A stretch of 64,000 nucleotides of DNA from Kineosporia babensis (GTDB taxonomy: Bacteria; Actinomycetota; Actinomycetes; Actinomycetales; Kineosporiaceae): contig NZ_JAJOMB010000009.1 in NCBI RefSeq assembly GCF_021129305.1, positions 186,001-250,000 on the forward strand, read 5' to 3'. Of this stretch, positions 1 to 64,000 are shown one piece after another. The position numbers and the translations under genes were made by a program. The stretch's first letter is position 1, and each line of letters opens with the position of its first letter. Under the pieces are notes generated by a model. It saw nothing but the letters and a program-made list of their open reading frames with translations. It ran no database searches and was not told where the DNA came from.

Positions 1-1
1 G

Positions 2-415
2 TTCGTCGAGGTCCGGGTGAACCAGGACACCGGAGAGTTACGGGTGCCGCGGATGACCGGCATTTTCGCGGCCGGCCGGATAGTCAACGCCAGTACCGCG
101 CGCTCCCAGTTCATCGGCGGGATGACGATGGGCCTGTCGATGGCGCTGCACGAAGAGGGCCTGATCGACCCGGTCTTCGGTGACTACGCCAATCACGACC
201 TGGCCTCTTACCACGTGGCCGGCTGCGCCGACGTGGGCGCGCTGGACATCGGCTGGATCGAGGAGGCGGACGAGCATCTGGGTGGGGCCGGCACCAAGGG
301 GATCGGCGAGATCGGCATCGTCGGGACCGCGGCCGCGGTGGCCAACGCGGTTTTCGACGCCACCGGTGTGCGGGTGCGCGAGCTGCCCATCCATCTCGAG
401 GACGTCCTCAAGTAG
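2..415 (+). CDS. Molybdenum hydroxylase large subunit (xanthine/aldehyde dehydrogenase type), C-terminal part
   Basis: This is the last 137 codons of a gene that begins before the window, open in frame from base 2. The segment matches the C-terminal molybdopterin-binding region of XdhA/PaoC-type hydroxylases. It has the ARSQFIGGMTMGLSMAL helix, and KGIGEIG about 38 residues from the end, where the family carries its catalytic glutamate. Such enzymes hydroxylate purines, aldehydes or heteroaromatics in the cytoplasm together with FAD and 2Fe-2S partners, which would lie upstream outside the window. The substrate cannot be told from this fragment. A long palindrome follows the stop. Confidence 0.9.
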   Translation, partial: FVEVRVNQDTGELRVPRMTGIFAAGRIVNASTARSQFIGGMTMGLSMALHEEGLIDPVFGDYANHDLASYHVAGCADVGALDIGWIEEADEHLGGAGTKGIGEIGIVGTAAAVANAVFDATGVRVRELPIHLEDVLK

Positions 416-422
416 AAACCGC

Positions 423-482
423 CACCAGCAACGGACGTCGGCGCTCACCTTCGAAGGTGAGCGCCGACGTCCGTTGCTGGTG
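423..482. terminator. 60-bp perfect palindrome between convergent genes
   Basis: Every base from 423 to 482 pairs with its mirror position; the centre is TTCGAA at 450-455. It lies 7 bp after the stop of the molybdenum hydroxylase (+) and 18 bp after the stop of the first Roadblock-like gene (-), so it probably ends transcription in both directions. T-rich bases follow on the + side (TGTTGTTCTT). A 29- to 30-bp perfect stem is much longer than most intrinsic terminators. Confidence 0.85.
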
Positions 483-500
483 TTGTTCTTACTGCGCAGC

Positions 501-872
501 TCAGATCTCGATCGTGCGCTCCAGGTTGGCCAGCTTGTGCCGGGCCAGGGCCAGGTTGGCGCGCCGCTTGTCCAGGGCCATGTACAGGAACAGCCCGTTG
601 CCGTGCGGGCCCTGGATCAGCCGGATCAGGTGGTACTGGGTGTCCAGCGTGATCAGGATGTCCTCGATGTTCTCGCGCAGCCGCAGCGACTCCATGGTGC
701 GCAGCTTGGCCCGGACGATCTCGGTGTTGCCCGCCGCCGCCACCTCGAGGTCCAGCGCCCCGTTGCCGCCGGCCTGCCCCAGGGTCATGCCGCTGGTGTA
801 GTCCACCAGCGCGGCGCCGATGGCGCCGTCGATCTGCATGGCTTCTTTGAGGACGATTTCAATGTTGGACAC
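501..872 (-). CDS. Roadblock/LC7-like small protein, paralogue 1
   Basis: A 123-aa soluble protein with no signal peptide or membrane segment. It closely resembles its neighbour at 1070-1438. Both carry KEAMQIDGAIG, DYTSGMTLGQAGG, DLEVAAAGNTE, DILITL and QYHLIRLIQG. The length and the expected alternation of helix and strand fit a Roadblock/LC7 fold, known in actinobacteria from small-GTPase regulators, but I assign that fold by pattern only. The start is GTG at 872, preceded by GGAAGGAAACGCTTC, the same ribosome site as the paralogue. No GTPase gene is adjacent. The molecular function is unknown. Confidence 0.8.
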   Translation of the reverse strand: MSNIEIVLKEAMQIDGAIGAALVDYTSGMTLGQAGGNGALDLEVAAAGNTEIVRAKLRTMESLRLRENIEDILITLDTQYHLIRLIQGPHGNGLFLYMALDKRRANLALARHKLANLERTIEI

Positions 873-1069
873 GAAGCGTTTCCTTCCGCACAGAGCGAAC
901 TGAGGTACGACGGGGCGGCGCTGACCGGAGCCGGCCGCGCCCGAGTGCTCTGTGTTCGCTCACTCGGCGCCCGGCCACTGCTCACGGTGATCGCCCGGAC
1001 GCTGTGTGCGTAGGGACTTTGGTCCCGTCCTCGGTGCAGGCGTGCTGCACCCTCACCCGTTCGCCGCGG

Positions 1070-1438
1070 TCAGATCTGGATGTTGCGCTCCAGGTTGGCC
1101 AGCTTGTGCCGGGCCATGGCCAGGTTGGCGCGGCCCTTGTCGAGCGCCAGGTACAGGAACAGCCCGGCCCCGGCCTGCCCCTGGATCAGCCGGATCAGGT
1201 GGTACTGCGTGTTCAGGGTGATCAGGATGTCCTGGATGCCCTCGCGCATGCCCAGTGCTTCCATGGTGCGCAGCTCGGACCGGACCACCTCGGTGTTGCC
1301 CGCGGCGGCCACCTCCAGATCCATCACCGCACCGCCGGCCTGGCCGAGGGTCATCCCGCTGGTGTAGTCGACCAGGGCGACGCCGATGGCGCCGTCGATC
1401 TGCATGGCTTCCTTGAGGGCGGTGTCCAGGTTGCTCAC
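1070..1438 (-). CDS. Roadblock/LC7-like small protein, paralogue 2
   Basis: A 122-aa protein, a tandem duplicate of the gene at 501-872 and upstream of it on the same strand. I place the start at GTG 1438 (VSNLDTALKEAM). There GGAAGGAAACGCACC sits at the same distance as in the paralogue and the N-terminus aligns; a longer frame to 1459 would add seven unmatched residues. The core is well conserved between the copies. The differences fall mainly in the loop after GQAGG and in the helix after RTMEAL. The 197-bp gap between the copies suggests each may have its own promoter. Confidence 0.8.
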   Translation of the reverse strand: MSNLDTALKEAMQIDGAIGVALVDYTSGMTLGQAGGAVMDLEVAAAGNTEVVRSELRTMEALGMREGIQDILITLNTQYHLIRLIQGQAGAGLFLYLALDKGRANLAMARHKLANLERNIQI

Positions 1439-1868
1439 GGTGCGTTTCCTTCCGGCCACGAGGGCTGAATCTGTCGAGCGAAGATCTTCGGCCCGTTCGG
1501 CCGTGGGGCACTGAGCTGCGGCAGCACGTTCTCAACATCCTTGTCGGCGTCCGTAGCCGCCGACTGATGCGGTCTTCAATACCCCGAGTGGTCCTATCCG
1601 GCCCCGGCTACTCTAAGCAAGCTGTTCGGGTCGCCTGTGGCACAGAACACTTGCTTTCGTCGACATTCCTGCACTACGCAGCGGCAGGGTCACGCTCTGC
1701 CGAGTTCCGCCTGATAGCTATCCGTGATCGGACGTGGTGAGGTCCACACCTGATCGGGCTAACCGGGATTCAAGCAGACGGGCAACGGCGGCACCGGATC
1801 GGCTCAGGACCCGGTGCCGCCACAGTGCCGATCATGAGCCTGGCGAGACTGCTGGCAACTGCTGGTGA
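1439..1868. other. 430-bp intergenic region
   Basis: There is no convincing coding frame here. The left part is the upstream region of the second Roadblock-like gene. The right part contains a hairpin (1787-1821) at the end of the OYE reductase gene. I see no other recognisable motif. Confidence 0.6.
1787..1821 (-). terminator. Hairpin after the OYE-type reductase gene
   Basis: An 11-bp perfect stem (GGCGGCACCGG with CCGGTGCCGCC) with a 13-nt loop lies 48 bp downstream of the stop at 1869 on the minus strand. There is no clear T-tract, so it may be a hairpin-only terminator of the kind common in actinobacteria. Confidence 0.6.
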
Positions 1869-2936
1869 CTACTGGGGAAAGCGGCCGCGGTCGTACTGCG
1901 GCGGCCACTCAACGTGATCGCCGAGTTCGTGGGCAGCGCGCAGCGGCCAGCTCGGCTCACGCAGCAGGGCCCGGGCCAGCAGCACCGCGTCGGCGCTGCC
2001 CTCGGCCAGCACCTGCTCGGCCTGCCGGGGCTCGGTGATCAGGCCGACCGCGGCGGTGGGCAGGCCGCTGACCTGCTTGATCCGGGCGGCGAAGGGCACC
2101 TGGTAGCCGGGGCCGAGGGTGATCTTCTGATCCGGGTGGTTGCCGCCGCTGGAGACGTCGATCAGGTCCACGCCGTGCCCCTTGAGGGTGGCCGCCACCT
2201 GGGCCACCTCTTCGACGTCGAGGCCGTTCGGCACCCAGTCGGTGGCGCTGACCCGCACCAGCAGCGGGGCGGAGTCGGGGATCACCGCGCGCACCGCGTC
2301 GACGATCTCGACCAGCAGCCGGGAGCGGCCTTCCAGGTCGCCGCCGTAGGCGTCGGTGCGCAGGTTGCTCACCGGCGAGAGGAACTCGTGCAGCAGATAG
2401 CCGTGGGCCGCGTGCACCTCGATCACGTCGAAGCCGGCCGCGACCGCGCGCTGCGCCGCCTCGACCCAGGCCTGCACCAGGGCGGGGATGTCACCGGCGG
2501 GGATCTCGGCGGGCACGTCGTAACGGCCGAAGGCGGCCGCGGAGGGGGCCACGGTCTTCCAGCCGCCCTCGTCGGCCGGTACCGAGCCCTTGCCCCGGAA
2601 CGGCGCGTAGGTGGAGCCCTTACGTCCCGCGTGGGCCAGCTGGATCGCGGTGACGGCGCCCTGGTCGTGGATGAACCGGTTGATCCGCGCGTAGCCCTCG
2701 GCCTGCGCGTCGTTCCAGATCCCGGCGTCCTCCGGGGAGATCCGGCCCTCCGGCACCACCGCGGTGGCCTCCTGCATCACCAGGCCGGCCCCGCCCCGGG
2801 CGAAGCTGCCCAGGTGCACCAGATGCCAGTCGCTTGGCCGGCCCTTCTCGCTGGAGTACATGCACATCGGTGAGACCCAGGCGCGGTTGCGGGCCGTGAC
2901 CCCGCGCAGGGTGAGCGGGGAGAAGAGAAGACTCAT
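1869..2936 (-). CDS. NADH:flavin oxidoreductase, Old Yellow Enzyme family (YqjM-like)
   Basis: A 355-aa TIM-barrel FMN enzyme that would reduce activated C=C bonds (enones, maleimides, nitro compounds) with NAD(P)H in the cytoplasm. It has the YqjM-class signature near the N-terminus: SPMCMY, with Cys25 and Tyr27 in place of the classical Thr. It also has HAAHGYLLHEFLSP with the His pair that binds substrate, and VRVSATDW. I place the start at ATG 2936 (MSLLFSPLTLRG), where homology begins; a longer frame to 3080 would run into the terminator of the neighbouring chemoreceptor gene. No strong Shine-Dalgarno is visible. The physiological substrate is unknown. Confidence 0.9.
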   Translation of the reverse strand: MSLLFSPLTLRGVTARNRAWVSPMCMYSSEKGRPSDWHLVHLGSFARGGAGLVMQEATAVVPEGRISPEDAGIWNDAQAEGYARINRFIHDQGAVTAIQLAHAGRKGSTYAPFRGKGSVPADEGGWKTVAPSAAAFGRYDVPAEIPAGDIPALVQAWVEAAQRAVAAGFDVIEVHAAHGYLLHEFLSPVSNLRTDAYGGDLEGRSRLLVEIVDAVRAVIPDSAPLLVRVSATDWVPNGLDVEEVAQVAATLKGHGVDLIDVSSGGNHPDQKITLGPGYQVPFAARIKQVSGLPTAAVGLITEPRQAEQVLAEGSADAVLLARALLREPSWPLRAAHELGDHVEWPPQYDRGRFPQ

Positions 2937-2999
2937 GCCCGGGTGAACCGGGCTTGCCGCCCGCAGCTTCCCGGGGTCGGACGGGAGGGCAAACGGCGA

Positions 3000-3029
3000 A
3001 AGGCGCCGGGGACGGATCCCCGGCGCCTT
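3000..3029 (-). terminator. Intrinsic-type terminator after the chemoreceptor gene
   Basis: A 13-bp perfect stem (AAGGCGCCGGGGA with TCCCCGGCGCCTT) and a 4-nt loop lie 14 bp downstream of the chemoreceptor stop (3043, minus strand). Confidence 0.75.
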
Positions 3030-3042
3030 CACACGTTGCTGG

Positions 3043-4665
3043 TCAGAGCTTGAAGCGGCCGACCAGCTGGTTGAGCCCACCGGCGACCTGGGCCAGGTCC
3101 CCGGCCGCCCGCTCGGCGTCGGCGATGCCCGAGCTGGAGCTCATCGTGGCGTGCGAGACCCCGACGATGTCGGAGGCGATCCGCGAGGCGGCGGTCGCCG
3201 TCTCGTCGATGTTGCGGGCGATCTCCGAGGTCACCGCGGTCTGCTCCTCGACCGCCGAGGCGATCGTGGTCTGGTAGGAGTTGACGTCCTCGATGGTGCG
3301 GGTGATCCGCTCGATCGCCTCGACCGCGTCGCGGGTGTCGGCCTGGATCGCCTCGACCCGGTGCCCGATGTCCTCGGTGGCCCGGGCGGTCTCCTGAGCC
3401 AGCTGCTTGACCTCCTCGGCGACCACCGCGAAGCCCTTGCCGGCCTCCCCGGCCCGGGCCGCCTCGATGGTGGCGTTCAGGGCCAGCAGGTTGGTCTGCT
3501 CGGCGATCGAGGTGATCACCTTGACCACGTTGCCGATCTCCTCGCTGGAGGTACCCAGCTTGCCCACGGTGGCGGTGGCGGTGGCGGCCTCGGAGGCGGC
3601 ACCGGCCGCGACCCGCACGGCCTCGGCCGAGGAGGAGGCGATCTCCCGGATGCTGGCGGTCATCTCCTCGGTGCCGGCGGCGACCGTCTGGACGTTGCCG
3701 GAGACCTGCGAGGATGTGGCGCTCAGGCTGGTGGCCTGCGAGGTGGTCTCGCGGGAGTTGGAGGCCAGGGTGGTGGCGATCCCGCTGAGCTCACCGGTGC
3801 GCCGGGACAGGGTGCCGGCGCTGGACTGGATGTCCTCGATCGCCTTGTGCAGCGACTCGCTGGCCCGGTTCAGGGCCGCCGCCATCTGGCCGACCTCGTC
3901 GTTGCCCTTCACCGGCACGGTGCGGGAGAGGTCACCGTCGGCCAGGGCGACCAGGCCGTCGCGGATCCGGCCGATGCCCCGGGAGACCGAGCGGGCCACC
4001 CAGTAGCCGAAGCCGACCATCAGCAGCACACCCAGCACGGTGATGATCCAGGAGCGGACGATCTGCGCGGTGGCCGTGGACTCGGCCTGCTTCGCCTCGG
4101 TCTGCATGCCGGTGACCGCGTTGTTCGCGACCGCGTCCAGGGCCTGGCGGACGTCGCCGGCCTGGGTGGCGAAGTCGCCGTTGATCAGGTTGCCGAGGCG
4201 GCGGTACTGGGTGCCGGTCAAGCTGTCGCTGCCGGCCACCAGGGCGATCCGCTCGGTGTAGATCTTCTCGATCGCGGCCAGGCCGGTCTGCGCGGCCGCG
4301 AGCTGGGCGCTGTCCTCGGAGCTCAGGCCGGAGGCTGCCAGCGCGTCGAACTTCTCGGAGATCGAGCCGAATCTGCTCTGGATCTGCGTGGCCAGGGCCG
4401 AGCTGGTGTCCCCGGTGGACAGGCTGCTCAGCACGATGTCGCGGTTCAGCGCAGAGAACTCGGCGCGGGCCTGCAGGGCGGTGGCGACCCGGTCACCCTG
4501 GACCGCGACGATCTGCTCGCTGCTCTTGGCGACCGAGTGCACGGCCTGCTGGCTGATCAGGCCGATCCCGATGCTGAGCACGGCGGCGACAGCGACCAGG
4601 CTGAAGATCTTCTTCAGCAGGGAGAAGCTGCCGAAGAAGGAGACTAGGGACTTCGCGGCGGGCAT
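3043..4665 (-). CDS. Methyl-accepting chemotaxis protein
   Basis: A 540-aa transmembrane chemoreceptor. In order: a short cytoplasmic tail, TM1 at about 22-40, a mostly helical extracytoplasmic domain of about 160 residues (four-helix-bundle type), TM2 at about 203-224, a HAMP domain, and a long coiled-coil signalling domain. The signalling domain has the conserved hairpin tip ([19 protein letters not shown]) that contacts CheA and CheW. No C-terminal CheR-tethering pentapeptide is present; it ends GRFKL. I chose ATG 4665 because AAAGGA sits 7 bp upstream; the TTG at 4683 would add six residues. No other che gene is in the window. It implies a motile organism. The ligand is unknown. Confidence 0.93.
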
Positions 4666-4762
4666 TGACGTCCTTTCAGACAAGGTGTCTCGTCCGGCCG
4701 CGGCGCTTTCTGCGACGTGATGACGGAACGGACCGGCAACAGTGAGTGCTTCTGACCGAGCC

Positions 4763-4790
4763 GATCGTCGGATCGCGACTCAGAGTTAGC
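4763..4790 (-). promoter_or_regulatory. Possible FliA (sigma-28)-type promoter for the chemoreceptor
   Basis: On the minus strand, about 100 nt before the chemoreceptor start, CTAA is followed 14 bases later by TCCGACGA. This partly matches the sigma-28 pattern (TAAA or CTCA, about 15 bases, GCCGATAA). The match is incomplete, and I rest it partly on the gene being a chemoreceptor. Confidence 0.3.
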
Positions 4791-4884
4791 TCATCGTCAC
4801 CGGGTCACCCGCCCGGCCCTGTCCGCGGCTCACCCACAGCAAGATCAGGGGTGGCGGTAGCGGTGCAGAACCGGGCAGAGCGGC

Positions 4885-5934
4885 TCATACGCTGCCCGCG
4901 TCGCCGCCCCGATCGGGCCGCAGGTGCCGCCGTGAGCCCTCCACCTCGGCCAGTTCGTCCTCGTCGAGCTTGCTGGTGTCCCGCAGCTGCACGTAGGGCT
5001 CGGCCCCGCGCGGCAGCCCGTCCTGCTCGGCCCGGGCCCGGTCCAGCTCGGCGTTGACCTCGGCCCCGAGCAGGATCACCAGGTTCGAGATCCACATCCA
5101 GATCAGGAAGATCACGATCCCGGCGAAGGTGCCGTAGGTGGCGTCGTAGCTGGAGAAGTTGGCCACGTAGAAACCGAAGCCGGCCGAGGCGATCAGCCAC
5201 AGCAGCACCGCGATCGCGCCGCCGGGGGTGACCCAGCGGAAGCCCTGCCTGGCGTTCGGCGCGGCCCAGTACAGGATCGCCAGCTCGAGCATCATGATCA
5301 GCAGCAGCACCGGCCATTTCGCGATGCCCCAGACCGTCACCGCGGCATCGCCCAGGCCGAGCAGGTCGCCGGCCTGCTCGGCCACCGGGCCGGTGAAGAT
5401 CACGATCACCGCGGCCAGCACGATCAGCACCAGCATCACCAGGGTGGTCAGCACCCGGGTGGGCAGGGTCTTCCAGATCGGCCGGCCCTCGGGGATGTCG
5501 TAGACGATGTTCGAGGCGCGCATGAACGCGGCGATGTAGCCGCTGGATGACCACAGTGCAGTAGCCAGACCCAGAACGAACGCGAAACCGGCTGAGCCGG
5601 GCTTGTTCCCGACCTGTTCGAGGATGCTGTCCAGGGTGCCTTGGAACGAACCGGGAATCACCGGGCGCAGATTGGCCTGCAGTTCGGCGATCGAGTTGCT
5701 GGAGAGGAAGCCGAGCAGTGAAAGCAGTACCAGCAGGCCGGGAAACAGGGCCTGGACGCCGTAGTAGGTCAGGGCGGCGGCCGAGTCGGTCAGGTTGTCC
5801 TCGGAGAACTCCTTGGCGGCGCCGCGCAGGACCCGCAGCCATGAGCGCCGGGGAAGTTCGGTGGGTGAATCCACCGGGTTCTCGTCCGGTAGATCGTTGC
5901 GTTCCTGCTGGTTACGGCGCTTGTTTCCCCACAT
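4885..5934 (-). CDS. YihY/BrkB family inner-membrane protein
   Basis: A 349-aa protein with a core of about six membrane helices, typical of the YihY/virulence factor BrkB family (once mis-annotated as RNase BN). Family landmarks are DSAAALTYYGVQALFPGLLVLLSLLGF near residue 50, the LGLATALWSSSGYIAAFMRASNIVYD segment, and GAEVNAEL near the end of the last helix. The C-terminal tail is charged and cytoplasmic. The start at ATG 5934 (MWGNKRRNQQ) avoids running through the upstream terminator, which the longer frame to 6033 would do. The biochemical role is not established for the family. Confidence 0.88.
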   Translation of the reverse strand: MWGNKRRNQQERNDLPDENPVDSPTELPRRSWLRVLRGAAKEFSEDNLTDSAAALTYYGVQALFPGLLVLLSLLGFLSSNSIAELQANLRPVIPGSFQGTLDSILEQVGNKPGSAGFAFVLGLATALWSSSGYIAAFMRASNIVYDIPEGRPIWKTLPTRVLTTLVMLVLIVLAAVIVIFTGPVAEQAGDLLGLGDAAVTVWGIAKWPVLLLIMMLELAILYWAAPNARQGFRWVTPGGAIAVLLWLIASAGFGFYVANFSSYDATYGTFAGIVIFLIWMWISNLVILLGAEVNAELDRARAEQDGLPRGAEPYVQLRDTSKLDEDELAEVEGSRRHLRPDRGGDAGSV

Positions 5935-5993
5935 GTGGCCATGGTGGCGCGATCTGGCGGAGGCTGCCGTTCGAGAGGGTCCCGGAAAGCCGA

Positions 5994-6045
5994 CAACAAT
6001 GGACGGTGCCCTCACCACGGGGGGTGAGGGCACCGTCCATTGTTG
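5994..6045 (-). terminator. Long hairpin after the DUF3618 gene
   Basis: A 23-bp perfect stem (arms 5994-6016 and 6023-6045) with a 6-nt loop lies just downstream of the stop of the DUF3618 gene (6056, minus strand) and before the yihY start. It shares the layout CAAC...GGACG...CTCACC with the palindrome at 423-482. Confidence 0.8.
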
Positions 6046-6055
6046 GTAGGGGTTT

Positions 6056-6565
6056 TCAGCTCCGACGGCGCCGCCAGATCAGGACAGCCGCCAGCAGCCC
6101 CGCGGCTCCCCCCAGCGTCGGCAGCAGCCAAGGGCGTTCCTGGCGCTGCTGCTGCACGGTTTCCTGTGCGGTGTGGGCGCGTTCGGCCGCGACCGTGCGC
6201 GCCTGCTCGGTCTTGACCTTGGCCTGTTCCGTGGCCACCTTGGCCTGCGCGGCGACCTGCTGGGCGCGTTCGGTGGCCACCGTACGGGCCTGCTCACCGG
6301 CGGCCCTGGCCCTGTCCGCCACCTGATGCGCCTGCTCGGCCACCTGGTGGGCCTGCTCGGCGGCCGTGGTCTTGGCGGTCATCGCGTGGACCTTGGCGCT
6401 CTCCTTGACCTCGGCGGCCTTCGACCGGGCCGTTTCCTGCAGCTCGTGCGCCTTTTCACCGGCCCGGGCCTTCACGTCGGTCTTGGCGGCCAGCGCCCCG
6501 ACCGTGTCGGCCAGCTCGTCGCGGGTGTGGTCGATCTCGGCGCGCAGATCCTCGGGATCGCTCAT
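6056..6565 (-). CDS. DUF3618 protein, helical with C-terminal membrane anchor
   Basis: 169 aa. The N-terminal motif DLRAEIDHTRDELADTVGALAAKTDVKARA is the DUF3618 signature. It is followed by about 90 residues of Ala/Glu/Gln-rich heptad-like helix containing repeated EQAHQVAEQAHQVA units. The protein ends with one membrane helix (WLLPTLGGAAGLLAAVLIW) and a basic RRRRS tail, so the helix rod probably sits in the cytoplasm at the membrane. Its ATG overlaps the stop of the upstream Holin-X gene by 4 bp (ATGA), so the two are translationally coupled. The pair is common in actinobacteria and is thought to act in the envelope; the function is unknown. Confidence 0.85.
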   Translation of the reverse strand: MSDPEDLRAEIDHTRDELADTVGALAAKTDVKARAGEKAHELQETARSKAAEVKESAKVHAMTAKTTAAEQAHQVAEQAHQVADRARAAGEQARTVATERAQQVAAQAKVATEQAKVKTEQARTVAAERAHTAQETVQQQRQERPWLLPTLGGAAGLLAAVLIWRRRRS

Positions 6566-6987
6566 CGGTGGGCACTCTCCTTCACGGCCTCGACATCGTG
6601 CTTGGTGCTGTCCACGGCCTGCCTGGGCACCGGCGGGGTGGCCTGCCTGATCTGGCTGCGGCCCAGGAGCGCCATCGCCCCGGCCACCAGCAGCAGCACG
6701 GCCGCCACGATCAGTGCGGCGGCCCAGGCGGGCACCGCCTCGGCCAGGCCGAGGACGGCCGCGGCGACCAGGGTGCCCACCCCGAACAGGGCGACCAGGC
6801 CGGCGCCACCGAAGGCCCCGGCCCCGATCCCGGCGTGTTTGGCCTTCTCGGCCAGCTCGGCCTTGGCCAGTTCGACCTCTTGCCGGGCCAGCTGGGGGAC
6901 CAGCCGGGTCAGGTCCTGGACCAGCTCCGGCGTCGACTTCTCGTGACCCGCAGGTACGGGCCCCGGCTTCTCGTGCGTCACGCTCAT
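6562..6987 (-). CDS. Putative Actinobacterial Holin-X family membrane protein
   Basis: 141 aa. An amphipathic N-terminal half contains LVQDLTRLVPQLARQEVELAKAELAEKAKHAG, the family hallmark. Two closely spaced membrane helices follow (about 49-73 and 80-104), then a soluble tail. The family is named for resemblance to phage holins, but no phage genes are near. The standing association with DUF3618 points to an envelope role instead. ATG 6987 follows GGAG with 5-bp spacing. It is the first gene of a two-gene operon. Confidence 0.82.
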   Translation of the reverse strand: MSVTHEKPGPVPAGHEKSTPELVQDLTRLVPQLARQEVELAKAELAEKAKHAGIGAGAFGGAGLVALFGVGTLVAAAVLGLAEAVPAWAAALIVAAVLLLVAGAMALLGRSQIRQATPPVPRQAVDSTKHDVEAVKESAHR

Positions 6988-7133
6988 GGCTTCTCCAATG
7001 TGACCTTCGGTGTCTTCCTCGAATCTAGGTGTGCCCAGCTCAGCCGCATCCCGAGCAGGCCCCTAAGTGCGACGAAAGTGCGACGACTTCGGGCTGAAGC
7101 CGGCCGCCGCAAGATCACGCAATACTTCCCGTT

Positions 7134-7736
7134 ATGAGCCGAACCGAGGTCACACCGCAGCGCCGGTCCCTTCCGGCCGCCGCCTGGATCAGCGCCGTCC
7201 TGCTCGCCCTGACGGTGGGCCAGCTCCTGGTGGCCACCTTCTTCGCCGCCGGGCTGGAACAGTTCGAGGGCAAGGGGTTCGGCGCCCGGCTGGTGCTCTA
7301 CCCGGCGATGATGCTGGCCGTGCCGGTGATCTGGTGGCTGGTGACCAAGGACCGGCGGGACGTGCCGTGGGCGGCGTTCGCCTGGATCATGCTGCCGTAC
7401 CTGATCGACGTCACCGGCAACACCCTGAACCTGTACGACACGGTGGGCTGGTGGGACGAGGCCAACCACTTCGTCAACTGGATGTTCCTCGGCCTGGGGG
7501 CCGGGCTGCTGATCACCCGTGGAGAGCGCGGCCGGGCCCGGCCGCGCTGGGAGATCGCCCTGCTGGTGGCCGGGATCGGTGCCGTCATGGCGATCTTCTG
7601 GGAGGTCGGCGAGTACTACGCGTTCATCCGGGGCGGCACCGAGCTGGCCACCGCGTACACCGACACCCTGAGCGACGAGGTGCTGGGCACGCTCGGCGCC
7701 CTGCTGGCCGGCCTGATCATCGCCCGGCGCACCTGA
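7134..7736 (+). CDS. YjdF/DUF2238-like integral membrane protein
   Basis: A 200-aa protein with about six membrane helices. Conserved acidic and histidine residues sit near helix ends: YLIDVTGNTLNLYD, WWDEANHFVNW, FWEVGEYYAF, and DTLSDEVLGTLGALLAG. This NHF / WE..E / DT..D arrangement resembles the YjdF family. No Shine-Dalgarno precedes ATG 7134, and a -10-like AATACT lies 7 nt upstream, so the transcript may be leaderless. The stop abuts the stop of the convergent SRPBCC gene. Function is unknown; the buried carboxylates suggest metal or ion binding. Confidence 0.75.
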   Translation: MSRTEVTPQRRSLPAAAWISAVLLALTVGQLLVATFFAAGLEQFEGKGFGARLVLYPAMMLAVPVIWWLVTKDRRDVPWAAFAWIMLPYLIDVTGNTLNLYDTVGWWDEANHFVNWMFLGLGAGLLITRGERGRARPRWEIALLVAGIGAVMAIFWEVGEYYAFIRGGTELATAYTDTLSDEVLGTLGALLAGLIIARRT

Positions 7737-8177
7737 TCAGCTCGCCCGGCGGCCTTCGGCGATCAGCTGCAGGCGGCGCAGGCTCTCGTTGTTGCGCGGG
7801 GCAATCGTCACCTGCCGCAACGGTTTCGGGGCGAGCTTGCCGGGCCCGGCCGAGGCGTCCTCCTGCATCCGGACCAGGCAGCCGCCGTCCTGCTCCTCCA
7901 GTTCAAGAAAGACGGTGGCCTCGCCGATCGGCCAGCCCCGGGCCCTCAGGACCAGGCGGTGGCCGGGCACGCAGTCGAGCACCGAGGTGGAGTCGTTCAG
8001 CAGGCCGGGCCAAACTCCCACCGAATGATCGATCTTCGAGCCGGTCGCGGGCCAGTCCGGGTCCACCGAACGGATCCGGGAGGCGCCGACCACCCAGCCG
8101 GAGTAGAGCCATCCGTCGGCCAGCACGGAGAACACCTCTTGCGGGGACGCTTTCACGTGCCGCTTCACCTCGATCAT
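7737..8177 (-). CDS. SRPBCC (START-like) family protein
   Basis: A 146-aa single-domain hydrophobic-pocket fold of the polyketide-cyclase/dehydrase type. It opens with MIEVKRHVKASPQEVFSVLADG, followed by GWVVGASRIRSVDPDWPATGSKI, and ends in a long helix. Such proteins bind hydrophobic ligands or act as cyclases or co-chaperones; no ligand can be inferred here. I chose ATG 8177 because GGTGGA lies 9 bp upstream. An in-frame ATG at 8186 adds only three residues, and the frame to 8480 is non-coding in character. Confidence 0.8.
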   Translation of the reverse strand: MIEVKRHVKASPQEVFSVLADGWLYSGWVVGASRIRSVDPDWPATGSKIDHSVGVWPGLLNDSTSVLDCVPGHRLVLRARGWPIGEATVFLELEEQDGGCLVRMQEDASAGPGKLAPKPLRQVTIAPRNNESLRRLQLIAEGRRAS

Positions 8178-8254
8178 GCGGGTCATTCCACCGGGCGCCG
8201 GGGCTGCGGGCAAACGCAGAGCACCGCCAGCAGTTGCTACGCCGGCCCGGGCGC

Positions 8255-8677
8255 TCAGCGCGATCGGGCGCTGGCCCGGTCGTTCGCCTTCTGAATGGCC
8301 TCGACCAGCTCGTCCTTGTTCATCGTCGAGCGGCCGGGCACGTCGAGCCGGCGGGCCACCTCCAGCAGGTGCTCCTTGGTGGCGTTGGCGTCGACACCTC
8401 CGGCACTGGGCTTGTCGGAGGTGCGCCCACCCTCCTCGGCGCGGGCGTCGGAGGGACCGTTCTCGTCCTTCGGTTCCCAACGGTCGCCGACCTTCTCGTG
8501 GGTGTGCTTCAGCGCCGCGAAGGCCACCTGGTGCGCTCGCTGCTCGTCCCCGTCGTACTGCTCGATCGCCGCGTCGTAGGCCTTGGCGAAGGTGCGCTGC
8601 GCCTTGTCGTCGGAATGCTGCAGGGTGGAGGGAAGTTCGCTCTGCTTCGGCTCACCGCTCTTGGTGGTCTTGGGCAT
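8255..8677 (-). CDS. ChaB domain protein with C-terminal Rho-N/SAP-like domain
   Basis: 140 aa. The N-terminal half (about 15-70) is a ChaB domain: LPSTLQHSDDKAQRTFAKAYDAAIEQY, then HQVAFAALKHTHEK. After a charged linker comes a Rho-N/HeH-like module (ATKEHLLEVARRLDVPGRSTMNKDELVEAIQKAN) that in other proteins binds nucleic acid. ChaB was linked to ChaA cation exchange in E. coli, but actinobacterial versions stand alone. ATG 8677 has TTGGAG 6 bp upstream. Stress- or nucleoid-related roles are plausible but inferred. Confidence 0.82.
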   Translation of the reverse strand: MPKTTKSGEPKQSELPSTLQHSDDKAQRTFAKAYDAAIEQYDGDEQRAHQVAFAALKHTHEKVGDRWEPKDENGPSDARAEEGGRTSDKPSAGGVDANATKEHLLEVARRLDVPGRSTMNKDELVEAIQKANDRASARSR

Positions 8678-8752
8678 CTGAGGCTCCAATCGGGGTGCGG
8701 TCGGTGATTTGGCAGGACCGAACCACTTCGACCGGTGCTCGGTTTCGGACAG

Positions 8753-10204
8753 CTACATCAGGGCGGCCGTGAGCCGGCAGACGTTGTCCACGTAGCGCCG
8801 CCGCCACGGCTCCTGCAGCCACTCCTGCAGGGTGAGTTCCCGGGAGACCGAGCGGTACCGCTCATCGTTCTCCTGCAGCCGTTTCACCAGGTCGCCGCCG
8901 AAACCCAGGAGCATCACCTCGTAGGTCAGGGTGAACGAGCGGAAGTCCATGTTCGAGGAGCCGATCACCGCCACCTCGTCGTCCACCGTGAGGTACTTGG
9001 CGTGCAGCACGGCCGGGGCCGGGTAGAGGTGGATGTGCACCCCGGCCTCCAGCAGGGTGCGGTAGTACGAGCGCTGGGCGTGCCCGACCAGGAACTGGTC
9101 GGCCTCCTCACCGACGAACAGTTCCACCTTGACCCCACGGTAGGCCGCGGTGGTGATCGCCGCCAGCAGCGACTCGTCCGGGACGAAGTACGGGCTGGTG
9201 ATCGCCACCCGCTCGGAGGCCATGTGGATCAGGCTGACGAACAGCCGCAGGTTGGGCTCGGTGGGAAAACCCGGGCCGGACGGGACGATCTGCATCGCAC
9301 TGGTCGCCGGGATGCCCACTTCCAGCACGGTCCGGCGGGGTTCGGCCAGCTGCCCGGTCTCGATGTACCAGTCGGTCGCGAACACCGCCTCGACGGCCAG
9401 CACCACGTCCCCACGCACCTGCAGGGACAGGTCCTGCCAGTTGCGGCCCACCCGGCGGTTGCGGTCGCTGCCGTAGTAGGGGGCGATCAGGTTGTGCGAG
9501 CCGACGAACGCCACCTCACCGTCGACGACCAGGAGCTTGCGGTGGTTGCGCAGGTCGGGGCGGCGCCAGCGGCGCTCCAGCGGCTTGATCGGCATCATCA
9601 GGTGCCAGTCGATCCCGGCGTCGGTCAGCCGCTGCTGGAAGCTGCTCCAGCCCGGGTATTTCCGTGAGCCGATGTGGTCCAGCAGCAGCCGCACGTGCAC
9701 CCCACGGGCCACCGCCCGGGCCAGCGCGGTGAAGAAGCCGTCGGTCCGGGCGTCCCAGCTCATGATGTAGAACTCGACGTTCACGTAGTGCTCGGCGCCC
9801 TCCACCGCGGCGGCCATCGCGGCGAACGTCTCGTCCGGATCGTCGTACAGCGCCTCGGGGGTGCCCTGCACGCAGGGCAGGCCGGTGAGCTGCCGGTTCT
9901 GGTGCAGCAGCCCGGCCAGGGCGGCCGACGGCTCGACCCCGCCCGGGTGCAGCGGCAGGTGCGAGGTGCGCTCGGCCAGAATGTGGTTGGCCTGGGCCTG
10001 GATCCGCTGCCGGCGGCCGTGCACGTAGGGGCTGCCGATCAGCCAGTACAAGGGAAATCCGACCACCGGCAGGAAAAGAATCAGCAACAGCCAGGCCGAG
10101 GACGAGGACGGCCGGCGGTTCTCCGGGACGGTACCGATCGCGAAGAACTTGATCAGGTACTCGCCGACCAGGAATACGTAGGTCACTACCTGTTCCCAGT
10201 CCAT
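8753..10204 (-). CDS. cls: Cardiolipin synthase, phospholipase D type
   Basis: 483 aa. Two N-terminal membrane helices (about 6-25 and 36-58, the second ending PLYWLIGSPY) precede two PLD catalytic domains. The HKD motifs are HRKLLVVDGEVAFVGSHN and HAKYLTVDDEVAVIGSSNMD. It would join two phosphatidylglycerols, or PG with another donor, into cardiolipin at the membrane. The length is normal for ClsA-like enzymes. There is no Shine-Dalgarno; TAAGCT lies 6 nt before the ATG on the minus strand, so the mRNA may be leaderless. PhoU is divergent across 244 bp. Confidence 0.93.
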   Translation of the reverse strand: MDWEQVVTYVFLVGEYLIKFFAIGTVPENRRPSSSSAWLLLILFLPVVGFPLYWLIGSPYVHGRRQRIQAQANHILAERTSHLPLHPGGVEPSAALAGLLHQNRQLTGLPCVQGTPEALYDDPDETFAAMAAAVEGAEHYVNVEFYIMSWDARTDGFFTALARAVARGVHVRLLLDHIGSRKYPGWSSFQQRLTDAGIDWHLMMPIKPLERRWRRPDLRNHRKLLVVDGEVAFVGSHNLIAPYYGSDRNRRVGRNWQDLSLQVRGDVVLAVEAVFATDWYIETGQLAEPRRTVLEVGIPATSAMQIVPSGPGFPTEPNLRLFVSLIHMASERVAITSPYFVPDESLLAAITTAAYRGVKVELFVGEEADQFLVGHAQRSYYRTLLEAGVHIHLYPAPAVLHAKYLTVDDEVAVIGSSNMDFRSFTLTYEVMLLGFGGDLVKRLQENDERYRSVSRELTLQEWLQEPWRRRYVDNVCRLTAALM

Positions 10205-10210
10205 AGCTGC

Positions 10211-10216
10211 AGCTTA
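10211..10216 (-). promoter_or_regulatory. -10 element for leaderless cls transcript
   Basis: TAAGCT on the minus strand fits TANNNT and lies 6 nt before the cls ATG, which places the transcript start at or next to the start codon. No ribosome site is present in between. Confidence 0.4.
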
Positions 10217-10448
10217 GGCGCATGATCGGGGGAAACCGGCCGGGAAGAGGGCCGTGAACTCACGGTGGCGGGCAGATTCACTCTCGGCGACTGTCGGGTC
10301 CGGTCGCCGATTGACGGATTATGGTTTCCCGGTGATCTGCGAGAATGGTTGGGACGGCAGCTCGAACGGTGCACAGCGCCGCGGGCGGCGAGGTTCCGCC
10401 CGCAGTCGGACCACGGCCTGGGCGGCCTGAACGCGGTGACGGGGAGTC

Positions 10449-11153
10449 ATGACCAACAGCCTTGAGAGCGATCTCGCAAAGATCGACGAATTGCTGCTTC
10501 GGCTGTGCGAGCACGCGGACGCCACCATGCGGCGCTCCACCACCGCCCTGACGCTGTCCGACGTGGCCCTGGCCCAGGAAGTGATGGACAGCGACCAGGA
10601 GGTCGCCGCGGTGCACCTGGAGCTGGAGAACCAGCTGCTGTACTCGATGGCCCGGCGCAACCCGGTGGCCCGCGACCTGCGCCGGCTGCTGGCCGCGCTG
10701 CGGGTGGGCGCCGACCTGGAGCGGATGGCCGCCCTGGCCCGGCACGTCTCCAAACTCGCCCGGATGCGCTACCCCCGCTGCGCCACCCCGGGCCCCTCGC
10801 GCGCGGTGGTGCTGTCGATGGGCCGGGTGGCGGCCCGCGGCATCCGGCTCACCCACACCCTGCTGGTCGAGCGCGACGTCAGCATCGTGGACGAGATCAT
10901 CGCGGTGGACGACGAGATGGACCGGCTGCACCGCTCGCTGCTGGCCCTGCTGGTCTCCCCGGAGTGGGAGCGCGAGCAGACGGTCGAGTCGGCGGTCGAC
11001 CTGACCCTGATCAACCGCTTCTACGAGCGCTACGGCGACCACACCGTCACCATCGCGCACCAGGTGCACTTCATCGTGACCGGGGTCCATCGCGAACCCC
11101 GGCCCCGCGTCGTCGTCAGTCCCCGTAGTGCCGCTCTGGCGGTGCCCCGCTGA
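10449..11153 (+). CDS. phoU: Phosphate signalling protein PhoU
   Basis: A 234-aa all-helical protein with two PhoU repeats, each of three helices. Signature segments are DQEVAAVHLELENQLL, ARRNPVARDLRRLLAALRVGADLERMA, and the second-half INRFYERYGDHTVTIAHQVHFIVTG. PhoU links the Pst transporter to the PhoR sensor and limits phosphate uptake. Here it is solitary: no pst or phoRP genes are nearby, although a Pit transporter lies at 26.3-27.5 kb. The C-terminal 20 residues are a basic extension. GGGGAG precedes the ATG at a short 2-bp spacing. Confidence 0.9.
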   Translation: MTNSLESDLAKIDELLLRLCEHADATMRRSTTALTLSDVALAQEVMDSDQEVAAVHLELENQLLYSMARRNPVARDLRRLLAALRVGADLERMAALARHVSKLARMRYPRCATPGPSRAVVLSMGRVAARGIRLTHTLLVERDVSIVDEIIAVDDEMDRLHRSLLALLVSPEWEREQTVESAVDLTLINRFYERYGDHTVTIAHQVHFIVTGVHREPRPRVVVSPRSAALAVPR

Positions 11154-11198
11154 TTTAGGGGCACCTCCTCGCTACGGCAGCGATTTCCAAGACACTCC

Positions 11199-12178
11199 CT
11201 ACCAGTCGTGCACGGTGCCGTCGGCCAGCCGGTTGAACGGCAGATAAGCACGCTGGTAGGGGTGTTTCGCGGCCTCGGCCAGGTTCAGCTCCACTCCCAG
11301 GCCGGGCTGCTCACCCGGATGCAGCAGGCCGTCGGTGAAGGTGAAGCTCTGCTCGAAGACCTCGTCGGTGCGGGCGCCGTGCTTCATGTACTCCTGGATC
11401 CCGAAGTTGTGGATCGCCAGGCCCAGGTGCATCTGCGCGGCCAGGCCGACCGGTGAGATGTCGGTCGGGCCGTGCATTCCCGACTTGATCTGGTACTGGC
11501 CGGCGGAGTCGAGGACCTTCTTCGGGTGGGTGATCCCGCCGGTGTGGGTGACCGCGCTGCGCACGTAGTCGATCAGCTGCTCCCGGATGATCAGCTGGTA
11601 GTCCCACACGGTGTTGAAGATTTCGCCGATCGCCAGCGGGGTGGTGGTGTGCTGGCGGACCAGCCGCAGCGCCTCCTGGTTCTCGGCCGGGGTGACGTCC
11701 TCCAGCCAGAACAGGTCGTACGGCTCCAGCGACTTGCCCAGCTTGGCCGCCTGGATCGGGGTGAGCCGGTGGTGCGAGTCGTGCAGCAGCGGCAGTTCGG
11801 CGCCGAACTCGCTGCGTACCGCCTCGAAAACCGTTGGCACACGGCGCAGGTAGGAATGGGTGTCCCAGTCCTCCTCGGCCGGCAGATCGCCCCGCTGGGC
11901 TGGCTCGTGGTCGTAACGCCCACCGTCGTAGGGGGCGTTGGAGGCGATGCCGTAGATCGATTTCAGGCCGGGCACTGCCAGGTGTCCTCGATCCGGCTCG
12001 CGTCCCGCCCGATCAGCAGCGGCACCACGTGCTCCTCCAGGTACGCCACCACGGCCAGTTCCCGGCCGTTCAGGGTGCCGTCGCCGATCCCCACGATGCC
12101 CTCGTCGGTCTCCAGGCGCAGGGTGACGAAAATGCGATCGGGACTGGTGACCACCACGTCGGCCTTGACGAGCTTCAC
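11199..12178 (-). pseudogene. manD: Decayed ManD/RspA-type enolase-superfamily dehydratase (internal deletion plus frameshift)
   Basis: Two pieces of one gene lie in different frames. The N-terminal piece (12178 down to 11963) starts [17 protein letters not shown], matches the family through RIEDTWQ, and then hits TGA. The second frame picks up at [15 protein letters not shown] near 11975 and runs to a normal C-terminus (DGTVHDW, stop 11199). Compared with RspA/ManD as I remember them, about 80 residues are missing at the join, including the YWRRGP segment and the active-site Arg of the AIRVQ strand. The Asp/His of LLHDSHH and the later glutamates remain. Intact enzymes dehydrate D-mannonate or D-gluconate. 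An assembly error is the main alternative. Confidence 0.85.
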
Positions 12179-12348
12179 TCGGTTCTTCTCGGGTCCAAGG
12201 TCTGCGACTTGTGCCGTGGGGCTGACGCCAAGCCCTGAGGCGCTCGACGATCAGTGACACGGGCCACATGTTCTGACTGTTCTGGCCGTTTCGGCTAGGC
12301 CAATAGGGTGATTCCGCCCACGACTCTGGGTGACCGCACCGATACTTA

Positions 12349-12360
12349 GGAGTTAACCCC
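12349..12360. promoter_or_regulatory. Near-palindrome upstream of the diguanylate cyclase gene
   Basis: GGAGTTAACCCC is palindromic apart from one pair (GG-N-GTTAAC-N-CC) and ends 15 bp before the ATG at 12376. It sits where a repressor would block transcription or translation of the GGDEF gene. Confidence 0.3.
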
Positions 12361-12375
12361 TAGTCCGGGAAGGTC

Positions 12376-13509
12376 ATGCTGCTCAATCAGCCGATTGCCC
12401 GCTTGCCCCGGTCGCCGGTGCCCGCCCGCGCCGTCCTGGTGGTGGTGGCCGAGCTCGCTGTCACCACCGCCGCCTGGGCCGCGCTCTGGCTGTTCGGCCT
12501 GCCCCGCAGCTCGCTGCCGGTCATGTTGCTGGCCTGGGGCGCCTGCTTCGCGCTCTACACCGCCCCGGTCCAGGACCGGCTCACCCGCTGCACCGGCACC
12601 ACCGGGCAGGCGGCGAACCTGCTGCTCACCGCCACCGCGATCTGGTTCGCGATGATCACCACCGAGGTGCCCAGCATCTATCCGGTGGTGATCGGCGCGC
12701 TGGCCACCGAGATCGCCCAGCGCGACTCCTCCACCCGGACCGCGCTGGTCGGGCTGCTGACGATGTTCGGCGGGACCGTCGTCGTCCAGTGGGCGGTGCA
12801 CCAGGGCCGGGTCTCGAGCATCGTCGACCCGCGCGCGGCCGATCATCTGGCCGTCGTGCTGCTGGCCGTCGGCGCAGTGGTGCTGGTGCGCGGGGTGGCC
12901 GTGGCCCGCCGGTCGGCCTCCACCCGCGCCGAACTCCTTCAGGAGCAACGGCTGCGCCATGCGGAACTGCAGTACGCGGCCACCCACGACGCCCTCACCG
13001 GGCTGCTCAGCCGGCGCGGCCTGGAACCGGCACTGCACGCGGCCTGTGCGGCGGCCCGGCCCGGGCACGGCGTCGCCCTGATGTTCCTGGACCTGGACGG
13101 TTTCAAGGCGATCAACGACAGGCACGGGCACGCAATGGGGGACGAGTTGCTGGCGGCGGCCGCGGTCCGGTTCACCAAGGCGCTGGGTGAGGACGCTTCG
13201 CTGGCCCGGATGGGCGGGGACGAGTTCGTGGCCGTGCTGCGGGGCGTCGTCTCGGCGGCCGCGGCCCAGGAGCAGGCTCGGGTGGTGCAGGCCGCGCTGG
13301 ACGAGCCGTTCCGGCTCGAGGCCGTCGTCCGGGTGGGTGTGAGCGTGGGACTGGCCTGGGCCGACAGTCCGACCAGGGTGACCGAGCTGACCCGGGACGC
13401 CGACCTGGCGATGTACCGGGACAAGCGCCGGCGCCGGCAGATCCGGCTGGACGAACTCAGCGACCGGGCACTGGTGGTGGGCTCGGGAACGGCTGGGCCA
13501 GAGCGTTGA
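12376..13509 (+). CDS. Membrane diguanylate cyclase (GGDEF)
   Basis: 377 aa. The N-terminal half has about five to six membrane helices (residues 15-175) with short loops, a MASE-like sensor that I cannot place in a named family. A linker helix (ELLQEQRLRHAELQYAATHDALTGL) leads into a full GGDEF domain with MFLDLDGFKAIND and an intact GGDEF motif near residues 279-283. It should make c-di-GMP from GTP. No RxxD inhibitory site occupies the usual position five residues before the motif, so product inhibition may be absent. The last 53 bp overlap the convergent gene at 13457-13978. Confidence 0.9.
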   Translation: MLLNQPIARLPRSPVPARAVLVVVAELAVTTAAWAALWLFGLPRSSLPVMLLAWGACFALYTAPVQDRLTRCTGTTGQAANLLLTATAIWFAMITTEVPSIYPVVIGALATEIAQRDSSTRTALVGLLTMFGGTVVVQWAVHQGRVSSIVDPRAADHLAVVLLAVGAVVLVRGVAVARRSASTRAELLQEQRLRHAELQYAATHDALTGLLSRRGLEPALHAACAAARPGHGVALMFLDLDGFKAINDRHGHAMGDELLAAAAVRFTKALGEDASLARMGGDEFVAVLRGVVSAAAAQEQARVVQAALDEPFRLEAVVRVGVSVGLAWADSPTRVTELTRDADLAMYRDKRRRRQIRLDELSDRALVVGSGTAGPER

Positions 13510-13978
13510 TGATCTGGTGCAGCTTGCGCCGCCGGGGCTCGGCCGGCCCGCGGAGGTCGGACAGTTGCGCATCGACCTGATGCAGCAGCACCCGGGCCTG
13601 CATGATGCTGCTGGCCCGGGGCGCACAGTCGTCCTCGGTCATCGACAGCAGCAGCTCGTCCAGCTCGATCAGTGTGGGCAGGGCTCGGCGGGCCGGTTCG
13701 TCCAGCCGCTGGACCGGGATCGCCGAGCCGTTGCGGACCGCCTCGGCCCGGGCGTCCTGCAGCAGGTTGCGGGCCTGCCGCAGCAGCGAGGGCCGGTCCT
13801 TCAGCCGGGTGTCGTCGATGCTCTGGTGCAGCAGGTGCTCGGCCAGTTCCAGTCGCGGGTCGAAGTGCACCTCCAGGTCCGGATCGGCGTCGCGGCCCCG
13901 CCGGGTGCCGCGCGGGCGCCGGCCCGGCCCGTCCTCCAGCTGCTGAGCGCCGACCAGGCCAAGCTCTGGAGACCTCAT
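13457..13978 (-). CDS. Unrecognised helical protein coupled to the HExxxH gene
   Basis: 173 aa, charged and probably largely helical after a basic N-terminal stretch (about 18-30); no membrane segment or signal. The helices cover roughly residues 40-155 (LELAEHLLHQSIDD, LIELDELLLSMTEDD, RRRKLHQIINALAQ), then a Pro-rich tail. I do not recognise a family. Its ATG (13978) overlaps the stop of the HExxxH gene by 4 bp, so the two are probably co-translated. The 3' end overlaps the diguanylate cyclase gene by 53 bp on the other strand. The frame could extend upstream to 14233, but that part is antisense-like noise. Confidence 0.65.
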   Translation of the reverse strand: MRSPELGLVGAQQLEDGPGRRPRGTRRGRDADPDLEVHFDPRLELAEHLLHQSIDDTRLKDRPSLLRQARNLLQDARAEAVRNGSAIPVQRLDEPARRALPTLIELDELLLSMTEDDCAPRASSIMQARVLLHQVDAQLSDLRGPAEPRRRKLHQIINALAQPFPSPPPVPGR

Positions 13979-15120
13979 CGCGTTCTCCTCGGGCTCGTCC
14001 GGTCCGGGTGGATCCCACCGGCCCGCAGCAACGGTTCCAGCGATCCCGCGGGGTGTTCCAGGTACTGCTGCAACGCGTCTGCCATCGCCGGGCGACGGGG
14101 AGACAGGGCGGTGACCAGTTCGTCCTTGTCGTTCATGGTCAGGCCCCCGTCGTGCACATTGAGCCGGGCGGCCAGCGCGGCCAGCCGGAGCCGGATCGCC
14201 CCCACCGCGAGATCCGGATTGCGCTGCGCCCACCAGGAGACGACTTCCTCGGCGTACTGGTGCCCGGTGCGCCGGGCGGGGGAGAGGCCGTCGGTCTGGA
14301 CCAGACCCGCGAACTTCTGCAGGTCCATCAGCCGGCGGCCGTGCTGCCGCACCAGAGCCTGGGCGCCTGCCAGCACGTGCTGGCAGCTGTCCTCGAAGAA
14401 GACCCGGGCCGCCCAGCCCAGGAAGCCTTCGGTGAACACGCTCGGGTCGTGCTCCTCGCGTGGCCGGGCCGGCACGTGGGCGAACACCTCGTGGGTCAGG
14501 ATCGCGGGCAGCGACAGATAGGCCTCAGGGCCGAAATGCTGGGAGTGGACGAAGATCCGGACGGCCGCGTCCTCGTCCTCGAACACCACGCAGGCCCCGG
14601 CGGTGTACGGGTCGGCTGCTTCGAAGGGATGCTGCCGGGTGGGCAGCACCTGCCAGGAGATCCAGGGCCAGTCCTTCCCCAGCGGCCGGCCCGTGGCATC
14701 GCGGTAGAAGGCGTGCACCTGGTCGCAGACCCGTTCCAGGAGCAGGCCGATCGGGTCCGGCGGCTGCCGGGTGAGCTGGTCCAGCTCGCGCTGCAGCCCG
14801 CGGTAGAACTCCACTCCGGCGGCGTCGAGCTGGCCGTAGCTCACGATCAGGTCGATCTGCCGGCTCAGCGCATCCCGCAGCCGGTCCAGCAGCGCGCTCG
14901 GTGGCCCGGACAGATGCCGGGGCGGGCGCGCGCCGAACTGCAGCGTGCGCAACAGGGCCTGCGACTCCGGGTCGTTCCCGCGCCGGTCGGTCAGCTCGCC
15001 CAAACTCTCGTGCCACAGCAACAGCACGGCCCCGCGGGCCCGGATGCTCTCCAGCGCCCAGTCCGGCTCGGCACCAGGGGCCGGCTGCGGGCGCAGCCGA
15101 CTCTGCGCGGGAGCCGTCAC
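13975..15120 (-). CDS. Unrecognised protein with an HExxxH metallopeptidase-like motif
   Basis: 381 aa, soluble, no signal peptide. A helical N-terminal region (to about 140) precedes an alpha/beta stretch. In that stretch a strand (RIFVHSQHFG) leads into the helix LPAILTHEVFAHVP, giving His210-Glu211-x-x-x-His215, and then TEGFLGW with Glu231 sixteen residues later. This layout mimics zincin metallopeptidases. The spacing is HExxxH (as in dipeptidyl peptidase III) rather than HExxH, and I see no wider similarity to that family. The GTG start overlaps the stop of a 33-codon ORF (GTGA), and the stop overlaps the next start (ATGA), so three frames are chained. Metal binding is inferred. Confidence 0.7.
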   Translation of the reverse strand: MTAPAQSRLRPQPAPGAEPDWALESIRARGAVLLLWHESLGELTDRRGNDPESQALLRTLQFGARPPRHLSGPPSALLDRLRDALSRQIDLIVSYGQLDAAGVEFYRGLQRELDQLTRQPPDPIGLLLERVCDQVHAFYRDATGRPLGKDWPWISWQVLPTRQHPFEAADPYTAGACVVFEDEDAAVRIFVHSQHFGPEAYLSLPAILTHEVFAHVPARPREEHDPSVFTEGFLGWAARVFFEDSCQHVLAGAQALVRQHGRRLMDLQKFAGLVQTDGLSPARRTGHQYAEEVVSWWAQRNPDLAVGAIRLRLAALAARLNVHDGGLTMNDKDELVTALSPRRPAMADALQQYLEHPAGSLEPLLRAGGIHPDRTSPRRTR

Positions 15121-15218
15121 CGGTGGTCGTGCTGGGTGCCCGGGCCCATCGCCTGCGCCATCGACCGGTTGCCGCGCACCGACACCCAGCAGGTACGGCC
15201 CTCGTCGATCTCCGTCAT
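15117..15218 (-). CDS. 33-aa ORF translationally coupled to the HExxxH gene
   Basis: ATG 15218 to TGA 15117 encodes MTEIDEGRTCWVSVRGN followed by 16 residues ending GPGTQHDHR. It has one Cys, one Trp, and a His/Gln-rich end. The stop and the next gene's start share GTGA. It could be a leader for translational coupling, a small partner, or a peptide substrate of the downstream protein. Ribosome-site support is weak (GGGGG about 10 bp upstream), so it may also be an unused frame. Confidence 0.4.
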   Translation of the reverse strand: MTEIDEGRTCWVSVRGNRSMAQAMGPGTQHDHR

Positions 15219-15393
15219 GGCGTCACAACCCCCGTTTGCCGGCGCCCCAGGGGTGGGAGTTTAGGCCGCCAGCAGCAGCGGGCCCAGCACCCCGGCGCCC
15301 GTGCCGCGCCGAGGGGCGACCGGCAAAGGAACTGCGACCGAACGAGATTCACAGCGGTGATGAGAACCGGTACGAAAGCCCGAAACCGGGTGA

Positions 15394-15741
15394 TCAGACT
15401 TCGGCGTTCGTCTCCAGCCAGTCGGCCACCAGCTTCTTCGGCGCCTTCTGCCGCCAGGCGGCGATCAGCAGCCAGTTCACCAGCGAAGGATCGGTGCCCG
15501 CGAGCTTCACCCGCACTCCGTCGAGTTTCTGCCCCCACCACAGCTCTTCGCAGCTGTCCGGCTGCTCGGCCACGGCGTTGTGCACGTCCTCCTCGGGCAC
15601 GAACACGTGCACGCTGTCACGCTCGGCGGGCATGGTGGCGAAGATGCTGCCCCGCACCCGGAATGACGTCATTGCGAAGTGCGGCTGCTCGCGAGTCTCG
15701 GGCAGGCCGAGCGCGATTGCGCGAACCTCGACTTCGTCCAT
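15394..15741 (-). CDS. MmcQ/YjbR family DNA-binding-like protein
   Basis: 115 aa with the CyaY-like fold of the MmcQ/YjbR family. It has an N-terminal helix (MDEVEVRAIALGLPETREQPHF), a short strand SFRVRGSIFATM, and the C-terminal WLLIAAWRQKAPKKLVADW helix. Family members are called DNA-binding proteins, but the biological role is poorly defined. ATG 15741 has AGAGGGAAA upstream; the longer frame to 15906 would run into a terminator hairpin. A single-gene unit. Confidence 0.85.
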   Translation of the reverse strand: MDEVEVRAIALGLPETREQPHFAMTSFRVRGSIFATMPAERDSVHVFVPEEDVHNAVAEQPDSCEELWWGQKLDGVRVKLAGTDPSLVNWLLIAAWRQKAPKKLVADWLETNAEV

Positions 15742-15877
15742 GGTCGTTTCCCTCTCGACCGACGGAACCGGACGGTCCGTAGCTTCCCGGGGACGGCTGG
15801 CTCCCGGATCACCGGTCAGCGTACTCCGCCCCGAATACTGACGGGTGAGTAGGTCGCGACCGGACCGGAACGACGAA

Positions 15878-15906
15878 GTGCCCGGCCGATGAAGACGGCC
15901 GGGCAC
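15878..15906 (-). terminator. Terminator hairpin after the XRE-DUF397 operon
   Basis: An 11-bp perfect stem (GTGCCCGGCCG with CGGCCGGGCAC) and a 7-nt loop lie about 100 bp downstream of the DUF397 stop (16004, minus strand) and before the YjbR gene. Confidence 0.7.
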
Positions 15907-16003
15907 TCGCCTCGCCTCAACTCCTCGACCCGGAGTTGATGACGTGCAGTGGTTCAGTTTCGGCGTTCTGTCACCGTGCTCGCGTACGCCGGTGCTGTGA
16001 CCG

Positions 16004-16216
16004 TCAGCGAATCAGGTGGTCCAGCTCGCCCGACTTCGCGCCGGCCAGCCACGAGGCGAAACCGGCCGGGGCCAGCCGCAGGATCGGGCCGTGGCCGTGC
16101 TGCTTCGTGTCGCGCACCTCGACTGCGGCGGCGTGCTGCCGCATTTCGACGCACGAACCGTTCGCGCTGGAGCGGTCGGACTTGATCCACTGAGTCGGGT
16201 CGGGGGTGGTGCTCAT
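16004..16216 (-). CDS. DUF397 small protein
   Basis: A 70-aa DUF397 protein. It has WIKSDRSSANGSCVEM near the start, VEVRDTKQHGHGPILRL in the middle, and the helix FASWLAGAKSGEL near the end. DUF397 proteins accompany XRE-DUF5753 regulators in pairs related to WhiJ/BldB. There the small protein is thought to bind its partner and modulate DNA binding, affecting differentiation and antibiotic production. The ATG (16216) overlaps the XRE stop by 4 bp (ATGA). Confidence 0.92.
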   Translation of the reverse strand: MSTTPDPTQWIKSDRSSANGSCVEMRQHAAAVEVRDTKQHGHGPILRLAPAGFASWLAGAKSGELDHLIR

Positions 16217-17052
16217 CTCACGAACTCCTTCACTGGGACGGAAGTGACGTACAGTTCGCCGAAAATCTTCCTGTACTCGGCCAGTTCGCGCGCTGTCTCC
16301 ATGTAGCGCGAGTCCAAGTGGCTTTCCGTGTAGACCACGGCGGGATCCGCCGCGTCGGGGAACTCCAGCATGGTGAACACGCCGCCCGCGATCCACGGGT
16401 GAGGACCGGCGGAGAACGGGCGGATTCGAATGTCGATCTGATTGCTCAGATCTACGAGATGGTCGATCTGATCCCGCATCACGTCTTCCGAGCCCACGAC
16501 GTACCTCAACGCGGATTCCCCGAGGACAATCCGAATGTCGCAGGCCGGTTCGCTGGACATTAGCACGCGCTGGCGCTCTAACCGGAAATTGAGTCTCTTC
16601 CGTCGAACTTCGTCACTTTGATCCCGCAGGGTTCCGAGAATGGCCAGCGCATAAGCCGGAGTTTGCAGCAGCCCGTGCACCAGATCGCCGTCCCAGGCGC
16701 GCATTCTGCTGCAGGCCGCCTCCAGATCGGCAAGAAGTCCGAGATCTCCCGAAGCGACGTCTCGGTAACTGTCCACAATGCCCGGTTTGAGGGCACTTCT
16801 ACTGAGGTGAATCAGCTCTTCGGTCTGGACATCGGGAATCGCATAAATCCGGGACAATTCTCTGATATCACCCGGTTTGGCCAAGGTCCTGCCGGATTCA
16901 ATGCGATAGATCTTCGTGTGGTGCACCAGGAGTGCAGCAGCCGCGTCTTCCTGAGTCTTGCGCGCCCGTTCGCGCCACGTTTTCAGCCGCTGGCCCACTC
17001 TTCGCTGGGCCAGTGACGGTGGTCGTTCGTGCTTACTCGCTTCGGTGGCCAT
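16213..17052 (-). CDS. XRE-family regulator with DUF5753 (WhiJ-like)
   Basis: 279 aa. The N-terminal helix-turn-helix (about 15-75: VGQRLKTWRERARKTQEDAAAALLVHHTKIYRIESGRTLAKPGDIRELSRIY) is followed by a DUF5753 C-terminal domain with DLVHGLLQTPAYALAI and the closing HLDSRYMETARELAEY. It probably represses its own operon and other targets, with activity set by the coupled DUF397 protein. I prefer ATG 17052, 9 bp after GAGGGG, to the ATG at 17061 that abuts that ribosome site. The divergent 146-bp upstream region carries TGCAT-type repeats, a likely operator. Confidence 0.9.
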   Translation of the reverse strand: MATEASKHERPPSLAQRRVGQRLKTWRERARKTQEDAAAALLVHHTKIYRIESGRTLAKPGDIRELSRIYAIPDVQTEELIHLSRSALKPGIVDSYRDVASGDLGLLADLEAACSRMRAWDGDLVHGLLQTPAYALAILGTLRDQSDEVRRKRLNFRLERQRVLMSSEPACDIRIVLGESALRYVVGSEDVMRDQIDHLVDLSNQIDIRIRPFSAGPHPWIAGGVFTMLEFPDAADPAVVYTESHLDSRYMETARELAEYRKIFGELYVTSVPVKEFVR

Positions 17053-17104
17053 ACCCCGCATCCCCTCGTGGTCAGCCTGTCTTTAAACCCATTCCCCGTG
17101 GCCG

Positions 17105-17163
17105 CTGCATTGCACTGCATGCATTCATAACCCTGCATAAGGCGGCCTGTGAGATGCAGGGTT
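17105..17163. promoter_or_regulatory. Operator-like CTGCAT repeats between divergent XRE and Cys-motif genes
   Basis: CTGCAT occurs at 17105, 17115 and 17133, with its complement ATGCAG at 17154. The last two belong to a 10-bp perfect inverted repeat (AACCCTGCAT at 17129-17138, ATGCAGGGTT at 17154-17163) with a 15-bp spacer. The cluster lies in the 146 bp between the divergent start codons, as expected for XRE autoregulation and shared control of both transcripts. Confidence 0.55.
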
Positions 17164-17198
17164 GCACAGAACATGCCCTGTTCGCCACCTTGGGTGAC

Positions 17199-17651
17199 AT
17201 GTCCGATACGCGCAGTCGCAATGTGGCAGTACCTCGACGCCGCCGTCCGCTGCGCCGGGTCGAGCCGGCCGTAGCGCTCCATCGGGACGACGGTGGTACG
17301 TGTGAGGCGTGCGGGGCGATCTGGCCCTGTTCGGGGATCATTTCCACGCTCCGGACCGGCCGGGTCGAACTACCGCTGGTGAACGGGCGGGGTTACCACA
17401 CCGGGGTCGCCATCACCGCGGCGATCATGGACGACCTCGTCATCATCTGGGCCGGTGACCGCACCCTGGCGGTGCTGCACCGGGCCCCGCTGGCCGACTG
17501 GCTGTGGCATCCGGCCGGGCGGCGGCTGATTCAGGACGACATCGTGCTCTATGACCAGGACGGTCGGCTGGGGCTGACCATCGATGAGGAGGCGGCGTAC
17601 TTCGTGGACGACCAGGCGGTCGAGACGCTTCGTTCGGTGATCATGAGATGA
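17199..17651 (+). CDS. Small protein with CxxC-x6-C motif, divergent from XRE regulator
   Basis: 150 aa. A basic N-terminus (VAVPRRRRPLRR) is followed by GTCEACGAIWPCSG near residue 40, a compact Cys motif common in actinobacterial hypothetical proteins that often binds zinc. The remainder is a beta-rich domain with VIIWAGDRTLAVLHRAPLADWLWHP and an acidic end. I chose ATG 17199 (MSDTRSRN); the open frame extends upstream to 16932, but that overlaps the XRE gene antisense. The stop overlaps the next start (ATGA). Family and function are unknown. Confidence 0.6.
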   Translation: MSDTRSRNVAVPRRRRPLRRVEPAVALHRDDGGTCEACGAIWPCSGIISTLRTGRVELPLVNGRGYHTGVAITAAIMDDLVIIWAGDRTLAVLHRAPLADWLWHPAGRRLIQDDIVLYDQDGRLGLTIDEEAAYFVDDQAVETLRSVIMR

Positions 17652-18007
17652 GCGTGATCCCGAGACAGGAGGGCAACTCCGCGGCCGAGCTGATGGCCGC
17701 GCTGCGTTCCGAACTGGCCGAGGTGGAAAGGACTCTGGTGGGTCCGGCCGGCCCGGTCCGCTCGGAGGTGGACCGGGAGCGGGCGGTGGCGCGACGGCGG
17801 ATGCGGCACACGGTCGAGGCACTGACCTTCGTGCTGGACGCTCATCCGGTGGACGGGCAGGGGCGGTGTCATACCTGTGGCCGGCTGCGCCGTTGTCCGG
17901 CCTCGGAACTGTTGCGGGCCTGGGTGTCCGGCTGGCTGAACACCGGGGGACTGGCCGACCGGAAGGAAGGGGATCCGGAGCTGGTCTCCAGTCGAAGACT
18001 CGATTAG
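17648..18007 (+). CDS. Second small CxxC-x5-C protein, coupled to the previous gene
   Basis: 119 aa. A helical N-terminal part (SAAELMAALRSELAEVERTLVG) leads to GRCHTCGRLRRCPASELLRAW, a Cys motif like that of the upstream partner. The ATG at 17648 shares ATGA with the upstream stop, so the two are co-translated. Both Cys motifs resemble the generic C..CG...PCP knuckles of actinobacterial small proteins. A DNA-, RNA- or protein-binding role is plausible but not shown. Confidence 0.6.
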   Translation: MSVIPRQEGNSAAELMAALRSELAEVERTLVGPAGPVRSEVDRERAVARRRMRHTVEALTFVLDAHPVDGQGRCHTCGRLRRCPASELLRAWVSGWLNTGGLADRKEGDPELVSSRRLD

Positions 18008-18327
18008 CGGCGGCTTTTCACGAGGGTGAGGGCGGCGGTTGATGGTGCCGCCGCCTGGGTACTCGTTACGAAGATGATCCTGGCAGCAAGTGACTTTGCA
18101 GAAACTCCCCGGCTGGTTCACGGGGTCCCGGCCGGGGGGTTTCTGGAAGGCCACTTGGACGACTGAGGAAACGGAGGTGGTTTCTGGCTGCTGACCCGGT
18201 CCGGTTCGCTACCGGGCATCACGGTGGGTCGCGGGCGCTGACGCCCGAGTTCGCATGCGGATCATCCCCCCGCGCGTATCCCTCCCTCGCCGGCTGCGCG
18301 CCCGCGACCCACCTGATCTTGCGGCCT

Positions 18328-18403
18328 TGATCGTGGACAAGGCTCCCGGCGGCCTCCGGGCGCTGCGGGGTGAGCCGGCCGCCGGGGGCTTTGCCCACGA
18401 TCA
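18328..18403. repeat. 26-bp inverted repeat (hairpin)
   Basis: The arm at 18328-18353 pairs with 18378-18403 with one A-C mismatch and two G-U wobbles; the loop is 24 nt. No gene stop is close (the nearest is about 320 bp upstream), which argues against a simple terminator. Confidence 0.65.
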
Positions 18404-18467
18404 CAGGCGTTCTCCCACGAACCGGGTGGGGGTGGGCGAGGCGCGCGCTCACCCCCACCTGAACTCT

Positions 18468-18473
18468 TATGAT
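18468..18473 (+). promoter_or_regulatory. -10 element for the DHFR-like gene
   Basis: TATGAT lies 8 nt before ATG 18482, so a transcript could start at or just before the start codon. A weak GAGGA lies inside the same interval, so leadered translation is also possible. Confidence 0.35.
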
Positions 18474-18481
18474 GAGGACCC

Positions 18482-19093
18482 ATGCGCAAGCTCACGGTGA
18501 TGACATTCCTGACCCTGGACGGCATCATGCAGGCGCCCGGCGGTCCGCAGGAAGATCCCAGCGGTGCTTTCCCGCACGGCGGCTGGTCTTTCGACTACTT
18601 CGACGAGATGCTCGGCGAGGTGATGGCCGGCGAGATGGCCGAGCCGTTCGACCTTCTGCTCGGCCGCCGGACGTACGAGATCTTCGCTGCCCACTGGCCG
18701 GACGCCACCCCGGAAGAAGGTGGCGAAGGGATCAACGCGGCCACGAAGTACGTGGCCTCGCGCAGTCCGCAGACCTTCCGCTGGGCGAAGTCGGTCCAGC
18801 TCGAAGGCGATGCGGCGCAGGCGGTTGCGGCGCTGAAGCAGACCGACGGGCCCGAGCTGCAGGTGCACGGCAGCAGCGACCTGATTCAGACGCTGCTGCG
18901 CGCGGGCCTGGTCGACGAGTTCCGGATCAAGATCTTCCCGGTGGTACTGGGCCGGGGCAAGCGGCTTTTCGGCGACGGCACCCTGCCGTCCGCGTTCCGG
19001 CTGGTGAGCACCCGGACCTCGGAGCGCGGGGTGATCGTCGCCTACTACCAGCCGGCCGGCGCCGTCACCACCGGGTCGTTCGCCCGGGAGTAG
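18482..19093 (+). CDS. Dihydrofolate reductase family protein (RibD C-terminal-like)
   Basis: 203 aa, one RibD_C/DHFR-like domain. Marks are the N-terminal strand KLTVMTFLTLDGIMQAPGG, FDLLLGRRTYEIFAAHWP, ELQVHGSSDLIQTLLRAGLVDEFRIKIFPVVLGRGKRLFGDG, and a closing beta strand. These proteins share the NADPH-binding fold of riboflavin pyrimidine reductase but usually occur as single-domain enzymes of unknown substrate. The length is normal. It is a monocistronic unit after a long non-coding region. Confidence 0.9.
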   Translation: MRKLTVMTFLTLDGIMQAPGGPQEDPSGAFPHGGWSFDYFDEMLGEVMAGEMAEPFDLLLGRRTYEIFAAHWPDATPEEGGEGINAATKYVASRSPQTFRWAKSVQLEGDAAQAVAALKQTDGPELQVHGSSDLIQTLLRAGLVDEFRIKIFPVVLGRGKRLFGDGTLPSAFRLVSTRTSERGVIVAYYQPAGAVTTGSFARE

Positions 19094-19105
19094 GTGCCGT
19101 ACAGC

Positions 19106-19318
19106 TCACTTCGGCGGGTGCGGATGGGCGTGGACGCAGCAGTAGTGCGAGTCCAGCGGCAGGCAGTTGGTGAACGGCCAGAGCACCACCCATCCGGCTC
19201 GCCGGGGCCGGGGCTCGGGCAGGTCGCGCAGCAGCGACTCGCGGGCCGAGATCGCGGCGCGCTGGTGCGGCATCCGGGTGTACTCCAGCCGGTCTCCGGC
19301 CTGCGTGCTTTCTGACAT
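19106..19318 (-). CDS. Small hypothetical protein
   Basis: 70 aa (MSESTQAGDRLEYTRMPHQ at the start). It has a basic central helix (RAAISARESLLRDLPEPRPRR) and a hydrophobic stretch, and ends with DSHYCCVHAHPHPPK, a Cys/His-rich tail that could bind metal. The ribosome site is weak (GGGAG about 10 bp upstream of ATG 19318). It is convergent with the DHFR-like gene and divergent from the gene at 19429. No family recognised; the Cys/His-rich tail and codon use favour a real gene, but only modestly. Confidence 0.45.
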   Translation of the reverse strand: MSESTQAGDRLEYTRMPHQRAAISARESLLRDLPEPRPRRAGWVVLWPFTNCLPLDSHYCCVHAHPHPPK

Positions 19319-19428
19319 GGCGCCGTTTCTCCCTGCGGCTCGGCCTGGAACGGGTGTCACTTGCTGTTGACGCTGTGTAATGTACTGATCAATGCGTCGC
19401 CAGTGACGGCAAGACACGGGGGAAAGTC

Positions 19429-19737
19429 ATGGCAGAAGTGACGAGTCCGTACGACAGCGAGACCGCGGGCCCGGAGAACGACCCGGTCACCCTCACCCGG
19501 GGCCGCGACACGTCGGACATCTCCGAACTGCGCCTGCGGCTGACTCCGGACCTGCACGGCCAGCTTTCGGCGATGTTCGCCGGGTACGGCATCGGCTCGC
19601 TGGAGGAAGGGCTGCTGAAGTCGCTGGGTCTGTGGCGCTACGTCGACCGCAGCCTGCGCGAGGGCCGGCAGCTGGTGGTGATCGATCCGCAGCACCCGCA
19701 GGGGCCGTTCGACGTGATCGATCTGCAGAGCTGGTGA
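19429..19737 (+). CDS. Ribbon-helix-helix-like small protein
   Basis: 102 aa. After a flexible acidic N-terminus (1-30), a strand SELRLRL leads into helix TPDLHGQLSAMFAGYGIG and helix SLEEGLLKSLGLWRYVDRSLREG, then two short strands (QLVVIDP, FDVIDL). This resembles actinobacterial ribbon-helix-helix proteins with an added C-terminal hairpin. DNA binding is therefore possible. GGGGGA lies 5 bp before the ATG. The stop directly abuts the stop of the convergent GMC oxidoreductase gene. Confidence 0.65.
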   Translation: MAEVTSPYDSETAGPENDPVTLTRGRDTSDISELRLRLTPDLHGQLSAMFAGYGIGSLEEGLLKSLGLWRYVDRSLREGRQLVVIDPQHPQGPFDVIDLQSW

Positions 19738-21402
19738 CTACCAGTCCTTGACGCTCTGTTGCTCTTTGACGAAGGCAGCCATCCGCTCACCGATCAGCAC
19801 GGCGGTGGCGGCCGGGCCGCGCGAGGGTGTGGTCGGCAGGATCGAGGTGTCCGCCACCCGCAGCCCGCTCACGCCGTAGACCCGGCCGTACTGGTCCACC
19901 ACCGCGTCCGGATCGGTCTCGGGGCCCATCGCGCAACTGCCGCAGGCGTGGATCGCGGTGCCCAGGCGTGAGCGCAGCCAGGCGTCCAGCCGATTGTCGT
20001 CGTCCAGGGTGCTCTGGTCCAGCTCACTCAGATCCCGAAAGTACTTCTCGAAAGCTCTGGTTCGTAGCAGGGCCACCGAGACCCGGACAACCTCCCGCAT
20101 CCGGCGCAGGTCGTCCGGGGTGCTCAGGTAGTTGTAGTCGATGCTCGGTGGCACCTGCGGATCGGCCGAGGTGGTGGTGATGGTGCCGCGGGACTCGGCC
20201 TGCTGCACGGCCACCGAGAAGGCCAGGTCGTTCCGGGTCGCGGCCTGCTGCCGGAGCCGGCGCAGCGAAACCCCTTTCAGATCACGGACGATGGCGACCG
20301 AACGGCGGACGATCGGCAACAGTCCGCGCAGCCGTACCCGACGCCCGGTGTGCAGGCCCAGGGCCTCGGCGAGCGGGCGTAGCTGAGGCAGGATCTCGAG
20401 GTCGCCGTCGTGCGGTGAGCCAGTTGCGCGGAAATTGAGGACGCTCTGGAACATGTCACGCTGATTCCGGCCGGTCAGGCGGCGTTTGGGGGTCCAGGCC
20501 AGCGAGATGTCCGGGTGGTCGGAGAAATTCTTGCCCACGCCCGGCGAGTCGTGAATGACTTCGATTCCGGCCGCCTTCAGCTCTTTGGCCGGTCCGATTC
20601 CGGAAAGAGCCAGCAGATGAGGAGATTTGATTGCCCCGGCGCTGAGAATCACCTCTCCCGCCGGAATCGTCTCGATCTTGCCGTGGCTCTCCACCTCCAC
20701 GCCAGTTGCCCGTTTGCCTTCGAAGCAGACGCGGCGCACCGTGGTATTCCCGCGGACGACCAAGTTGGGACGTTTGCGCGCCGGGTTGATGTAGGCGAGG
20801 CCGGTGTTGATCCGCACGCCGTCGACCGCATTCACCGGTAGTGCCCCGTATCCGGGTTCGGTCTGGGCGTTCTTGTCCGGCTCGGCGGTAAATCCCAGTT
20901 CGGCACAGGCCTGCGCGAAGGCCCGGGTCACCGGGTGAACCTGCTGGGGTGCCCGGGTCACCGGCATCGGGCCGTCGTTGCCGTGGATCTCCGGGTCGGC
21001 AAAGTCGTGGTCGTTCTCGAGCTTGCGGTAGTACGGGAGGCATTTCTCGTAAGTCCACTCGTCATTGCCGGCCTGCGCCCAGGCGTCGAAGTCGGCTTTG
21101 CGGGCGCGCACGAAATACGTGCCGTTGATCGCGGTGGACCCACCCAGAATCTTGCCTCGCGCCACGAGATAGGTCAGCTCCGGCGTGAGGTGAGCCAGAA
21201 AGGCCCAGTTGTTCGGATGCCCCGGCATCGCCGCGCTCAGGCCGCCCGCATCCAGGATCTCGCTGGGAAAGTCTGCGGTGGTGCTCGGATCCGGCCCGGC
21301 CTCCAGCAGCAGCACCCGGCGCTGCGGGTCTTCGCTCAGTCGGGCCGCCAGCGGCGCACCTGAAGCTCCGGCGCCGACCACCACCACGTCAAACCTCACC
21401 AC
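19738..21402 (-). CDS. GMC-family FAD oxidoreductase, MftG-like
   Basis: 554 aa. It has an N-terminal FAD-binding [19 protein letters not shown] with LLEAGP, and [22 protein letters not shown]. The C-terminal catalytic region is [26 protein letters not shown], then [10 protein letters not shown]. The middle segments ([39 protein letters not shown]) resemble MftG, the GMC enzyme that passes electrons from mycofactocinol towards respiration. A choline- or alcohol-oxidase role is the alternative. No mft biosynthesis gene lies in the window. The start is one of two adjacent GTG codons (21402 or 21399). Confidence 0.8.
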
Positions 21403-21490
21403 CCCAAGCTAACCGCCGGTCTCCGCTGGGCGGGCAGCGGGGCCGGGCACTGCGACAACCGGACGCCTGGTACGACTCGCCGCCGGTGTA

Positions 21491-22909
21491 TCAGGTGGTG
21501 GACTGGTTGGGGTTCTGGCGGGGCGCAGGAATGGTGAGCAGGACCGTGGCCTGCTCGCGGGAAGCCACGCCCACGGTATGGGCGGTGTTGGTGAGGCGGG
21601 TGCGCAGGCCTCCGACGCCCTGTGCAGCCAGCGCAGCGCGAGTCCGGGCCCGGGCGTAGCGGGCGCGCAGGGCAGCGGCGACGCTGAGCGCGGAGGGCAC
21701 CTGGTCGGCCACGGCCAGCGCGAGGCCGGTGGCCACCAGGACCAGCAGGCTCACCCCGGCCAGGGCGGTGCGCAGCCCGGCCTGGTCCGCGACCACACCG
21801 ATCAGCGGCGGCCCGGCCAGCGGCCCGATGTAGGCCACCGTGGAGGCCAGGCCCACGCCCTTGGCGCCGTTGATCAGCCCGGCCCGGCCTATGGCCAGCG
21901 GGAAGACGTTGGCCAGGCCCAGCCCGACCAGCAGGAAGCCGGCCAGGGCGATCGGCAGGGAGGGGCCCAGGGCGGTGGTGAGGGCCCCGGCCGAGGCCAG
22001 CAGGGTGCCGGCCAGCAGCACGTGGGTGTCGCCGAAGCGGGCGATCAGGCGGTGCCCGGCCAGCCGTCCGGCCGCCATGGCCAGGCTGAACAGGGCGTAC
22101 CCGGCGGCGGCCAGGCTGGGGTGGGCGTGCAGGTTCTCGCGCAGGTGCAGGGCTCCCCAGTCGCCCAGCGCGCCCTCGGCGAACGAGGAGCAGGCGGCGA
22201 TCGCGCCCAGGGCCACGATCACGCTCAGGTGTGAGGCGAAGCGTGCGGGCATCGCCCGGACCGCGTCCGGCGGCAGCAGATTGACCGAGATGATCGGCCT
22301 ACCAACGGGTTCGACCGGCATCGCGGTCTTGGCGTGCCGGCCCTGGGTGCCGGCTGGGCGCTCCCGGGCCGGCTCCACCACCTTGCTGATCACCGTGGCC
22401 AGCCAGAAGCAGACCGCCAGGCTCAGCGCCGAGATGATTGAAAGGTGAAGCGCTGCCGGGGAAAACCCGGCGAGCAGCCCACCGGTGGCGGCGCCGGCCA
22501 GGCCGCCCAGGCTGAACACGGCGTGCAGTGAGGACATCACCGGTCGTTTCGCCCGGGCCTCGACCTCTACGCCCAGGCTGTTCGCGGCGACATTCGCCGC
22601 ACCGCTGGCCATCCCGAAAAAGATCAGGGCAAGGCACAGTTCGGATAGATTGCCGGCCAGGGCCGGGACCGGGAGGGTGACCGCGAAACTGGCCACGGCG
22701 ACGATGCCCACGTGTTTGGAGCCGAAACGGGCACACAGGTAACCGGTTACCTGCATGCTGGCCAGGGCGCCGAGGGAGATGCAGAAGAGCGCGGCGCCCA
22801 GCGTGCTCGGCGTCAGCTCGAGGTGGCGGGCCACGTCCGGGACCCGGGCGGCCCAGCTTCCGAACGTGATCCCGTTCAGGGCAAAGAAAATCGCGGTGGC
22901 GATAAACAC
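21491..22909 (-). CDS. MFS transporter, YbjJ-like
   Basis: A 472-aa twelve-helix major facilitator. It begins directly with membrane helix 1 ([42 protein letters not shown]), the YbjJ-type opening also seen in the MFS at 32796-33998. A loop of about 45 residues separates the two six-helix halves. The C-terminal 65 residues are a long basic cytoplasmic tail. I moved the start from TTG 22936 to GTG 22909, which has GAGGA 6-7 bp upstream. The substrate is unknown. Confidence 0.85.
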
Positions 22910-23371
22910 AGGAGTGTCCTCAGTGTGCGTCGGCAAGCCTGTGGTCGACGCGGACGGCTACCCGCCGCTGGGACGACCCGGACGTGGAGGAGACCTCGTC
23001 ACGATCCGCGGGACAGACTTTGATTGGCCCCCGTGGCCAGACACCATCAGCCTGCGGGCTCCTCGCCCGGACGGTCAACCGGAACCGGTGTGGCTAGGTG
23101 TTTCCCACCTGACCTGCGGTTTCGTAGGTTACGCGAGCGTAGGGGCATCGTTGTCGTGCGGGGCCCGTGTTACGCCGGAGGCCCATCTTCCCCCTGATGG
23201 CCTAATGTCGTGCTCAGGCCGACGGCGCCGGTCCCCGGGGGAGGGGACACCCCGGTGGGCGAGTCGTCCAGGCTTGGTGTGCAGTCGGTGAATTGGCCTC
23301 CTGAACGTCACCTTGCGTTTCCTTGCCACAGATTGGCTGGCTGTGTCGACCGACGGGCGAGGATGGGCTTG
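22910..23371. other. Divergent intergenic region
   Basis: This is the shared upstream region of the MFS gene (-) and the four-helix membrane protein gene (+). An open frame runs through part of it (to 23291), but its codon use and composition are not gene-like. One small palindromic element, TACGCGAGCGTA (23130-23141), follows GTAGG and is repeated in part. I see no clear promoter. Confidence 0.5.
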
Positions 23372-24619
23372 ATGCACCAACTGGTAAGGGCGCGGCGCTC
23401 CACGCCCCATCTGCTTCTGGCGGCCGGGGTCGGCGTCCTGGTGATGGCTCTCCTGGCCGGGGTGCTGGGCTGGCAGGGGCTGGTGCAGCGGGCCGACGCG
23501 CTGGAACGGGCCCGGGCCGAGACCGCCCAGCAGGTCAAGATCCAGACCGCGCGCACCACGCTGGTGATCGCCGACACCAACGCCGGCAACGACGTCCTCA
23601 CCGGGGCCGACCCCACCCAGTTCCGCTACAAGCAGTTCGAGTTCAAGGCCCAGCCGGCGCTGCTGGGGCTGGTGGTCGCCGCCCGGGTGGATGCCGACGC
23701 GGCCACTCTGGCCACCGCCAACCGATTCCTCACCAGTTACGCCATGCAGGTCCAGAGCGCCCGCACGCTGGCCCGCAACGGGCAGGACAAGGAGGCCACG
23801 GCCACCCTCTCGGCCGCCTCGGCCCTGCTGCACGCCGAGGTCCTGCCCCGGCTGGCCGACGTGCAGAACGCCAGCCAGGAACGGCTCGAGGACGATCAGG
23901 CCGCCGCCGACCTGGCCCCGATCATCGCCCTGCTGGTCGGGATCGCCGCGGTGCTGGTGATTGCCGGCGTGCACCTGTGGCTCACCCGCCGCACCCGTCG
24001 CCTGCTGAACCTCGGTCTGGTGGGCTGCGTGCTGGTGCTGATCGTGGCCACCGGGGCCGGGGCGATCGTGGTCGCGGGCAGCCGGGACAAGGTGGTGGAC
24101 GCCGAGGAGAACGCTCTTGAGGTGGTCGATTTCCTGGTCGAGGCCCGGTTCTCGGCCTTCGACGCGCGCTCGGGCGAGGCGCTGGCGGTGCTGAACGGCG
24201 GCACCGCCGAGAACGAGCAGAAGTGGTCCGAGCAGATGGAGCAGGCGGACTGGTACCTGCAGCGGGCCGGTCAGGGGCAGTCCTCGGCGGTCCGGGCGGA
24301 CGTGGCCGTGATCACCGAGAAGCTGGCGGCCTACCGGGAGCGGCACCAGGAGCTGCTGGCGCAGGCCCAGGCCGGTAACACCCGCGCAGTGCAGAACATC
24401 GCGGCCAACCCGGCGCCCGAGGGCTCGGTCGGCTCGTTCGAGGAGTTCGACACCTACAGCGGCGCGCTGCTGGCCCGCCAGGTGCAGGCTGCGGACGACG
24501 CCTGGGAGTCGGCCGGGTCGAACCTGCGTCTGGTCGGCTGGCTCACCCTGGTGATCGGGGTGCTGGCCGCGGTGCTGGCCTGGGCCGGCATCGCCGCCCG
24601 GCGCCGGGAGTACCGCTGA
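23372..24619 (+). CDS. Membrane protein with two tandem helical-bundle/TM units
   Basis: 415 aa. TM1 is at about 13-33, followed by a helical extracytoplasmic stretch of some 150 residues (DKEATATLSAASALLHAEVLPRL). A pair of close helices comes at about 190-235, then a second helical extracytoplasmic region, TM4 at about 388-408 and a short RRREYR tail. The extracytoplasmic parts resemble the four-helix-bundle sensors of chemoreceptors, but there is no HAMP or signalling domain. I chose ATG 23372, 9 bp after GAGG, over ATG 23363 that abuts it. I do not recognise a named family. Confidence 0.7.
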   Translation: MHQLVRARRSTPHLLLAAGVGVLVMALLAGVLGWQGLVQRADALERARAETAQQVKIQTARTTLVIADTNAGNDVLTGADPTQFRYKQFEFKAQPALLGLVVAARVDADAATLATANRFLTSYAMQVQSARTLARNGQDKEATATLSAASALLHAEVLPRLADVQNASQERLEDDQAAADLAPIIALLVGIAAVLVIAGVHLWLTRRTRRLLNLGLVGCVLVLIVATGAGAIVVAGSRDKVVDAEENALEVVDFLVEARFSAFDARSGEALAVLNGGTAENEQKWSEQMEQADWYLQRAGQGQSSAVRADVAVITEKLAAYRERHQELLAQAQAGNTRAVQNIAANPAPEGSVGSFEEFDTYSGALLARQVQAADDAWESAGSNLRLVGWLTLVIGVLAAVLAWAGIAARRREYR

Positions 24620-24751
24620 GTCCAGATGCTTCAAGCAAAGGACGGTGTGCGCGCCGCGCGCGGTAACGGTCCAGTTCCGTAGCGGGCACCGATGAGAAAA
24701 CCGGGCCGGCGTAGTCGTACCCACGAATGCGCCGACTCGGAAGGACTCGTC

Positions 24752-25342
24752 ATGTTCGACTTCGCTCCGGCCACCCGGGAAGCCACCCGCCTGCTGCAGG
24801 GGATCCGCAGTGAGCACCTCGACGGCCGCACCCCTTGCGAGAAATGGCCGGTCGTCCAGGTTCTCAACCATCTACACGGCCTGAGCCAGGCCTTCACCGC
24901 CGGGGCCGAGAAGCGGCCACTGCCCTTCGACGGCCCGCCGCCGGAGCCGGACGCCGGGCTGCCCGAGAACTGGCGTGCCGAACTACCCCAGCTTCTGGAC
25001 GGGCTGGCGGCCGCCTGGACCCGCCCCGAGGCCTGGGAAGGCATGACCCAGGTGGGCGGCGTGGACATGCCGGGCCAGGTCTGCGCCCTGGTCGCGCTGG
25101 ACGAGGTGGTGGTGCACAGCTGGGACCTGGCCGTGGCCACCGGCCAGACGATCGCCGTGGACCCGGCGGTGGCCGCGACCCTGCTGGAGTTCTGGTCGGC
25201 GCAGGACACCGATCAGGACGACCTGCCGCTGCGCTCGGTGATCTTCGGGGAGGTGGTCCAGGTGGTCGATCAGGCAACGGTTTTCGAGCAGGTTCTGGCG
25301 CTCACCGGCCGCGACCCGCAGTGGCGCGCACCGGCGTCCTAA
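24752..25342 (+). CDS. TIGR03086-type metal-binding protein (MDMPI/DinB fold)
   Basis: 196 aa of the mycothiol maleylpyruvate isomerase/DinB four-helix fold. It has TREATRLLQGIRSEHLDGRTPCEKWPVVQVLNHLHGLSQAF, with the conserved His of the first metal-site helix. The second metal-site segment is VALDEVVVHSWDLAVATGQ. Members may act as thiol-dependent transferases or isomerases; substrates are mostly unknown. AAGGA lies 6 bp before ATG 24752. It stands upstream of the truncated haemoglobin gene with a 41-bp gap that carries a palindromic operator. Confidence 0.85.
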   Translation: MFDFAPATREATRLLQGIRSEHLDGRTPCEKWPVVQVLNHLHGLSQAFTAGAEKRPLPFDGPPPEPDAGLPENWRAELPQLLDGLAAAWTRPEAWEGMTQVGGVDMPGQVCALVALDEVVVHSWDLAVATGQTIAVDPAVAATLLEFWSAQDTDQDDLPLRSVIFGEVVQVVDQATVFEQVLALTGRDPQWRAPAS

Positions 25343-25368
25343 ATCCGCTACTGCCCCGAGCGCAACGG

Positions 25369-25384
25369 TGTAATCATGATTACA
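25369..25384 (+). promoter_or_regulatory. 16-bp perfect palindrome overlapping the globin start
   Basis: TGTAATCATGATTACA is perfectly self-complementary, and its last base is the A of the globin ATG. It is AT-rich in a GC-rich region. A dimeric regulator bound here would block initiation, and the position suggests a leaderless transcript. Confidence 0.7.
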
Positions 25385-25851
25385 TGGAAGCTGATGAGCC
25401 GAGTCTGTACGACTGGGCGGGTGGGGCAGCGGCCTTCGAGGCGCTGATCAACGCGTTCTACGACCGGGTGGAGCAGGACGAGCTGCTCGCACCTCTCTTT
25501 CCGGGTGGGGTCGGCAAGGCCCACCGCGAGCACGTGACCACCTGGTGGATGGAGGTTTTCGGAGGGCCGACGGGCTACACCGACCGGTTCGGCGGCTATC
25601 CGGCCATGCTGCGGCACCACATCGGCCTGGGCATCACGCCACCCATGCGGTTCCGCTTCGCCTCGCTGATGAGCCTGGCTGCGGACGACGCGGGACTGCC
25701 CGACGATCCGGAGTTCCGGGCGGCGTTCGTGGGTTATGTGGAGTGGGGTACGCGGCTGGCGCTGGGCAACTCACAGCCCGGCGCCGAGGTCGTGCAACAG
25801 GCGCCGGTGCCGCGCTGGGGGTGGGGAGTGGCTCCGCCGTATCGGCCCTGA
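25384..25851 (+). CDS. Truncated haemoglobin (group II-like)
   Basis: 155 aa. It has the two-over-two globin layout: LYDWAGGAAAFEALINAFYDRVEQDELLAPLFP, HREHVTTWWMEVFGGPTGYTDRFGG, and the F-helix YPAMLRHHIGLGIT with the proximal His. Group II members usually have Trp at G8 in the following R..W segment; here it is Phe (RFRFASLM), which should change ligand handling. The C-terminus (YVEWGTRLALGNSQPG and the Pro/Trp-rich tail) is typical of actinobacterial forms. Likely roles are O2, NO or sulfide chemistry. A perfect palindrome overlaps the ATG. Confidence 0.88.
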   Translation: MEADEPSLYDWAGGAAAFEALINAFYDRVEQDELLAPLFPGGVGKAHREHVTTWWMEVFGGPTGYTDRFGGYPAMLRHHIGLGITPPMRFRFASLMSLAADDAGLPDDPEFRAAFVGYVEWGTRLALGNSQPGAEVVQQAPVPRWGWGVAPPYRP

Positions 25852-25886
25852 GCGCAAAGGCTTTCAGGCAGATGGGAGACGCTTGG

Positions 25887-25946
25887 CGCACCGATCGCTC
25901 GGATCCGGCCCACCCGCAGATGGTGGGGATTCGAGCAATCGGTGCG
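25887..25946. terminator. Bidirectional terminator between globin and pit operons
   Basis: 20-nt arms (25887-25906 and 25927-25946) pair with only two G-U-type differences around a 20-nt loop. The element lies between the convergent stops at 25851 (+) and 25978 (-). Confidence 0.7.
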
Positions 25947-25977
25947 ACCCGCGTCCTCAGTGTGTCGAGGCAACTAC

Positions 25978-26262
25978 CTACTTCGGCTGGAACGACGGCA
26001 GGCCGCCGGAGAACTCCAGTTTCTGGCCGAAGCCGGAGGCCACGATCAGGGCTATGCCGAGCAGGACCACCAGCACCACGACCGCGAAGCAGGTGTAGCC
26101 GAGCACCCGGGCGCCCGGGCTCGCCGGGCTGTCCGAACCTTCCGGGGTGAGGGCCAGGGCGCGGATGCCGAGGGCGAACAGGGCCGGCAGGCCGGCGCCG
26201 AGCAGCAGACTGATCAGCAGGATGCGCCAGATCGCCTGCAGTTCCAGAGCGAGGGTGTGCAC
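25978..26262 (-). CDS. Small two-helix membrane protein in the pit operon
   Basis: 94 aa, with membrane helices at about 10-33 and 57-80 separated by a short polar loop. The GTG at 26262 follows AGGAG by 8 bp and lies 10 bp after the phosphate transporter stop, so they share a transcript. Small membrane proteins of this type often follow pit in actinobacteria. It may be an accessory or stabilising subunit, but that is inference from position. Confidence 0.75.
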   Translation of the reverse strand: MHTLALELQAIWRILLISLLLGAGLPALFALGIRALALTPEGSDSPASPGARVLGYTCFAVVVLVVLLGIALIVASGFGQKLEFSGGLPSFQPK

Positions 26263-26272
26263 AGTGGTTCTC

Positions 26273-27541
26273 CTAGGCGAGGGTCGGGCTGGCCGGTGAG
26301 TCGGAACGATCGCCGGACGAGCCCGGTTCGCTCTGCGGGTCCCACTCGTCGTTGACGTTGTCCGGGTTCACCGGTTCCCGGCGCGAGCGCAGCCACATCG
26401 CCACGGTGGCCACCACCAGCAGCAGGGTGATCGTCACGGCGCCCAGGGTGCCCCCGCCCAGCAGATCGCCGATCACCCACATCAGGGCCCCGACCAGGCC
26501 GGCCGCCGGGATGGTGATCAGCCAGGCCGCCATCATCCGGCCCGCCACCCGCCAGCGGACCTCGGCCCCGGGCTTGCCCACTCCGGAACCGAGAATCGAG
26601 CCGGTGGCCACGTGGGTGGTGGACAACGCCAGGCCCATGTGGCTGGAGACCAGGATGACCGCGGCGGACGAGCCCTCGGCGGACATGCCCTGCGGCGGGG
26701 CGATCTCGACCAGGCCCTTGCCCAGGGTGCGGATGATCCGCCAGCCGCCCAGGTAGGTGCCCAGGGCGATGGCGACGGCACACACGGCTTTCACCCAGAA
26801 CGGCACGTTCTCGGTGTCGCTCCAGTGCCCGGAGGCGATCAGGGCCAGCGTGATCACGCCCATCGTCTTCTGCGCGTCGTTGGTGCCGTGGGCCAGCGAG
26901 ACCAGCGAGGCGGAGCCGATCTGGCCCCAGCGGAAGCCCGGGTTGGTGTCCGGGCCGGAGATGCCCCGGGCGATGCGGTACACCAGCCAGGTACCGACGG
27001 CGGCGACCAGCCCGGCCACCAGCGGGGCCATCACCGCGGGCAGCATGACCTTGCCGACCACCCCGTCGATCTTGGAGCCGTCCCCGTTCCAGTTCACCCC
27101 GCCGAAGCCCAGTCCGACCACGGTGGCGCCGATCAGCCCGCCGAACAGCGCGTGCGAGGAGCTCGAGGGCAGGCCGAGCAGCCAGGTCAGCAGGTTCCAG
27201 ACGATGCCGCCGATCAGCCCGGCCAGCACGATCAGCAGCAGGCCGCTGCCCCCGTCGGTCAGCAGCTCGGGCCGGGGCGCTCCGCTGGCGTCCTGGATCT
27301 TCACCACCGCATTGGTGACCGTCAGCGCGACCTCCACCGAGAGGAAGGCGCCGATCAGGTTCAGGACGGCCGAGAGGGCCACCGCGGTTCGGGGCGTCAG
27401 CGCCCCGGTCGCGATGGAGGTGGCCATGGCGTTGGCCGTGTCGTGGAAGCCGTTCGTGAAATCGAAAGCCAGAGCTACCACGACAACCAGAAGGAGAATC
27501 ACCGTTGCGGTTGTCACAGCGCCAGAATTTCTTCTGGACAT
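26273..27541 (-). CDS. pitA: Inorganic phosphate transporter, PiT family
   Basis: A 422-aa protein with about ten membrane helices and the two PiT repeats. The first repeat carries DFTNGFHDTANAMATSIATGAL, with the LGLPSSSSHALFGGLIG segment. The second repeat carries LAHGTNDAQKTMGV and SSHMGLALSTTHVATGSILGSG. It takes up metal-phosphate with protons. The C-terminal 45 residues are a soluble acidic tail. It is first in a two-gene operon. The PhoU homologue in this window is far away (10.4 kb). Confidence 0.93.
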   Translation of the reverse strand: MSRRNSGAVTTATVILLLVVVVALAFDFTNGFHDTANAMATSIATGALTPRTAVALSAVLNLIGAFLSVEVALTVTNAVVKIQDASGAPRPELLTDGGSGLLLIVLAGLIGGIVWNLLTWLLGLPSSSSHALFGGLIGATVVGLGFGGVNWNGDGSKIDGVVGKVMLPAVMAPLVAGLVAAVGTWLVYRIARGISGPDTNPGFRWGQIGSASLVSLAHGTNDAQKTMGVITLALIASGHWSDTENVPFWVKAVCAVAIALGTYLGGWRIIRTLGKGLVEIAPPQGMSAEGSSAAVILVSSHMGLALSTTHVATGSILGSGVGKPGAEVRWRVAGRMMAAWLITIPAAGLVGALMWVIGDLLGGGTLGAVTITLLLVVATVAMWLRSRREPVNPDNVNDEWDPQSEPGSSGDRSDSPASPTLA

Positions 27542-27624
27542 GCTCCGGCTCCAGAGCTGACCGAAAGCTGTACGGCAGAGTTTGCCCGACGTTCACCGTG
27601 GGTCGCGAGATAATAGGAGGTTGG

Positions 27625-30075
27625 CTACCGGTCGTGGCTTGCTGTGACCCCCGGTAGTCCCCGGACCTCTTCGGAAGTCGCCCGCAGCAGGGCCTGTTCG
27701 GCCGTCGTGCGACTCTGGGCCAGGCTCGCCGACCTGACTCGCTGCTTGGTCTCCGGTACCCGGCGTGAAGTCACGCTGAGCTCGGTGACGCCGAGCCCCA
27801 GAAGCAGTGAGACGGCCCGCGGATCGGCCGCGAACTCCCCGCACACCGCCACCTCGGCCTGCCCAGCCGCGCCGTTGCAGGTGGCCCGGATCAGGTGCAG
27901 CACGGCCGGGTCGAACGGATCACCCAGGGCCGCGACCGCCTCGTTGCCGCGCTCGGCGGCCAGCGTGTACTGGGTCAGGTCGTTGGTGCCGATGCTGAAG
28001 AAGTCCACGTGCGGGGCGAAGCTGGCGGCCTTCAGGGCGGCGGCCGGCACCTCCACCATGATCCCGACCAGCAGCCCGGGCGGGGTGCCCTCGGTGGCGA
28101 GAACCTGATCCAGCAGGCTCCGTGCGGCCAGCAGTTCGTCCAGCGTGCTGACCATCGGGAACATGACGCTGACCGGCGTCTGGTGGGCGGTGCGCACGAT
28201 CGCCCGCAGCTGGTCGGTGAGTAGCTCGGTGCGCAGCAGGCCCAGGCGCAGCCCGCGGACGCCGAGAAACGGGTTGGCCTCGAGTGGCATCGGAAGGTAG
28301 CCGAGCGGCTTGTCGCCACCGACGTCCAGAGTTCGCAGGGTGATCCGCTCGCCGCCGAAAGCGTCCGCCAGATCGAGGTAGGCGGACTCCTGCTCGTCCA
28401 CGTCGGGCGCGGATTCCCGGCCGAGGAAAAGGAATTCGGTACGCACCAGCCCGATCAGATCGGCACCCAGGGCCCGAGCCGCGGTGGCCTCGGCGGGGGT
28501 GGAGGCGTTGGCTCCCACCAGGATCCGGAACCCGTCGCGGGTGATGGCCGGCTGGTGGGCGTCGGCCTGAGCGGCTTCCGCTGCTGCGCGGGCGGTTTCG
28601 GCCCGGCCGGTGAACGCGGCGATGGTTTCGGGGGAGGGGCTGACGATGAGTTCGCCGGTGGTTGCGTCGAGTGCCACGACAGTACCTTCAGGCCAATTGA
28701 GGACGTCGGTGCCCGCCGCGACGATCGCGGGTATCCCTCGCGCTCGGGTCAGGATGGCGGCGTGGCTGGTCGGGCTGCCGTACGCGGTGATGACGGCGAG
28801 GGTGGTGTCCGGGTCGAGGGTGGCGGCCTGGGCCGGGGCGAGATCGCGGGCGACCAAGATGGCTTCGCCTGAACGGGTTTCCGCAATCGGGATCTGGGGC
28901 AGGAGGGCGGCCAGGACTTGTTCGCCCACGGCGCGCACGTCGGCGCCCCGCGCTGCGAGGTATTCGTCGTCCAGGCTCTCGAACTGGCGGGCGGCTTCCA
29001 GTGTGGCGGCTGCCCAGGCCCGGGCCGCCGGCTGGCCGGCCAGGATCGCGGCCTGGGTCTGATTCAGCAGAGCGGGGTCTTCGAGCAGGGCCAGGTGGGC
29101 GTCGAAGATCGCCGATTCACCTTGGGCAACCGTGGCTCTCAGCTCGTGGATGTGCTGTCGGGTAGTAGCCAGTGCGCTTTCGAGGCGCTGTTTCTCATCG
29201 ACGGGAGAAGTAGCGGGCTCAGCCTCGAAGTTCTCCAGGGTGGGGCCGGAGACAGCGTGACGGATCGGGCCGATGGCGATGCCCGGGGAAGCCGGTAGCG
29301 CAGCGGTGGGAAAAGGCTGCTGGGCGGGAGAACCGGTCGTGGCTGATGCGCCGGCGCTTTCGTCGAAGTTGCGAGCAGCCAGAGAAGTGAGGCGCTGCAG
29401 GGCTTCCTCCGCTGCCGGACCAGAGGCCCGGGCTTCGGCCTCGTGCCCGGTGCGCAGGCCCAGGGTGGCGATCCGGGAGAGGCTGGCGGCGCTGACCCAG
29501 GCCGATTCCTTGGTGACGTTACGGATTTCCACGACGGCGTTCAGGCCGCGCAGTTCGGCGACCAGTTTGGCAGCCGGGCGCGCATGAAGGCCGTGGGGCG
29601 GCGTGATCGTCAGGCGAGCCGTTGCCCAGGGCTGAGGTTGCTGCTGTTCCACCTCCACGACCTCGCCGCCGTCGGCCAGCTGGGACTGCTTGCCGAGCAA
29701 GCCATTACGCGCTTCTTCGGCTACTTCTGCGCGCCCGGCCCCACCAGCGGCCGCCACCACGGCCGCCACCAGGCCCTCCACCAGCGGCGCCGAGCACAAC
29801 AGCGTTCGCCGGCGGACATCGTCCTCAATGAACTCCAGCGCCATCTCGGCCGACAGCACCGCACTGCCCAGGTCCATCAGCACGACGGAGCCGTCTTCGC
29901 CGTCCACCGCGCCGATGGCCTGGGCGATGGCCGCGGCGTCGGTGCCCAGGGTCTCCTCGTCCAGGCCGGCCGCCACGGCGATCGGTACCGGCCGGCCCGG
30001 CGTCATCTCCTCGGCCAGCGCGACGGCGGCCCGGGCCAGGGCCCGGCTGTGCGAGACGACGACGATCCCGACCAT
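27625..30075 (-). CDS. dhaM: Dihydroxyacetone kinase phosphotransfer protein DhaM (EIIA-HPr-EI fusion)
   Basis: 816 aa with three fused PTS modules: EIIA-Man-like (1-130, His9 in VVVSHS), HPr (about 152-235, GLHARPA with His164), and enzyme I (about 255-816). The EI part includes the phosphohistidine segment TAYGSPTSHAAILTRARGIPAI (His438) and the PEP-binding barrel (LVRTEFLFLGRE, FSIGTNDLTQYTLAAERGN, AVCGEF). It passes phosphate from PEP to ADP held by DhaL. Unlike the shortened E. coli form, the EI domain looks complete. ATG 30075 follows the dhaL stop (30080) by 4 bp. Confidence 0.93.
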   Translation of the reverse strand: MVGIVVVSHSRALARAAVALAEEMTPGRPVPIAVAAGLDEETLGTDAAAIAQAIGAVDGEDGSVVLMDLGSAVLSAEMALEFIEDDVRRRTLLCSAPLVEGLVAAVVAAAGGAGRAEVAEEARNGLLGKQSQLADGGEVVEVEQQQPQPWATARLTITPPHGLHARPAAKLVAELRGLNAVVEIRNVTKESAWVSAASLSRIATLGLRTGHEAEARASGPAAEEALQRLTSLAARNFDESAGASATTGSPAQQPFPTAALPASPGIAIGPIRHAVSGPTLENFEAEPATSPVDEKQRLESALATTRQHIHELRATVAQGESAIFDAHLALLEDPALLNQTQAAILAGQPAARAWAAATLEAARQFESLDDEYLAARGADVRAVGEQVLAALLPQIPIAETRSGEAILVARDLAPAQAATLDPDTTLAVITAYGSPTSHAAILTRARGIPAIVAAGTDVLNWPEGTVVALDATTGELIVSPSPETIAAFTGRAETARAAAEAAQADAHQPAITRDGFRILVGANASTPAEATAARALGADLIGLVRTEFLFLGRESAPDVDEQESAYLDLADAFGGERITLRTLDVGGDKPLGYLPMPLEANPFLGVRGLRLGLLRTELLTDQLRAIVRTAHQTPVSVMFPMVSTLDELLAARSLLDQVLATEGTPPGLLVGIMVEVPAAALKAASFAPHVDFFSIGTNDLTQYTLAAERGNEAVAALGDPFDPAVLHLIRATCNGAAGQAEVAVCGEFAADPRAVSLLLGLGVTELSVTSRRVPETKQRVRSASLAQSRTTAEQALLRATSEEVRGLPGVTASHDR

Positions 30076-30079
30076 GCGC

Positions 30080-30736
30080 CTACTTTCCGTCCTCACCGTC
30101 GATCATCGTGTTGGCCGCCGCCCGGAACAGCAGAGCCAGGCTGGTGGCGCCCGGATCCTGGTGTCCCACACTGCGTTCGCCCAGGTAGCTGGCCCGGCCC
30201 TTGGTGGCCAGCATCGGGATCGTGGCGTCCCGCCCGGCCTCGGCGGCATCGGCCGCGGCCCGGATCGCATCGTCGAACGGGGTGCCCTCTGCCAGCGCCG
30301 ACTCCAGCGTGTCGACCGCCGGGATCAGGGCGTCCAGCAGCGTCTTCTCACCCGCGGTGGCCTTGCCCCGGGCCGCCACGCCGTCCAGCCCGGCCCGGAA
30401 GGCCTGGGCCAGCGACTGCGGGCCGAGGGCGTCGCAGTCCCCGGCCGAGGCGGCCATCCGCAGGAACAGCGTGCCGTAGAGCGGGCCGCTGGCCCCGCCG
30501 ACCGTGCTGACCAGAGTCATGCCGGACTGCTTGAGGATCGGGCCGATGCTGTCCGGCGCCTCGTCGTCCACCAGCGCGGTGATCACCGCCTTCATCCCGC
30601 GGGCCAGGTTCGACCCGTGGTCGGCGTCCCCGATCGCCGAGTCCAGCTCGGTCAGCTCGGCCGCGTGCTCCTCGACGTCCCCGGCGAACCGGATCAGCCA
30701 CGACTTCAAGGTGCTGACATCGACGATCTCGCTCAC
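30080..30736 (-). CDS. dhaL: Dihydroxyacetone kinase ADP-binding subunit DhaL
   Basis: 218 aa, the helical barrel that holds ADP-Mg. It has ELDSAIGDADHGSNLARGMKAV with the metal-ligand Asp cluster, STVGGASGPLYGTLFLRMA, and GRASYLGERSVGHQDPGATS near the end. It receives phosphate from DhaM and passes it to dihydroxyacetone bound by DhaK. The GTG start directly abuts the dhaK stop, with GGGGAG 5 bp before it. Confidence 0.95.
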   Translation of the reverse strand: MSEIVDVSTLKSWLIRFAGDVEEHAAELTELDSAIGDADHGSNLARGMKAVITALVDDEAPDSIGPILKQSGMTLVSTVGGASGPLYGTLFLRMAASAGDCDALGPQSLAQAFRAGLDGVAARGKATAGEKTLLDALIPAVDTLESALAEGTPFDDAIRAAADAAEAGRDATIPMLATKGRASYLGERSVGHQDPGATSLALLFRAAANTMIDGEDGK

Positions 30737-31738
30737 TCAGACTCCCCAGCGCAGTCCCGGCGTTCGCACCGGGGCATCCCACAGACGGACCAGTTCATCG
30801 TCCACCTTCAGCAGGGTGAGCGAGCAACCGGCCATGTCCAGACTCGTGATGTACGGCCCGACCAGCGAACGCGCCACCCGCACCCCGGCCTTCTCCAGCA
30901 CCGCGGCGACCTCGCCGTACATCAGGTAGAGCTCCAGCAGCGGGCTGGCCCCCAGGCCGTTGACGAAAGCGATCACCCCGTCCCCGCCGGTGAAGTCCAG
31001 GTCGGCCAGGATCGGCTCGACGAGCATCTCGGCGATCTCTTTCGCCGGGGCCAGGGGCACCCGGCGGCGGCCCGGCTCACCGTGGATCCCGATGCCGATC
31101 TCCATGTCGGTCCCGGGCAGGTCGAAGGTGGGCTTACCGGCGGCCGGAACGGTGCAGGAGGTGAGGGCCACGCCCATGCTGCGGCCGTTCTCGTTGACCT
31201 TGCGCACGATGTCGGCCACGCCGTTCAGGTCGCGCCCGGCATCGGCCGCGGCCCCGGCGATCTTCTCGGCCAGGACGGTGACCCCGACACCCCGGCGCCC
31301 GGCGGTGTAGAGCGAGTCCTGCACGGCCACGTCGTCGTCGGTGACCACCGCGACCACCTCGACACCGGTCTCGGCCGCGGCGATCTCGGCGGCCATCTCG
31401 AAGTTCATCACGTCGCCGGTGTAGTTCTTGACGATGTGCACGACTCCGGCCCCGGAGTCCACGTTCTTGGTCGCCTCGACGATCTGGTCGGGCACCGGGG
31501 AGGTGAAGACCTCGCCCGCGACGGCCGCGTCGAGCATGCCCGGGCCGACGAAACCGCCGTGCAGCGGCTCGTGCCCGGAGCCGCCGCCGGAGATCAGCGC
31601 GACCTTGCCGGGGACCGGGGCGTCGGACCGGTAGACGATTCGGTGATTGAGGTCGACCCGCAGTTCCGGATGGGCCAGGCCCAGCCCGCGCAGCGACTCG
31701 ACGACGATGTCTGAGGGGGCGTTCAGCAGCTTCTTCAT
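30737..31738 (-). CDS. dhaK: Dihydroxyacetone kinase substrate-binding subunit DhaK
   Basis: 333 aa. It has SGGGSGHEPLHGGFVGPGMLDAA, the NYTGDVMNFEMA loop, and IGIGIHGEPG, with the His (219) that forms a hemiaminal with dihydroxyacetone. The product is DHAP, which enters glycolysis. ATG 31738 has GGAG 7 bp upstream. First gene of dhaKLM, and divergent from a mycofactocin-type SDR across 171 bp. The pairing suggests a route from glycerol or another C3 alcohol to DHAP. Confidence 0.95.
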   Translation of the reverse strand: MKKLLNAPSDIVVESLRGLGLAHPELRVDLNHRIVYRSDAPVPGKVALISGGGSGHEPLHGGFVGPGMLDAAVAGEVFTSPVPDQIVEATKNVDSGAGVVHIVKNYTGDVMNFEMAAEIAAAETGVEVVAVVTDDDVAVQDSLYTAGRRGVGVTVLAEKIAGAAADAGRDLNGVADIVRKVNENGRSMGVALTSCTVPAAGKPTFDLPGTDMEIGIGIHGEPGRRRVPLAPAKEIAEMLVEPILADLDFTGGDGVIAFVNGLGASPLLELYLMYGEVAAVLEKAGVRVARSLVGPYITSLDMAGCSLTLLKVDDELVRLWDAPVRTPGLRWGV

Positions 31739-31909
31739 CGAGCGCTCCTGCTCCTCGGTCCTTGATCCACCGGTCGGTGCCAACCTACGCCAGGCCCCGG
31801 CGGGCCACCAGGGACCGGGCTGGAGCGGAAGACGGGACAACCGCGGACGAACTACCGTGCCTTCTGCTGACGCAGCATCGCCGCCGTGATCACAAGGGGA
31901 GTGTTCGAC

Positions 31910-32728
31910 GTGGGGAAACTTGACGGTCAGGTTGCTTTCATCACCGGGGCCGCCCGGGGGCAGGGGCGCAGCCACGCCCTCCGGCTGGCCCAGGAGGGGG
32001 CCGACATCATCGCGGTCGACCTCTGCGCGCAGATCGACACCGTGCAGTATCCGCTGGCGACCCCGGACGATCTGGCCGAGACGGCCCGGCTGGTGGAGGC
32101 GCTGGACCGGCGGATCTTCACGCAGATCGCCGATGTCCGGGACCGGCCGGCGCTGCAGGCCGCGTTCGACGCGGGGGTGGCCGAGCTGGGGCCGGTGCGC
32201 ATCGTGCTGGCCAACGCCGGCATCGCGCCGATCTCGCTGGATCCGCCGGCCGGGGAGTGGCAGGACGTGATCGACGTGAACCTGACCGGGGTCCACAACA
32301 CCGTCGAGGTGGCCCGCGCGGCGCTGGTCGAGAACGGGCAGGGCGGGGCGATCGTGATCACCAGTTCCACCGCCGGCCTGGTCGGGATCGGCGGCCGGAA
32401 CCCCGGCAGCCTGGGCTACGCGGCGGCCAAGCACGGCGTGGTCGGGCTGATGCGGCTGTACGCCAACCACCTGGCGCCGCACTCGATCCGGGTGAACACC
32501 GTGCACCCGACCGGGGTCAACACCCCGATGATCATGAACGATGCGATGCAGGACTTCCTGAACCGGGCCGAGACCGAGGGGAACAGCCCGCTGCAGAACG
32601 CGCTGCCGGTGCCGGTCCTGCAGCCGGAGGACATCTCGAACGCGATCGCCTGGCTGGTCAGCGACGAGGCCCGCTACATCACCGGGGTGACTCTGCCGGT
32701 GGACGCGGGTTTCGTGAACAAGAAGTAG
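31910..32728 (+). CDS. Mycofactocin-type SDR family NAD-dependent oxidoreductase
   Basis: 272 aa, a Rossmann-fold SDR. It has the [26 protein letters not shown] cofactor segment, ANAGI, the catalytic Ser (VITSSTAGL), and Tyr/Lys (GYAAAKHG). The [25 protein letters not shown] insertion, together with [16 protein letters not shown] and [13 protein letters not shown], matches the mycofactocin-coupled SDR family, whose NAD(H) is held tightly and recycled by mycofactocin. I chose GTG 31910, after AGGGGA, over GTG 31886. Being divergent from dhaK suggests an alcohol or polyol substrate. Confidence 0.88.
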
Positions 32729-32795
32729 CGGTGAGCCGGTCGGTCCGGGTTATTCTCACGCTGAAAAAATCACCCGGACCGAGAGGCACATCGAC

Positions 32796-33998
32796 GTGAC
32801 CGCCGAACTGGAGCGCATCGAGCGCGCCGAGACCCGGGCCGGAGTGCGGGCCACCTACGCCGCCTTCATCGCCACCGGCTTCATCTTCGCCAGCTGGGCC
32901 TCGCGGATCCCGCACTTCCAGCGCCAGCTCGACCTCAGCCCGGGCCAGCTCGGCCTGCTCCTGCTGGCGATTGCGGTGGGCTCGCTGACCGCGCTGCCGA
33001 TGGCCGGGGCGATCGTCACCCGGTTCGGTTCCCGGCGCACGGTCGCGGTGCTGGCCGCGCTGGACGGGCTGGCGGTGGTCGTGGTGGCCCTGGGCTATCA
33101 GGCCGGAGTGCCGCTGGTGGCCTTCGGGCTGGTGCTGTTCGGCTTCGCCCAGGGCGGCTGGGACGTGGCGATGAACGTGCAGGGCGCAGTGGTGGAGCGG
33201 CGGCTCGGGCTGGCGATCATGCCGCGCTTCCACGCCGGGTTCAGCCTCGGCACGGTGGCCGGGGCGCTGCTGGGGGCGCTGATGGTGGCGCTGCACGTTT
33301 CACCGACCGGGCACCTGCTGGTCGTGGGACTGCTGATAGCCGCCCTGGTGCCCGTCGCCGTCCGTGATTTCGTCCCCGACACCGAACCGGAACCCGAGCT
33401 CGAACCCGGGGCGCCGACGTCCTCTGGTTCGAAGGTCTCCGCCCTGGCGGCCTGGACCGAACCGCGCACCCTGCTGATCGGGCTGTTCGTGCTGACCTTC
33501 GCCTTCGCCGAGGGGGCGGGCAACGACTGGGCCAGCGTGGCGCTGATCGACGGGCACGGCACCTCGATCGCGCTCGGCACCCTGGGTTTCGCGTTGTTCC
33601 TGACCGCGATGACGGTGGGCCGCTGGTTCGGCCCGCACCTGCTGGCCCGGTTCGGCCGGGTGGGCCTGCTGCAGGTGATGGCGGCCACCGCGACCCTCGG
33701 CATCCTGCTGTTCGTTCTCGGCCCGAACGCGCCGCTGGCCTTCGTCGGGACGCTGCTGTGGGGGCTGGGTACGGCGCTCGGCTTCCCGGTCGGGATGAGT
33801 GCCGCGGCCGACGAGCCCACCCGGGCGCCGGCCCGGGTCAGTGTGGTCGCCTCGATCGGGTACTGCGCCTTCCTGGGCGGCCCGCCGCTGGTCGGGCTGC
33901 TCGGCGACACGTTCTCGGTGCTCAGCGCGGTGCTGGCGGTCGCGGTGGCAATGTTCGTCGGCTTCCTGGTGGCGCCCTCGACCCGCGAGCCGGCCTGA
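32796..33998 (+). CDS. MFS transporter, YbjJ-like
   Basis: 400 aa, twelve predicted helices. The opening TYAAFIATGFIFASWASRIPHFQRQLDLSPGQLG is the same type as in the MFS at 21491-22909, so the two are family members. Conserved family features include RFHAGFSLGTVAGALLGAL between the halves and AFAEGAGNDWASV after the central loop. The substrate is unknown. The TetR gene 60 bp downstream has its own promoter and may regulate it. Confidence 0.87.
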   Translation: MTAELERIERAETRAGVRATYAAFIATGFIFASWASRIPHFQRQLDLSPGQLGLLLLAIAVGSLTALPMAGAIVTRFGSRRTVAVLAALDGLAVVVVALGYQAGVPLVAFGLVLFGFAQGGWDVAMNVQGAVVERRLGLAIMPRFHAGFSLGTVAGALLGALMVALHVSPTGHLLVVGLLIAALVPVAVRDFVPDTEPEPELEPGAPTSSGSKVSALAAWTEPRTLLIGLFVLTFAFAEGAGNDWASVALIDGHGTSIALGTLGFALFLTAMTVGRWFGPHLLARFGRVGLLQVMAATATLGILLFVLGPNAPLAFVGTLLWGLGTALGFPVGMSAAADEPTRAPARVSVVASIGYCAFLGGPPLVGLLGDTFSVLSAVLAVAVAMFVGFLVAPSTREPA

Positions 33999-34001
33999 GG
34001 C

Positions 34002-34036
34002 TACTATGGCTAGCTCTTGGGCTAGGCAAGTTAGCT
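34002..34036 (+). promoter_or_regulatory. Promoter with overlapping operator of the TetR gene
   Basis: The -10 TACTAT (34002-34007) has a -35-like TCGACC 18 bp upstream (33978-33983). It is followed at once by GGCTAG twice and by the imperfect inverted repeat AGCTCTTG / CAAGTTAGCT (34012-34036), at the likely start of transcription. This is where a TetR autorepressor would bind. Confidence 0.5.
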
Positions 34037-34058
34037 CACTGGCCGGAAGGGGCGAGCT

Positions 34059-34637
34059 GTGCCCAGAGTGGGGCTGACCCCGGAACGAGTGGTGGCCGGG
34101 GCCGAGGAACTGGCCGACGAGGTGGGTCTGCCGGCGATGACCCTGGCCGCGCTGGCGGCCCGGCTCGGGGTGAAGCTGCCCAGCCTGTACAAGCACGTCA
34201 GCGGGATGGAGGCGCTGCAGCGGGAGATCTCGTTGCGGGCGATGACCGAGCTGGGGCAGGTGATGTCGCGGGCCGCCGCCGGAAAAGCCGGTGATGCGGC
34301 GGTGATCGCCCTGATGGCGGCGGCCCGGCAGTGGATCAAGCAGCATCCGGGGCGGTACGCGACCACCGTGCGCGCTGCCTCCGCCACCGACGAGCAGGCG
34401 GTCGCGGTCAGCGAAGAGGCCCTGAGCGTGCTGATGGATGTGCTGGCCGGGTACGGCCTTTCCGGCAAAGACGCGGTGGACGGGGCCCGGGCGGTGCGCT
34501 CGGTGCTGCACGGCTTCTCCACGCTGGAGATCGCCGGCGGGTTCGGGATGCCGGTGGACGTGGACCGCAGCTACGACCTGCTGGTCCAGGCGTTGTGCCG
34601 CAGCCTCGGTTCCTGGGGGTCAGCGACGCCGGCGTGA
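34059..34637 (+). CDS. TetR/AcrR family regulator with WHG-type C-terminal domain
   Basis: 192 aa. The N-terminal TetR helix-turn-helix covers about 5-50 (LTPERVVAGAEELADEVGLPAMTLAALAARLGVKLPSLYKHVSGME). The C-terminal ligand-binding domain includes the WHG-like HGFSTLEIAGGFG segment. GTG 34059 has AGGGG 8 bp upstream. The upstream MFS is a likely target. The last 18 bp overlap the convergent acetyltransferase gene. Confidence 0.9.
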   Translation: MPRVGLTPERVVAGAEELADEVGLPAMTLAALAARLGVKLPSLYKHVSGMEALQREISLRAMTELGQVMSRAAAGKAGDAAVIALMAAARQWIKQHPGRYATTVRAASATDEQAVAVSEEALSVLMDVLAGYGLSGKDAVDGARAVRSVLHGFSTLEIAGGFGMPVDVDRSYDLLVQALCRSLGSWGSATPA

Positions 34638-35225
34638 ACGCACGGCATGCGCCGGGACCACTTCGCCCGGATCGACCGTGGCCCCGCGTAACACGGTGGC
34701 CCGGGCGGCGACCCAGGCGCCCTGGCCGATGTGGATCGGGGCGTTGTCGAACTCGAACGCCGGGTCGTCGTGCCGGTGACTACCGGTGCACAGCATCGAT
34801 TCCTGGCTCAGGCAGACGTCGTCCTCGATCGTGATCGGCTCGAGGTTGAGCAGCCACACTCCCTCACCGATCCAGCAGTCGTCGCCGATGCTCAGATTCC
34901 ACGGCCACTGCACCCGCACCCGGTGCCGGATCAGCACCCGCTCGCCGACCTGGGCCCCGAACGCCCGCAGGATCGCCGGGCGGAAACGGGCCGGCAGCCA
35001 CCACTTCGAGAACACCAGGTTCATCGTGGCGAACCAGGCGGCCTGCCACAGGGGCGAGCGCTTCTTGTCGTACCCGGCTCCGGTGAAGGCGGAAAGATCA
35101 CGTACCAGCAACGGACGCGGGGGCGCGGGTGGGTTGTGCGGGCTCAGCAGGGCGTCCAGCGAGGGGACAGCCCGCCGGCCCGGGCTGGGCACCGCGCGGA
35201 TGGTCTGGTCCACGTGCTCGCTCAT
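34620..35225 (-). CDS. Hexapeptide-repeat acetyltransferase, WcaF-like
   Basis: 201 aa. A 75-residue N-terminal extension (KKRSPLWQAAWFATMNLVFSKWWLPARFRPAILRAFGAQVG) is the WcaF/LbH type. It is followed by left-handed beta-helix repeats (LIRHRVRVQWPWNLSIGDDCWIGEG) and CTGSHRHDDPAFEFDNAPIHIGQGAWVAARATVLRG. It probably acetylates a sugar of the exopolysaccharide. Third gene of the operon, its ATG overlapping the glycosyltransferase stop by 4 bp. Confidence 0.87.
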   Translation of the reverse strand: MSEHVDQTIRAVPSPGRRAVPSLDALLSPHNPPAPPRPLLVRDLSAFTGAGYDKKRSPLWQAAWFATMNLVFSKWWLPARFRPAILRAFGAQVGERVLIRHRVRVQWPWNLSIGDDCWIGEGVWLLNLEPITIEDDVCLSQESMLCTGSHRHDDPAFEFDNAPIHIGQGAWVAARATVLRGATVDPGEVVPAHAVRSRRRR

Positions 35226-36604
35226 CGTTCGGTGCACTCCTCGATCAGCGCGTCCAGACGGGCCGCGGCGGCCTCCCGGCCCAGGTTGGCCTCGGCGTAT
35301 TTGCGCCCCAGCAGACCCATTTCCAGGCACTGGCCGGGGGCTGCGCGCAGCGCCAGCACGCTCGCGGCCAGTGCCGCGGGATCGCCGGGGGCCACCAGGT
35401 GGGCGGCGCCGTTGGTGCGGCGCAGTTCGGTGGCGGTGGCACCCTCCGGCCCGACCGCGGCGAGCACCGCCCGGCCGGCGGTCAGGTACGAGGTGAGCTT
35501 GCTGGGCAGCGACATGTCACCCACCCCGGGCCGCTCGTTGACCACCAGCAGATCGGCGGCAGCGAGCGACTGCGGGTACCGGACACCGTCCAAAGGCCCG
35601 ATGAAATCCAGGTTCTCCAGACCGTGAGCCTGGGCCCGGATCGCCTCGCGCTGGCTGCCGTCGCCGACGATCACGAACCGCACCCCGGCGTCGCGCCGGG
35701 CGCAGATCCGGGCCGCCTCGACCAGATTGCCCAGATCCTGCTTCAGGCCGATGTTTCCGGTGTGCACCACGGTGAACTGCTGCTGGGGCCAGCCCAGGGC
35801 GGCCCGGGCGTCGGGCTTGGACAGCCCGGAGGCGTGGATGTGAGTCCAGTTCGGCAGCAGCCGGATCCGCTCGTCCGGCACCCCGTAGGCGTGCAGCTGG
35901 CTGCGGAAGGAATCGCTGACCACAGCCACCAGATCGGCCCGGCGCAGGGCGTAGCGCTCCACCGCCGCAGTGGCCTGGGCGACCTTGCCGCCGCCCGCGA
36001 TGCCGCTCTGGCTGGCGGCTTTCGCCATCAGGTCCTGCACCACCACGATCAGCTTGGCCCCGGTGCGCTGCGCCATCTGGGCCGCCGCGACCGCCCCGCC
36101 CAGCGCCGGGGTGACCGCCACGACCACGTCGGGGCGCTGCTCGATCCCGGTGGTCAGGCAGTTCAGCAGGAAGGTGAGCTCGTAACCGGCCCGGCGCAGC
36201 GCGGTCTGCCGGCCGGGCACGTAGTGGCGCAGCCGCCGGATGGTCAGCCCGTCGTGCTGGCCCAGCCCGGCCACCCCGTCGAACGCGTCCCCGGTCTGGC
36301 GGGCCACCTCGCGGCTGCGCAGCCGGAACCGGTACTGCGGGTCGAGCTGCCAGTTCGGGTAGTGCGGCATGCCGGTGAGCACGGTGACGCTGCGGGCGCC
36401 GATCGCCAGGTGGTCGGCCATCCCGGTGGTGTACGGCGCGATCCCGGTCGGCTCGGGGGCGTAGTTGATCCCCACCACGAGCACGTGCTTGCCGGCCAGC
36501 GGCGAGGTGTGGCGCTGACTGGGGACTGCCGCCGACAACGGTGCTTTCGGCAGGATGACCGGCAGTTCGGCCTGTGGTTCCTGAACGGTCGGGCGTGGAT
36601 CCAT
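35222..36604 (-). CDS. WcaI-like glycosyltransferase (GT4 family)
   Basis: 460 aa. A 45-residue N-terminal extension precedes a GT-B fold. It opens HVLVVGINYAPEPTGIAPYTTGMADHL and TGMPHYPNW, typical of WcaI. The C-terminal Rossmann half has VVHTGNIGLKQDLGNLVEAARI, FVIVGDG, and the nucleotide-sugar segment ERPGVGDMSLPSKLTSYLTAGRAVLA. It would add a sugar to the lipid-linked repeat unit at the cytoplasmic membrane face. ATG 36604 follows the sugar-phosphate transferase stop by 2 bp. Confidence 0.9.
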   Translation of the reverse strand: MDPRPTVQEPQAELPVILPKAPLSAAVPSQRHTSPLAGKHVLVVGINYAPEPTGIAPYTTGMADHLAIGARSVTVLTGMPHYPNWQLDPQYRFRLRSREVARQTGDAFDGVAGLGQHDGLTIRRLRHYVPGRQTALRRAGYELTFLLNCLTTGIEQRPDVVVAVTPALGGAVAAAQMAQRTGAKLIVVVQDLMAKAASQSGIAGGGKVAQATAAVERYALRRADLVAVVSDSFRSQLHAYGVPDERIRLLPNWTHIHASGLSKPDARAALGWPQQQFTVVHTGNIGLKQDLGNLVEAARICARRDAGVRFVIVGDGSQREAIRAQAHGLENLDFIGPLDGVRYPQSLAAADLLVVNERPGVGDMSLPSKLTSYLTAGRAVLAAVGPEGATATELRRTNGAAHLVAPGDPAALAASVLALRAAPGQCLEMGLLGRKYAEANLGREAAAARLDALIEECTER

Positions 36605-36606
36605 CG

Positions 36607-38190
36607 TCAGTAGGCTCCCGAGCCATGGGTCACGGCGCGCACGGTGCGCCAGAGAATGGACAGATCGAGCGCCAGTGACCAGTTGTCGACATAGCGCAGG
36701 TCGAGCCGCAGCGACTCTTCCCAGGTCAGGTCCGAGCGGCCGGAGACCTGCCAGAGGCCGGTCATGCCCGGACGCACCCGCAGCCGGCGGATCTCGGTGG
36801 GGGAGTAGCCGGCCACCTCGCTGGGCAGCGGGGGCCGCGGGCCGACCAGGGACATGTTGCCGCGCAGCACGTTCAGCAGCTGGGGCAGTTCGTCCAGCGA
36901 GTACTTGCGCAGCACCCGGCCGATCCGGGTGACCCGGGGGTCGTTGCGGATCTTGAACAGCACCCCGTTGCCCTCGTCGGCCTTGGCCAGCTCCTTCAGC
37001 CGGGCCTCGGCGTCGGTGACCATCGAGCGGAACTTGTACACGGTGAACTCGCGGCCGTCGGTGCCCACCCGGGTCTGCCGGAACAGCGCCGGGCCCCGGC
37101 TGGTCAGCCGCACGGCCAGGGCCAGGGCCAGCATCAGTGGGCCGAGCAGGACCAGCAGGACCAGGGTGGCGCTGTAGTCGAAGGCCACCTTCATCGCCCG
37201 CCGGGTGCCCTTGAGCACCGGGCGTTCCAGGTGCAGCAGCGACATCCCGGCCAGCGGGCGGATCGAGAGCCGGGGCCCGGCCACCTCGACGATGCCGGGC
37301 GAGACCAGCAACTCCACCCCGCGGTCCTCCAGGGCCCAGGACAGCCGGCGCAGGGTGTGCCCGGAAAGGTCGGGCTGGGAGACGATGGCCACCGCGTCGG
37401 CGGCGGAGTACTCCACGGCCGCGAGCACCTGGGTGGGGGTGCCCAGCACCGGGACGTCGTGCACGTGCGAGAGCGAGACCTCGTCGGCCGGCAGGCAGAC
37501 CCCGACCGGCACGATGGCGTGGTGCAGCGAGTTCTCGGTGTGCCGCAGCTGCTCGATCAGGGCGATCGCGGCGTGGCTGCGCCCGACCACCAGGGTGCGG
37601 TGCAGCCCGCGCCCGGCCGCCCGCGAGCGGCGCAGCCCGATCCGCAGCAGGCAGCGGCCGAAGATGCTGCCCAGCACCGCGAACGGCACCGTCATCAGGG
37701 CCAGCGTGCGCGGGAAGTTGCCGTTGAGGATGTAGGCCACGGCGGCCACGGTGGCGAACAGGATCAGCCCGGCCCGGACCAGCCGCTGGAACTCGTCGGC
37801 GCCCGCCCCGACGTAGCGGTGCTCGTAGGTGCGGTACAGCCAGGCCAGGGTGACCCAGGTGACCGGCAGCAGCACGGGCAGCAGCAGGTACACGTCGGGA
37901 ACGGTCCCGAACCGCACCCGTACCGCGAGCGCGGCGCCCAGCGCGGCCACCGTCCCGTCCCAGCCCCGTGCATACCGGCTGTAGCGCTCGAGCAGGTCGC
38001 GCGGGCGCTCCGGGCGGCGGGTGATCCGGTGATTGGTCCGCGCCGAGGGCACCAGCAGTTCGTCGAAGGCGACCTCGGCGACGGGCCCCGGGTCGGGGTT
38101 CGCCACCAGTTGCTGAGGCACGGTGGCGGTCGTCGACGCGGGGAGCTGGTCGATGGACAGCGCTGCTCCTGAGGCCTCGGAAACGGACAT
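36607..38190 (-). CDS. Polyprenyl glycosylphosphotransferase initiating exopolysaccharide synthesis, copy 1
   Basis: 527 aa of the WcaJ/WbaP type. A cytoplasmic N-terminus comes first, then four membrane helices (about 80-180), a Rossmann-like cytoplasmic domain (LVVGRSHAAIALIEQL), a fifth membrane helix (about 335-360), and the catalytic sugar transferase domain. The last has VYKFRSMVTDAEAR, KYSLDELPQLLNVLRGNMSLVGPRPPLP, and PGMTGLWQVSGRS. It moves a sugar phosphate onto undecaprenyl phosphate. First gene of a three-gene EPS operon. It is a clear paralogue of 54634-56223, including the regulatory middle (VSPGIVEVAGPRLSIRPLAG). Confidence 0.92.
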   Translation of the reverse strand: MSVSEASGAALSIDQLPASTTATVPQQLVANPDPGPVAEVAFDELLVPSARTNHRITRRPERPRDLLERYSRYARGWDGTVAALGAALAVRVRFGTVPDVYLLLPVLLPVTWVTLAWLYRTYEHRYVGAGADEFQRLVRAGLILFATVAAVAYILNGNFPRTLALMTVPFAVLGSIFGRCLLRIGLRRSRAAGRGLHRTLVVGRSHAAIALIEQLRHTENSLHHAIVPVGVCLPADEVSLSHVHDVPVLGTPTQVLAAVEYSAADAVAIVSQPDLSGHTLRRLSWALEDRGVELLVSPGIVEVAGPRLSIRPLAGMSLLHLERPVLKGTRRAMKVAFDYSATLVLLVLLGPLMLALALAVRLTSRGPALFRQTRVGTDGREFTVYKFRSMVTDAEARLKELAKADEGNGVLFKIRNDPRVTRIGRVLRKYSLDELPQLLNVLRGNMSLVGPRPPLPSEVAGYSPTEIRRLRVRPGMTGLWQVSGRSDLTWEESLRLDLRYVDNWSLALDLSILWRTVRAVTHGSGAY

Positions 38191-38753
38191 CGCAATTCGC
38201 CCCCCACAGCACGGAAAAAGGCCCGACCGGAACTGACCCCCATTGGCCGAAACGGACCCGGGCCCAGGCTAGGGCGAATGATCTTGCAGCGCTGGACTTT
38301 CCGGAAACCTCAAGAGTTCAGGCCCGTTCGGGTGGCACACCCGCACCGCCCGGCCGAGCCGAGAATTCGCCGATCGGCCGATGGTGCGGGAAATGGCCAC
38401 CCGGGCCAATTCGGGCATTCGCCCCGGCTGACTCACCGGGCATCACCGAAAGGCAAAAGAAATGCAGAAGAAAGGCCTTCGGTGTGTGCCCGCCGACGAC
38501 GGCCTCGTTGCCCTGCGCCCACGGGATCCGGCGATCTGCCGTCGCCGTCCCTGGCGTGGCTGGTTGCTCAGTGTTGCTCGATCACTTTCTGCGATCAGAA
38601 CCGTACACCACGTGAAGCCGTCATGTGGCACTCGGGTATTGACGGGTTGCATTGGGTGATTGATGGTGATTTGACCGGCTGGTAGGGCGTGGGTGCGGCA
38701 CACCCGCGCGCGGGCGGTGGAGCTTCTACCCTCAGATGCTCAGGGAGCGACGT
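38191..38753. other. 563-bp divergent intergenic region of EPS pair 1
   Basis: Short open frames exist here on both strands, but none has a start, ribosome site and composition that persuade me. The region should hold the promoters of the EPS operon (-) and of the unknown membrane protein gene (+). It is locally less GC-rich than its surroundings (around 38450-38670). I see no known riboswitch. Confidence 0.5.
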
Positions 38754-40217
38754 GTGACTGTGAACGAGACCACCGGGAGAGCAGGATCGTCCGCGGCGGG
38801 CCGGCATCTGGCGGAGCCGAGCCCATCCTCCGCACCCCCCGACGACCTGGTCACCCGACTGCTGTGCGCGGCCTGTTACCTGCACGACGACATCGCCGAC
38901 TTCGCCCACGCCTCACTGCTTTTCCCCAGCCGCCGGGCGTTCAGCCCGAACTGGCAGGTGGACGTGGTGGCGCTGGCCCGGCACGCGAGCCGGGCGAAAG
39001 AGCTGCGGACCGGCCGGGACCGCTGGCTGAACCGCGCCGTCTGGTACGTCGGGGCCGGCCTGATCGGCGCCTTCGTGCTGCTGGTGGCCGGTGTGCTGAA
39101 CCTGTTCCAGCTGGTCCTGGCGGTGATGTTCCTGCTGTTCTGGGCCTACGTGATCGCGGTCGGGATCGTGTTCAACCAGCTGCGCACGGCCCGGCGGGCG
39201 GCGGTCGACGTGGTGCTCGACCCGGCTGCCGACCCGCCCCCGCCGCTGGCCAGCCGCTCGGCCGAGGAGGCCCTGCACGACCTGAACCGCTGCAACGCGG
39301 TGCTCTACCGGGGCGACGGCGCACCCTTCGTCGGTTCCGGGGTCAAGCTGGACTCCTGGCAGATCACCATCGACATCAGCAAGCGCACCGAACCGGAGTT
39401 CGAGCCGGTCACCGGGGCCGAGCTGCAGGCGGCGCTGCTGGAGCTGCTGCCCGGCAAGATCTCGCCCCGGCCGATCGGGGCGCATCGGCTGTACGTGCGC
39501 GGCGGGGCCAGCGCGTTGTCGGTGGATCTGTACCGGGTCGGGCCGCTGGAACGGGATCTGACCGAGCAGCTGAACTTCCGCCGCCCGGTCACCGTGGTGC
39601 CGACCGCACAGCTGCGGCCCTACTTCGACCGGCGGGACGAATCGGCCCGGGTCTACACCTGTTTCCAGCTGTCGTCCTGGGGCGGGCAGGTGATCGTCTC
39701 GCTGTTCGTGCGGGCCCACGTGGCCAACCAGACGCTGTTCATCGAGGGGCAGGTGTACGCGCTGCGCCCGCTGCACCCGGAGCTGTACGAGGCCCGTTCG
39801 CTGCCGGTGGGCACGGCCACGGAGCTGCAGACGCTGGGCCCGATCGCCCTCGCCACCGCCACTTCCCTGCTGGTGAACGCGCCCTCGACGATGCTGAAGA
39901 ACATCCGGACGGCGCGGCTGGACGTGGCCAACGCGGCCGAGGCCGACTCCGAGATCGCCAGCCGGCGGGACGTGGACTTCGGCGCGGTGAAGAGCGTGCG
40001 CGAGGAGGTCACCAACTTCGATCTGGGCGAGCACTTCGCCGCGGCCGACGAGGAGCTGTACTACCAGGTCTTCGTGCGGCGGACGATGGAGTGCATCGAC
40101 ACGTTCCTGACCACGCGCGGGGTGGACACCACCGAGTTCTCCGGGCAGAGCGCCGAGATCATCTCCCAGACCACCACCAACGCCCGGACGATCTACGGGG
40201 CGGCGACCGACGGCTGA
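38754..40217 (+). CDS. Unnamed membrane protein family divergent from EPS transferase, copy 1
   Basis: 487 aa. A soluble N-terminus contains FSPNWQVDVVALARHASRAKE. Two membrane helices follow (about 95-140), then a large cytoplasmic domain of some 320 residues. Blocks shared with its paralogue at 56629-58215 are PNW-VD-VALARHA, PFVGSG-with-SW, RRPV, YTCFQLSSWGGQVIVSLFVR, ALRPLHPE, and HFAAADEELYYQVFVRR. I chose GTG 38754, 6 bp after AGGGAG. No family name comes to mind. Its conserved place next to a sugar-phosphate transferase suggests a role in polymer assembly or its control. The 3' end overlaps the ArsR gene by 25 bp. Confidence 0.75.
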   Translation: MTVNETTGRAGSSAAGRHLAEPSPSSAPPDDLVTRLLCAACYLHDDIADFAHASLLFPSRRAFSPNWQVDVVALARHASRAKELRTGRDRWLNRAVWYVGAGLIGAFVLLVAGVLNLFQLVLAVMFLLFWAYVIAVGIVFNQLRTARRAAVDVVLDPAADPPPPLASRSAEEALHDLNRCNAVLYRGDGAPFVGSGVKLDSWQITIDISKRTEPEFEPVTGAELQAALLELLPGKISPRPIGAHRLYVRGGASALSVDLYRVGPLERDLTEQLNFRRPVTVVPTAQLRPYFDRRDESARVYTCFQLSSWGGQVIVSLFVRAHVANQTLFIEGQVYALRPLHPELYEARSLPVGTATELQTLGPIALATATSLLVNAPSTMLKNIRTARLDVANAAEADSEIASRRDVDFGAVKSVREEVTNFDLGEHFAAADEELYYQVFVRRTMECIDTFLTTRGVDTTEFSGQSAEIISQTTTNARTIYGAATDG

Positions 40218-41194
40218 ACGCCCGACGCCTGAGCGCCCGATGCGGCCAGCAACTGCTCGGCCAGGTCGGATCGCCGGTAGAGCACCGAGCGGCCGTGCCG
40301 GACTGCCACCAGCAGTCCGGCCGCCCGCAGGGCCCGCAGGTGCTGGTTGACCGCGGTGGGGGTGACGCCCAGACCGAGAGCCAGTTCGGTCGAGGACGCG
40401 GGGGCGGCCAGGCGCTGCAGCAGCGCGGCCCGGTGTGATCCGAGGACGCCGGCCAGGGCCTCGGAGGTGGGCAGCGGGGCCGATTCCCAGAGGGTTGCCC
40501 GGCCTCGGGGCAGGTAGATGATCGTGGGCGGTTCGTCGGGGGAGACCGGTACGCAGGCGGCACTGGTCCACAGGCTCGGTACCAGGGTGAGGCCCTGGTC
40601 CGCCGGCCGGATCCAGTCCGGCCCGGCGCCGGATTGCACTTCGACGGTGTCGCCGTCCATCCGTACACGGTCGGACAGGTCCGCGAACATGGTGGCCAGG
40701 CCGTGCTGGGCGATCTGGCGGCCTCGATAGGTGACGTCCGCCTCCAGTACCGCTCTCATGCGCGGCCAGTCCGGAGCGAAGCACAACTGCCAGTACTCCT
40801 CCAGTGCGCTGATCATCCGCCGGAGCGCGTTGCGACCCTGCAGCACCTCGGGCACTGGCTCGTCGCCGGGGTAGGTCGCCGCCACGTCCCGGCGGACCGT
40901 GGCGGCGGGGACCGACTCCAGCCGGGCCAGCTCCTCCTCGAACCGGGTCAGCGGTGAGGAGGGCTGCCGCGTAAGGAAATCCGGCACCCAGCGCCGGGAC
41001 GAGACCAGTGCCTGCAGCATCTCGGTGTCCAGTTGCCCGTGCAGCGGCCGGGTCCGGCGGATCCACGGCAGGTGCAGCGGATACCGGCCCGGCTCACGCC
41101 AGCTGCGCAGCGACAGCACCAGCTCGTTGAGCGGCGAGATGCCGAACCGCACGTCGGCCAGTGCGGTGCCGGTCAATGCGTAGCGCACCACCAT
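40193..41194 (-). CDS. ArsR/SmtB-type winged-helix regulator with long N-terminal domain
   Basis: 333 aa. The first 230 residues form a domain opening VVRYALTGTALADVRFGISPLNELVLSLRSW, as in DUF5937-type regulators. The C-terminal winged helix covers about 250-320: EALAGVLGSHRAALLQRLAAPASSTELALGLGVTPTAVNQHLRALRAAGLLVAVRHGRSVLYRRS. There is no metal-binding Cys set, so a small organic ligand is more likely. It is divergent from an MFS gene with 55 bp between starts, suggesting it controls that transporter. The frame extends upstream to 41545 only as antisense. Confidence 0.85.
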   Translation of the reverse strand: MVVRYALTGTALADVRFGISPLNELVLSLRSWREPGRYPLHLPWIRRTRPLHGQLDTEMLQALVSSRRWVPDFLTRQPSSPLTRFEEELARLESVPAATVRRDVAATYPGDEPVPEVLQGRNALRRMISALEEYWQLCFAPDWPRMRAVLEADVTYRGRQIAQHGLATMFADLSDRVRMDGDTVEVQSGAGPDWIRPADQGLTLVPSLWTSAACVPVSPDEPPTIIYLPRGRATLWESAPLPTSEALAGVLGSHRAALLQRLAAPASSTELALGLGVTPTAVNQHLRALRAAGLLVAVRHGRSVLYRRSDLAEQLLAASGAQASGVQPSVAAP

Positions 41195-41249
41195 GAAGCA
41201 GAACGCTACATCGATCGCGGTCGGCGGCCGAGCGGGCTGCACTGTGCGC

Positions 41250-42461
41250 ATGCCCACTGCACCGCACCGGCGAGATCCGGTTCTGCAAGCGCTGTACCTT
41301 TCTTCGGCCGCGACGGCCACGACGCTCGGCCTGCTCTTCAGTCTCAGCGCGCTGTACCTGACCCGGGTGGCCGGCCTCGGTGCGCGGACGGTCGGAGCCG
41401 GTCTGACCATCGCCGGGATCTTCGCCATCGCAACGACTTTTCTGGCCGGCCGGCTCTGCGACCGGTACGGCACCCGAACGGTCATGGCCGCGGCGGCGGT
41501 GATCCAAGCTGCCGCGCTGACCGGATACTGCCTGCTGCAGGGCAACGTCGCGCTCTTCGTCCTGCTGGCCTGCGCCCTGCTGGGAGCTCAGGGGGTTCAG
41601 GGCACGGCCAAGGTCACGCTCGTCGCCCTGGTCTTCGCCGGAAGCGGCCGGACCGCAGCCCGGGCCAAGATGCGAGTGATCACAAACATTTTCGTGGCGG
41701 TGGGCTCCGGACTGGGGGCTCTGACGCTCGCCATCGGCACGGCTTCGGCCTGTCGGAGCGCCCTGATCGCCGCTGCGGTCCTGATGCTGTGCTCGCCGCT
41801 GCCGCTGGCCCGGCTGACCTTACCCAGCGCCCCGCCGCCCACGCCCGGCGCTCCAGCACCGCTGCGCGACCGCCGATACCTGGCCCTGGCCGCCCTGAAC
41901 GGGGTGATCTACGTCCAGTTCGAGGTGCTCACCCTGGGCCTGCCGTTGTGGGTGGCCACCCGGACCGAGGCCTCGGACGCCCTGATCGGGATCTTCATCG
42001 TGCTCAACACCGCCGTGGTGACGGCCTTGCAGGTTCCGGCCACCCGCCTGGTCAACGGGGTGCCGGCGGCCGGCCGTACGGTCTTCGGCGCCACCGGACT
42101 GCTGGCCCTGGCCTGTGTGCTCTATCCGGTCGCGGCCTGGTTCGATGCCCTGGTGGCCAGCATCGTCCTGGTGTTCGCCGTCCTGGTGCACTCCTGCGGC
42201 GAGGTGCTGTCCGAGGCGGGTGGCTGGGAACTGGCCTTCGAGCTGGCCGATCCCGCCCGTCCCGGCGCCTATCAGGGAGTCAGCCAGACCGGTGCTGCCG
42301 TAGGGGCGGCGCTGGCGCCGGTGGTGATCACCTCCAGCGCCCTCGCCTACGGTTTACCCGGCTGGTTGTTCCTGGGCGGGGCCTTCGTTGCGGCCGGTGC
42401 CGGCACCCGGATGCTGAGCGCCACCACTACGAAACCGGCGCCGGCAACCGTCCCTCAATGA
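41250..42461 (+). CDS. MFS transporter under ArsR-type control
   Basis: 403 aa, twelve helices, drug/H+ antiporter-like. It has an early GRLCDRYGTRTVMAAAA loop between helices 2 and 3 and a second-half RLVNGVPAAGRTVFG. ATG 41250 (MPTAPHRRDPVLQALYLSS) starts just before helix 1; the frame to 41193 would overlap the regulator start. It probably exports a toxic small molecule sensed by the divergent ArsR-type protein; this is inferred from arrangement. Confidence 0.85.
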   Translation: MPTAPHRRDPVLQALYLSSAATATTLGLLFSLSALYLTRVAGLGARTVGAGLTIAGIFAIATTFLAGRLCDRYGTRTVMAAAAVIQAAALTGYCLLQGNVALFVLLACALLGAQGVQGTAKVTLVALVFAGSGRTAARAKMRVITNIFVAVGSGLGALTLAIGTASACRSALIAAAVLMLCSPLPLARLTLPSAPPPTPGAPAPLRDRRYLALAALNGVIYVQFEVLTLGLPLWVATRTEASDALIGIFIVLNTAVVTALQVPATRLVNGVPAAGRTVFGATGLLALACVLYPVAAWFDALVASIVLVFAVLVHSCGEVLSEAGGWELAFELADPARPGAYQGVSQTGAAVGAALAPVVITSSALAYGLPGWLFLGGAFVAAGAGTRMLSATTTKPAPATVPQ

Positions 42462-42465
42462 GATC

Positions 42466-43755
42466 TCAGTGCATCGCGTCCACGTGGGCCACCGGACGGC
42501 TGGGGAAGGTCTCCTTGGCCCGCATCACCAGCAGCAGCGCCACCGCGGTGAGCACCGCGCCGATCACCGGCAGGAGCACCAGATGGCCGTTGTGGAAAAG
42601 CCGTTCGCCCAGCAGGGCGCCGCTGCCGATGCCGATCTGGAAGGCCACCACCTGCACCGAGGCGGCCGCGTCCTTGGTGGTCGGGGCCCGGCGGATCACC
42701 GCGGCCTGCAACGCCATCGACAACGGGGAGGAGGCGTAACCCCAGAGGATCACGATCACCGCGGTGATCACCAGGCCCGGGGTGGTGACCAGCACCGCCA
42801 TCGACAGCGACATCAGGCCCAGGATGGTCATCGTCACCAGGTCGGGCCGACGGTCGATGAACCGCCCGGCGGTGAGGTTGCCGAGCACCCCGGCGATGCC
42901 GAAACCGAGCAGAAGCAGGGCCAGTGAGCTGCCGGTGATGCCCCCACCGCGCTCGGCCAGGGGCGCCACGTAGGTGTAGGCGGTGAACTGCCCGAGCACC
43001 GCGATCACCGTGATGGCGCAGCCGGGAACGGTTGCCTTGGAGACGATCTGGCGCCCTGCACTGGCGAACAGGCCGCCCAGGCTGGCTGCCGCGTCCTTCG
43101 GCAGGACCGGCAGGACGGGCACCACCAGCAGGATGCCGACCAGGCTGAGCGCACCCACCGCGGCCACGCTGACCACCGCGATCCGCCAGCTGCTGGCCTG
43201 ACCGATCACGGTGGCCAGGGGAGCACCCATCACCATCGCCAGGGCCGAGCCGGTGAACACCAGGCCCATCGCCTTGCCCGCCATCTGCGGCGGGGCCAGC
43301 CGGGAGGCGATCGGCGCGACGATCGCCCAGAACACGCCGTGGGCCGCGGCCGAGAACACCCGGGCCAGGGTGAGAACCAGGAACGAGGGGGCGAACGCGG
43401 CCATCAGCTGCGCCACCACGAACACCAGCAGCGTGGCCGCGAGCAGCCGGTGCCGGGGGAAACGCATGGTCAGGGCGGTCATCGGGATGGTGGTGACCGC
43501 GGCCACGGCGGCGTACGAGGTCAGCAGCAGACCGACCTGCGCCTGGGTGACGTCCAGGCCGGCGCTGATCTCCGGCAGCAGGCCGACCGGCATCATCTCG
43601 GCGGTGACGAAGATGAACGAACATGTCGCCAGGACGATCAAGGCGGCATAGTTGGGCCTGTCCGGCAGGCGGAACGCACTTGCCGGGGGCTGCTTGACCG
43701 GGGCCACCGGGTCAGGGAGAAGGGCATGGGTCTGGCTCAGGTCGGGGCTGGACAC
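42466..43755 (-). CDS. MFS transporter, sugar-efflux/arabinose-efflux type
   Basis: 429 aa, twelve helices. The first helix is followed by FVTAEMMPVGLLPEISAGLDVTQAQVGLLLTSYA, a segment typical of AraJ/SotB/YdhP-like sugar or drug efflux. ARVFSAAAHGVFWAIVAPIASRLAPP and MGLVFTGSALAMVMGAPLATVIGQ follow, as in that group. The GTG start (43755) is 51 bp from the divergent ROK gene, implying co-regulation. The stop is 4 bp from that of the convergent MFS. Confidence 0.87.
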   Translation of the reverse strand: MSSPDLSQTHALLPDPVAPVKQPPASAFRLPDRPNYAALIVLATCSFIFVTAEMMPVGLLPEISAGLDVTQAQVGLLLTSYAAVAAVTTIPMTALTMRFPRHRLLAATLLVFVVAQLMAAFAPSFLVLTLARVFSAAAHGVFWAIVAPIASRLAPPQMAGKAMGLVFTGSALAMVMGAPLATVIGQASSWRIAVVSVAAVGALSLVGILLVVPVLPVLPKDAAASLGGLFASAGRQIVSKATVPGCAITVIAVLGQFTAYTYVAPLAERGGGITGSSLALLLLGFGIAGVLGNLTAGRFIDRRPDLVTMTILGLMSLSMAVLVTTPGLVITAVIVILWGYASSPLSMALQAAVIRRAPTTKDAAASVQVVAFQIGIGSGALLGERLFHNGHLVLLPVIGAVLTAVALLLVMRAKETFPSRPVAHVDAMH

Positions 43756-43806
43756 ACGCTCGATATTAAACTCTGTTGTCGAGCAAAAACAGGGAGTGCT
43801 TCGGTC
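43756..43806. promoter_or_regulatory. Divergent promoter-operator between MFS and ROK genes
   Basis: Only 51 bp separate the two GTG starts. The interval is AT-rich for this genome and holds the inverted repeat GCTCGA / TCGAGC (43758-43763, 43779-43784) around TATTAAACTCTGTTG, with TAAACT as a possible -10 for the ROK gene. Confidence 0.45.
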
Positions 43807-44943
43807 GTGATCGGGACGAGGGCGTCCGAATTGCTCCGGGTGGTACACGAAAACCCCGACGTGACCCGCGCCGATGCGGCCCGTCTGGTCGGGATCGGCA
43901 CCGGTGCGGCCACCGAGCTGGTGGCGCGGCTCACAGCCGCCGAGCTGATCAGCGAGCGTCCCGCCGAGCCCTCCGGCCGCGGCCGGCCGACCACCGTTCT
44001 GCAGCCGCACCCCAAGGGGCCGCTGGTGCTGGCGGTGGCCTTCACGCACGAGTCCTGGCGGGCCGAGGTGGTTCAGCTGGGCGGTGCGGTGGTGGCCTGC
44101 GACGGCGACGAGGAGATGGCGCACGCCTACGGCGAGGGCGACCGGATCCTGGTCGAGGTGAAGGACCGGCTGACCCGCCTGCGGCGGCGGTTCCGGGGAC
44201 GGATCCGGGGCATGGGCGTCTCGGTGCCCGGCCTGGTGGCGATGGACCGGCTGGTGGAGGCGAGCACGCTGGGCTGGTCGGGGGTGAACCTGGCCACGCT
44301 GTGGCCGAATGCGCCGGTGACGGCGGTCGGGAACGACGCCACCTTCGCCGGGGCGGCCGAATCCCGGCGGGGCGCGGCGGTCGGGGCGGCCGTGGCCCTG
44401 CACATCCGGGTGGACGCGGGGCTGGGCGGGGCGCTGGTCGAGAACGGGCGGGTGCTGACCGGGGCGGTGGGGCTGGGCGGGGAGTTCGGGCACATCCCGT
44501 TCGGCGCAGACGACGTGGAGTGCCCGTGCGGGGCGCGGGGCTGCTGGGGGCCGAGTCTGGACGGGCACGCCCTGGCCCGGCTGCTGGACCATCCCGACCC
44601 CAAAGACCCGGTGGCCTATGCCCGGCGGGTGCTGGCGGCGGCCGCGACCGAGGCGGGGGAGCGGGAACGTCAGGCGGTCGAGGTGGTCGCCGCCCGCCTG
44701 GGCCGGGGCATTGCCGGGCTGGTCAATGCGATCGATCCGGACCTGGTGTCGGTCGGCGGGCTGGGGGTGGACTACCTGGCGGCTGCCTCGCGCTCGCTGG
44801 ACGATGCCTATCTGGCCGGGCTCATGGCTTTTCGCCGGTCGGACCCGCCACCGGTGGTGGCGGCGGAGCTTCTCGAGGGCGGTCCGGTGGCGGGTGCGGC
44901 CGAGGAGGCCTGGGCCCGGCTCTGGCCCCTGCTGCCTACCTGA
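43807..44943 (+). CDS. ROK-family transcriptional regulator
   Basis: 378 aa. An N-terminal winged helix (about 5-60: ASELLRVVHENPDVTRADAARLVGIGTGAATELVARLTAAELI) is joined to a ROK sugar-kinase fold. That fold has GMGVSVPGLVAMD, VGNDATFAGAAESRRGA, GLGGEFGHIPFG and the zinc knuckle CPCGARGCWG. NagC/XylR-like members bind a sugar or sugar phosphate and release DNA. The divergent efflux MFS is the likely target. The GTG start has AGGGAG 10 bp upstream, which is long. Confidence 0.88.
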   Translation: MIGTRASELLRVVHENPDVTRADAARLVGIGTGAATELVARLTAAELISERPAEPSGRGRPTTVLQPHPKGPLVLAVAFTHESWRAEVVQLGGAVVACDGDEEMAHAYGEGDRILVEVKDRLTRLRRRFRGRIRGMGVSVPGLVAMDRLVEASTLGWSGVNLATLWPNAPVTAVGNDATFAGAAESRRGAAVGAAVALHIRVDAGLGGALVENGRVLTGAVGLGGEFGHIPFGADDVECPCGARGCWGPSLDGHALARLLDHPDPKDPVAYARRVLAAAATEAGERERQAVEVVAARLGRGIAGLVNAIDPDLVSVGGLGVDYLAAASRSLDDAYLAGLMAFRRSDPPPVVAAELLEGGPVAGAAEEAWARLWPLLPT

Positions 44944-44946
44944 TCT

Positions 44947-45327
44947 TCAGGCCCCGGGCAGGTACAGGCAGAACGGGTGGCCGGACGGGTCCTGCAGCAC
45001 CCGCACGTCGTCCTGCGGCTGGAAGGTGGCCAGGGTGGCGCCGCACTCCAGTGCCCAGGCCACGGCCGGTTCCAGTTCCTGCACCAGGATGTCGAGATGG
45101 ACCTGCATCCGGACCTGCCCGTCAGCGGCCGGCCAGGCCGGGCGCACGTGCTCCTGCTCCAGTTGGAACGACAGCCCGGCACCGGTCGGGGCCTTGATCT
45201 TGCGCCAGTCGGGCAGCTCGTCCTGGTCCAGTTCCCAGCCCAGAAGCCTGAGGTAGAACTCCGAGAGCCCCTTCACGTCGTCGGTGTCGAGCACTGTGCT
45301 GGTCAGCGTCAGCGATGGTCTCGTCAT
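44947..45327 (-). CDS. VOC (glyoxalase/bleomycin-resistance) family protein
   Basis: 126 aa with the two beta-alpha-beta-beta-beta units of the VOC fold. These are LTLTSTVLDTDDVKGLSEFYLRLLGWEL in the first half, and QVHLDILVQELEPAVAWALECGATLA followed by VLQDPSGHPFCLY at the end. Metal-ligand positions include His of VHLD. Typical actinobacterial single-domain form, substrate unknown. Convergent with the ROK gene (3 bp between stops). Confidence 0.88.
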   Translation of the reverse strand: MTRPSLTLTSTVLDTDDVKGLSEFYLRLLGWELDQDELPDWRKIKAPTGAGLSFQLEQEHVRPAWPAADGQVRMQVHLDILVQELEPAVAWALECGATLATFQPQDDVRVLQDPSGHPFCLYLPGA

Positions 45328-45337
45328 GGGCCCAGTT

Positions 45338-45343
45338 TAGAAT
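45338..45343 (+). promoter_or_regulatory. -10 element for leaderless dehydratase transcript
   Basis: TAGAAT lies 7 nt before ATG 45351, and no Shine-Dalgarno is present between them. The transcript should start at or next to the start codon. Confidence 0.45.
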
Positions 45344-45350
45344 GCGGGGC

Positions 45351-46325
45351 ATGTCGGACGCTCCCGCAGTCACTTACGCAGATGTCGAGGCCGCCGCCGC
45401 CCGGATCCAAGGGTTCGTGCACCGCACCCCGATCGTCACCAGCCGCCGGATCGACGCCGCCGCCGGGGCCCAGATCTTCTTCAAGTGTGAGAACCTGCAG
45501 CGGATCGGGGCTTTCAAGATCCGCGGCGCGTACAACGCGATCGCCCGGCTGAGTCCTGAGCAGCAACGGAAGGGTGTGGTCGCGTTCTCGTCCGGCAACC
45601 ACGCGCAGGCCGTCGCCCTGGCCGCGCGGGCGCTCGGCGTTTCCGCCACGATCGTGATGCCGCACGACAGCCCGGCTTCAAAGCTGGCCGCCACCAAGGA
45701 GTACGGCGCCCAGGTCGTCGGCTACGACCGTTACACCGAAGACCGGCTGGCCATCGCGGCGAAGCTGGCCGAGGAGAAGGGCCTGAGTCTGGTGCCGCCG
45801 TTCGATCACCCGGATGTGATCGCCGGAGCGGGCACAGCGGCCAAAGAGCTGATTGAGGACGTCTCTGGGCTCGATGCGCTCTTCGTTCCGTTGGGCGGTG
45901 GTGGGCTTCTGTCCGGAACCGCGCTCAGTGCAAGGGCTCTGGCGCCGGGGATCGAGCTGTACGGGGTGGAGCCGGAGGCCGGGGACGACGGGGTGCAGTC
46001 GTTGCGGGCGGGCCGGATCGTCACCATCCCCACCCCGCAGACCATTGCCGACGGCGCCCAGACCACCTCGCTGGGACAGCACACCTTCCCGATCATCCGC
46101 GACCTGGTCGACGACGTGTTCACCGCTTCGGACGCCGAACTGGCCTCAGCCATGCGGCTTCTCGCGGTCAACGCCAAGCTCGTGGTGGAGCCCACCGGAG
46201 TGCTCGGCCTGGCCGCCGCGCTGCGCCGGGCCCCGGGTGACCTGGCGGGCGCGCGCATCGGCGTGGTGCTGACCGGCGGCAACGTCGACCTGGACCGCTA
46301 CGCCCAGCTGCTCACCAGCGTCTGA
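45351..46325 (+). CDS. Threonine/serine dehydratase, PLP fold type II
   Basis: 324 aa. It has KCENLQRIGAFKIRGAYNAIARL with the PLP-binding Lys (SFKIRG-type motif), SSGNHAQAVALAARALG, the phosphate-binding loop PLGGGGLLSG, and LTGGNVDLDRY at the end. It lacks the C-terminal ACT-like regulatory domain of IlvA, so it is the short catabolic TdcB/serine racemase-like type. It would convert Thr to 2-oxobutyrate or Ser to pyruvate. The chosen ATG gives a leaderless transcript. Confidence 0.9.
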   Translation: MSDAPAVTYADVEAAAARIQGFVHRTPIVTSRRIDAAAGAQIFFKCENLQRIGAFKIRGAYNAIARLSPEQQRKGVVAFSSGNHAQAVALAARALGVSATIVMPHDSPASKLAATKEYGAQVVGYDRYTEDRLAIAAKLAEEKGLSLVPPFDHPDVIAGAGTAAKELIEDVSGLDALFVPLGGGGLLSGTALSARALAPGIELYGVEPEAGDDGVQSLRAGRIVTIPTPQTIADGAQTTSLGQHTFPIIRDLVDDVFTASDAELASAMRLLAVNAKLVVEPTGVLGLAAALRRAPGDLAGARIGVVLTGGNVDLDRYAQLLTSV

Positions 46326-46330
46326 GATCG

Positions 46331-48277
46331 CTACGGGCGCCGCAGGTATTCGTTGCAGTCGGCCACCGGCATCGGCACGCTGTAGAACGAGCCCTGCGCG
46401 TGGTCGGCGCCCAGCGACGTGACCAGCTCCTGATCCGCCGCCGTCTCCACCCCTTCCACCGTGACCTGCATGCCCAGCCGGTGGGCGAGGGCGATGGTGG
46501 AGGCCAGCACGTCCCGCCGGCCCGAACCCGGGGCCGGCGGCTGCTGGCGCCCCGACCCGAACAACCGGCTGGCCCGGCGGACGGGTGCGGCGTCGGCCGG
46601 GCTCGGCAGCGGACGCTCGGCGGCCAGGAAGTCACCGGCCAGCTTCAGCGTGCGCACCCCCAGCCCGGGCAGCTCGGCCAGCCGGGCCAGGTGCGCCCGC
46701 CCGGTGCCGAAGTCGTCCAGGGCCAGGCTCACTCCGACGTGCGCCAGATCGCGGATCACCGCCTGGGCCGACGGATCGCCCAGCGCCGCGTGCTCGGTGA
46801 TCTCCAGCTGCAGCTGGTGCGGCGGTAGACCGGTGCTCTCCAGCACGGTGACCACGTGCCGCACCGTGGCCTGCTCGGTGAGCTGCTGCGGATCCAGGTT
46901 GACCGAAACCGCCGGGCCCCGCCCCAGCGACCGGTCCCAGGCCCGGGCCTGCCGGCAGGCCCGCTCCAGCACGCTGCGCCCGAGCTCCTCGATCAGCCCG
47001 GCCCGCTGGGCCAGCGGGATGAACGAGTCCGGCTCGAGCAGGCCCAGCCGCTCGTGTTCCCACCGGGCCAGCGCCTCGACCATCTCCACCCGGCCCGAGC
47101 GCAACCCGACGATCGGCTGGTAGTGCGCCAGCAGCCGTCCGGACGTGATCGCCCGGGGCAGCTCGGCGGCCAGCGTCAGCCCGGCGACCTGCTTGGCCGC
47201 CCGCTCGACCTCGAACAACGCGATCGAGCCGGTACCGCGCTCGCGGGCCCAGGCACCGGCCAGGCCCACGTCGCGCAGCACGGTCTCCGGATCGGCCGAG
47301 GCGGTCGGCCGGGACACCACGCCCACCGAGGGGGAGAGCACCATCGCCTGCTCGCCCAGGGCGATCGGGGCGCGGACCGCGTTCTGCGCCCCGGCCACCC
47401 GCTCGGCGACGCCCTCAGCGCTCGTGGTGTCGCCCGTCCGTTGCTGGTTGTGTCCCATCGACTGCACGCCGATCGCCGCGACGATGAACTCGTCGCGCCC
47501 GACCCGGCCGATCAGCTCCTGCTGGCCGGGGAACCGGGTCTGCAGACGCTCGGCCACGGTCCGCAGCAGCTGGTCGCCGACCGCCGGGCCGAACCCGCGG
47601 TCGAGCGGCTCGAACCCGCCCAGGGTGAGCAGGCAGACCCCGAGCACACCCGGCGGAGAGGTGGCCAGCAGCTCGGTCAGCGCGGCGGTGAAGCCCTTGC
47701 GGTTGAGCAGGCCGGTCAGCGGGTCGCGCAGCTCGGCCCGGCGCTGGTCGTCCCGCACCCGCTCCAGCGCCAGCAGCGCCGAGCTGCGGATCGCGTCCTG
47801 CTCCTCGAGCGTCTTGTCGCGCACCGCCCGCACGAAGCCGGCGCTGATCGCGGAGATCACCTCGGCGACCCGCTGCTGCAGCTCCTCGTCGTCGCCGCCG
47901 AGGAAGCGGCGGATGATCAGCGCGGTGGTGCGGCCCAGGGCGTCGGGGGCGCCGAAGCCCATCTGCACCAGCGCCTGGCCCAGTTCGGAAGCCGGGCCGG
48001 GGTCGAACTCCACGGCCCGCAGCGTCTCGATCAGCCGGATCGTCCAGCGGCGCAGGTCGGCCACCACCACCGTGCGGTCGGCCGCCACGAAGCCGGTGCC
48101 GGCCATCAGCCGGGCCCACTCCCAGGCGAACAGGGCGGTGTTGACCGAGGTGCCGTCCAGGGCGAGGACGTCCCGCTCGGCCGGGACCGGCGCCGCGGAC
48201 GTGCCGTTGCCGGACCCGTTGCTCTTGCCGTTCCCGTTGCCGCCGTCGGCCCCGACGGTCGGTGTGCTCTGGCTCAT
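46331..48277 (-). CDS. c-di-GMP phosphodiesterase with degenerate GGDEF and intact EAL
   Basis: 648 aa, soluble. A Gly/Asn-rich start (1-35) and a helical N-terminal domain (36-175) precede a GGDEF domain whose motif reads GRDEF (260-264), so cyclase activity is doubtful. The EAL domain (about 365-645) keeps Glu401, Asn460, Glu492, Asp521/Asp522, Lys545, Glu608 and Gln628, so it should cleave c-di-GMP to pGpG. About 40 low-complexity residues (551-590, Pro/Ala/Arg-rich) are inserted after Lys545. The start is ATG 48277 (MSQSTPTVGADG). Convergent with the dehydratase gene. Confidence 0.9.
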   Translation of the reverse strand: MSQSTPTVGADGGNGNGKSNGSGNGTSAAPVPAERDVLALDGTSVNTALFAWEWARLMAGTGFVAADRTVVVADLRRWTIRLIETLRAVEFDPGPASELGQALVQMGFGAPDALGRTTALIIRRFLGGDDEELQQRVAEVISAISAGFVRAVRDKTLEEQDAIRSSALLALERVRDDQRRAELRDPLTGLLNRKGFTAALTELLATSPPGVLGVCLLTLGGFEPLDRGFGPAVGDQLLRTVAERLQTRFPGQQELIGRVGRDEFIVAAIGVQSMGHNQQRTGDTTSAEGVAERVAGAQNAVRAPIALGEQAMVLSPSVGVVSRPTASADPETVLRDVGLAGAWARERGTGSIALFEVERAAKQVAGLTLAAELPRAITSGRLLAHYQPIVGLRSGRVEMVEALARWEHERLGLLEPDSFIPLAQRAGLIEELGRSVLERACRQARAWDRSLGRGPAVSVNLDPQQLTEQATVRHVVTVLESTGLPPHQLQLEITEHAALGDPSAQAVIRDLAHVGVSLALDDFGTGRAHLARLAELPGLGVRTLKLAGDFLAAERPLPSPADAAPVRRASRLFGSGRQQPPAPGSGRRDVLASTIALAHRLGMQVTVEGVETAADQELVTSLGADHAQGSFYSVPMPVADCNEYLRRP

Positions 48278-48801
48278 GCTGGCTCCGCCGTCCCTGATCG
48301 AGCGCGTGCCGTTCGCCCGGGATCTGATCCGCACCAGGTGTTGGGGTGTGCTCTGCGGGAACGCTCCGGCCTTCTCGGGCGTGGTGTTCACCGGATTCCC
48401 TCCACAACTGCGGACCGCGGCCGGTGGTCGGTGGGATGGTGCGTGGATGACGGACCACCCGGCAGCGGTCTCGGCCGTCACCCGAGCCTAATGGGTTGTT
48501 TTGCACATAAGTAGCTGAACCGGGCATCTGCCGGTGAGGTGCCGCTGACCTGCTTCGATGGCGCGGAAAAGGGATGAGCGGAGAGGCCCGGCCGGGACTT
48601 GACCGACGATGTCGGTGCAGCAGGAGTGCCATAACTCGGTTCGGACACGCTGAAGCTTTAACTCACAGTTGATGTCCACTACAGTGAGCGACGCCAGCTC
48701 GGATGGCAGGTGGAAACCCGGACGCGCCGCAGGGATCGCGACGCCGAGCTTCGGACCTGGGACCGGCGGGGTCCCCAGAACTGGTTGAGAGGGGCTTCTG
48801 C
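48278..48801. other. 524-bp divergent intergenic region
   Basis: There is no supported gene. It contains the upstream region of the EAL gene (-) on the left, and on the right a plausible + promoter at 48658-48685 for the repeat-protein operon. GC content drops near 48500 and 48650. Confidence 0.55.
48658..48685 (+). promoter_or_regulatory. Possible promoter of the 90-aa/1407-aa operon
   Basis: TTAACT (48658-48663) and TACAGT (48680-48685) are separated by 16 bp in a locally AT-richer stretch. The leader to GTG 48802 would be about 110 nt. Confidence 0.3.
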
Positions 48802-49074
48802 GTGCCGGGGGACCTTTCGCAGATCGATCTGTCGGGTGCTGCCCTGGGCGGCGCCGGAGTCCTTCTCGTCGTGCTCGGGTGTGTCGTGGTGCTTCTGGCC
48901 GCCCGCTACCGCCGGGAGAACGCCCAGCTGAGAGCGAGAAACACCGAGTTGTCGATGGAGAACGACCGCTGGCACGAGGATTTCGCCGCGGCGACCGGTG
49001 AGCTGACCGCCCTGCGTGAGGGCCTGCACGAGAACTGCGCCTACCGCCCGGCGCCACGAGCGGAGGCATCATGA
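48802..49074 (+). CDS. Small membrane protein with coiled coil
   Basis: 90 aa. One membrane helix at about 13-35 (GGAGVLLVVLGCVVVLLAA) is followed at once by a heptad-like helix (RYRRENAQLRARNTELSMENDRWHEDFAAATGELTALREGL) that should form a cytoplasmic coiled coil. GTG 48802 lies 7 bp after AGAGGGG. Its stop overlaps the start of the 1407-aa gene (ATGA), so the two are co-translated and may form a complex. No family recognised. Confidence 0.7.
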   Translation: MPGDLSQIDLSGAALGGAGVLLVVLGCVVVLLAARYRRENAQLRARNTELSMENDRWHEDFAAATGELTALREGLHENCAYRPAPRAEAS

Positions 49075-52000
49075 GTGACTGGTCGGCGCGGGCCGGGGAT
49101 TTCGCCGGCCGGATGTGGTCCGAGGCGGCCGATTCCGCCGGGCGGACCCGTGAGCAGATGGAGCAGCACCCGGAACTGACCGTGGCGGCCCTCGTCGTGT
49201 CGGGGTTCCTGCTGGTGCTGATCGGGCTGGTGGTCCGGGCGGGGCGGCGCAGTTCCCGCCGGCACCAGGCCGCGCAGCTGCGGGACGACCTGGTCGATGC
49301 CGTGCGGATGGGCGAGATCGACGTCGAGGACTTCCGGGTCTTCGCCATGATCGACTTCTGCGACCGGGCCGCCAAGGACGGCCGCGCACCCGAGTCCGGC
49401 CGGCACGCCAGCACCCGCCCGGTGCTGGACAGCGCCCTGGCCGGCAGCCTGATCAGTGCGGTGGGCCCGGGCAGTCTGCTGCCGCCGGGCGGGCCGTTCT
49501 GGCCCTACGCCTCGCCCGAGCCGGGTGAGGTCGAGGTCAGCGACGTCTGGGTGCGCGCCGTGAGTTTCCAGCGCCAGCTGATGGGTCGGCGCCGCAGCCG
49601 TACCGACGAGGCGATCGAGCCCGTCCCCACACCCGGATCAGGGCCGAGGCCACGGCGTTTGGTCTCGGTGCCCACCGGCGAGCTGCCGCTCGTGGGTGCT
49701 GGGGAGGCGGCCGGCGGACCTCTGTCGGCCGAGTCCGCCGCCGACTTCGCCCTGCTTGAGCAGGACGAGGCCGCCCGGGCCGAGCTCGAGGCGGTGCGGG
49801 CGCTCGAGGTCGTGCCCGAGCTGGAGAACTGGGAGGACACCGGCCCGACGCCGGTTGTTGACGAGACAGCAGAGGACGCGGGGGAGCCGGACCTGCACAC
49901 GACGAACGTTCTCGGGGTGGACGGGTTCGAACGGCCCGGCTCCGAGACGTTCGAGCGGGTTTCTGAGCAGGCTGCGCAGCGCGCGGCCGAGGAGGTTTCC
50001 GAGTGGGCACGGCCCGCTGAAGAACTTGCTCCCACTGAGGAGCCTGCTCCTGCGCCGGTTGCGGAGATCCCTTCGGAATGGGTTCCGCCGGCTGAGGCGG
50101 CCGTGGCTGTGCTCAACTCGGCCTGGGCCTCGAGCCGCTCGGGCCGCTCTGACAGCTCGGGCCGCGAGGATCTGGATGGTCCGGTCGATGCGCCGATTGC
50201 GGATGATGCACCGGTCGATGGGCAGGCGTCCGAACGTTTCTGGATGAGCGACCCGGTGGTGTTCTCCGCGGCTGATGCGGATGAGGAAAGTGACGCTGGG
50301 CAAGAGGTCTTGGCGGTCTTGGGTGAGGTTCGGTTCAGCGCTGAGGCCGCCGCGTCCGAGGCCACTCCGATCGCCGACTCCATCGTTGCGGGGGAGCGGG
50401 AGGACGAGGCGCCGGCAGAGAACCCGGCCGAGAATCTGGTCGAGGTTGGTCGCTCGGATGCCGGCGAACCTGCTGGCGCTGTGAACCTGGTCGAAGCTGA
50501 CCCGACGGTGGCCGGGGAGTCCGGAGGCGTCGCGGGTCCGATCGAGGAACTGGTCCGCAAGGCTGTGGCGACCGGCTTCGGTGCCTCCGAGATCGACATT
50601 CGCGGGGCCGAGGTTCACGAGGCTGATGTCTACGAGGCCGGTATGCACGAGGCCGGTTCTCGCGAGGTTGATGTCCGCCGGGCCGATGCCGTTGCGGGCG
50701 ATGCCGGTGCAGTCGATGTTCATGCAGTCGAGGTTCGGGCGGCCGACGTTCGTGCGGGCCAGACTCGTGCGGACCAGACTCGTGCCGACCAGACTCGGGA
50801 AGAGCAGACGCGGGAGGGCGAGGCGCGGGAGGATCATGTCCGCGGGGTTGAGCGTCGCCCGGCTGACACAGCGGATGCCGCCGCCCAGGGCGTTGAGACT
50901 TCGACGGCGAACGCCCGCGAGATCGACCTTCGCGAAGTTGACGTTCGCCGGGCCGAGGCCGACAGCGACGAAGCGGATGCTCGCCCCGCCGACGTCCCCT
51001 CGATCGAGTCTCCCGTTCCGGCCGGCGTTCGCCCTGAGGCACTGCCCACGGGCCGACCTTCGTCTGACGCGCAGTCATCGGCAGATCTGCAGTCGAGACC
51101 CAACCGGACGCCGAACTCGCATTCCGGCGCTCGGCAGTCGGCGAAGTTGTCGCCGGGGAGCCAGGCCCGCAAGGACCAAACGCCGACGAGCCCACGCGGT
51201 GCCATGTCCGGTCATCATTCCGGTGGACCGGCCCAGCGCGGCTTCGATCCTCTGGTCGACCCGCTGAACATCCCGGTCTTCGCTTCTGGGGACGCCCCTT
51301 CCGAGGAACTGGAGCCCGTCTTCCTGGCCGCGGCCGCCGCTCAGAAGGCCGCGGACAAGGCGAACCAGGAGAAGGCCCAGCAGGAAAAACTGATGCAGGA
51401 ACGGGTGGCCCGGCGCTGGGCGGCCCTCACCCAGGTGGCCAAGGAACGAGCTGCCGAGCAGGCCGCGGTCACCGCACTGCAGGACAAGACGTTCCGCCAG
51501 AACAAGCAGACCCCCGAACCCGTTTCAGCGGATGCCGGGGCCGGGCTCGTCGAGGCTGCCGCCGAAGTCAGGGCCGGAGCCGTCGCCGGAACCGACGTGG
51601 CCGAGACGCGTTCCATCGACCTGCGCCCGCTCGAAGCGCCGCAGCAGATCGACCTCACCGCGATCGAGCGACGGGCCGACCAGGGCGCTACCCGCAAGAT
51701 CGGGCGGACTGCCGGGCCGGTGCTGCAGCAGTCGATGATGGCTCCGGTGGCGCCGTCGCCCGCTGGTTCGGGGACGGCTCACCGTTCGGTGACCGAGCGG
51801 GTCACCGGACCGATCCCGATCGCCCCGCTCGCGTACGCGGCCAACGCCGAGCCCACCGATCGCTCCGGCCCCGGCAGCCAGGTTGGCCACGGCAGCGGGG
51901 TTGGTCATGGCACCGGGGTTGGTGGCGATGACCAGGTTGGTCATGGCAACGGGGTTGGTCACGGCAGCCGGGTTGGTGACGACGACCACCCAGGCCACGA

Positions 52001-53294
52001 CGACCACCCAGGCCACGACGACCACCCAGGCGACGGCGACCGGGCTGGCTCCGACGACCGGGCTGGCGACGCCGATCGGAGCACCTTCGCCGAGGATGGC
52101 CGGGCAGTTCAGAACGACCCTGGCAACGACGCCGCTGAGGTAGTTCACCCTGATCCGGCCGTTCACGCTGAGCAGGCACCACCCGAGATCCCACTCGGCC
52201 ACGACGGCCGGTCGGGCCGCACCGAACGGTCAGGGCGCACCGGACTGTCGGGCCACACCGGCCACCTGGACTTGCCCGGCCATGACGAGCGGGCCGGTCA
52301 GGTTGAGGAGGCCGGCTTCGAATGCGACGCGGATCGGCTTGGTCACGTCGCGGCGCTGGAGCTGGACGCCGAAACCACCTCGGGTCTTGGGCCGGACGTC
52401 GATGCCCTTGGGCCGCGAGACGTCAGTCCCTACGCACCGGCAGCGCACCCCGGGATGGACGACTTGCGGCCGCAGGACGTCTACATCCAGCCCTTGCCTG
52501 CCCCGGACTCGTACCCGCAGGGCACCGACGTTCTGGCGCCGACGCCGCGTGAGCACCCGAGTCCCACTCCTGCCCAGCCCGAGGACCAGGGCCTGGCCGC
52601 GCGGGTCAAGAGCGTGGTCTCGGGGCCGATCGATCTGCCGATCCTGCTGCCGGTGAACATGCCGGCCCAGGCACCACTGACCCGGCGCGAGCTGCGTCGT
52701 CCACGGACGAGTGCCGCCCGGGCTGAGATCGACAGGGCTGAGATCGACAGGGCTGAGATCGACGGGGCTGGAGAGACCCCGGGGACCGGGACCGAAGCGT
52801 CTGTCGGTGGAGAAGGTGGGGGGAGCGCGAGCGAGCCCACTTCGGTGACTGGGCCGGACGCGTCCGTTGGTAATGAGCCGGCCCCGCCGACCAACCCGAT
52901 CCCGATCCCCCTCCCGACCGCTCAAGAGGCTGACGAAGAGGACGGGGTAGAGGCCTTCGAGGAAGAGGAGGCCGAAAGGCCTCGCCCTCGCTGGATGAGC
53001 CCAGGGACGGTTTCTTCCGGACGGGTGGGCGGAGTGATCGAGCCGGTTGGCGTAGGTAAGCGGATGCAGGACGAGGACGGGGTAGAGGGTGACCCGGTAC
53101 CCCGCTCCGGTTTCTGGAATCGCCGCGGGCCGCGTCGCGGGCGTGGTCCGGTGGTGGAGGTAACCGGGCACGGCAAACCGCCGGGTGCTCTGGTCCCCTT
53201 CACCGATCAGGTGCCCCTGCAGGCGAGTGCTCCCGAGGCGGAGAGCACCGACGTCCAGGAGAGCGAGAAAGTGGGGGACGAAGCCGTCCGTTGA
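49071..53294 (+). CDS. Giant membrane-anchored low-complexity repeat protein
   Basis: 1407 aa. One membrane helix at 37-57 (TVAALVVSGFLLVLIGLVVRAG) is followed by a conserved-looking segment to about 170 and then by more than 1100 residues of disordered, acidic, Ala/Glu/Asp-rich sequence. It contains 18 near-pentapeptide units (residues 507-596), a Gly/His/Asp-rich array (about 938-988) and three AEIDR units (about 1218-1232). A helical QEKLMQERVARRWAALTQVAKERAAEQAA segment breaks the disorder near 770-800. I do not recognise the protein. A tether or scaffold at the membrane is the most I would infer. GC-skewed codon use produces long antisense frames that are not genes. Confidence 0.7.
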   Translation: MSDWSARAGDFAGRMWSEAADSAGRTREQMEQHPELTVAALVVSGFLLVLIGLVVRAGRRSSRRHQAAQLRDDLVDAVRMGEIDVEDFRVFAMIDFCDRAAKDGRAPESGRHASTRPVLDSALAGSLISAVGPGSLLPPGGPFWPYASPEPGEVEVSDVWVRAVSFQRQLMGRRRSRTDEAIEPVPTPGSGPRPRRLVSVPTGELPLVGAGEAAGGPLSAESAADFALLEQDEAARAELEAVRALEVVPELENWEDTGPTPVVDETAEDAGEPDLHTTNVLGVDGFERPGSETFERVSEQAAQRAAEEVSEWARPAEELAPTEEPAPAPVAEIPSEWVPPAEAAVAVLNSAWASSRSGRSDSSGREDLDGPVDAPIADDAPVDGQASERFWMSDPVVFSAADADEESDAGQEVLAVLGEVRFSAEAAASEATPIADSIVAGEREDEAPAENPAENLVEVGRSDAGEPAGAVNLVEADPTVAGESGGVAGPIEELVRKAVATGFGASEIDIRGAEVHEADVYEAGMHEAGSREVDVRRADAVAGDAGAVDVHAVEVRAADVRAGQTRADQTRADQTREEQTREGEAREDHVRGVERRPADTADAAAQGVETSTANAREIDLREVDVRRAEADSDEADARPADVPSIESPVPAGVRPEALPTGRPSSDAQSSADLQSRPNRTPNSHSGARQSAKLSPGSQARKDQTPTSPRGAMSGHHSGGPAQRGFDPLVDPLNIPVFASGDAPSEELEPVFLAAAAAQKAADKANQEKAQQEKLMQERVARRWAALTQVAKERAAEQAAVTALQDKTFRQNKQTPEPVSADAGAGLVEAAAEVRAGAVAGTDVAETRSIDLRPLEAPQQIDLTAIERRADQGATRKIGRTAGPVLQQSMMAPVAPSPAGSGTAHRSVTERVTGPIPIAPLAYAANAEPTDRSGPGSQVGHGSGVGHGTGVGGDDQVGHGNGVGHGSRVGDDDHPGHDDHPGHDDHPGDGDRAGSDDRAGDADRSTFAEDGRAVQNDPGNDAAEVVHPDPAVHAEQAPPEIPLGHDGRSGRTERSGRTGLSGHTGHLDLPGHDERAGQVEEAGFECDADRLGHVAALELDAETTSGLGPDVDALGPRDVSPYAPAAHPGMDDLRPQDVYIQPLPAPDSYPQGTDVLAPTPREHPSPTPAQPEDQGLAARVKSVVSGPIDLPILLPVNMPAQAPLTRRELRRPRTSAARAEIDRAEIDRAEIDGAGETPGTGTEASVGGEGGGSASEPTSVTGPDASVGNEPAPPTNPIPIPLPTAQEADEEDGVEAFEEEEAERPRPRWMSPGTVSSGRVGGVIEPVGVGKRMQDEDGVEGDPVPRSGFWNRRGPRRGRGPVVEVTGHGKPPGALVPFTDQVPLQASAPEAESTDVQESEKVGDEAVR
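50589..50858 (+). repeat. 18 tandem 15-bp units (pentapeptide period)
   Basis: In-frame units of five codons of the form [E/A]-x-[D/E/Q]-[V/T]-[R/H], for example EADVY, AADVR, ADQTR and EEQTR. Third positions vary more in the early units; the ADQTR units are nearly identical at DNA level, which suggests recent expansion. The spacing resembles pentapeptide repeats but lacks the A(D/N)Lxx consensus. Confidence 0.75.
51881..52034 (+). repeat. 18-bp minisatellite inside the giant gene
   Basis: Six units begin GGTTGG (VGHGxG-type) every 18 bp from 51881. Then three near-identical copies of GACGACCACCCAGGCCAC follow at 51981-52034 (DDHPGH). All are in frame, so copy-number changes would alter length without breaking the protein. 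Confidence 0.85.
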
Positions 53295-53314
53295 TCCGGC
53301 TCGTCACCCTTGGC

Positions 53315-53357
53315 AATCGAGCGTGTTCAGGTTCGCCTGACGCGCTCGATTGCTTTT
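53315..53357 (+). terminator. Intrinsic terminator with UUCG loop
   Basis: AATCGAGCG pairs with CGCTCGATT and TCAGG with CCTGA around a TTCG tetraloop. The stem is bulged once, and a TTTT run follows. It lies 21 bp after the stop of the giant gene. Confidence 0.85.
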
Positions 53358-53491
53358 GGTTCGGGAATGCTTACCGAATCGATTGATGTACCCCTGCACT
53401 ACCCGGAAATTGCATCACAAGATGTCCTGAATTGACCCGGCGGCGGACCGGTTGCCGAGGGGTGCCGGCGTCCATCGTTGCCCGATGAGGC

Positions 53492-53524
53492 GGTATCCAC
53501 CCGCACAGGGGTCGGGTGGATACC
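53492..53524. promoter_or_regulatory. 12-bp perfect inverted repeat upstream of the FHA gene
   Basis: GGTATCCACCCG and CGGGTGGATACC are separated by 9 bp. There is no T-tract and no adjacent stop codon, so an operator or a regulatory RNA hairpin is more likely than a terminator. Confidence 0.5.
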
Positions 53525-53758
53525 CGTCCCTGACGCTTGTCGCCCAGTGGTGCAGCCCGCCCCAGATGCCTCGCGTAGCAGTACCTTTGCAGCCCGGCGG
53601 CGACTTGGATGCCATGGCGCTGCACCGGCCGGGGGTGGCAGGATCGTTCAGATCACACGCGGATACCACTTTCTTTCCGTCGTCAATGGGCTGTTCGTGC
53701 CGTACCTTGCGGTGACCGGTGACAGATCCGGGCGAATGAGCGAAAGTGGAGGTCTTGT

Positions 53759-54640
53759 GTGCGGGGCGCGGACATCCCGGAAGGGACTGCGCGGATGGGG
53801 CAGATGGGCATGACCCAGCAGGTGCCGAGTGGCGCGATGAGCCAGCCACCGTTCGGTGATGTACAGCCGCCGGCCGCGGTGCTCTTCTCGGTCGCGGAAG
53901 GGAACACGCGGCGTGCGGTCCCGCCTGGCCAGGAGGTCACGGTCGGCCGCAGCCGCACGTGCGACCTGCGCATCGCCCACGAACCGGAGGACGACTACGT
54001 CTCCCGGCACACCGCCACGCTCCGGGTCCTGGCCGACTGCGTCCTGATCCGCAACGTCTCCTCTTCGAAACTGCTCACGCTGCGCCCGCATACGGGTGCG
54101 GCGCGTACGGTCGAGCCCGGCGCCGCCACCACCTCGCTGCCCTGGCGCCAGTTCGACGTGGTGGTCACCGGGCGCTTCGGCCGCGACTACGTGGTCCAGG
54201 TGGACGCCCGAGGCCTTCCGCCCTCGCACAACGAGCGGGAGGACGAGACGGACTCCTCGCCCACCGTGGTGGTGCCCCCGATCATGCTCACCCCGGCCCA
54301 GCGCCGGCTGCTCACCGCGTTGTGCGAGCCCCTACTCACCCGCTCCGGCCCGGAGGCCAGCGCCGCCACCTACCGGCAGGTGGCCGAGCGGGTCGGCCGG
54401 CGGCCGGGTTACGTGCGCAACGTGTTCAAGCAGGTGCGCGAGAAGCTGGACAGCCACGGCGTGCCCGGCCTGGTCTCCCGGGAGCGGCCCGACGCGGCCG
54501 AGGACTTCCGGATGCCGCTGGCCATGTGGGCGATCCGCAGCGGCACGATCACCCGGGCCGACCTGGCCCAGGCCCAGACCTGGTTCGCGGTGGCCGCCGC
54601 CAACCCGCAGGAGCCGCACGAGGACGACGAGACTCAGTAG
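53759..54640 (+). CDS. FHA-domain protein with C-terminal helix-turn-helix
   Basis: 293 aa. An FHA domain spans about 35-135, with VTVGRSRTCDLRI and VSRHTATLRV carrying the phosphothreonine-binding Arg and Ser/His. A linker follows, then a winged-helix-like region (about 180-245: LTPAQRRLLTALCEPLLTR, TYRQVAERVGRRPGYVRNVFKQVREKL). It may couple Ser/Thr kinase signals to transcription; no kinase is in the window. GTG 53759 has a strong GGAGG 6 bp upstream, better than the internal ATG at 53795. The 3' end overlaps the convergent sugar-phosphate transferase by 7 bp. Confidence 0.85.
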   Translation: MRGADIPEGTARMGQMGMTQQVPSGAMSQPPFGDVQPPAAVLFSVAEGNTRRAVPPGQEVTVGRSRTCDLRIAHEPEDDYVSRHTATLRVLADCVLIRNVSSSKLLTLRPHTGAARTVEPGAATTSLPWRQFDVVVTGRFGRDYVVQVDARGLPPSHNEREDETDSSPTVVVPPIMLTPAQRRLLTALCEPLLTRSGPEASAATYRQVAERVGRRPGYVRNVFKQVREKLDSHGVPGLVSRERPDAAEDFRMPLAMWAIRSGTITRADLAQAQTWFAVAAANPQEPHEDDETQ

Positions 54641-56223
54641 GCGCCCTCGCCCCGGACCACGGCGCGCACCGTGCGCCAGAGGATGCTCAGGTCCAGGGTC
54701 ATCGACCAGTTGTCCACGTAGCGCAGGTCCAGCAGCAGCGACTGCTCCCAGCTGAGGTCGGAGCGGCCGGAGACCTGCCAGAGCCCGGTCATGCCCGGGC
54801 GCACCCGCAGCCGGCGCACCGCGTCGCTGGAGTAGCCGGCCACCTCACGGGGCAGCGGCGGGCGCGGGCCGACCAGCGACATGTCACCCTTGGCCACGTT
54901 GATCAGCTGCGGCAGCTCGTCCAGCGAGTAGCGGCGCAGGAAGGCCCCGATCGGGGTGATCCGGGGGTCGGCCCGCATCTTGAACAGCACCCCGTTGCCC
55001 TCGTCCTGCTCGGACAGCTCGCGCAGCCGGGCCTCGGCGTCGGTGACCATCGAGCGGAACTTGTAGATCGAGAACTCCCGGCCGCCGACCCCGACCCGGG
55101 TCTGCCGGAACAGCGCCGGGCCCGGGCTGGTGGTCCGCACGGCGACGGCGATGACGATCAGCAGGGGCGAGAGCACGAGCAGGACGGCGGTGCCGAGCAG
55201 CCGGTCGAAGGCGGCCTTCAGCAACAGGTCCCCGCCGGTGGCCGTGGGCTGTTCCAGGTGCAGCAGGGAGAGCCCGGCCAGCGGGCGGATCGAGAGCCGG
55301 GGCCCGGCGACCTCGACGATGCCGGGGGAGACCACGAGCTCCACGTCCATGTCCTCCAGCGCCCAGGCCAGCTCCCGCAGCGGGTGGCCCCATAGATCGG
55401 GGTGCGAGACCACGGCCACTACATGCGCACCGGTGGCCTCTACGGCGGCCAGGACGTCTTCCGGTCCGCCCATCACCGGCACGCCGTCCACGTCGCTGGG
55501 GGTGACCGGGCTGGCGGCCAGGCAGATGCCGACCGGAACCATGCCCCGGTACGAGGTGCTGCGCAGCAGATGCACCAGTTCCACGGCGCCCTCGGCGTCG
55601 CCCAGGACGATGGTCCGCTCCAGGCCGATGCCGGCCGCCCGGGCGTGGTGCAGCCGCACCCGCAGGACCTTGCGCGCGGCCAGGGCCCCGAGGACGGTGA
55701 CCGGCACGGCGAAGATCACCACCGAACGCGAGACGTTGGTGTGGGAGAAGTAGCTGGTCATCGCGATGGCCGCGAACAGCACCACGCCCGAGCGCAGCAC
55801 CCGCTGAAACTCCTCGGTGCCGGCCCCCAGGAAGCGCCGCTCGTAGACCCGGTCCAGGCCGGCGATGCCGATCCAGATCACCGGCAGGACCACCGGGATC
55901 CAAGTCCAGAAGCCGTGTGCCTCACCGTCGAAGCGGAGCATGATCGCCAGCACGGCGGCCGCGCTCGCGCTCAGCGCATCGGCGAGCAGGACGTTGCGGC
56001 GGTACTGGTTCAGCGCGGCCCGGGCGTCGATGTCGGCGTGCCGGGGCAGGCCCCGCGGGCCCGTCGACGACGCTGGCACTGCACCCGCACTGCCCGCCAC
56101 CCCCGGTGCATCCGCAGGGCCCGGATCAATGGTTCCGGTGGGACCGGCGGGGCCATTGATCCGGTTGTGCGGGCCGGGTTCGCCGGTTTGCTTCTTACCC
56201 CGCGGGCCTACTCGCCGGGACAT
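54634..56223 (-). CDS. Polyprenyl glycosylphosphotransferase, copy 2
   Basis: 529 aa, with the same architecture as 36607-38190: four N-terminal helices, a Rossmann-like middle (IVLGDAEGAVELVHLL), a further helix, then the catalytic domain with IYKFRSMVTDAEAR, RYSLDELPQLINVAKGDMSLVGPRPPLP, and PGMTGLWQVSGRS. The N-terminal 60 residues differ and are Gly/Pro-rich. It should load a sugar phosphate onto undecaprenyl phosphate for a second polymer, or for the same one under other control. Here no glycosyltransferase follows it on the same strand. ATG 56223 is preferred to an upstream TTG. Confidence 0.92.
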   Translation of the reverse strand: MSRRVGPRGKKQTGEPGPHNRINGPAGPTGTIDPGPADAPGVAGSAGAVPASSTGPRGLPRHADIDARAALNQYRRNVLLADALSASAAAVLAIMLRFDGEAHGFWTWIPVVLPVIWIGIAGLDRVYERRFLGAGTEEFQRVLRSGVVLFAAIAMTSYFSHTNVSRSVVIFAVPVTVLGALAARKVLRVRLHHARAAGIGLERTIVLGDAEGAVELVHLLRSTSYRGMVPVGICLAASPVTPSDVDGVPVMGGPEDVLAAVEATGAHVVAVVSHPDLWGHPLRELAWALEDMDVELVVSPGIVEVAGPRLSIRPLAGLSLLHLEQPTATGGDLLLKAAFDRLLGTAVLLVLSPLLIVIAVAVRTTSPGPALFRQTRVGVGGREFSIYKFRSMVTDAEARLRELSEQDEGNGVLFKMRADPRITPIGAFLRRYSLDELPQLINVAKGDMSLVGPRPPLPREVAGYSSDAVRRLRVRPGMTGLWQVSGRSDLSWEQSLLLDLRYVDNWSMTLDLSILWRTVRAVVRGEGAY

Positions 56224-56628
56224 CGGGACAAACCCCCACAATGCGCCAGTCTGGTCATCTACCTGAGCCCGGGCGGAAGGCGGTCAGGCCGCCGTACCGG
56301 TTCTGGGCGGTCTCACCCTAGGGCCATTCATCACTGCCTGAGGTCGCTTATTCACAACTGGTGACATTGACATCGTTGCTGGTCAGGGTCGCGTCCTTAA
56401 TGTGGGGAATTGACACGGAATTGAGGACGATGTTGGGTTCGGCTCTGGTATCGCTGAGCCGACCGGAAGCACCGCGGGGCGGGAAAGATGAGGGGACTCG
56501 CCCCGTCCTGTCGCTCTTGCGGTATTGCTCGGTGCATCATCTAGGTCGGGATAAGCACCGTGGCTGCACCGGACGGGTGAACTACTCTCGTCCGTGACCC
56601 CACGAAGTGATCGACGCAGGGAGTCTGA
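56224..56628. other. 405-bp divergent intergenic region of EPS pair 2
   Basis: I see no gene here. It should contain the promoters of the sugar-phosphate transferase (-) and of the unknown membrane protein (+). TTGACA-like hexamers occur around 56366-56420, but I cannot pair them with a good -10. Confidence 0.5.
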
Positions 56629-58215
56629 ATGCCGCCCTCGAAGACTTCGCGACACCGCGGAGCAGGCCGGACCACTGTCGAGTCCGGATCGCGGCTGGTT
56701 CCCCGCCCGTCCCCGGAAGAGCGGGTCCGGCGGGCCCTGCAGTTCCCGCTGGGGGCGGTCCGGCGCGAAGCGGCGCCGCCCGGCGGCGAGGGCGGCGGCC
56801 GGAGCTGGAACGGCAGCCCCCGGCCGGCGTTCACCCCGGCCGGTGACGGCATCACCCGGCAGCTGTGCTCGGCCATCCATCTGAACGCCTCGTTCGGCGG
56901 CGAGGTCCTCAACGACCTGGTCTACCCGGACTGGAAGGCGATGGCGCCGAACTGGCACATCGACGGGGTCGCCCTGGCCCGGCACGCGGCCCAGGCCAAG
57001 GAGCGCCGGGAGCGGCGTGACCTGTGGCTGCTGGTGGTCACCGCCGCGGTGGCGATCATCGCCGAGGTGGCGCTGGTCTCGATCTTCACCGGCGGCCTGG
57101 GCCCGGGCGGCCTGCTGGCGCTGATGTTCTTCGCCGTCGTCGGCGCCTACCTGGCCGGGTTCGCCATCGTCTGGGTGCACTACCGAGCGGTGCACGACTC
57201 GGCCCTGTCCTCGATCGGGATCCGCGGGCTGAACGCGGTCGAGCCGCCGCCGCTGCCGGACGACGTGGAGCAGGCGATCCGCAGCTCGATGCGGGCCAAC
57301 GTGATCGTCTTCGCCGGCAAGACCCCGTTCAACGGCTCCGGTGAGCAGATCGACCGCTGGAGCTTCACCGTCGACACCCGGGTCGGCACGCTGGACGCCG
57401 CGCTCGGCAAGCGCACCGAGCCGCGCGAGTTCGAGGCGGTCGACCTGCACCGCTACCTGATCGAGCAGATCCCGCTGACCCTGGAGAACAAGCCCAAGGT
57501 CGGCCAGCGGCTGTACGTGATCGGGGGGCACGCCCGGGCCGTGGGCGGGCTGTTCCGGCACGGCCCGGTGCTCGACGACCCGGACTACGAGCTGCGTTTC
57601 CGCCGCCCGGTCAGCGAGGTCAAGCGGGAGCGGATCGAGCAGTCGCTGCGTAACCAGCACCGCTCGGCCCGGCCCTACACCTTCTTCGAGGTCACCGGCT
57701 GGGACGGCCAGGTCGTGGTCACCCTGTTCGTCCGGGTGGAGAAGCGCGGGCCGATGCTCGAGGTGGAGCTGGCGGTCTGCGCGCTGCGCCCGCTCAAGCC
57801 GGACTACGGCGACGTGGTGAAGATCCCGCTGGGCCCGGGGGCGCACCGGCTGCCGCTGCTGCGCACCGTGTTCCCGATGGTCTGGCCGCTGCTGTGGGGC
57901 AGCCCCTCGCGGGCGATCCGCAAGATCCGGATGGACCGGCAGGAGGCCGCCGACCGGGTCGACCTGGACCAGCAGCTGGAGGAGCGCAACGACCTGAGCT
58001 GGGCGGCGGCGCCCGGCCTGCGCGACCGGACGGCGGCCGCGGCCAACGGCAACCACTTCGGCGCGGCGGACGAGAAGATCTACCACAACGCCTTCAAGCG
58101 CCGTTCGATCGACGTGCTGCGGGCCTTCCTGGTGGAGCAGGACGTGGACGTGAAGGAGTTCGACCTGGCCGCCTCGTTCATGGTGCCGGGAGTGGCCCCG
58201 AACAACGCCGGCTGA
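56629..58215 (+). CDS. Unnamed membrane protein family divergent from EPS transferase, copy 2
   Basis: 528 aa and a paralogue of 38754-40217. A basic/Gly-rich N-terminus comes first, then APNWHIDGVALARHAAQAKE, two membrane helices (about 138-185), and a cytoplasmic domain of about 340 residues with TPFNGSG, RRPVSEVKRE, YTFFEVTGWDGQVVVTLFVR, ALRPLKPDYG and HFGAADEKIYHNAFKRRSIDVLRAFL. AGGGAG lies 5 bp before the ATG. Conservation of both sequence and gene arrangement with copy 1 suggests the family works with the transferase. No known catalytic motif is visible. Confidence 0.78.
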   Translation: MPPSKTSRHRGAGRTTVESGSRLVPRPSPEERVRRALQFPLGAVRREAAPPGGEGGGRSWNGSPRPAFTPAGDGITRQLCSAIHLNASFGGEVLNDLVYPDWKAMAPNWHIDGVALARHAAQAKERRERRDLWLLVVTAAVAIIAEVALVSIFTGGLGPGGLLALMFFAVVGAYLAGFAIVWVHYRAVHDSALSSIGIRGLNAVEPPPLPDDVEQAIRSSMRANVIVFAGKTPFNGSGEQIDRWSFTVDTRVGTLDAALGKRTEPREFEAVDLHRYLIEQIPLTLENKPKVGQRLYVIGGHARAVGGLFRHGPVLDDPDYELRFRRPVSEVKRERIEQSLRNQHRSARPYTFFEVTGWDGQVVVTLFVRVEKRGPMLEVELAVCALRPLKPDYGDVVKIPLGPGAHRLPLLRTVFPMVWPLLWGSPSRAIRKIRMDRQEAADRVDLDQQLEERNDLSWAAAPGLRDRTAAAANGNHFGAADEKIYHNAFKRRSIDVLRAFLVEQDVDVKEFDLAASFMVPGVAPNNAG

Positions 58216-58299
58216 GCCGGACCGGAGAGATCGCGGTTCACAGCTGAGCCACAAGTAGCGGTCGGCGATCGGTCAGGCGCCGGGTGAAGAGTCGTCACC

Positions 58300-60213
58300 A
58301 TGACGACGACCTCGCCCGGCCTCGACGCCGTCCCCCGGGTAGCCACGACCGACGACGGCGTGAAAGGTGGGCAAGGCGACCCGCGGTGGGCCCGCCCGGC
58401 CCTGATCGTGCTGCTCCTGGCCACCGCGGTGCTGTACATCCAGAATGTGGCGGTCTCCGGCAACGGCAACGACTTCTACGCCGCCGCCGTGCAGGCCGCC
58501 TCGAAGAGCTGGAAGGCCTGGTTCTTCGGCTCCTTCGACGCGGCCAACTTCATCACCGTGGACAAGCCCCCGGCCTCGACCTGGGTGATGGGCCTGTCGG
58601 CGCGGATCTTCGGCTACAGCAGCTGGAGCATGCTGGTGCCGCAGGCGCTGGAGGCAGTGGCCGCGGTGGCCCTGCTGTACGCGGCGGTGAAGCGCTGGTT
58701 CGGCCCGGCCGCCGGTCTGTTCGCCGGGGCGGTACTGGCCCTGACCCCGGCCGCGGCGCTGATCTTCCGCTTCAACAACCCGGACGCGCTGCTGGTGCTG
58801 CTGATGACGGCGGCCGCGTACTGCATGGTCCGGGCCCTGGAGAACGCCTCGACCAAGTGGATGCTGCTGGTCGGCACCGCCCTGGGCTTCGCCTTCCTGA
58901 CCAAGATGCTGCAGGGCTGGCTGATCGTGCCCGCCCTCGGCCTGGCCTATCTGGTGTGCGCGCCGACCTCGGTGCCGCGCCGGATCCTGCAGCTGCTGGC
59001 CGGCCTGGGCGCGATGATCGTCTCCTGCGGCTGGTGGATCGCCATCGTCTCGCTCTGGCCGGCCGACTCCCGCCCGTACGCCGGTGGCTCGGAGAACAAC
59101 TCGGTGCTGGAACTGGTCTTCGGCTACAACGGCCTGGGCCGGATCTTCGGCGGCTCCGGCAACGGCGGGGGCGGCGGAATGGGCGGCGGTGGTGGCATGC
59201 AGGGCGGCGTGGCCGGTTCGTCGTTCGGCGGCCCGACCGGCCTGAACCGGCTGTTCGGCTCGGAGATGGGCAACCAGATCTCCTGGCTGCTGCCGGCCGC
59301 GCTGATCGCCCTGGTGGCCGCGCTGATCATCACCTGGCGCCGGCCGCGCACCGACCGCACCCGGGCCGCGCTGATCATCTGGGGCGGCTGGTTGCTCACC
59401 ATCTGGCTGATCTTCAGCTACATGAAGGGCACCATCCACCCTTACTACACGGTGGCGATGGCCCCGGCCGTGGCCGCGGTGATCGCGGTGGCCGGCAAGA
59501 CCTTCTGGGACGCCCGCGACCTCTGGCGGGCCCGTCTCGCCCTGGCCGCGATGATCCTGGCCAGCGGCTGGTGGTCGTACACCCTGCTGGCCCGCAACGC
59601 CGACTGGCACCCGGAACTGCGCTACCTCGTCCTCGTGGTGACCGTGATCGCCGGGATCGGCCTGATCATCCCGCTGCGCCTGGCCACCCGGGCCCTGGCC
59701 GCGCTGGTCCTGGCCGGTCTGCTCGGCGGGGTGGCGGGTAGCGCGGCCTACGCCGTGGCCACCACCGCCAACTCGCACACCGGATCCATTCCCTCGGTCG
59801 GCCCGTCCACCTCCAGCGAGTTCGGCGGAGGCATGGGTGGCGGAGGCATGGGAGGTGGCGGCATGGGCGGTGGGTCCAGCGTGAGCCAGGACCTGGTCGA
59901 GTTGCTGCAGAATGCCGGCACCAAGTGGGCGGCCGCCACGGTCAGCTCGAACTCGGCCGCACCGCTGCAGTTGGCCAGCGACCAGCCGGTGATGGCCATC
60001 GGCGGTTTCTCGGGTAGCGATCCGGCTCCCACGCTGGAAGAGTTCCAGGACTACGTCTCCGCCGGTGAGGTGCGGTACTTCATCTCCGGCGGGATGGGCG
60101 GCGGCCGTGGCGGTGGGCCCGGCGGCAACAGCGAGATCGCCGAATGGGTTGCGGCGAACTACACCGCGACTACCGTAGGAGAGCAGACGGTCTACGACCT
60201 CCAGGCGTCGTAG
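58300..60213 (+). CDS. GT39-family membrane glycosyltransferase with Gly/Met-rich linkers
   Basis: 637 aa, ArnT/PMT-like. TM1 is followed by the first extracytoplasmic loop, SGNGNDFYAAAVQAASKSWKAWFFGSFDAANFITVDKPPAS, with the catalytic-type acidic residue. At least ten more helices follow, and then a C-terminal extracytoplasmic domain of about 130 residues. Three Gly/Met-rich stretches interrupt it: near residue 290 (GGGGGMGGGGGMQGG), near 510 (GGGMGGGGMGGGGMGGG), and near 600. It should move a sugar from a polyprenyl-phosphate donor to a surface acceptor. ATG 58300 is the natural start. Confidence 0.87.
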   Translation: MTTTSPGLDAVPRVATTDDGVKGGQGDPRWARPALIVLLLATAVLYIQNVAVSGNGNDFYAAAVQAASKSWKAWFFGSFDAANFITVDKPPASTWVMGLSARIFGYSSWSMLVPQALEAVAAVALLYAAVKRWFGPAAGLFAGAVLALTPAAALIFRFNNPDALLVLLMTAAAYCMVRALENASTKWMLLVGTALGFAFLTKMLQGWLIVPALGLAYLVCAPTSVPRRILQLLAGLGAMIVSCGWWIAIVSLWPADSRPYAGGSENNSVLELVFGYNGLGRIFGGSGNGGGGGMGGGGGMQGGVAGSSFGGPTGLNRLFGSEMGNQISWLLPAALIALVAALIITWRRPRTDRTRAALIIWGGWLLTIWLIFSYMKGTIHPYYTVAMAPAVAAVIAVAGKTFWDARDLWRARLALAAMILASGWWSYTLLARNADWHPELRYLVLVVTVIAGIGLIIPLRLATRALAALVLAGLLGGVAGSAAYAVATTANSHTGSIPSVGPSTSSEFGGGMGGGGMGGGGMGGGSSVSQDLVELLQNAGTKWAAATVSSNSAAPLQLASDQPVMAIGGFSGSDPAPTLEEFQDYVSAGEVRYFISGGMGGGRGGGPGGNSEIAEWVAANYTATTVGEQTVYDLQAS

Positions 60214-60303
60214 ACAGCCCAGGAACTGGTGCGGCGGTGCTGCGGACCCCCTCCCGTAGTGCTGCCGCACCCTCTGCCGTCGCAGCAAGGGTGCTGAGCG
60301 GGG

Positions 60304-60939
60304 GTGGGACCGGTGGAGACGCTCGATCTGGAGCCGGGCAACGACGGGTCGTTCGAGGACCCGCCTTCCTCACCGCTGCGCCTGCTGCTCTATACCGTCG
60401 GCGCCGTCCTGGTTCTGCTGCTCGGCATGCTGGTGGTCGGGACCACCCCGGAGCGCCGGACCGGCCTGGAACCGGAGCCCCGGCCGGTGATCACCACCGT
60501 GATCGCCCCCTACCCGATCTCCCCGTTCGGCCTGCTCGACACCTGCGACGTGCGCACCGATCACCGCAACTACCTGATCGTGTCGTTCTGGCTGAACAAC
60601 CTCACCACGCAGCCGGTTCTGCTGGCCGAGGTGACGGGCCCACCGCAGATCGGGGGCGGCGTGCGTGCGCAGGGCCCGGTGTACTCGGGCGGCACCTGCC
60701 GGCGGCCGGCCAAGGGAACCGGCCAGGTGGTCCTCGACTCGGCCAGATCCCGGCTCTACACGGTGCGGTGGCTGCTGCCCGACACCTGCCCCGAGTCGTC
60801 CCCGCTGGAGGTCTCGGTGCTCTACCAGCTGCCCGGGGAGACGAAACTACGATCCGATCTGGTCACCGTTGCGGTGGATCTGGGTGGAATCGGCTTCCGG
60901 CAGTGCCCCAAGATCGTCGCCACCGAGTTCCCCAAGTGA
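60304..60939 (+). CDS. Membrane-anchored extracytoplasmic protein of unknown family
   Basis: 211 aa. A short acidic cytoplasmic start precedes one membrane helix (about 26-46: RLLLYTVGAVLVLLLGMLVVG), then a beta-rich outer domain. The outer domain contains four Cys (DTCDV, GGTCRRP, PDTCPES, RQCPK) that could form two disulfides. The start is uncertain between GTG 60304 and GTG 60313. It lies between the GT39 gene and the MTHFR fusion and could belong to either unit. No family recognised. Confidence 0.65.
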   Translation: MGPVETLDLEPGNDGSFEDPPSSPLRLLLYTVGAVLVLLLGMLVVGTTPERRTGLEPEPRPVITTVIAPYPISPFGLLDTCDVRTDHRNYLIVSFWLNNLTTQPVLLAEVTGPPQIGGGVRAQGPVYSGGTCRRPAKGTGQVVLDSARSRLYTVRWLLPDTCPESSPLEVSVLYQLPGETKLRSDLVTVAVDLGGIGFRQCPKIVATEFPK

Positions 60940-60976
60940 AAATGCGGTCAAGGCAACCCGGTTGGAGACTCTTCGG

Positions 60977-61966
60977 GTGGCCCTCCTGGAGCAGCAGTGC
61001 CCGAAACGCATGGTCTACGGCCCGTGTGGGGGAGTACGGCCGGATCTGAGCTGTGAAATGGCCAGCCGGCCGTGTCCGTTCGCGACGTCCGGTGAGGCGG
61101 TCTCGTGGCTGGGGCCGCCGGCCGAGAAGCGTCCGTTGCTCGGTTCCTCGAAACCCCTGGTGCTCACCGACTTCACGGTTCGCCCGTTCGACCTGTCATC
61201 GGTGGACGCGGTGGCCACCGCCCTGCACGGATCGTGCGACGGGGTGCTGGTCGGGGAGCATCACAACCGGCCGGATTTTCCGCCGACCTTGATGACCAGC
61301 CTGCTCGCGGCGGCTGGATTACCCGCCTGGATCACGCTGACCTGCAGAGATCGCAATCGGGTGGTGCTGGAACAGGAACTGGCAGGGCTGCTGGCAGCGG
61401 GCGCGGCGGGCGTGCTGTGCGTAACTGGAGACGGCCGTGGGCACGATGTCCGGCCCGATGTGACACAGGTTTTCGACATTGACAGCACTCGCCTGGCGGC
61501 GCTGGCGGCGAGCCTGGGGCTGATGGTTGCGGTTGCTGAGGCGCCGGATGCTCCGCCGATTGATCTGCGGCCCAAGCGGCTTCGGGAGAAGCAGCGGGCC
61601 GGTGCCCAGGTCTGTCTGCTGAACCATGTTGCCTCGCCGGCCCGGGTGGCCGAATTCATCGGTCAGGCGCAGGCGAACGGGGCGAGTCTGCCGATCATCG
61701 CCGGGGTTGCGGTGTTCACCGACGAGCGGTCGGCCCGGGCCTTGAGTCTGCCGGGTCTGGGTCTGGATCCGGTTGTGGTGGAACGGGTTCTGTCCGCGAA
61801 GGATCCGGTGGCGGCGGGGATCGAGGCGGCGGTCACCGAGGCCCAAGAGCTACTGGCAACGGACGGCGTGGTCGGGGTGAACCTGTCGGGTCTGGCTTCC
61901 GGGCGGGGAGAGGTCTTCGCGGCCGGGATCAAGGCCGAAGTAGGGCGGGAGGTGCTCGGGCGGTGA
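60977..61966 (+). CDS. MTHFR_C domain fused to methylenetetrahydrofolate reductase (MetF-like)
   Basis: About 329 aa. The N-terminal 55 residues carry the MTHFR_C/MetV-like Cys-rich motif CPKRMVYGPCGGVRPDLSCEMASRPCPF. The rest is a MetF-type TIM barrel (VLTDFTVRPFD, LVGEHHNRPDFPP, GVLCVTGDGRG, LLNHVASPARVAEFIGQ, PIIAGVAVFTDERSARAL). Usually the two are separate proteins, with the Cys-rich subunit linked to ferredoxin or corrinoid-type C1 reduction. The start is uncertain: GTG 60977 (GGAG 9 bp upstream) or TTG 60962. The stop overlaps the methyltransferase start (GTGA). Confidence 0.75.
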   Translation: MALLEQQCPKRMVYGPCGGVRPDLSCEMASRPCPFATSGEAVSWLGPPAEKRPLLGSSKPLVLTDFTVRPFDLSSVDAVATALHGSCDGVLVGEHHNRPDFPPTLMTSLLAAAGLPAWITLTCRDRNRVVLEQELAGLLAAGAAGVLCVTGDGRGHDVRPDVTQVFDIDSTRLAALAASLGLMVAVAEAPDAPPIDLRPKRLREKQRAGAQVCLLNHVASPARVAEFIGQAQANGASLPIIAGVAVFTDERSARALSLPGLGLDPVVVERVLSAKDPVAAGIEAAVTEAQELLATDGVVGVNLSGLASGRGEVFAAGIKAEVGREVLGR

Positions 61967-62712
61967 GCGATGCCATGGAATCCGAATTCGGAGCGGTCGC
62001 CGCGTGGACTGCCGACGCAGTACGAATTCTCGGCCCGGAGTACGCCGTTCCGGCGGCTTGTCAGGGCAGCGCCGATCCGCTCATGCTCGAATGGCTCGCC
62101 CGGGAATGCCGTTTAGCCCAAAGAACAGTGCTTTTGGACGTCGGCGGAGGGATGGGTGGGCCGGCCACCTTTGCGGCGCGGGAGTACGGGGCTCGTCCGG
62201 TTGTGCTCGAGCCCATGATTGCGGCCTGCCGGGCGGCTGCGGATCTGTTCGGCTTGAAAGCTCTGGCGTGCGAAGGATCGCGCCTGCCGGTGGCCGACGA
62301 AAGTGCCGATGCGGTGTGGTGTCTGGGTGTTCTCTGCACCACGCCGGACAAGACCGAGCTGCTCGAGGAGATCGCCCGGGTGATGAAACCGGCTGCGCGC
62401 CTGGGCCTGTTGGCGTTCGTCAGTGATCAGCCTCGGCCGCCGGGAGCTCCAGAGGGCAACGACTTCCCGTCCGAGACAGAACTGCCCGGGCTGCTGGAGA
62501 AGACCGGGCTGGAAGTGACAGCGCTGGTCGATCCGCCGGAGAGCGCCGACCACGCCTGGCAGCGCCGGGCGGACGAGGCCACTGCGCTCATTGGGCAACT
62601 GCACGCTGGGGACCCGCGCCTGGACGAGGCGCGGGACCAGCAGCAGCGGATCAAAAAGCTGATCGGGGACGGGGTCGTGCGGGCGAAACTGCTCAGCGCC
62701 CGACGGTTCTAG
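61963..62712 (+). CDS. Class I SAM-dependent methyltransferase coupled to MTHFR fusion
   Basis: 249 aa. The SAM-binding motif I is LLDVGGGMGGPATFAAREYG (about 57-77), with motif II LEPMIAACRAA and a later ADAVWCLGVLCTTPDKTELLEEIARVMKP. The C-terminal part is helical. GTG 61963 shares GTGA with the upstream stop. The tight coupling suggests its substrate links to one-carbon metabolism, but no specific methyl acceptor is evident. The stop overlaps the convergent LLM gene by 4 bp. Confidence 0.85.
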   Translation: MSDAMESEFGAVAAWTADAVRILGPEYAVPAACQGSADPLMLEWLARECRLAQRTVLLDVGGGMGGPATFAAREYGARPVVLEPMIAACRAAADLFGLKALACEGSRLPVADESADAVWCLGVLCTTPDKTELLEEIARVMKPAARLGLLAFVSDQPRPPGAPEGNDFPSETELPGLLEKTGLEVTALVDPPESADHAWQRRADEATALIGQLHAGDPRLDEARDQQQRIKKLIGDGVVRAKLLSARRF

Positions 62713-63692
62713 GCCTGGCCGGTGACCTCGGCCGTGAGCTGGAGCGAGCGCAGCCGGCCCTCGGTCTCGGTGTGCGCGAACGCCACGATCAGCTCGTCCG
62801 CGTCGGCGAGCTTCTTGAAGTCGTCCAGGTAGTCCTTGACCTCGCCGGGCGTGCCCGCCGCGGTGTACTTGGTCATCTCCTCCAGCTGCACGGCCTCGCC
62901 GGAGTCGACGATCTGCGCGGCCTCGGCCTCGGTGATCGTGCGGCCCCGGCCGTAGAGCAGGCCCACTCGCTGGATCTTCACCCGGCGCAGTTCGGCCTGG
63001 GCCTGCTCGGTGGTGTCGGTGGCGATCACGTTCAGCGCGGCCAGCACGTGCGGGCGCTCCAGCTGGGCCGAGGGCTTGAAGTCCCGGCGGTAGATGGCCA
63101 CCGCGTCGTGCAGGGCGGACGGGGCGAAGTGCGAGGCGAAGGCGTAGGGCAGGCCGAGCGCGGCGGCCAGCTGGGCCCCGAACAGCGACGAGCCGAGGAT
63201 GTACAGCGGCACGTTGGTGCCCTTGCCGGGGATCGCCTGCACACCCCGGACCTTGGACTCACCGGCCAGGAAGCCCTGCAGTTCGACCACGTCCTGCGGG
63301 AAGTGCTCGGCGGTGGCCGGGTCGCGGCGCAGCGCGTAGGTGGTGGCCTGGTCGGAGCCGGGAGCCCGGCCCAGACCCAGCTCGATCCGGCCCGGGTGCA
63401 CCTCGGCCAGCGTGCCGAACTGCTCGGCGATCACCAGCGGGGAGTGGTTCGGCAGCATCACGCCACCGGCGCCGAGCTTGATCGTCCGGGTGTTCGCGGC
63501 CACGTGGGCGATCAGCACGCTGGTGGCCGAGGAGGCGATCGCGGCCATGTTGTGGTGCTCGGCGTACCAGACCCGCTCGTACCCGGTCTGCTCGGCGGTC
63601 TGGGCCAGGGCCACGCTCGCGGCGATCGCCTCGCCGGCGGTCTGGCCCTTCGCCACGGGAGCGAGGTCGAGGATCGACAGGGGTGTGGCCAC
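62709..63692 (-). CDS. LLM-class flavin-dependent oxidoreductase (YhbW-like)
   Basis: 327 aa, a luciferase-like TIM barrel binding FMN or F420. It has LSILDLAPVAKGQTAGEAIAASVALAQTAEQTGYERVWYAEHHNM at the start, VMLPNHSPLVIAEQFGTLAEVHPGRIELGLGRAPGSD, and YILGSSLFGAQLAAALGLPYAFASHFAP. This is the MsnO8/YhbW type of alkanal-monooxygenase-like protein. I chose GTG 63692 (VATPLSILDL) with GAAGG about 10 bp upstream. Substrate unknown. Confidence 0.9.
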   Translation of the reverse strand: MATPLSILDLAPVAKGQTAGEAIAASVALAQTAEQTGYERVWYAEHHNMAAIASSATSVLIAHVAANTRTIKLGAGGVMLPNHSPLVIAEQFGTLAEVHPGRIELGLGRAPGSDQATTYALRRDPATAEHFPQDVVELQGFLAGESKVRGVQAIPGKGTNVPLYILGSSLFGAQLAAALGLPYAFASHFAPSALHDAVAIYRRDFKPSAQLERPHVLAALNVIATDTTEQAQAELRRVKIQRVGLLYGRGRTITEAEAAQIVDSGEAVQLEEMTKYTAAGTPGEVKDYLDDFKKLADADELIVAFAHTETEGRLRSLQLTAEVTGQA

Positions 63693-63711
63693 GGGTTGCT
63701 GCCCTTCGTTG

Positions 63712-63773
63712 CGGGAATCGGTCCTACCAACGGGTGCCAACCACGGACGTCCGTGGTCTAGTCCCGATTCCCG
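63712..63773. terminator. Nested palindrome between ctaD and LLM genes
   Basis: The outer arms CGGGAATCGG (63712-63721) and CCGATTCCCG (63764-63773) enclose an 18-bp perfect palindrome, ACCACGGACGTCCGTGGT (63740-63757). It lies 22 bp after the ctaD stop on the minus strand and 19 bp before the LLM start, so it most likely ends ctaD transcription. It could also be an operator for the LLM gene. Confidence 0.6.
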
Positions 63774-63795
63774 CCACCTGTTTGATCGGGATCGA

Positions 63796-64000
63796 TCAGT
63801 TCTGCTCGAGGTCCGGGGTGTCGGCCAGCTTGGCCTGGACCGGCGTGTGGTCCAGGGCCGCCACCTCGGGGTGGTTCAGGTCGAAGGCCGGGCGCTCGGA
63901 GCGGATCCGCGGCAGCCGGTTGAAGTTGTGCCGCGGCGGCGGGCTGGAGGTGGCCCATTCCAGCGAAGCGGCGTGACCCCACGGGTCGTCCGGCAGCTGC
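63796..64000 (-). CDS. ctaD: Cytochrome c oxidase subunit I, C-terminal fragment
   Basis: An open frame without a start in the window; 67 codons before the TGA at 63796-63798. The peptide [20 protein letters not shown], then [20 protein letters not shown], is the highly conserved C-terminal tail of actinobacterial CtaD, after the last membrane helix. The gene continues beyond the right edge on the minus strand. It encodes the haem-copper core of the aa3 oxidase in the membrane, so the organism respires aerobically. Confidence 0.93.

Follow-up and report, generated by a model that had tools for sequence, protein, structure and literature searches.

Gene content of the locus

The window, a stretch of 64,000 nucleotides from the soil actinobacterium Kineosporia babensis, contains two divergent gene pairs in its ORF list. 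In each pair a transferase gene (PHPT) on the minus strand is located next to a gene encoding a membrane protein (MEM) on the plus strand, with PHPT1/MEM1 at positions 36607-40217 and PHPT2/MEM2 at 54634-58215 (Table 1). PHPT1 and PHPT2 were identical at 291 of 514 positions (57%, 533 bits) in a pairwise comparison, and a single comparison of MEM1 with MEM2 gave 154 identical positions of 467 (33%, E 2e-75). These paralogous ORFs confirm the recurring transferase/membrane protein arrangement noticed in the sequence-only reading. Because of the degree of both similarities, chance resemblance between the paralogues of the two pairs can be excluded as judged by the alignments. Counted from the first possible starts, the divergent gaps are 545 bp (pair 1) and 387 bp (pair 2), not the 563 and 405 bp given earlier, which are consistent with slightly later starts.

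Table 1. Features of the two divergent pairs and their neighbouring genes in the window
Feature	Position	Strand	Evidence or remark
WcaF-like hexapeptide O-acetyltransferase, pair 1 only	34620..35330	-	NF007797 2.7e-49, 167 bits vs 192 needed
WcaI-like GT4 glycosyltransferase, pair 1 only	35222..36484	-	Glyco_trans_4_4 2.6e-19
PHPT1, predicted large monotopic phosphoglycosyl transferase	36607..38190	-	Bac_transf 2e-68; TIGR03025 422 bits
Divergent intergenic region, pair 1	38191..38735		Blocks conserved across 6 genomes (alignment)
MEM1, membrane protein, unnamed family	38736..40217	+	Orthologue in 6/6 genus genomes
Probable FHA + winged-helix protein, convergent with PHPT2	53759..54640	+	FHA 0.0065, HrcA_DNA-bdg 0.0024, both below cut-off
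PHPT2, PHPT1 paralogue	54634..56241	-	Probable start ATG at 56223; 57% identity; TIGR03025 415 bits
Divergent intergenic region, pair 2	56242..56628		Blocks conserved across 6 genomes (alignment)
MEM2, MEM1 paralogue	56629..58215	+	33% identity; orthologue in 6/6 genus genomes
PMT_2/YkcB-type membrane mannosyltransferase	58300..60213	+	PMT_2 5.2e-32, YkcB_C 2e-31; 84 bp after MEM2, same strand

A total of four Bac_transf genes were detected in the genome by profile search, and no MEM gene was found in the stretches examined at the other two PHPT loci. The genome search with MEM1 as query recovered MEM1 itself, MEM2 and one remote relative, while MEM2 as query recovered one remote relative more.

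The genes beside PHPT1 resemble those of the colanic acid enzymes WcaI and WcaF, but both products score under the model cut-offs; the glycosyltransferase matched the WcaI family NF007640 at 2.2e-76 with 257 bits, where 276 are needed. The acetyltransferase ORF overlaps the next gene, and its true start may be further in. Only pair 1 had been said to have kept these two genes. They do flank PHPT1 only, but whether they were kept or gained is undecided. Neither of them adjoins PHPT at the four loci of other genera examined (G001, G003, G010 and G011), whose PHPTs belong to the PHPT3 group; in G001 a glycosyltransferase homologue (49%) is located about 9 kb from PHPT. On the other side of MEM1, the two window genes at 40193-42461 had no match at four other genus loci, where the PHPT1/MEM1 pair itself was kept. 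The probable FHA/winged-helix protein next to PHPT2 displayed 85-87% identity in G005 and G009.

The transferases PHPT1 and PHPT2

Both transferases matched Bac_transf in Pfam, at 2e-68 for PHPT1 and 2.2e-67 for PHPT2, and their TIGR03025 scores (422.2 and 415.3 bits) passed the family cut-off of 295.55. Using the motif definitions in section 8 of PMC12802240, the DX12P motif and the DE dyad were located at D338-P351 and D433-E434 in PHPT1, and at D346-P359 and D441-E442 in PHPT2. The Bac_transf catalytic domain, these two motifs, a mid-protein CoA_binding_3 match and N-terminal hydrophobic helices are shared with the large monotopic phosphoglycosyl transferases of TIGR03025, such as WbaP, WcaJ and EpsZ. 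PHPT1 and PHPT2 are predicted to be enzymes of this type, with sugar-1-phosphate transfer to undecaprenyl phosphate as the family activity. Unlike in the known enzymes, PHPT is paired with MEM, and among the genomes examined only in Kineosporia. Both proteins fall below the curated equivalog cut-offs of WcaJ (TIGR03023, 322.7 and 321.6 bits against 410.75) and WbaP (TIGR03022, 324.6 and 324.0 bits against 403), and these models therefore assign no sugar to them.

The membrane proteins MEM1 and MEM2

At 1e-3, neither Pfam nor NCBIfam gave a match for MEM1 or MEM2, and PADLOC returned nothing for either at E up to 1. The Rv2743c family (PF25587) gave MEM1 18.8 bits, under the Pfam cut-off of 27.7, and two of 11 members had matches to it with E no higher than 10, the better being 0.00081. 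Assignment to Rv2743c or to FA_desaturase was rejected, since the matches are below cut-off and lie over the membrane region in MEM1. A search of solved structures with the MEM alignment gave one match (E 0.34). The AlphaFold mean pLDDT was 46.6 for MEM1 (4 sequences). It was only 38.7 for PHPT1, a protein with relatives of solved structure, and the models are thus uninformative on MEM. Hydropathy and arginine-rich flanks suggest that MEM is probably a helical hairpin with its bulk in the cytosol.

All four genes were under purifying selection, with dN/dS of 0.04-0.48 for MEM1 and 0.07-0.30 for MEM2 (10 comparisons each), 0.26-0.39 for PHPT1 (6 comparisons) and 0.29 for PHPT2 (1 comparison).

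Inheritance of the duplicated unit

Synteny of the pair was confirmed within the genus, where both pairs displayed the same arrangement in all six Kineosporia genomes searched, but six of 13 genomes of the family encoded the transferase without MEM. Most neighbouring genes were also syntenic within the genus, and therefore the adjacency of PHPT and MEM there is weak evidence.

Alignment of the six genomes revealed conserved blocks in both divergent intergenic regions. On the minus strand, GATCATTCGCCCTAG is located at 38269-38283 in pair 1 and GATGAATGGCCCTAG at 56318-56332 in pair 2. The pattern GATNANTNGCCCTAG has three occurrences in the genome, one upstream of each of PHPT1 and PHPT2 and one in C37, there apparently in coding sequence. 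It was rejected as a shared promoter motif, because it was derived from two of its three sites and the two-of-three result arises partly by construction. Nor was it counted as a sign of co-regulation, since by a rough hand estimate chance alone is expected to give such intergenic matches.

In the MEM tree, MEM1 and MEM2 formed sister clades (support 100/99), and grouping of the G001 MEM with MEM1 or MEM2 alone was rejected (p-AU 0.004). Far outgroups were used in the first PHPT tree. Three of its 30 rows ('b' rows) were the 'a' ORF shortened by the locus end; the tree left PHPT1 and PHPT2 unresolved, and forcing them together was 0.54 log units worse (p-AU 0.448). For the second tree, 10 of the 30 rows were left out (six far outgroups, the three 'b' rows and one near-copy) and six were added (four near outgroups, one row from L157 and the true second copy of G010). 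Here PHPT1 and PHPT2 were sisters (99/96), with p-AU of 0.018 and 0.021 for the alternatives. The PHPT3 of G007 and G009, although detected, were in neither tree. Phylogenetic analysis of both families, proposed earlier as a check of co-duplication, thus bore it out, for PHPT with near outgroups. These phylogenies give good support to a duplication of the entire divergent unit in the Kineosporia ancestor.

A clock test of simultaneous duplication was not clean. The MEM/PHPT distance ratio between copies (mean 2.2, range 1.9-2.8) was higher than the orthologue medians of 1.51 and 1.16, and a second analysis gave a similar trend. Because of these differing ratios, simultaneity of both duplications is not cleanly shown.

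Relatives of MEM and their downstream genes

Among the MEM relatives in the class, PHPT was present in one of 40 stretches and absent in 39, and no PHPT was found within the 19.9 kb examined around the G001 homologue, the nearest outgroup. The sequence-only reading had counted frequent occurrence of the membrane protein without the transferase against cooperation, and such occurrence is what these stretches display, which weakens the case for cooperation.

Most MEM relatives are followed by a small gene, the product of which carries an N-terminal motif matching the C-terminal tail of the MEM relative. This tail/head match was beyond 99% of shuffles in 32 of 39 relatives and not in the other seven. 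Own tail/head combinations had a mean score of 67.2 versus 31.2 for permuted pairs, and the highest of 10,000 permutations reached 40.1. A downstream ORF of the tail/head type was absent at eight of 47 loci. MEM1 and MEM2 have neither the tail motif nor the small partner of most relatives: scored against the 39 heads, their tails did not reach the 95% limit set by shuffled tails, nor did they match the N-termini of their own PHPTs. The L142 locus is located near protein kinase and PP2C genes.

A C-terminal motif common to the N-terminus of the adjacent product is also a feature of bacterial amyloid signalling sequences (BASS), as reviewed in PMC7889193, and the wider MEM family usually appears to have the gene layout of amyloid-signalling pairs. 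The likeness is one of sequence and layout, MEM1 and MEM2 are without the motif, and the few proteins scanned with Pfam (seven MEM relatives and five downstream proteins) gave no NLR-type match. Among the literature matches listed, we found no description of a tail/head module and no paper on Kineosporia polysaccharide genes; no paper with both DUF5955 and Streptomyces was found either.

Do MEM and PHPT work together?

Retention of both halves had been taken to imply that the two proteins cooperate. Both halves of both copies were indeed retained in all six genomes, under purifying selection and with conserved intergenic blocks between them, but cooperation itself is only plausible. MEM1 and MEM2 are likely to be rewired members of the tail/head family that now act as partners of two initiating phosphoglycosyl transferases. 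Our best explanation is that a divergent two-gene unit was copied whole in the ancestor of Kineosporia, as the trees support, and, more tentatively, that each MEM would serve the PHPT of its pair as a membrane-bound regulator or adaptor. MEM would have been recruited from an actinobacterial family whose members elsewhere are usually followed by a small gene matched to them through a tail/head motif, and may gate the start of two different glycans. Pair 1 would lead to an O-acetylated product with the adjoining WcaI-like and WcaF-like enzymes, while pair 2 would go with the FHA-type regulator and the membrane mannosyltransferase.

A comparable logic, in which a dedicated protein controls an initiating transferase, is found in Myxococcus, where EpsW was reported to activate the large monotopic transferase EpsZ, probably via direct contact (PMC12802240). 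However, EpsW belongs to the single-domain response regulators and is soluble, whereas MEM is located in the membrane and matched no Pfam family at 1e-3. The best solved relatives of PHPT1 were WbaP, and the PHPT1 segment that, judged by its position, presumably corresponds to the WbaP hairpin aligned without a gap. The feature used to explain why EpsZ depends on EpsW is thus not apparent in PHPT1.

Alternatively, the unit may have been duplicated as a piece of DNA whose products have separate jobs, with MEM1 and MEM2 in envelope or stress signalling like their relatives and located beside PHPT through history and shared intergenic DNA. This is a serious possibility, albeit on the doubtful side. 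The relatives occur mostly without PHPT and usually with their own small downstream gene, L142 is close to kinase and phosphatase genes, and synteny is general in the genus. Against it stand the retention of both halves of both copies in all six genomes and the absence of the relatives' tail motif and partner from MEM1 and MEM2, which suggests a changed role.

It is rather improbable that MEM acts later than the transferase, for example with the PMT_2 mannosyltransferase or in glycan export, the divergent layout serving merely for co-regulation. MEM2 and the PMT_2 gene are on one strand, 84 bp apart, and in both genomes compared, G005 and G009, MEM2 is likewise followed by a PMT_2 gene, but a comparison of four genus loci revealed no PMT_2 match close to pair 1. 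PMT_2 enzymes have an extracytoplasmic active site, while the bulk of MEM is predicted to be cytosolic. An independent origin, with two PHPTs and two MEMs joined twice, would agree with the first PHPT tree and the differing distance ratios, but is very improbable given both sister groups and the identical divergent orientation found twice.

The partnership of each MEM with its own PHPT could be part of a broader scheme, which we consider unlikely. The MEM family would be a widespread actinobacterial two-gene module, in which a membrane protein acts on a small adaptor or nucleoside-phosphorylase-type effector via an amyloid-like tail/head beta-arch motif and without an NLR; the Kineosporia MEM would have lost its tail, been rewired and then duplicated, directly controlling two polysaccharide-initiating transferases.

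PMC12802240 names as an open question how bacteria select the glycan to be started, given that the initiating transferases all draw on a single limited lipid carrier. If the partnership is true, a lineage-specific membrane protein co-duplicated with its transferase would represent a second, unrelated control of glycan initiation beside EpsW-EpsZ. A 2021 review asks outright whether bacterial signalling amyloids act in NLR-independent pathways (PMC7889193). The MEM relatives bear on this question, which we regard as the sharper of the two.

The two divergent pairs and their products

Four Bac_transf genes were found in the window's genome (9.4 Mb, 89 contigs). The large monotopic phosphoglycosyl transferases PHPT1 and PHPT2 were 57% identical, and the paralogous membrane proteins MEM1 and MEM2 were 33% identical. 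Both transferases passed the TIGR03025 cut-off, and each has a DX12P motif and a DE dyad as defined in PMC12802240. Neither reached the model cut-offs of the known initiating transferases WcaJ and WbaP; the WbaP of solved structure aligned with PHPT1 from residue 132 to the PHPT1 end. The start of PHPT2 is probably the ATG at 56223, since the preceding G-run, read as a ribosome-binding site, was conserved in six genomes. Similar 15-base sites were located 5' of PHPT1 (38269-38283, -) and PHPT2 (56318-56332, -); the only third match in the genome was in sequence read as coding.

Coordinates of the genes of the two divergent pairs in the window
Gene	Position	Strand	Pair
PHPT1	36607-38190	-	1
MEM1	38736-40217	+	1
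PHPT2	54634-56241	-	2
MEM2	56629-58215	+	2

Neither MEM1 nor MEM2 matched a Pfam or NCBIfam family at 1e-3. At the cut-off used, hydropathy gave one segment in MEM1 (127-145) and two in MEM2 (134-152, 163-181), all flanked by basic residues on both sides. The alignment suggests a weaker first hydrophobic segment in MEM1 as well, and we read both proteins as a predicted hairpin with both ends cytosolic.

Inheritance of the pairs

In the MEM tree (37 proteins; of the 36 detected class-wide, 18 were included), MEM1 and MEM2 each formed one clade, and the two were sisters (100/99). Joining the MEM of G001, a genome of another genus of the family, to MEM1 alone or MEM2 alone was rejected (p-AU 0.004). 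A first PHPT tree (30 rows) left the grouping of PHPT1 with PHPT2 open (p-AU 0.448). Because the far outgroups had drawn a long-branch warning from the tree program, these were removed, and the second tree (26 rows) used as outgroups one PHPT of locus L157 and those of G422, G518, G585 and G646, the only 4 of 393 class genomes matching PHPT2 at E up to 1e-140 outside its own genome. Here PHPT1 and PHPT2 were sisters (99/96), and joining PHPT1 alone or PHPT2 alone to the group of PHPT3, a further homologue in the same genome, was rejected (p-AU 0.018 and 0.021), values to be read in the light of rows changed after the first tree had been seen. The phylogenies thus came to agree with the sequence-only reading, which had claimed co-duplication, and copying of the whole divergent unit is the simplest account and very probably the correct one. 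The ratio of MEM to PHPT distances was 2.2 between the copies versus medians of 1.51 and 1.16 between orthologues, which may reflect faster MEM divergence after duplication, saturated distances or differing dates.

Distribution and gene order

PHPT homologues were present in all 13 family genomes and MEM homologues in seven, namely the six Kineosporia genomes, each with MEM1 and MEM2, and G001 with a single copy; the six genomes of four further genera had none. At the level of the order, a narrow-group MEM profile matched 8 of 396 genomes (G332 remotely only); at the level of the class, a wider profile including remote paralogues matched 63 of 394.

PHPT3 (contig C14) is flanked by a peptidyl-tRNA-hydrolase-like gene on one side and by CysQ/CysD/CysN-like genes on the other, all named from reading translations. 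The same order was read in G001, G003 and G010 from other genera, indicating that PHPT3 is the family's common locus and PHPT1 and PHPT2 are extra copies in Kineosporia.

Judged by the positions of their homologues, both pairs are adjacent and divergent in all six Kineosporia genomes. The other genes of the region were mostly in the same order in four other Kineosporia genomes (G005 and G009 compared for both pairs, G007 and G006 for the side of pair 1 alone), therefore PHPT-MEM adjacency alone says little. The exception was two genes directly 3' of MEM1 (40193-42461), encoding an HTH regulator and an MFS transporter, which may be a recent insertion since they were unmatched in the pair 1 loci of these four genomes.

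Elsewhere in the window, an ORF of 1407 residues (49071-53294, +) has a hydrophobic helix at the N-terminus, the long rest being repetitive, charged and probably disordered; both ends were matched in G005 and G009, the middle was not. A GGDEF-EAL protein gene (46331-48481, -) between the pairs also had matches close to the MEM homologues of L049 and L050, possibly by chance. An MsnO8-family luciferase-like monooxygenase (62709-63692, -) exceeded the TIGR03558 cut-off.

Association of PHPT with MEM

With dN/dS no higher than 0.48 in any of 27 comparisons (a single one for PHPT2), PHPT and MEM of each pair are under purifying selection. Class-wide, 40 stretches around MEM relatives (8 to 20 kb, 36 genomes, a subset of the wider-profile matches) were analyzed; the gene caller recovered the MEM gene in 36, and five were shorter than 19.9 kb, four ending at contig ends and L147 by the range fetched. 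Called genes and a six-frame DNA search detected PHPT genes in L157 only, where they lie at least some 6 kb away from MEM. There was likewise no PHPT in the 19.9 kb stretch around the single MEM of G001, the nearest outgroup. The earlier claim that the two proteins work together is plausible and consistent with selection on both halves, but the distribution speaks against a general partnership; with 39 of 40 class stretches and G001 free of PHPT, any such partnership looks confined to Kineosporia.

Downstream partners of the MEM relatives

Among 47 MEM loci (11 family, 36 class), 39 had a same-strand ORF of 60-330 residues directly 3' of MEM; it was absent from L049 (G001), the PHPT-linked L054-L057, L150, L157 and L178. 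The head of the partner (first 60 residues) resembled the tail of its own MEM (last 60), with a mean score of 67.2. Permuted pairs scored 31.2 (10,000 permutations, highest 40.1), partner residues 61-120 scored 25.2, and shuffled heads 24.5. The permutation contrast is inflated by relatedness and the shuffle contrast is not, although the shuffles kept the glycine-rich composition. In 20 loci the own partner scored highest of the 39, and in 29 it was among the top three; its score lay beyond 99% of shuffles in 32 of 39. Exceptions included the C13-type loci L051, L058, L060 and L061, a second MEM subtype without the tail motif, followed by a protein starting with a zinc-ribbon-like stretch (Pfam on L051 only, weak). 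In L051 this protein (11229-11996) also carries a NADase_transloc (F5/8 type C) domain (1.6e-9).

The tail motif was found in neither MEM1 nor MEM2, whose tails also did not match PHPT N-termini; the G001 tail was borderline (best score 38, 95% limit of shuffled tails 39). The layout resembles, by motif position alone, the bacterial amyloid signalling sequences, in which the C-terminal motif of one protein equals the N-terminal motif of its neighbour (PMC7889193). The MEM relatives across Actinomycetes and the small genes that usually follow them (L139-L178, L050, L059) are candidates for an NLR-free tail/head signalling pair. Behind its matched motif, the L168 partner (10482-11234) has a nucleoside phosphorylase domain (Pfam, 5.1e-24), which PMC8195603 names among the predicted effectors of bacterial conflict systems, and the L173 partner looked alike by eye, which hints at an effector in both. 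The L153 partner resembled DUF5955, just under the cut-off. Protein kinase and PP2C phosphatase genes were located just beyond MEM and its partner in L142 (11110-13367, Pfam) and likewise, judged by sequence start, in L144 and L149.

Proposed role in Kineosporia

MEM1 and MEM2 may have been recruited as membrane-bound regulators, each of its own initiating transferase. Such transferases can possess dedicated protein activators, as PMC12802240 describes for EpsW-EpsZ of Myxococcus; that activator is a different protein from MEM. EpsZ is described there as lacking a hairpin, whereas the PHPT1 counterpart of that hairpin, placed by reading positions, aligns ungapped. We speculate that regulated polysaccharides would be needed for the sporangial life of Kineosporia; in Actinoplanes, a polymer of this kind is the main sporangium matrix (PMC13390465).
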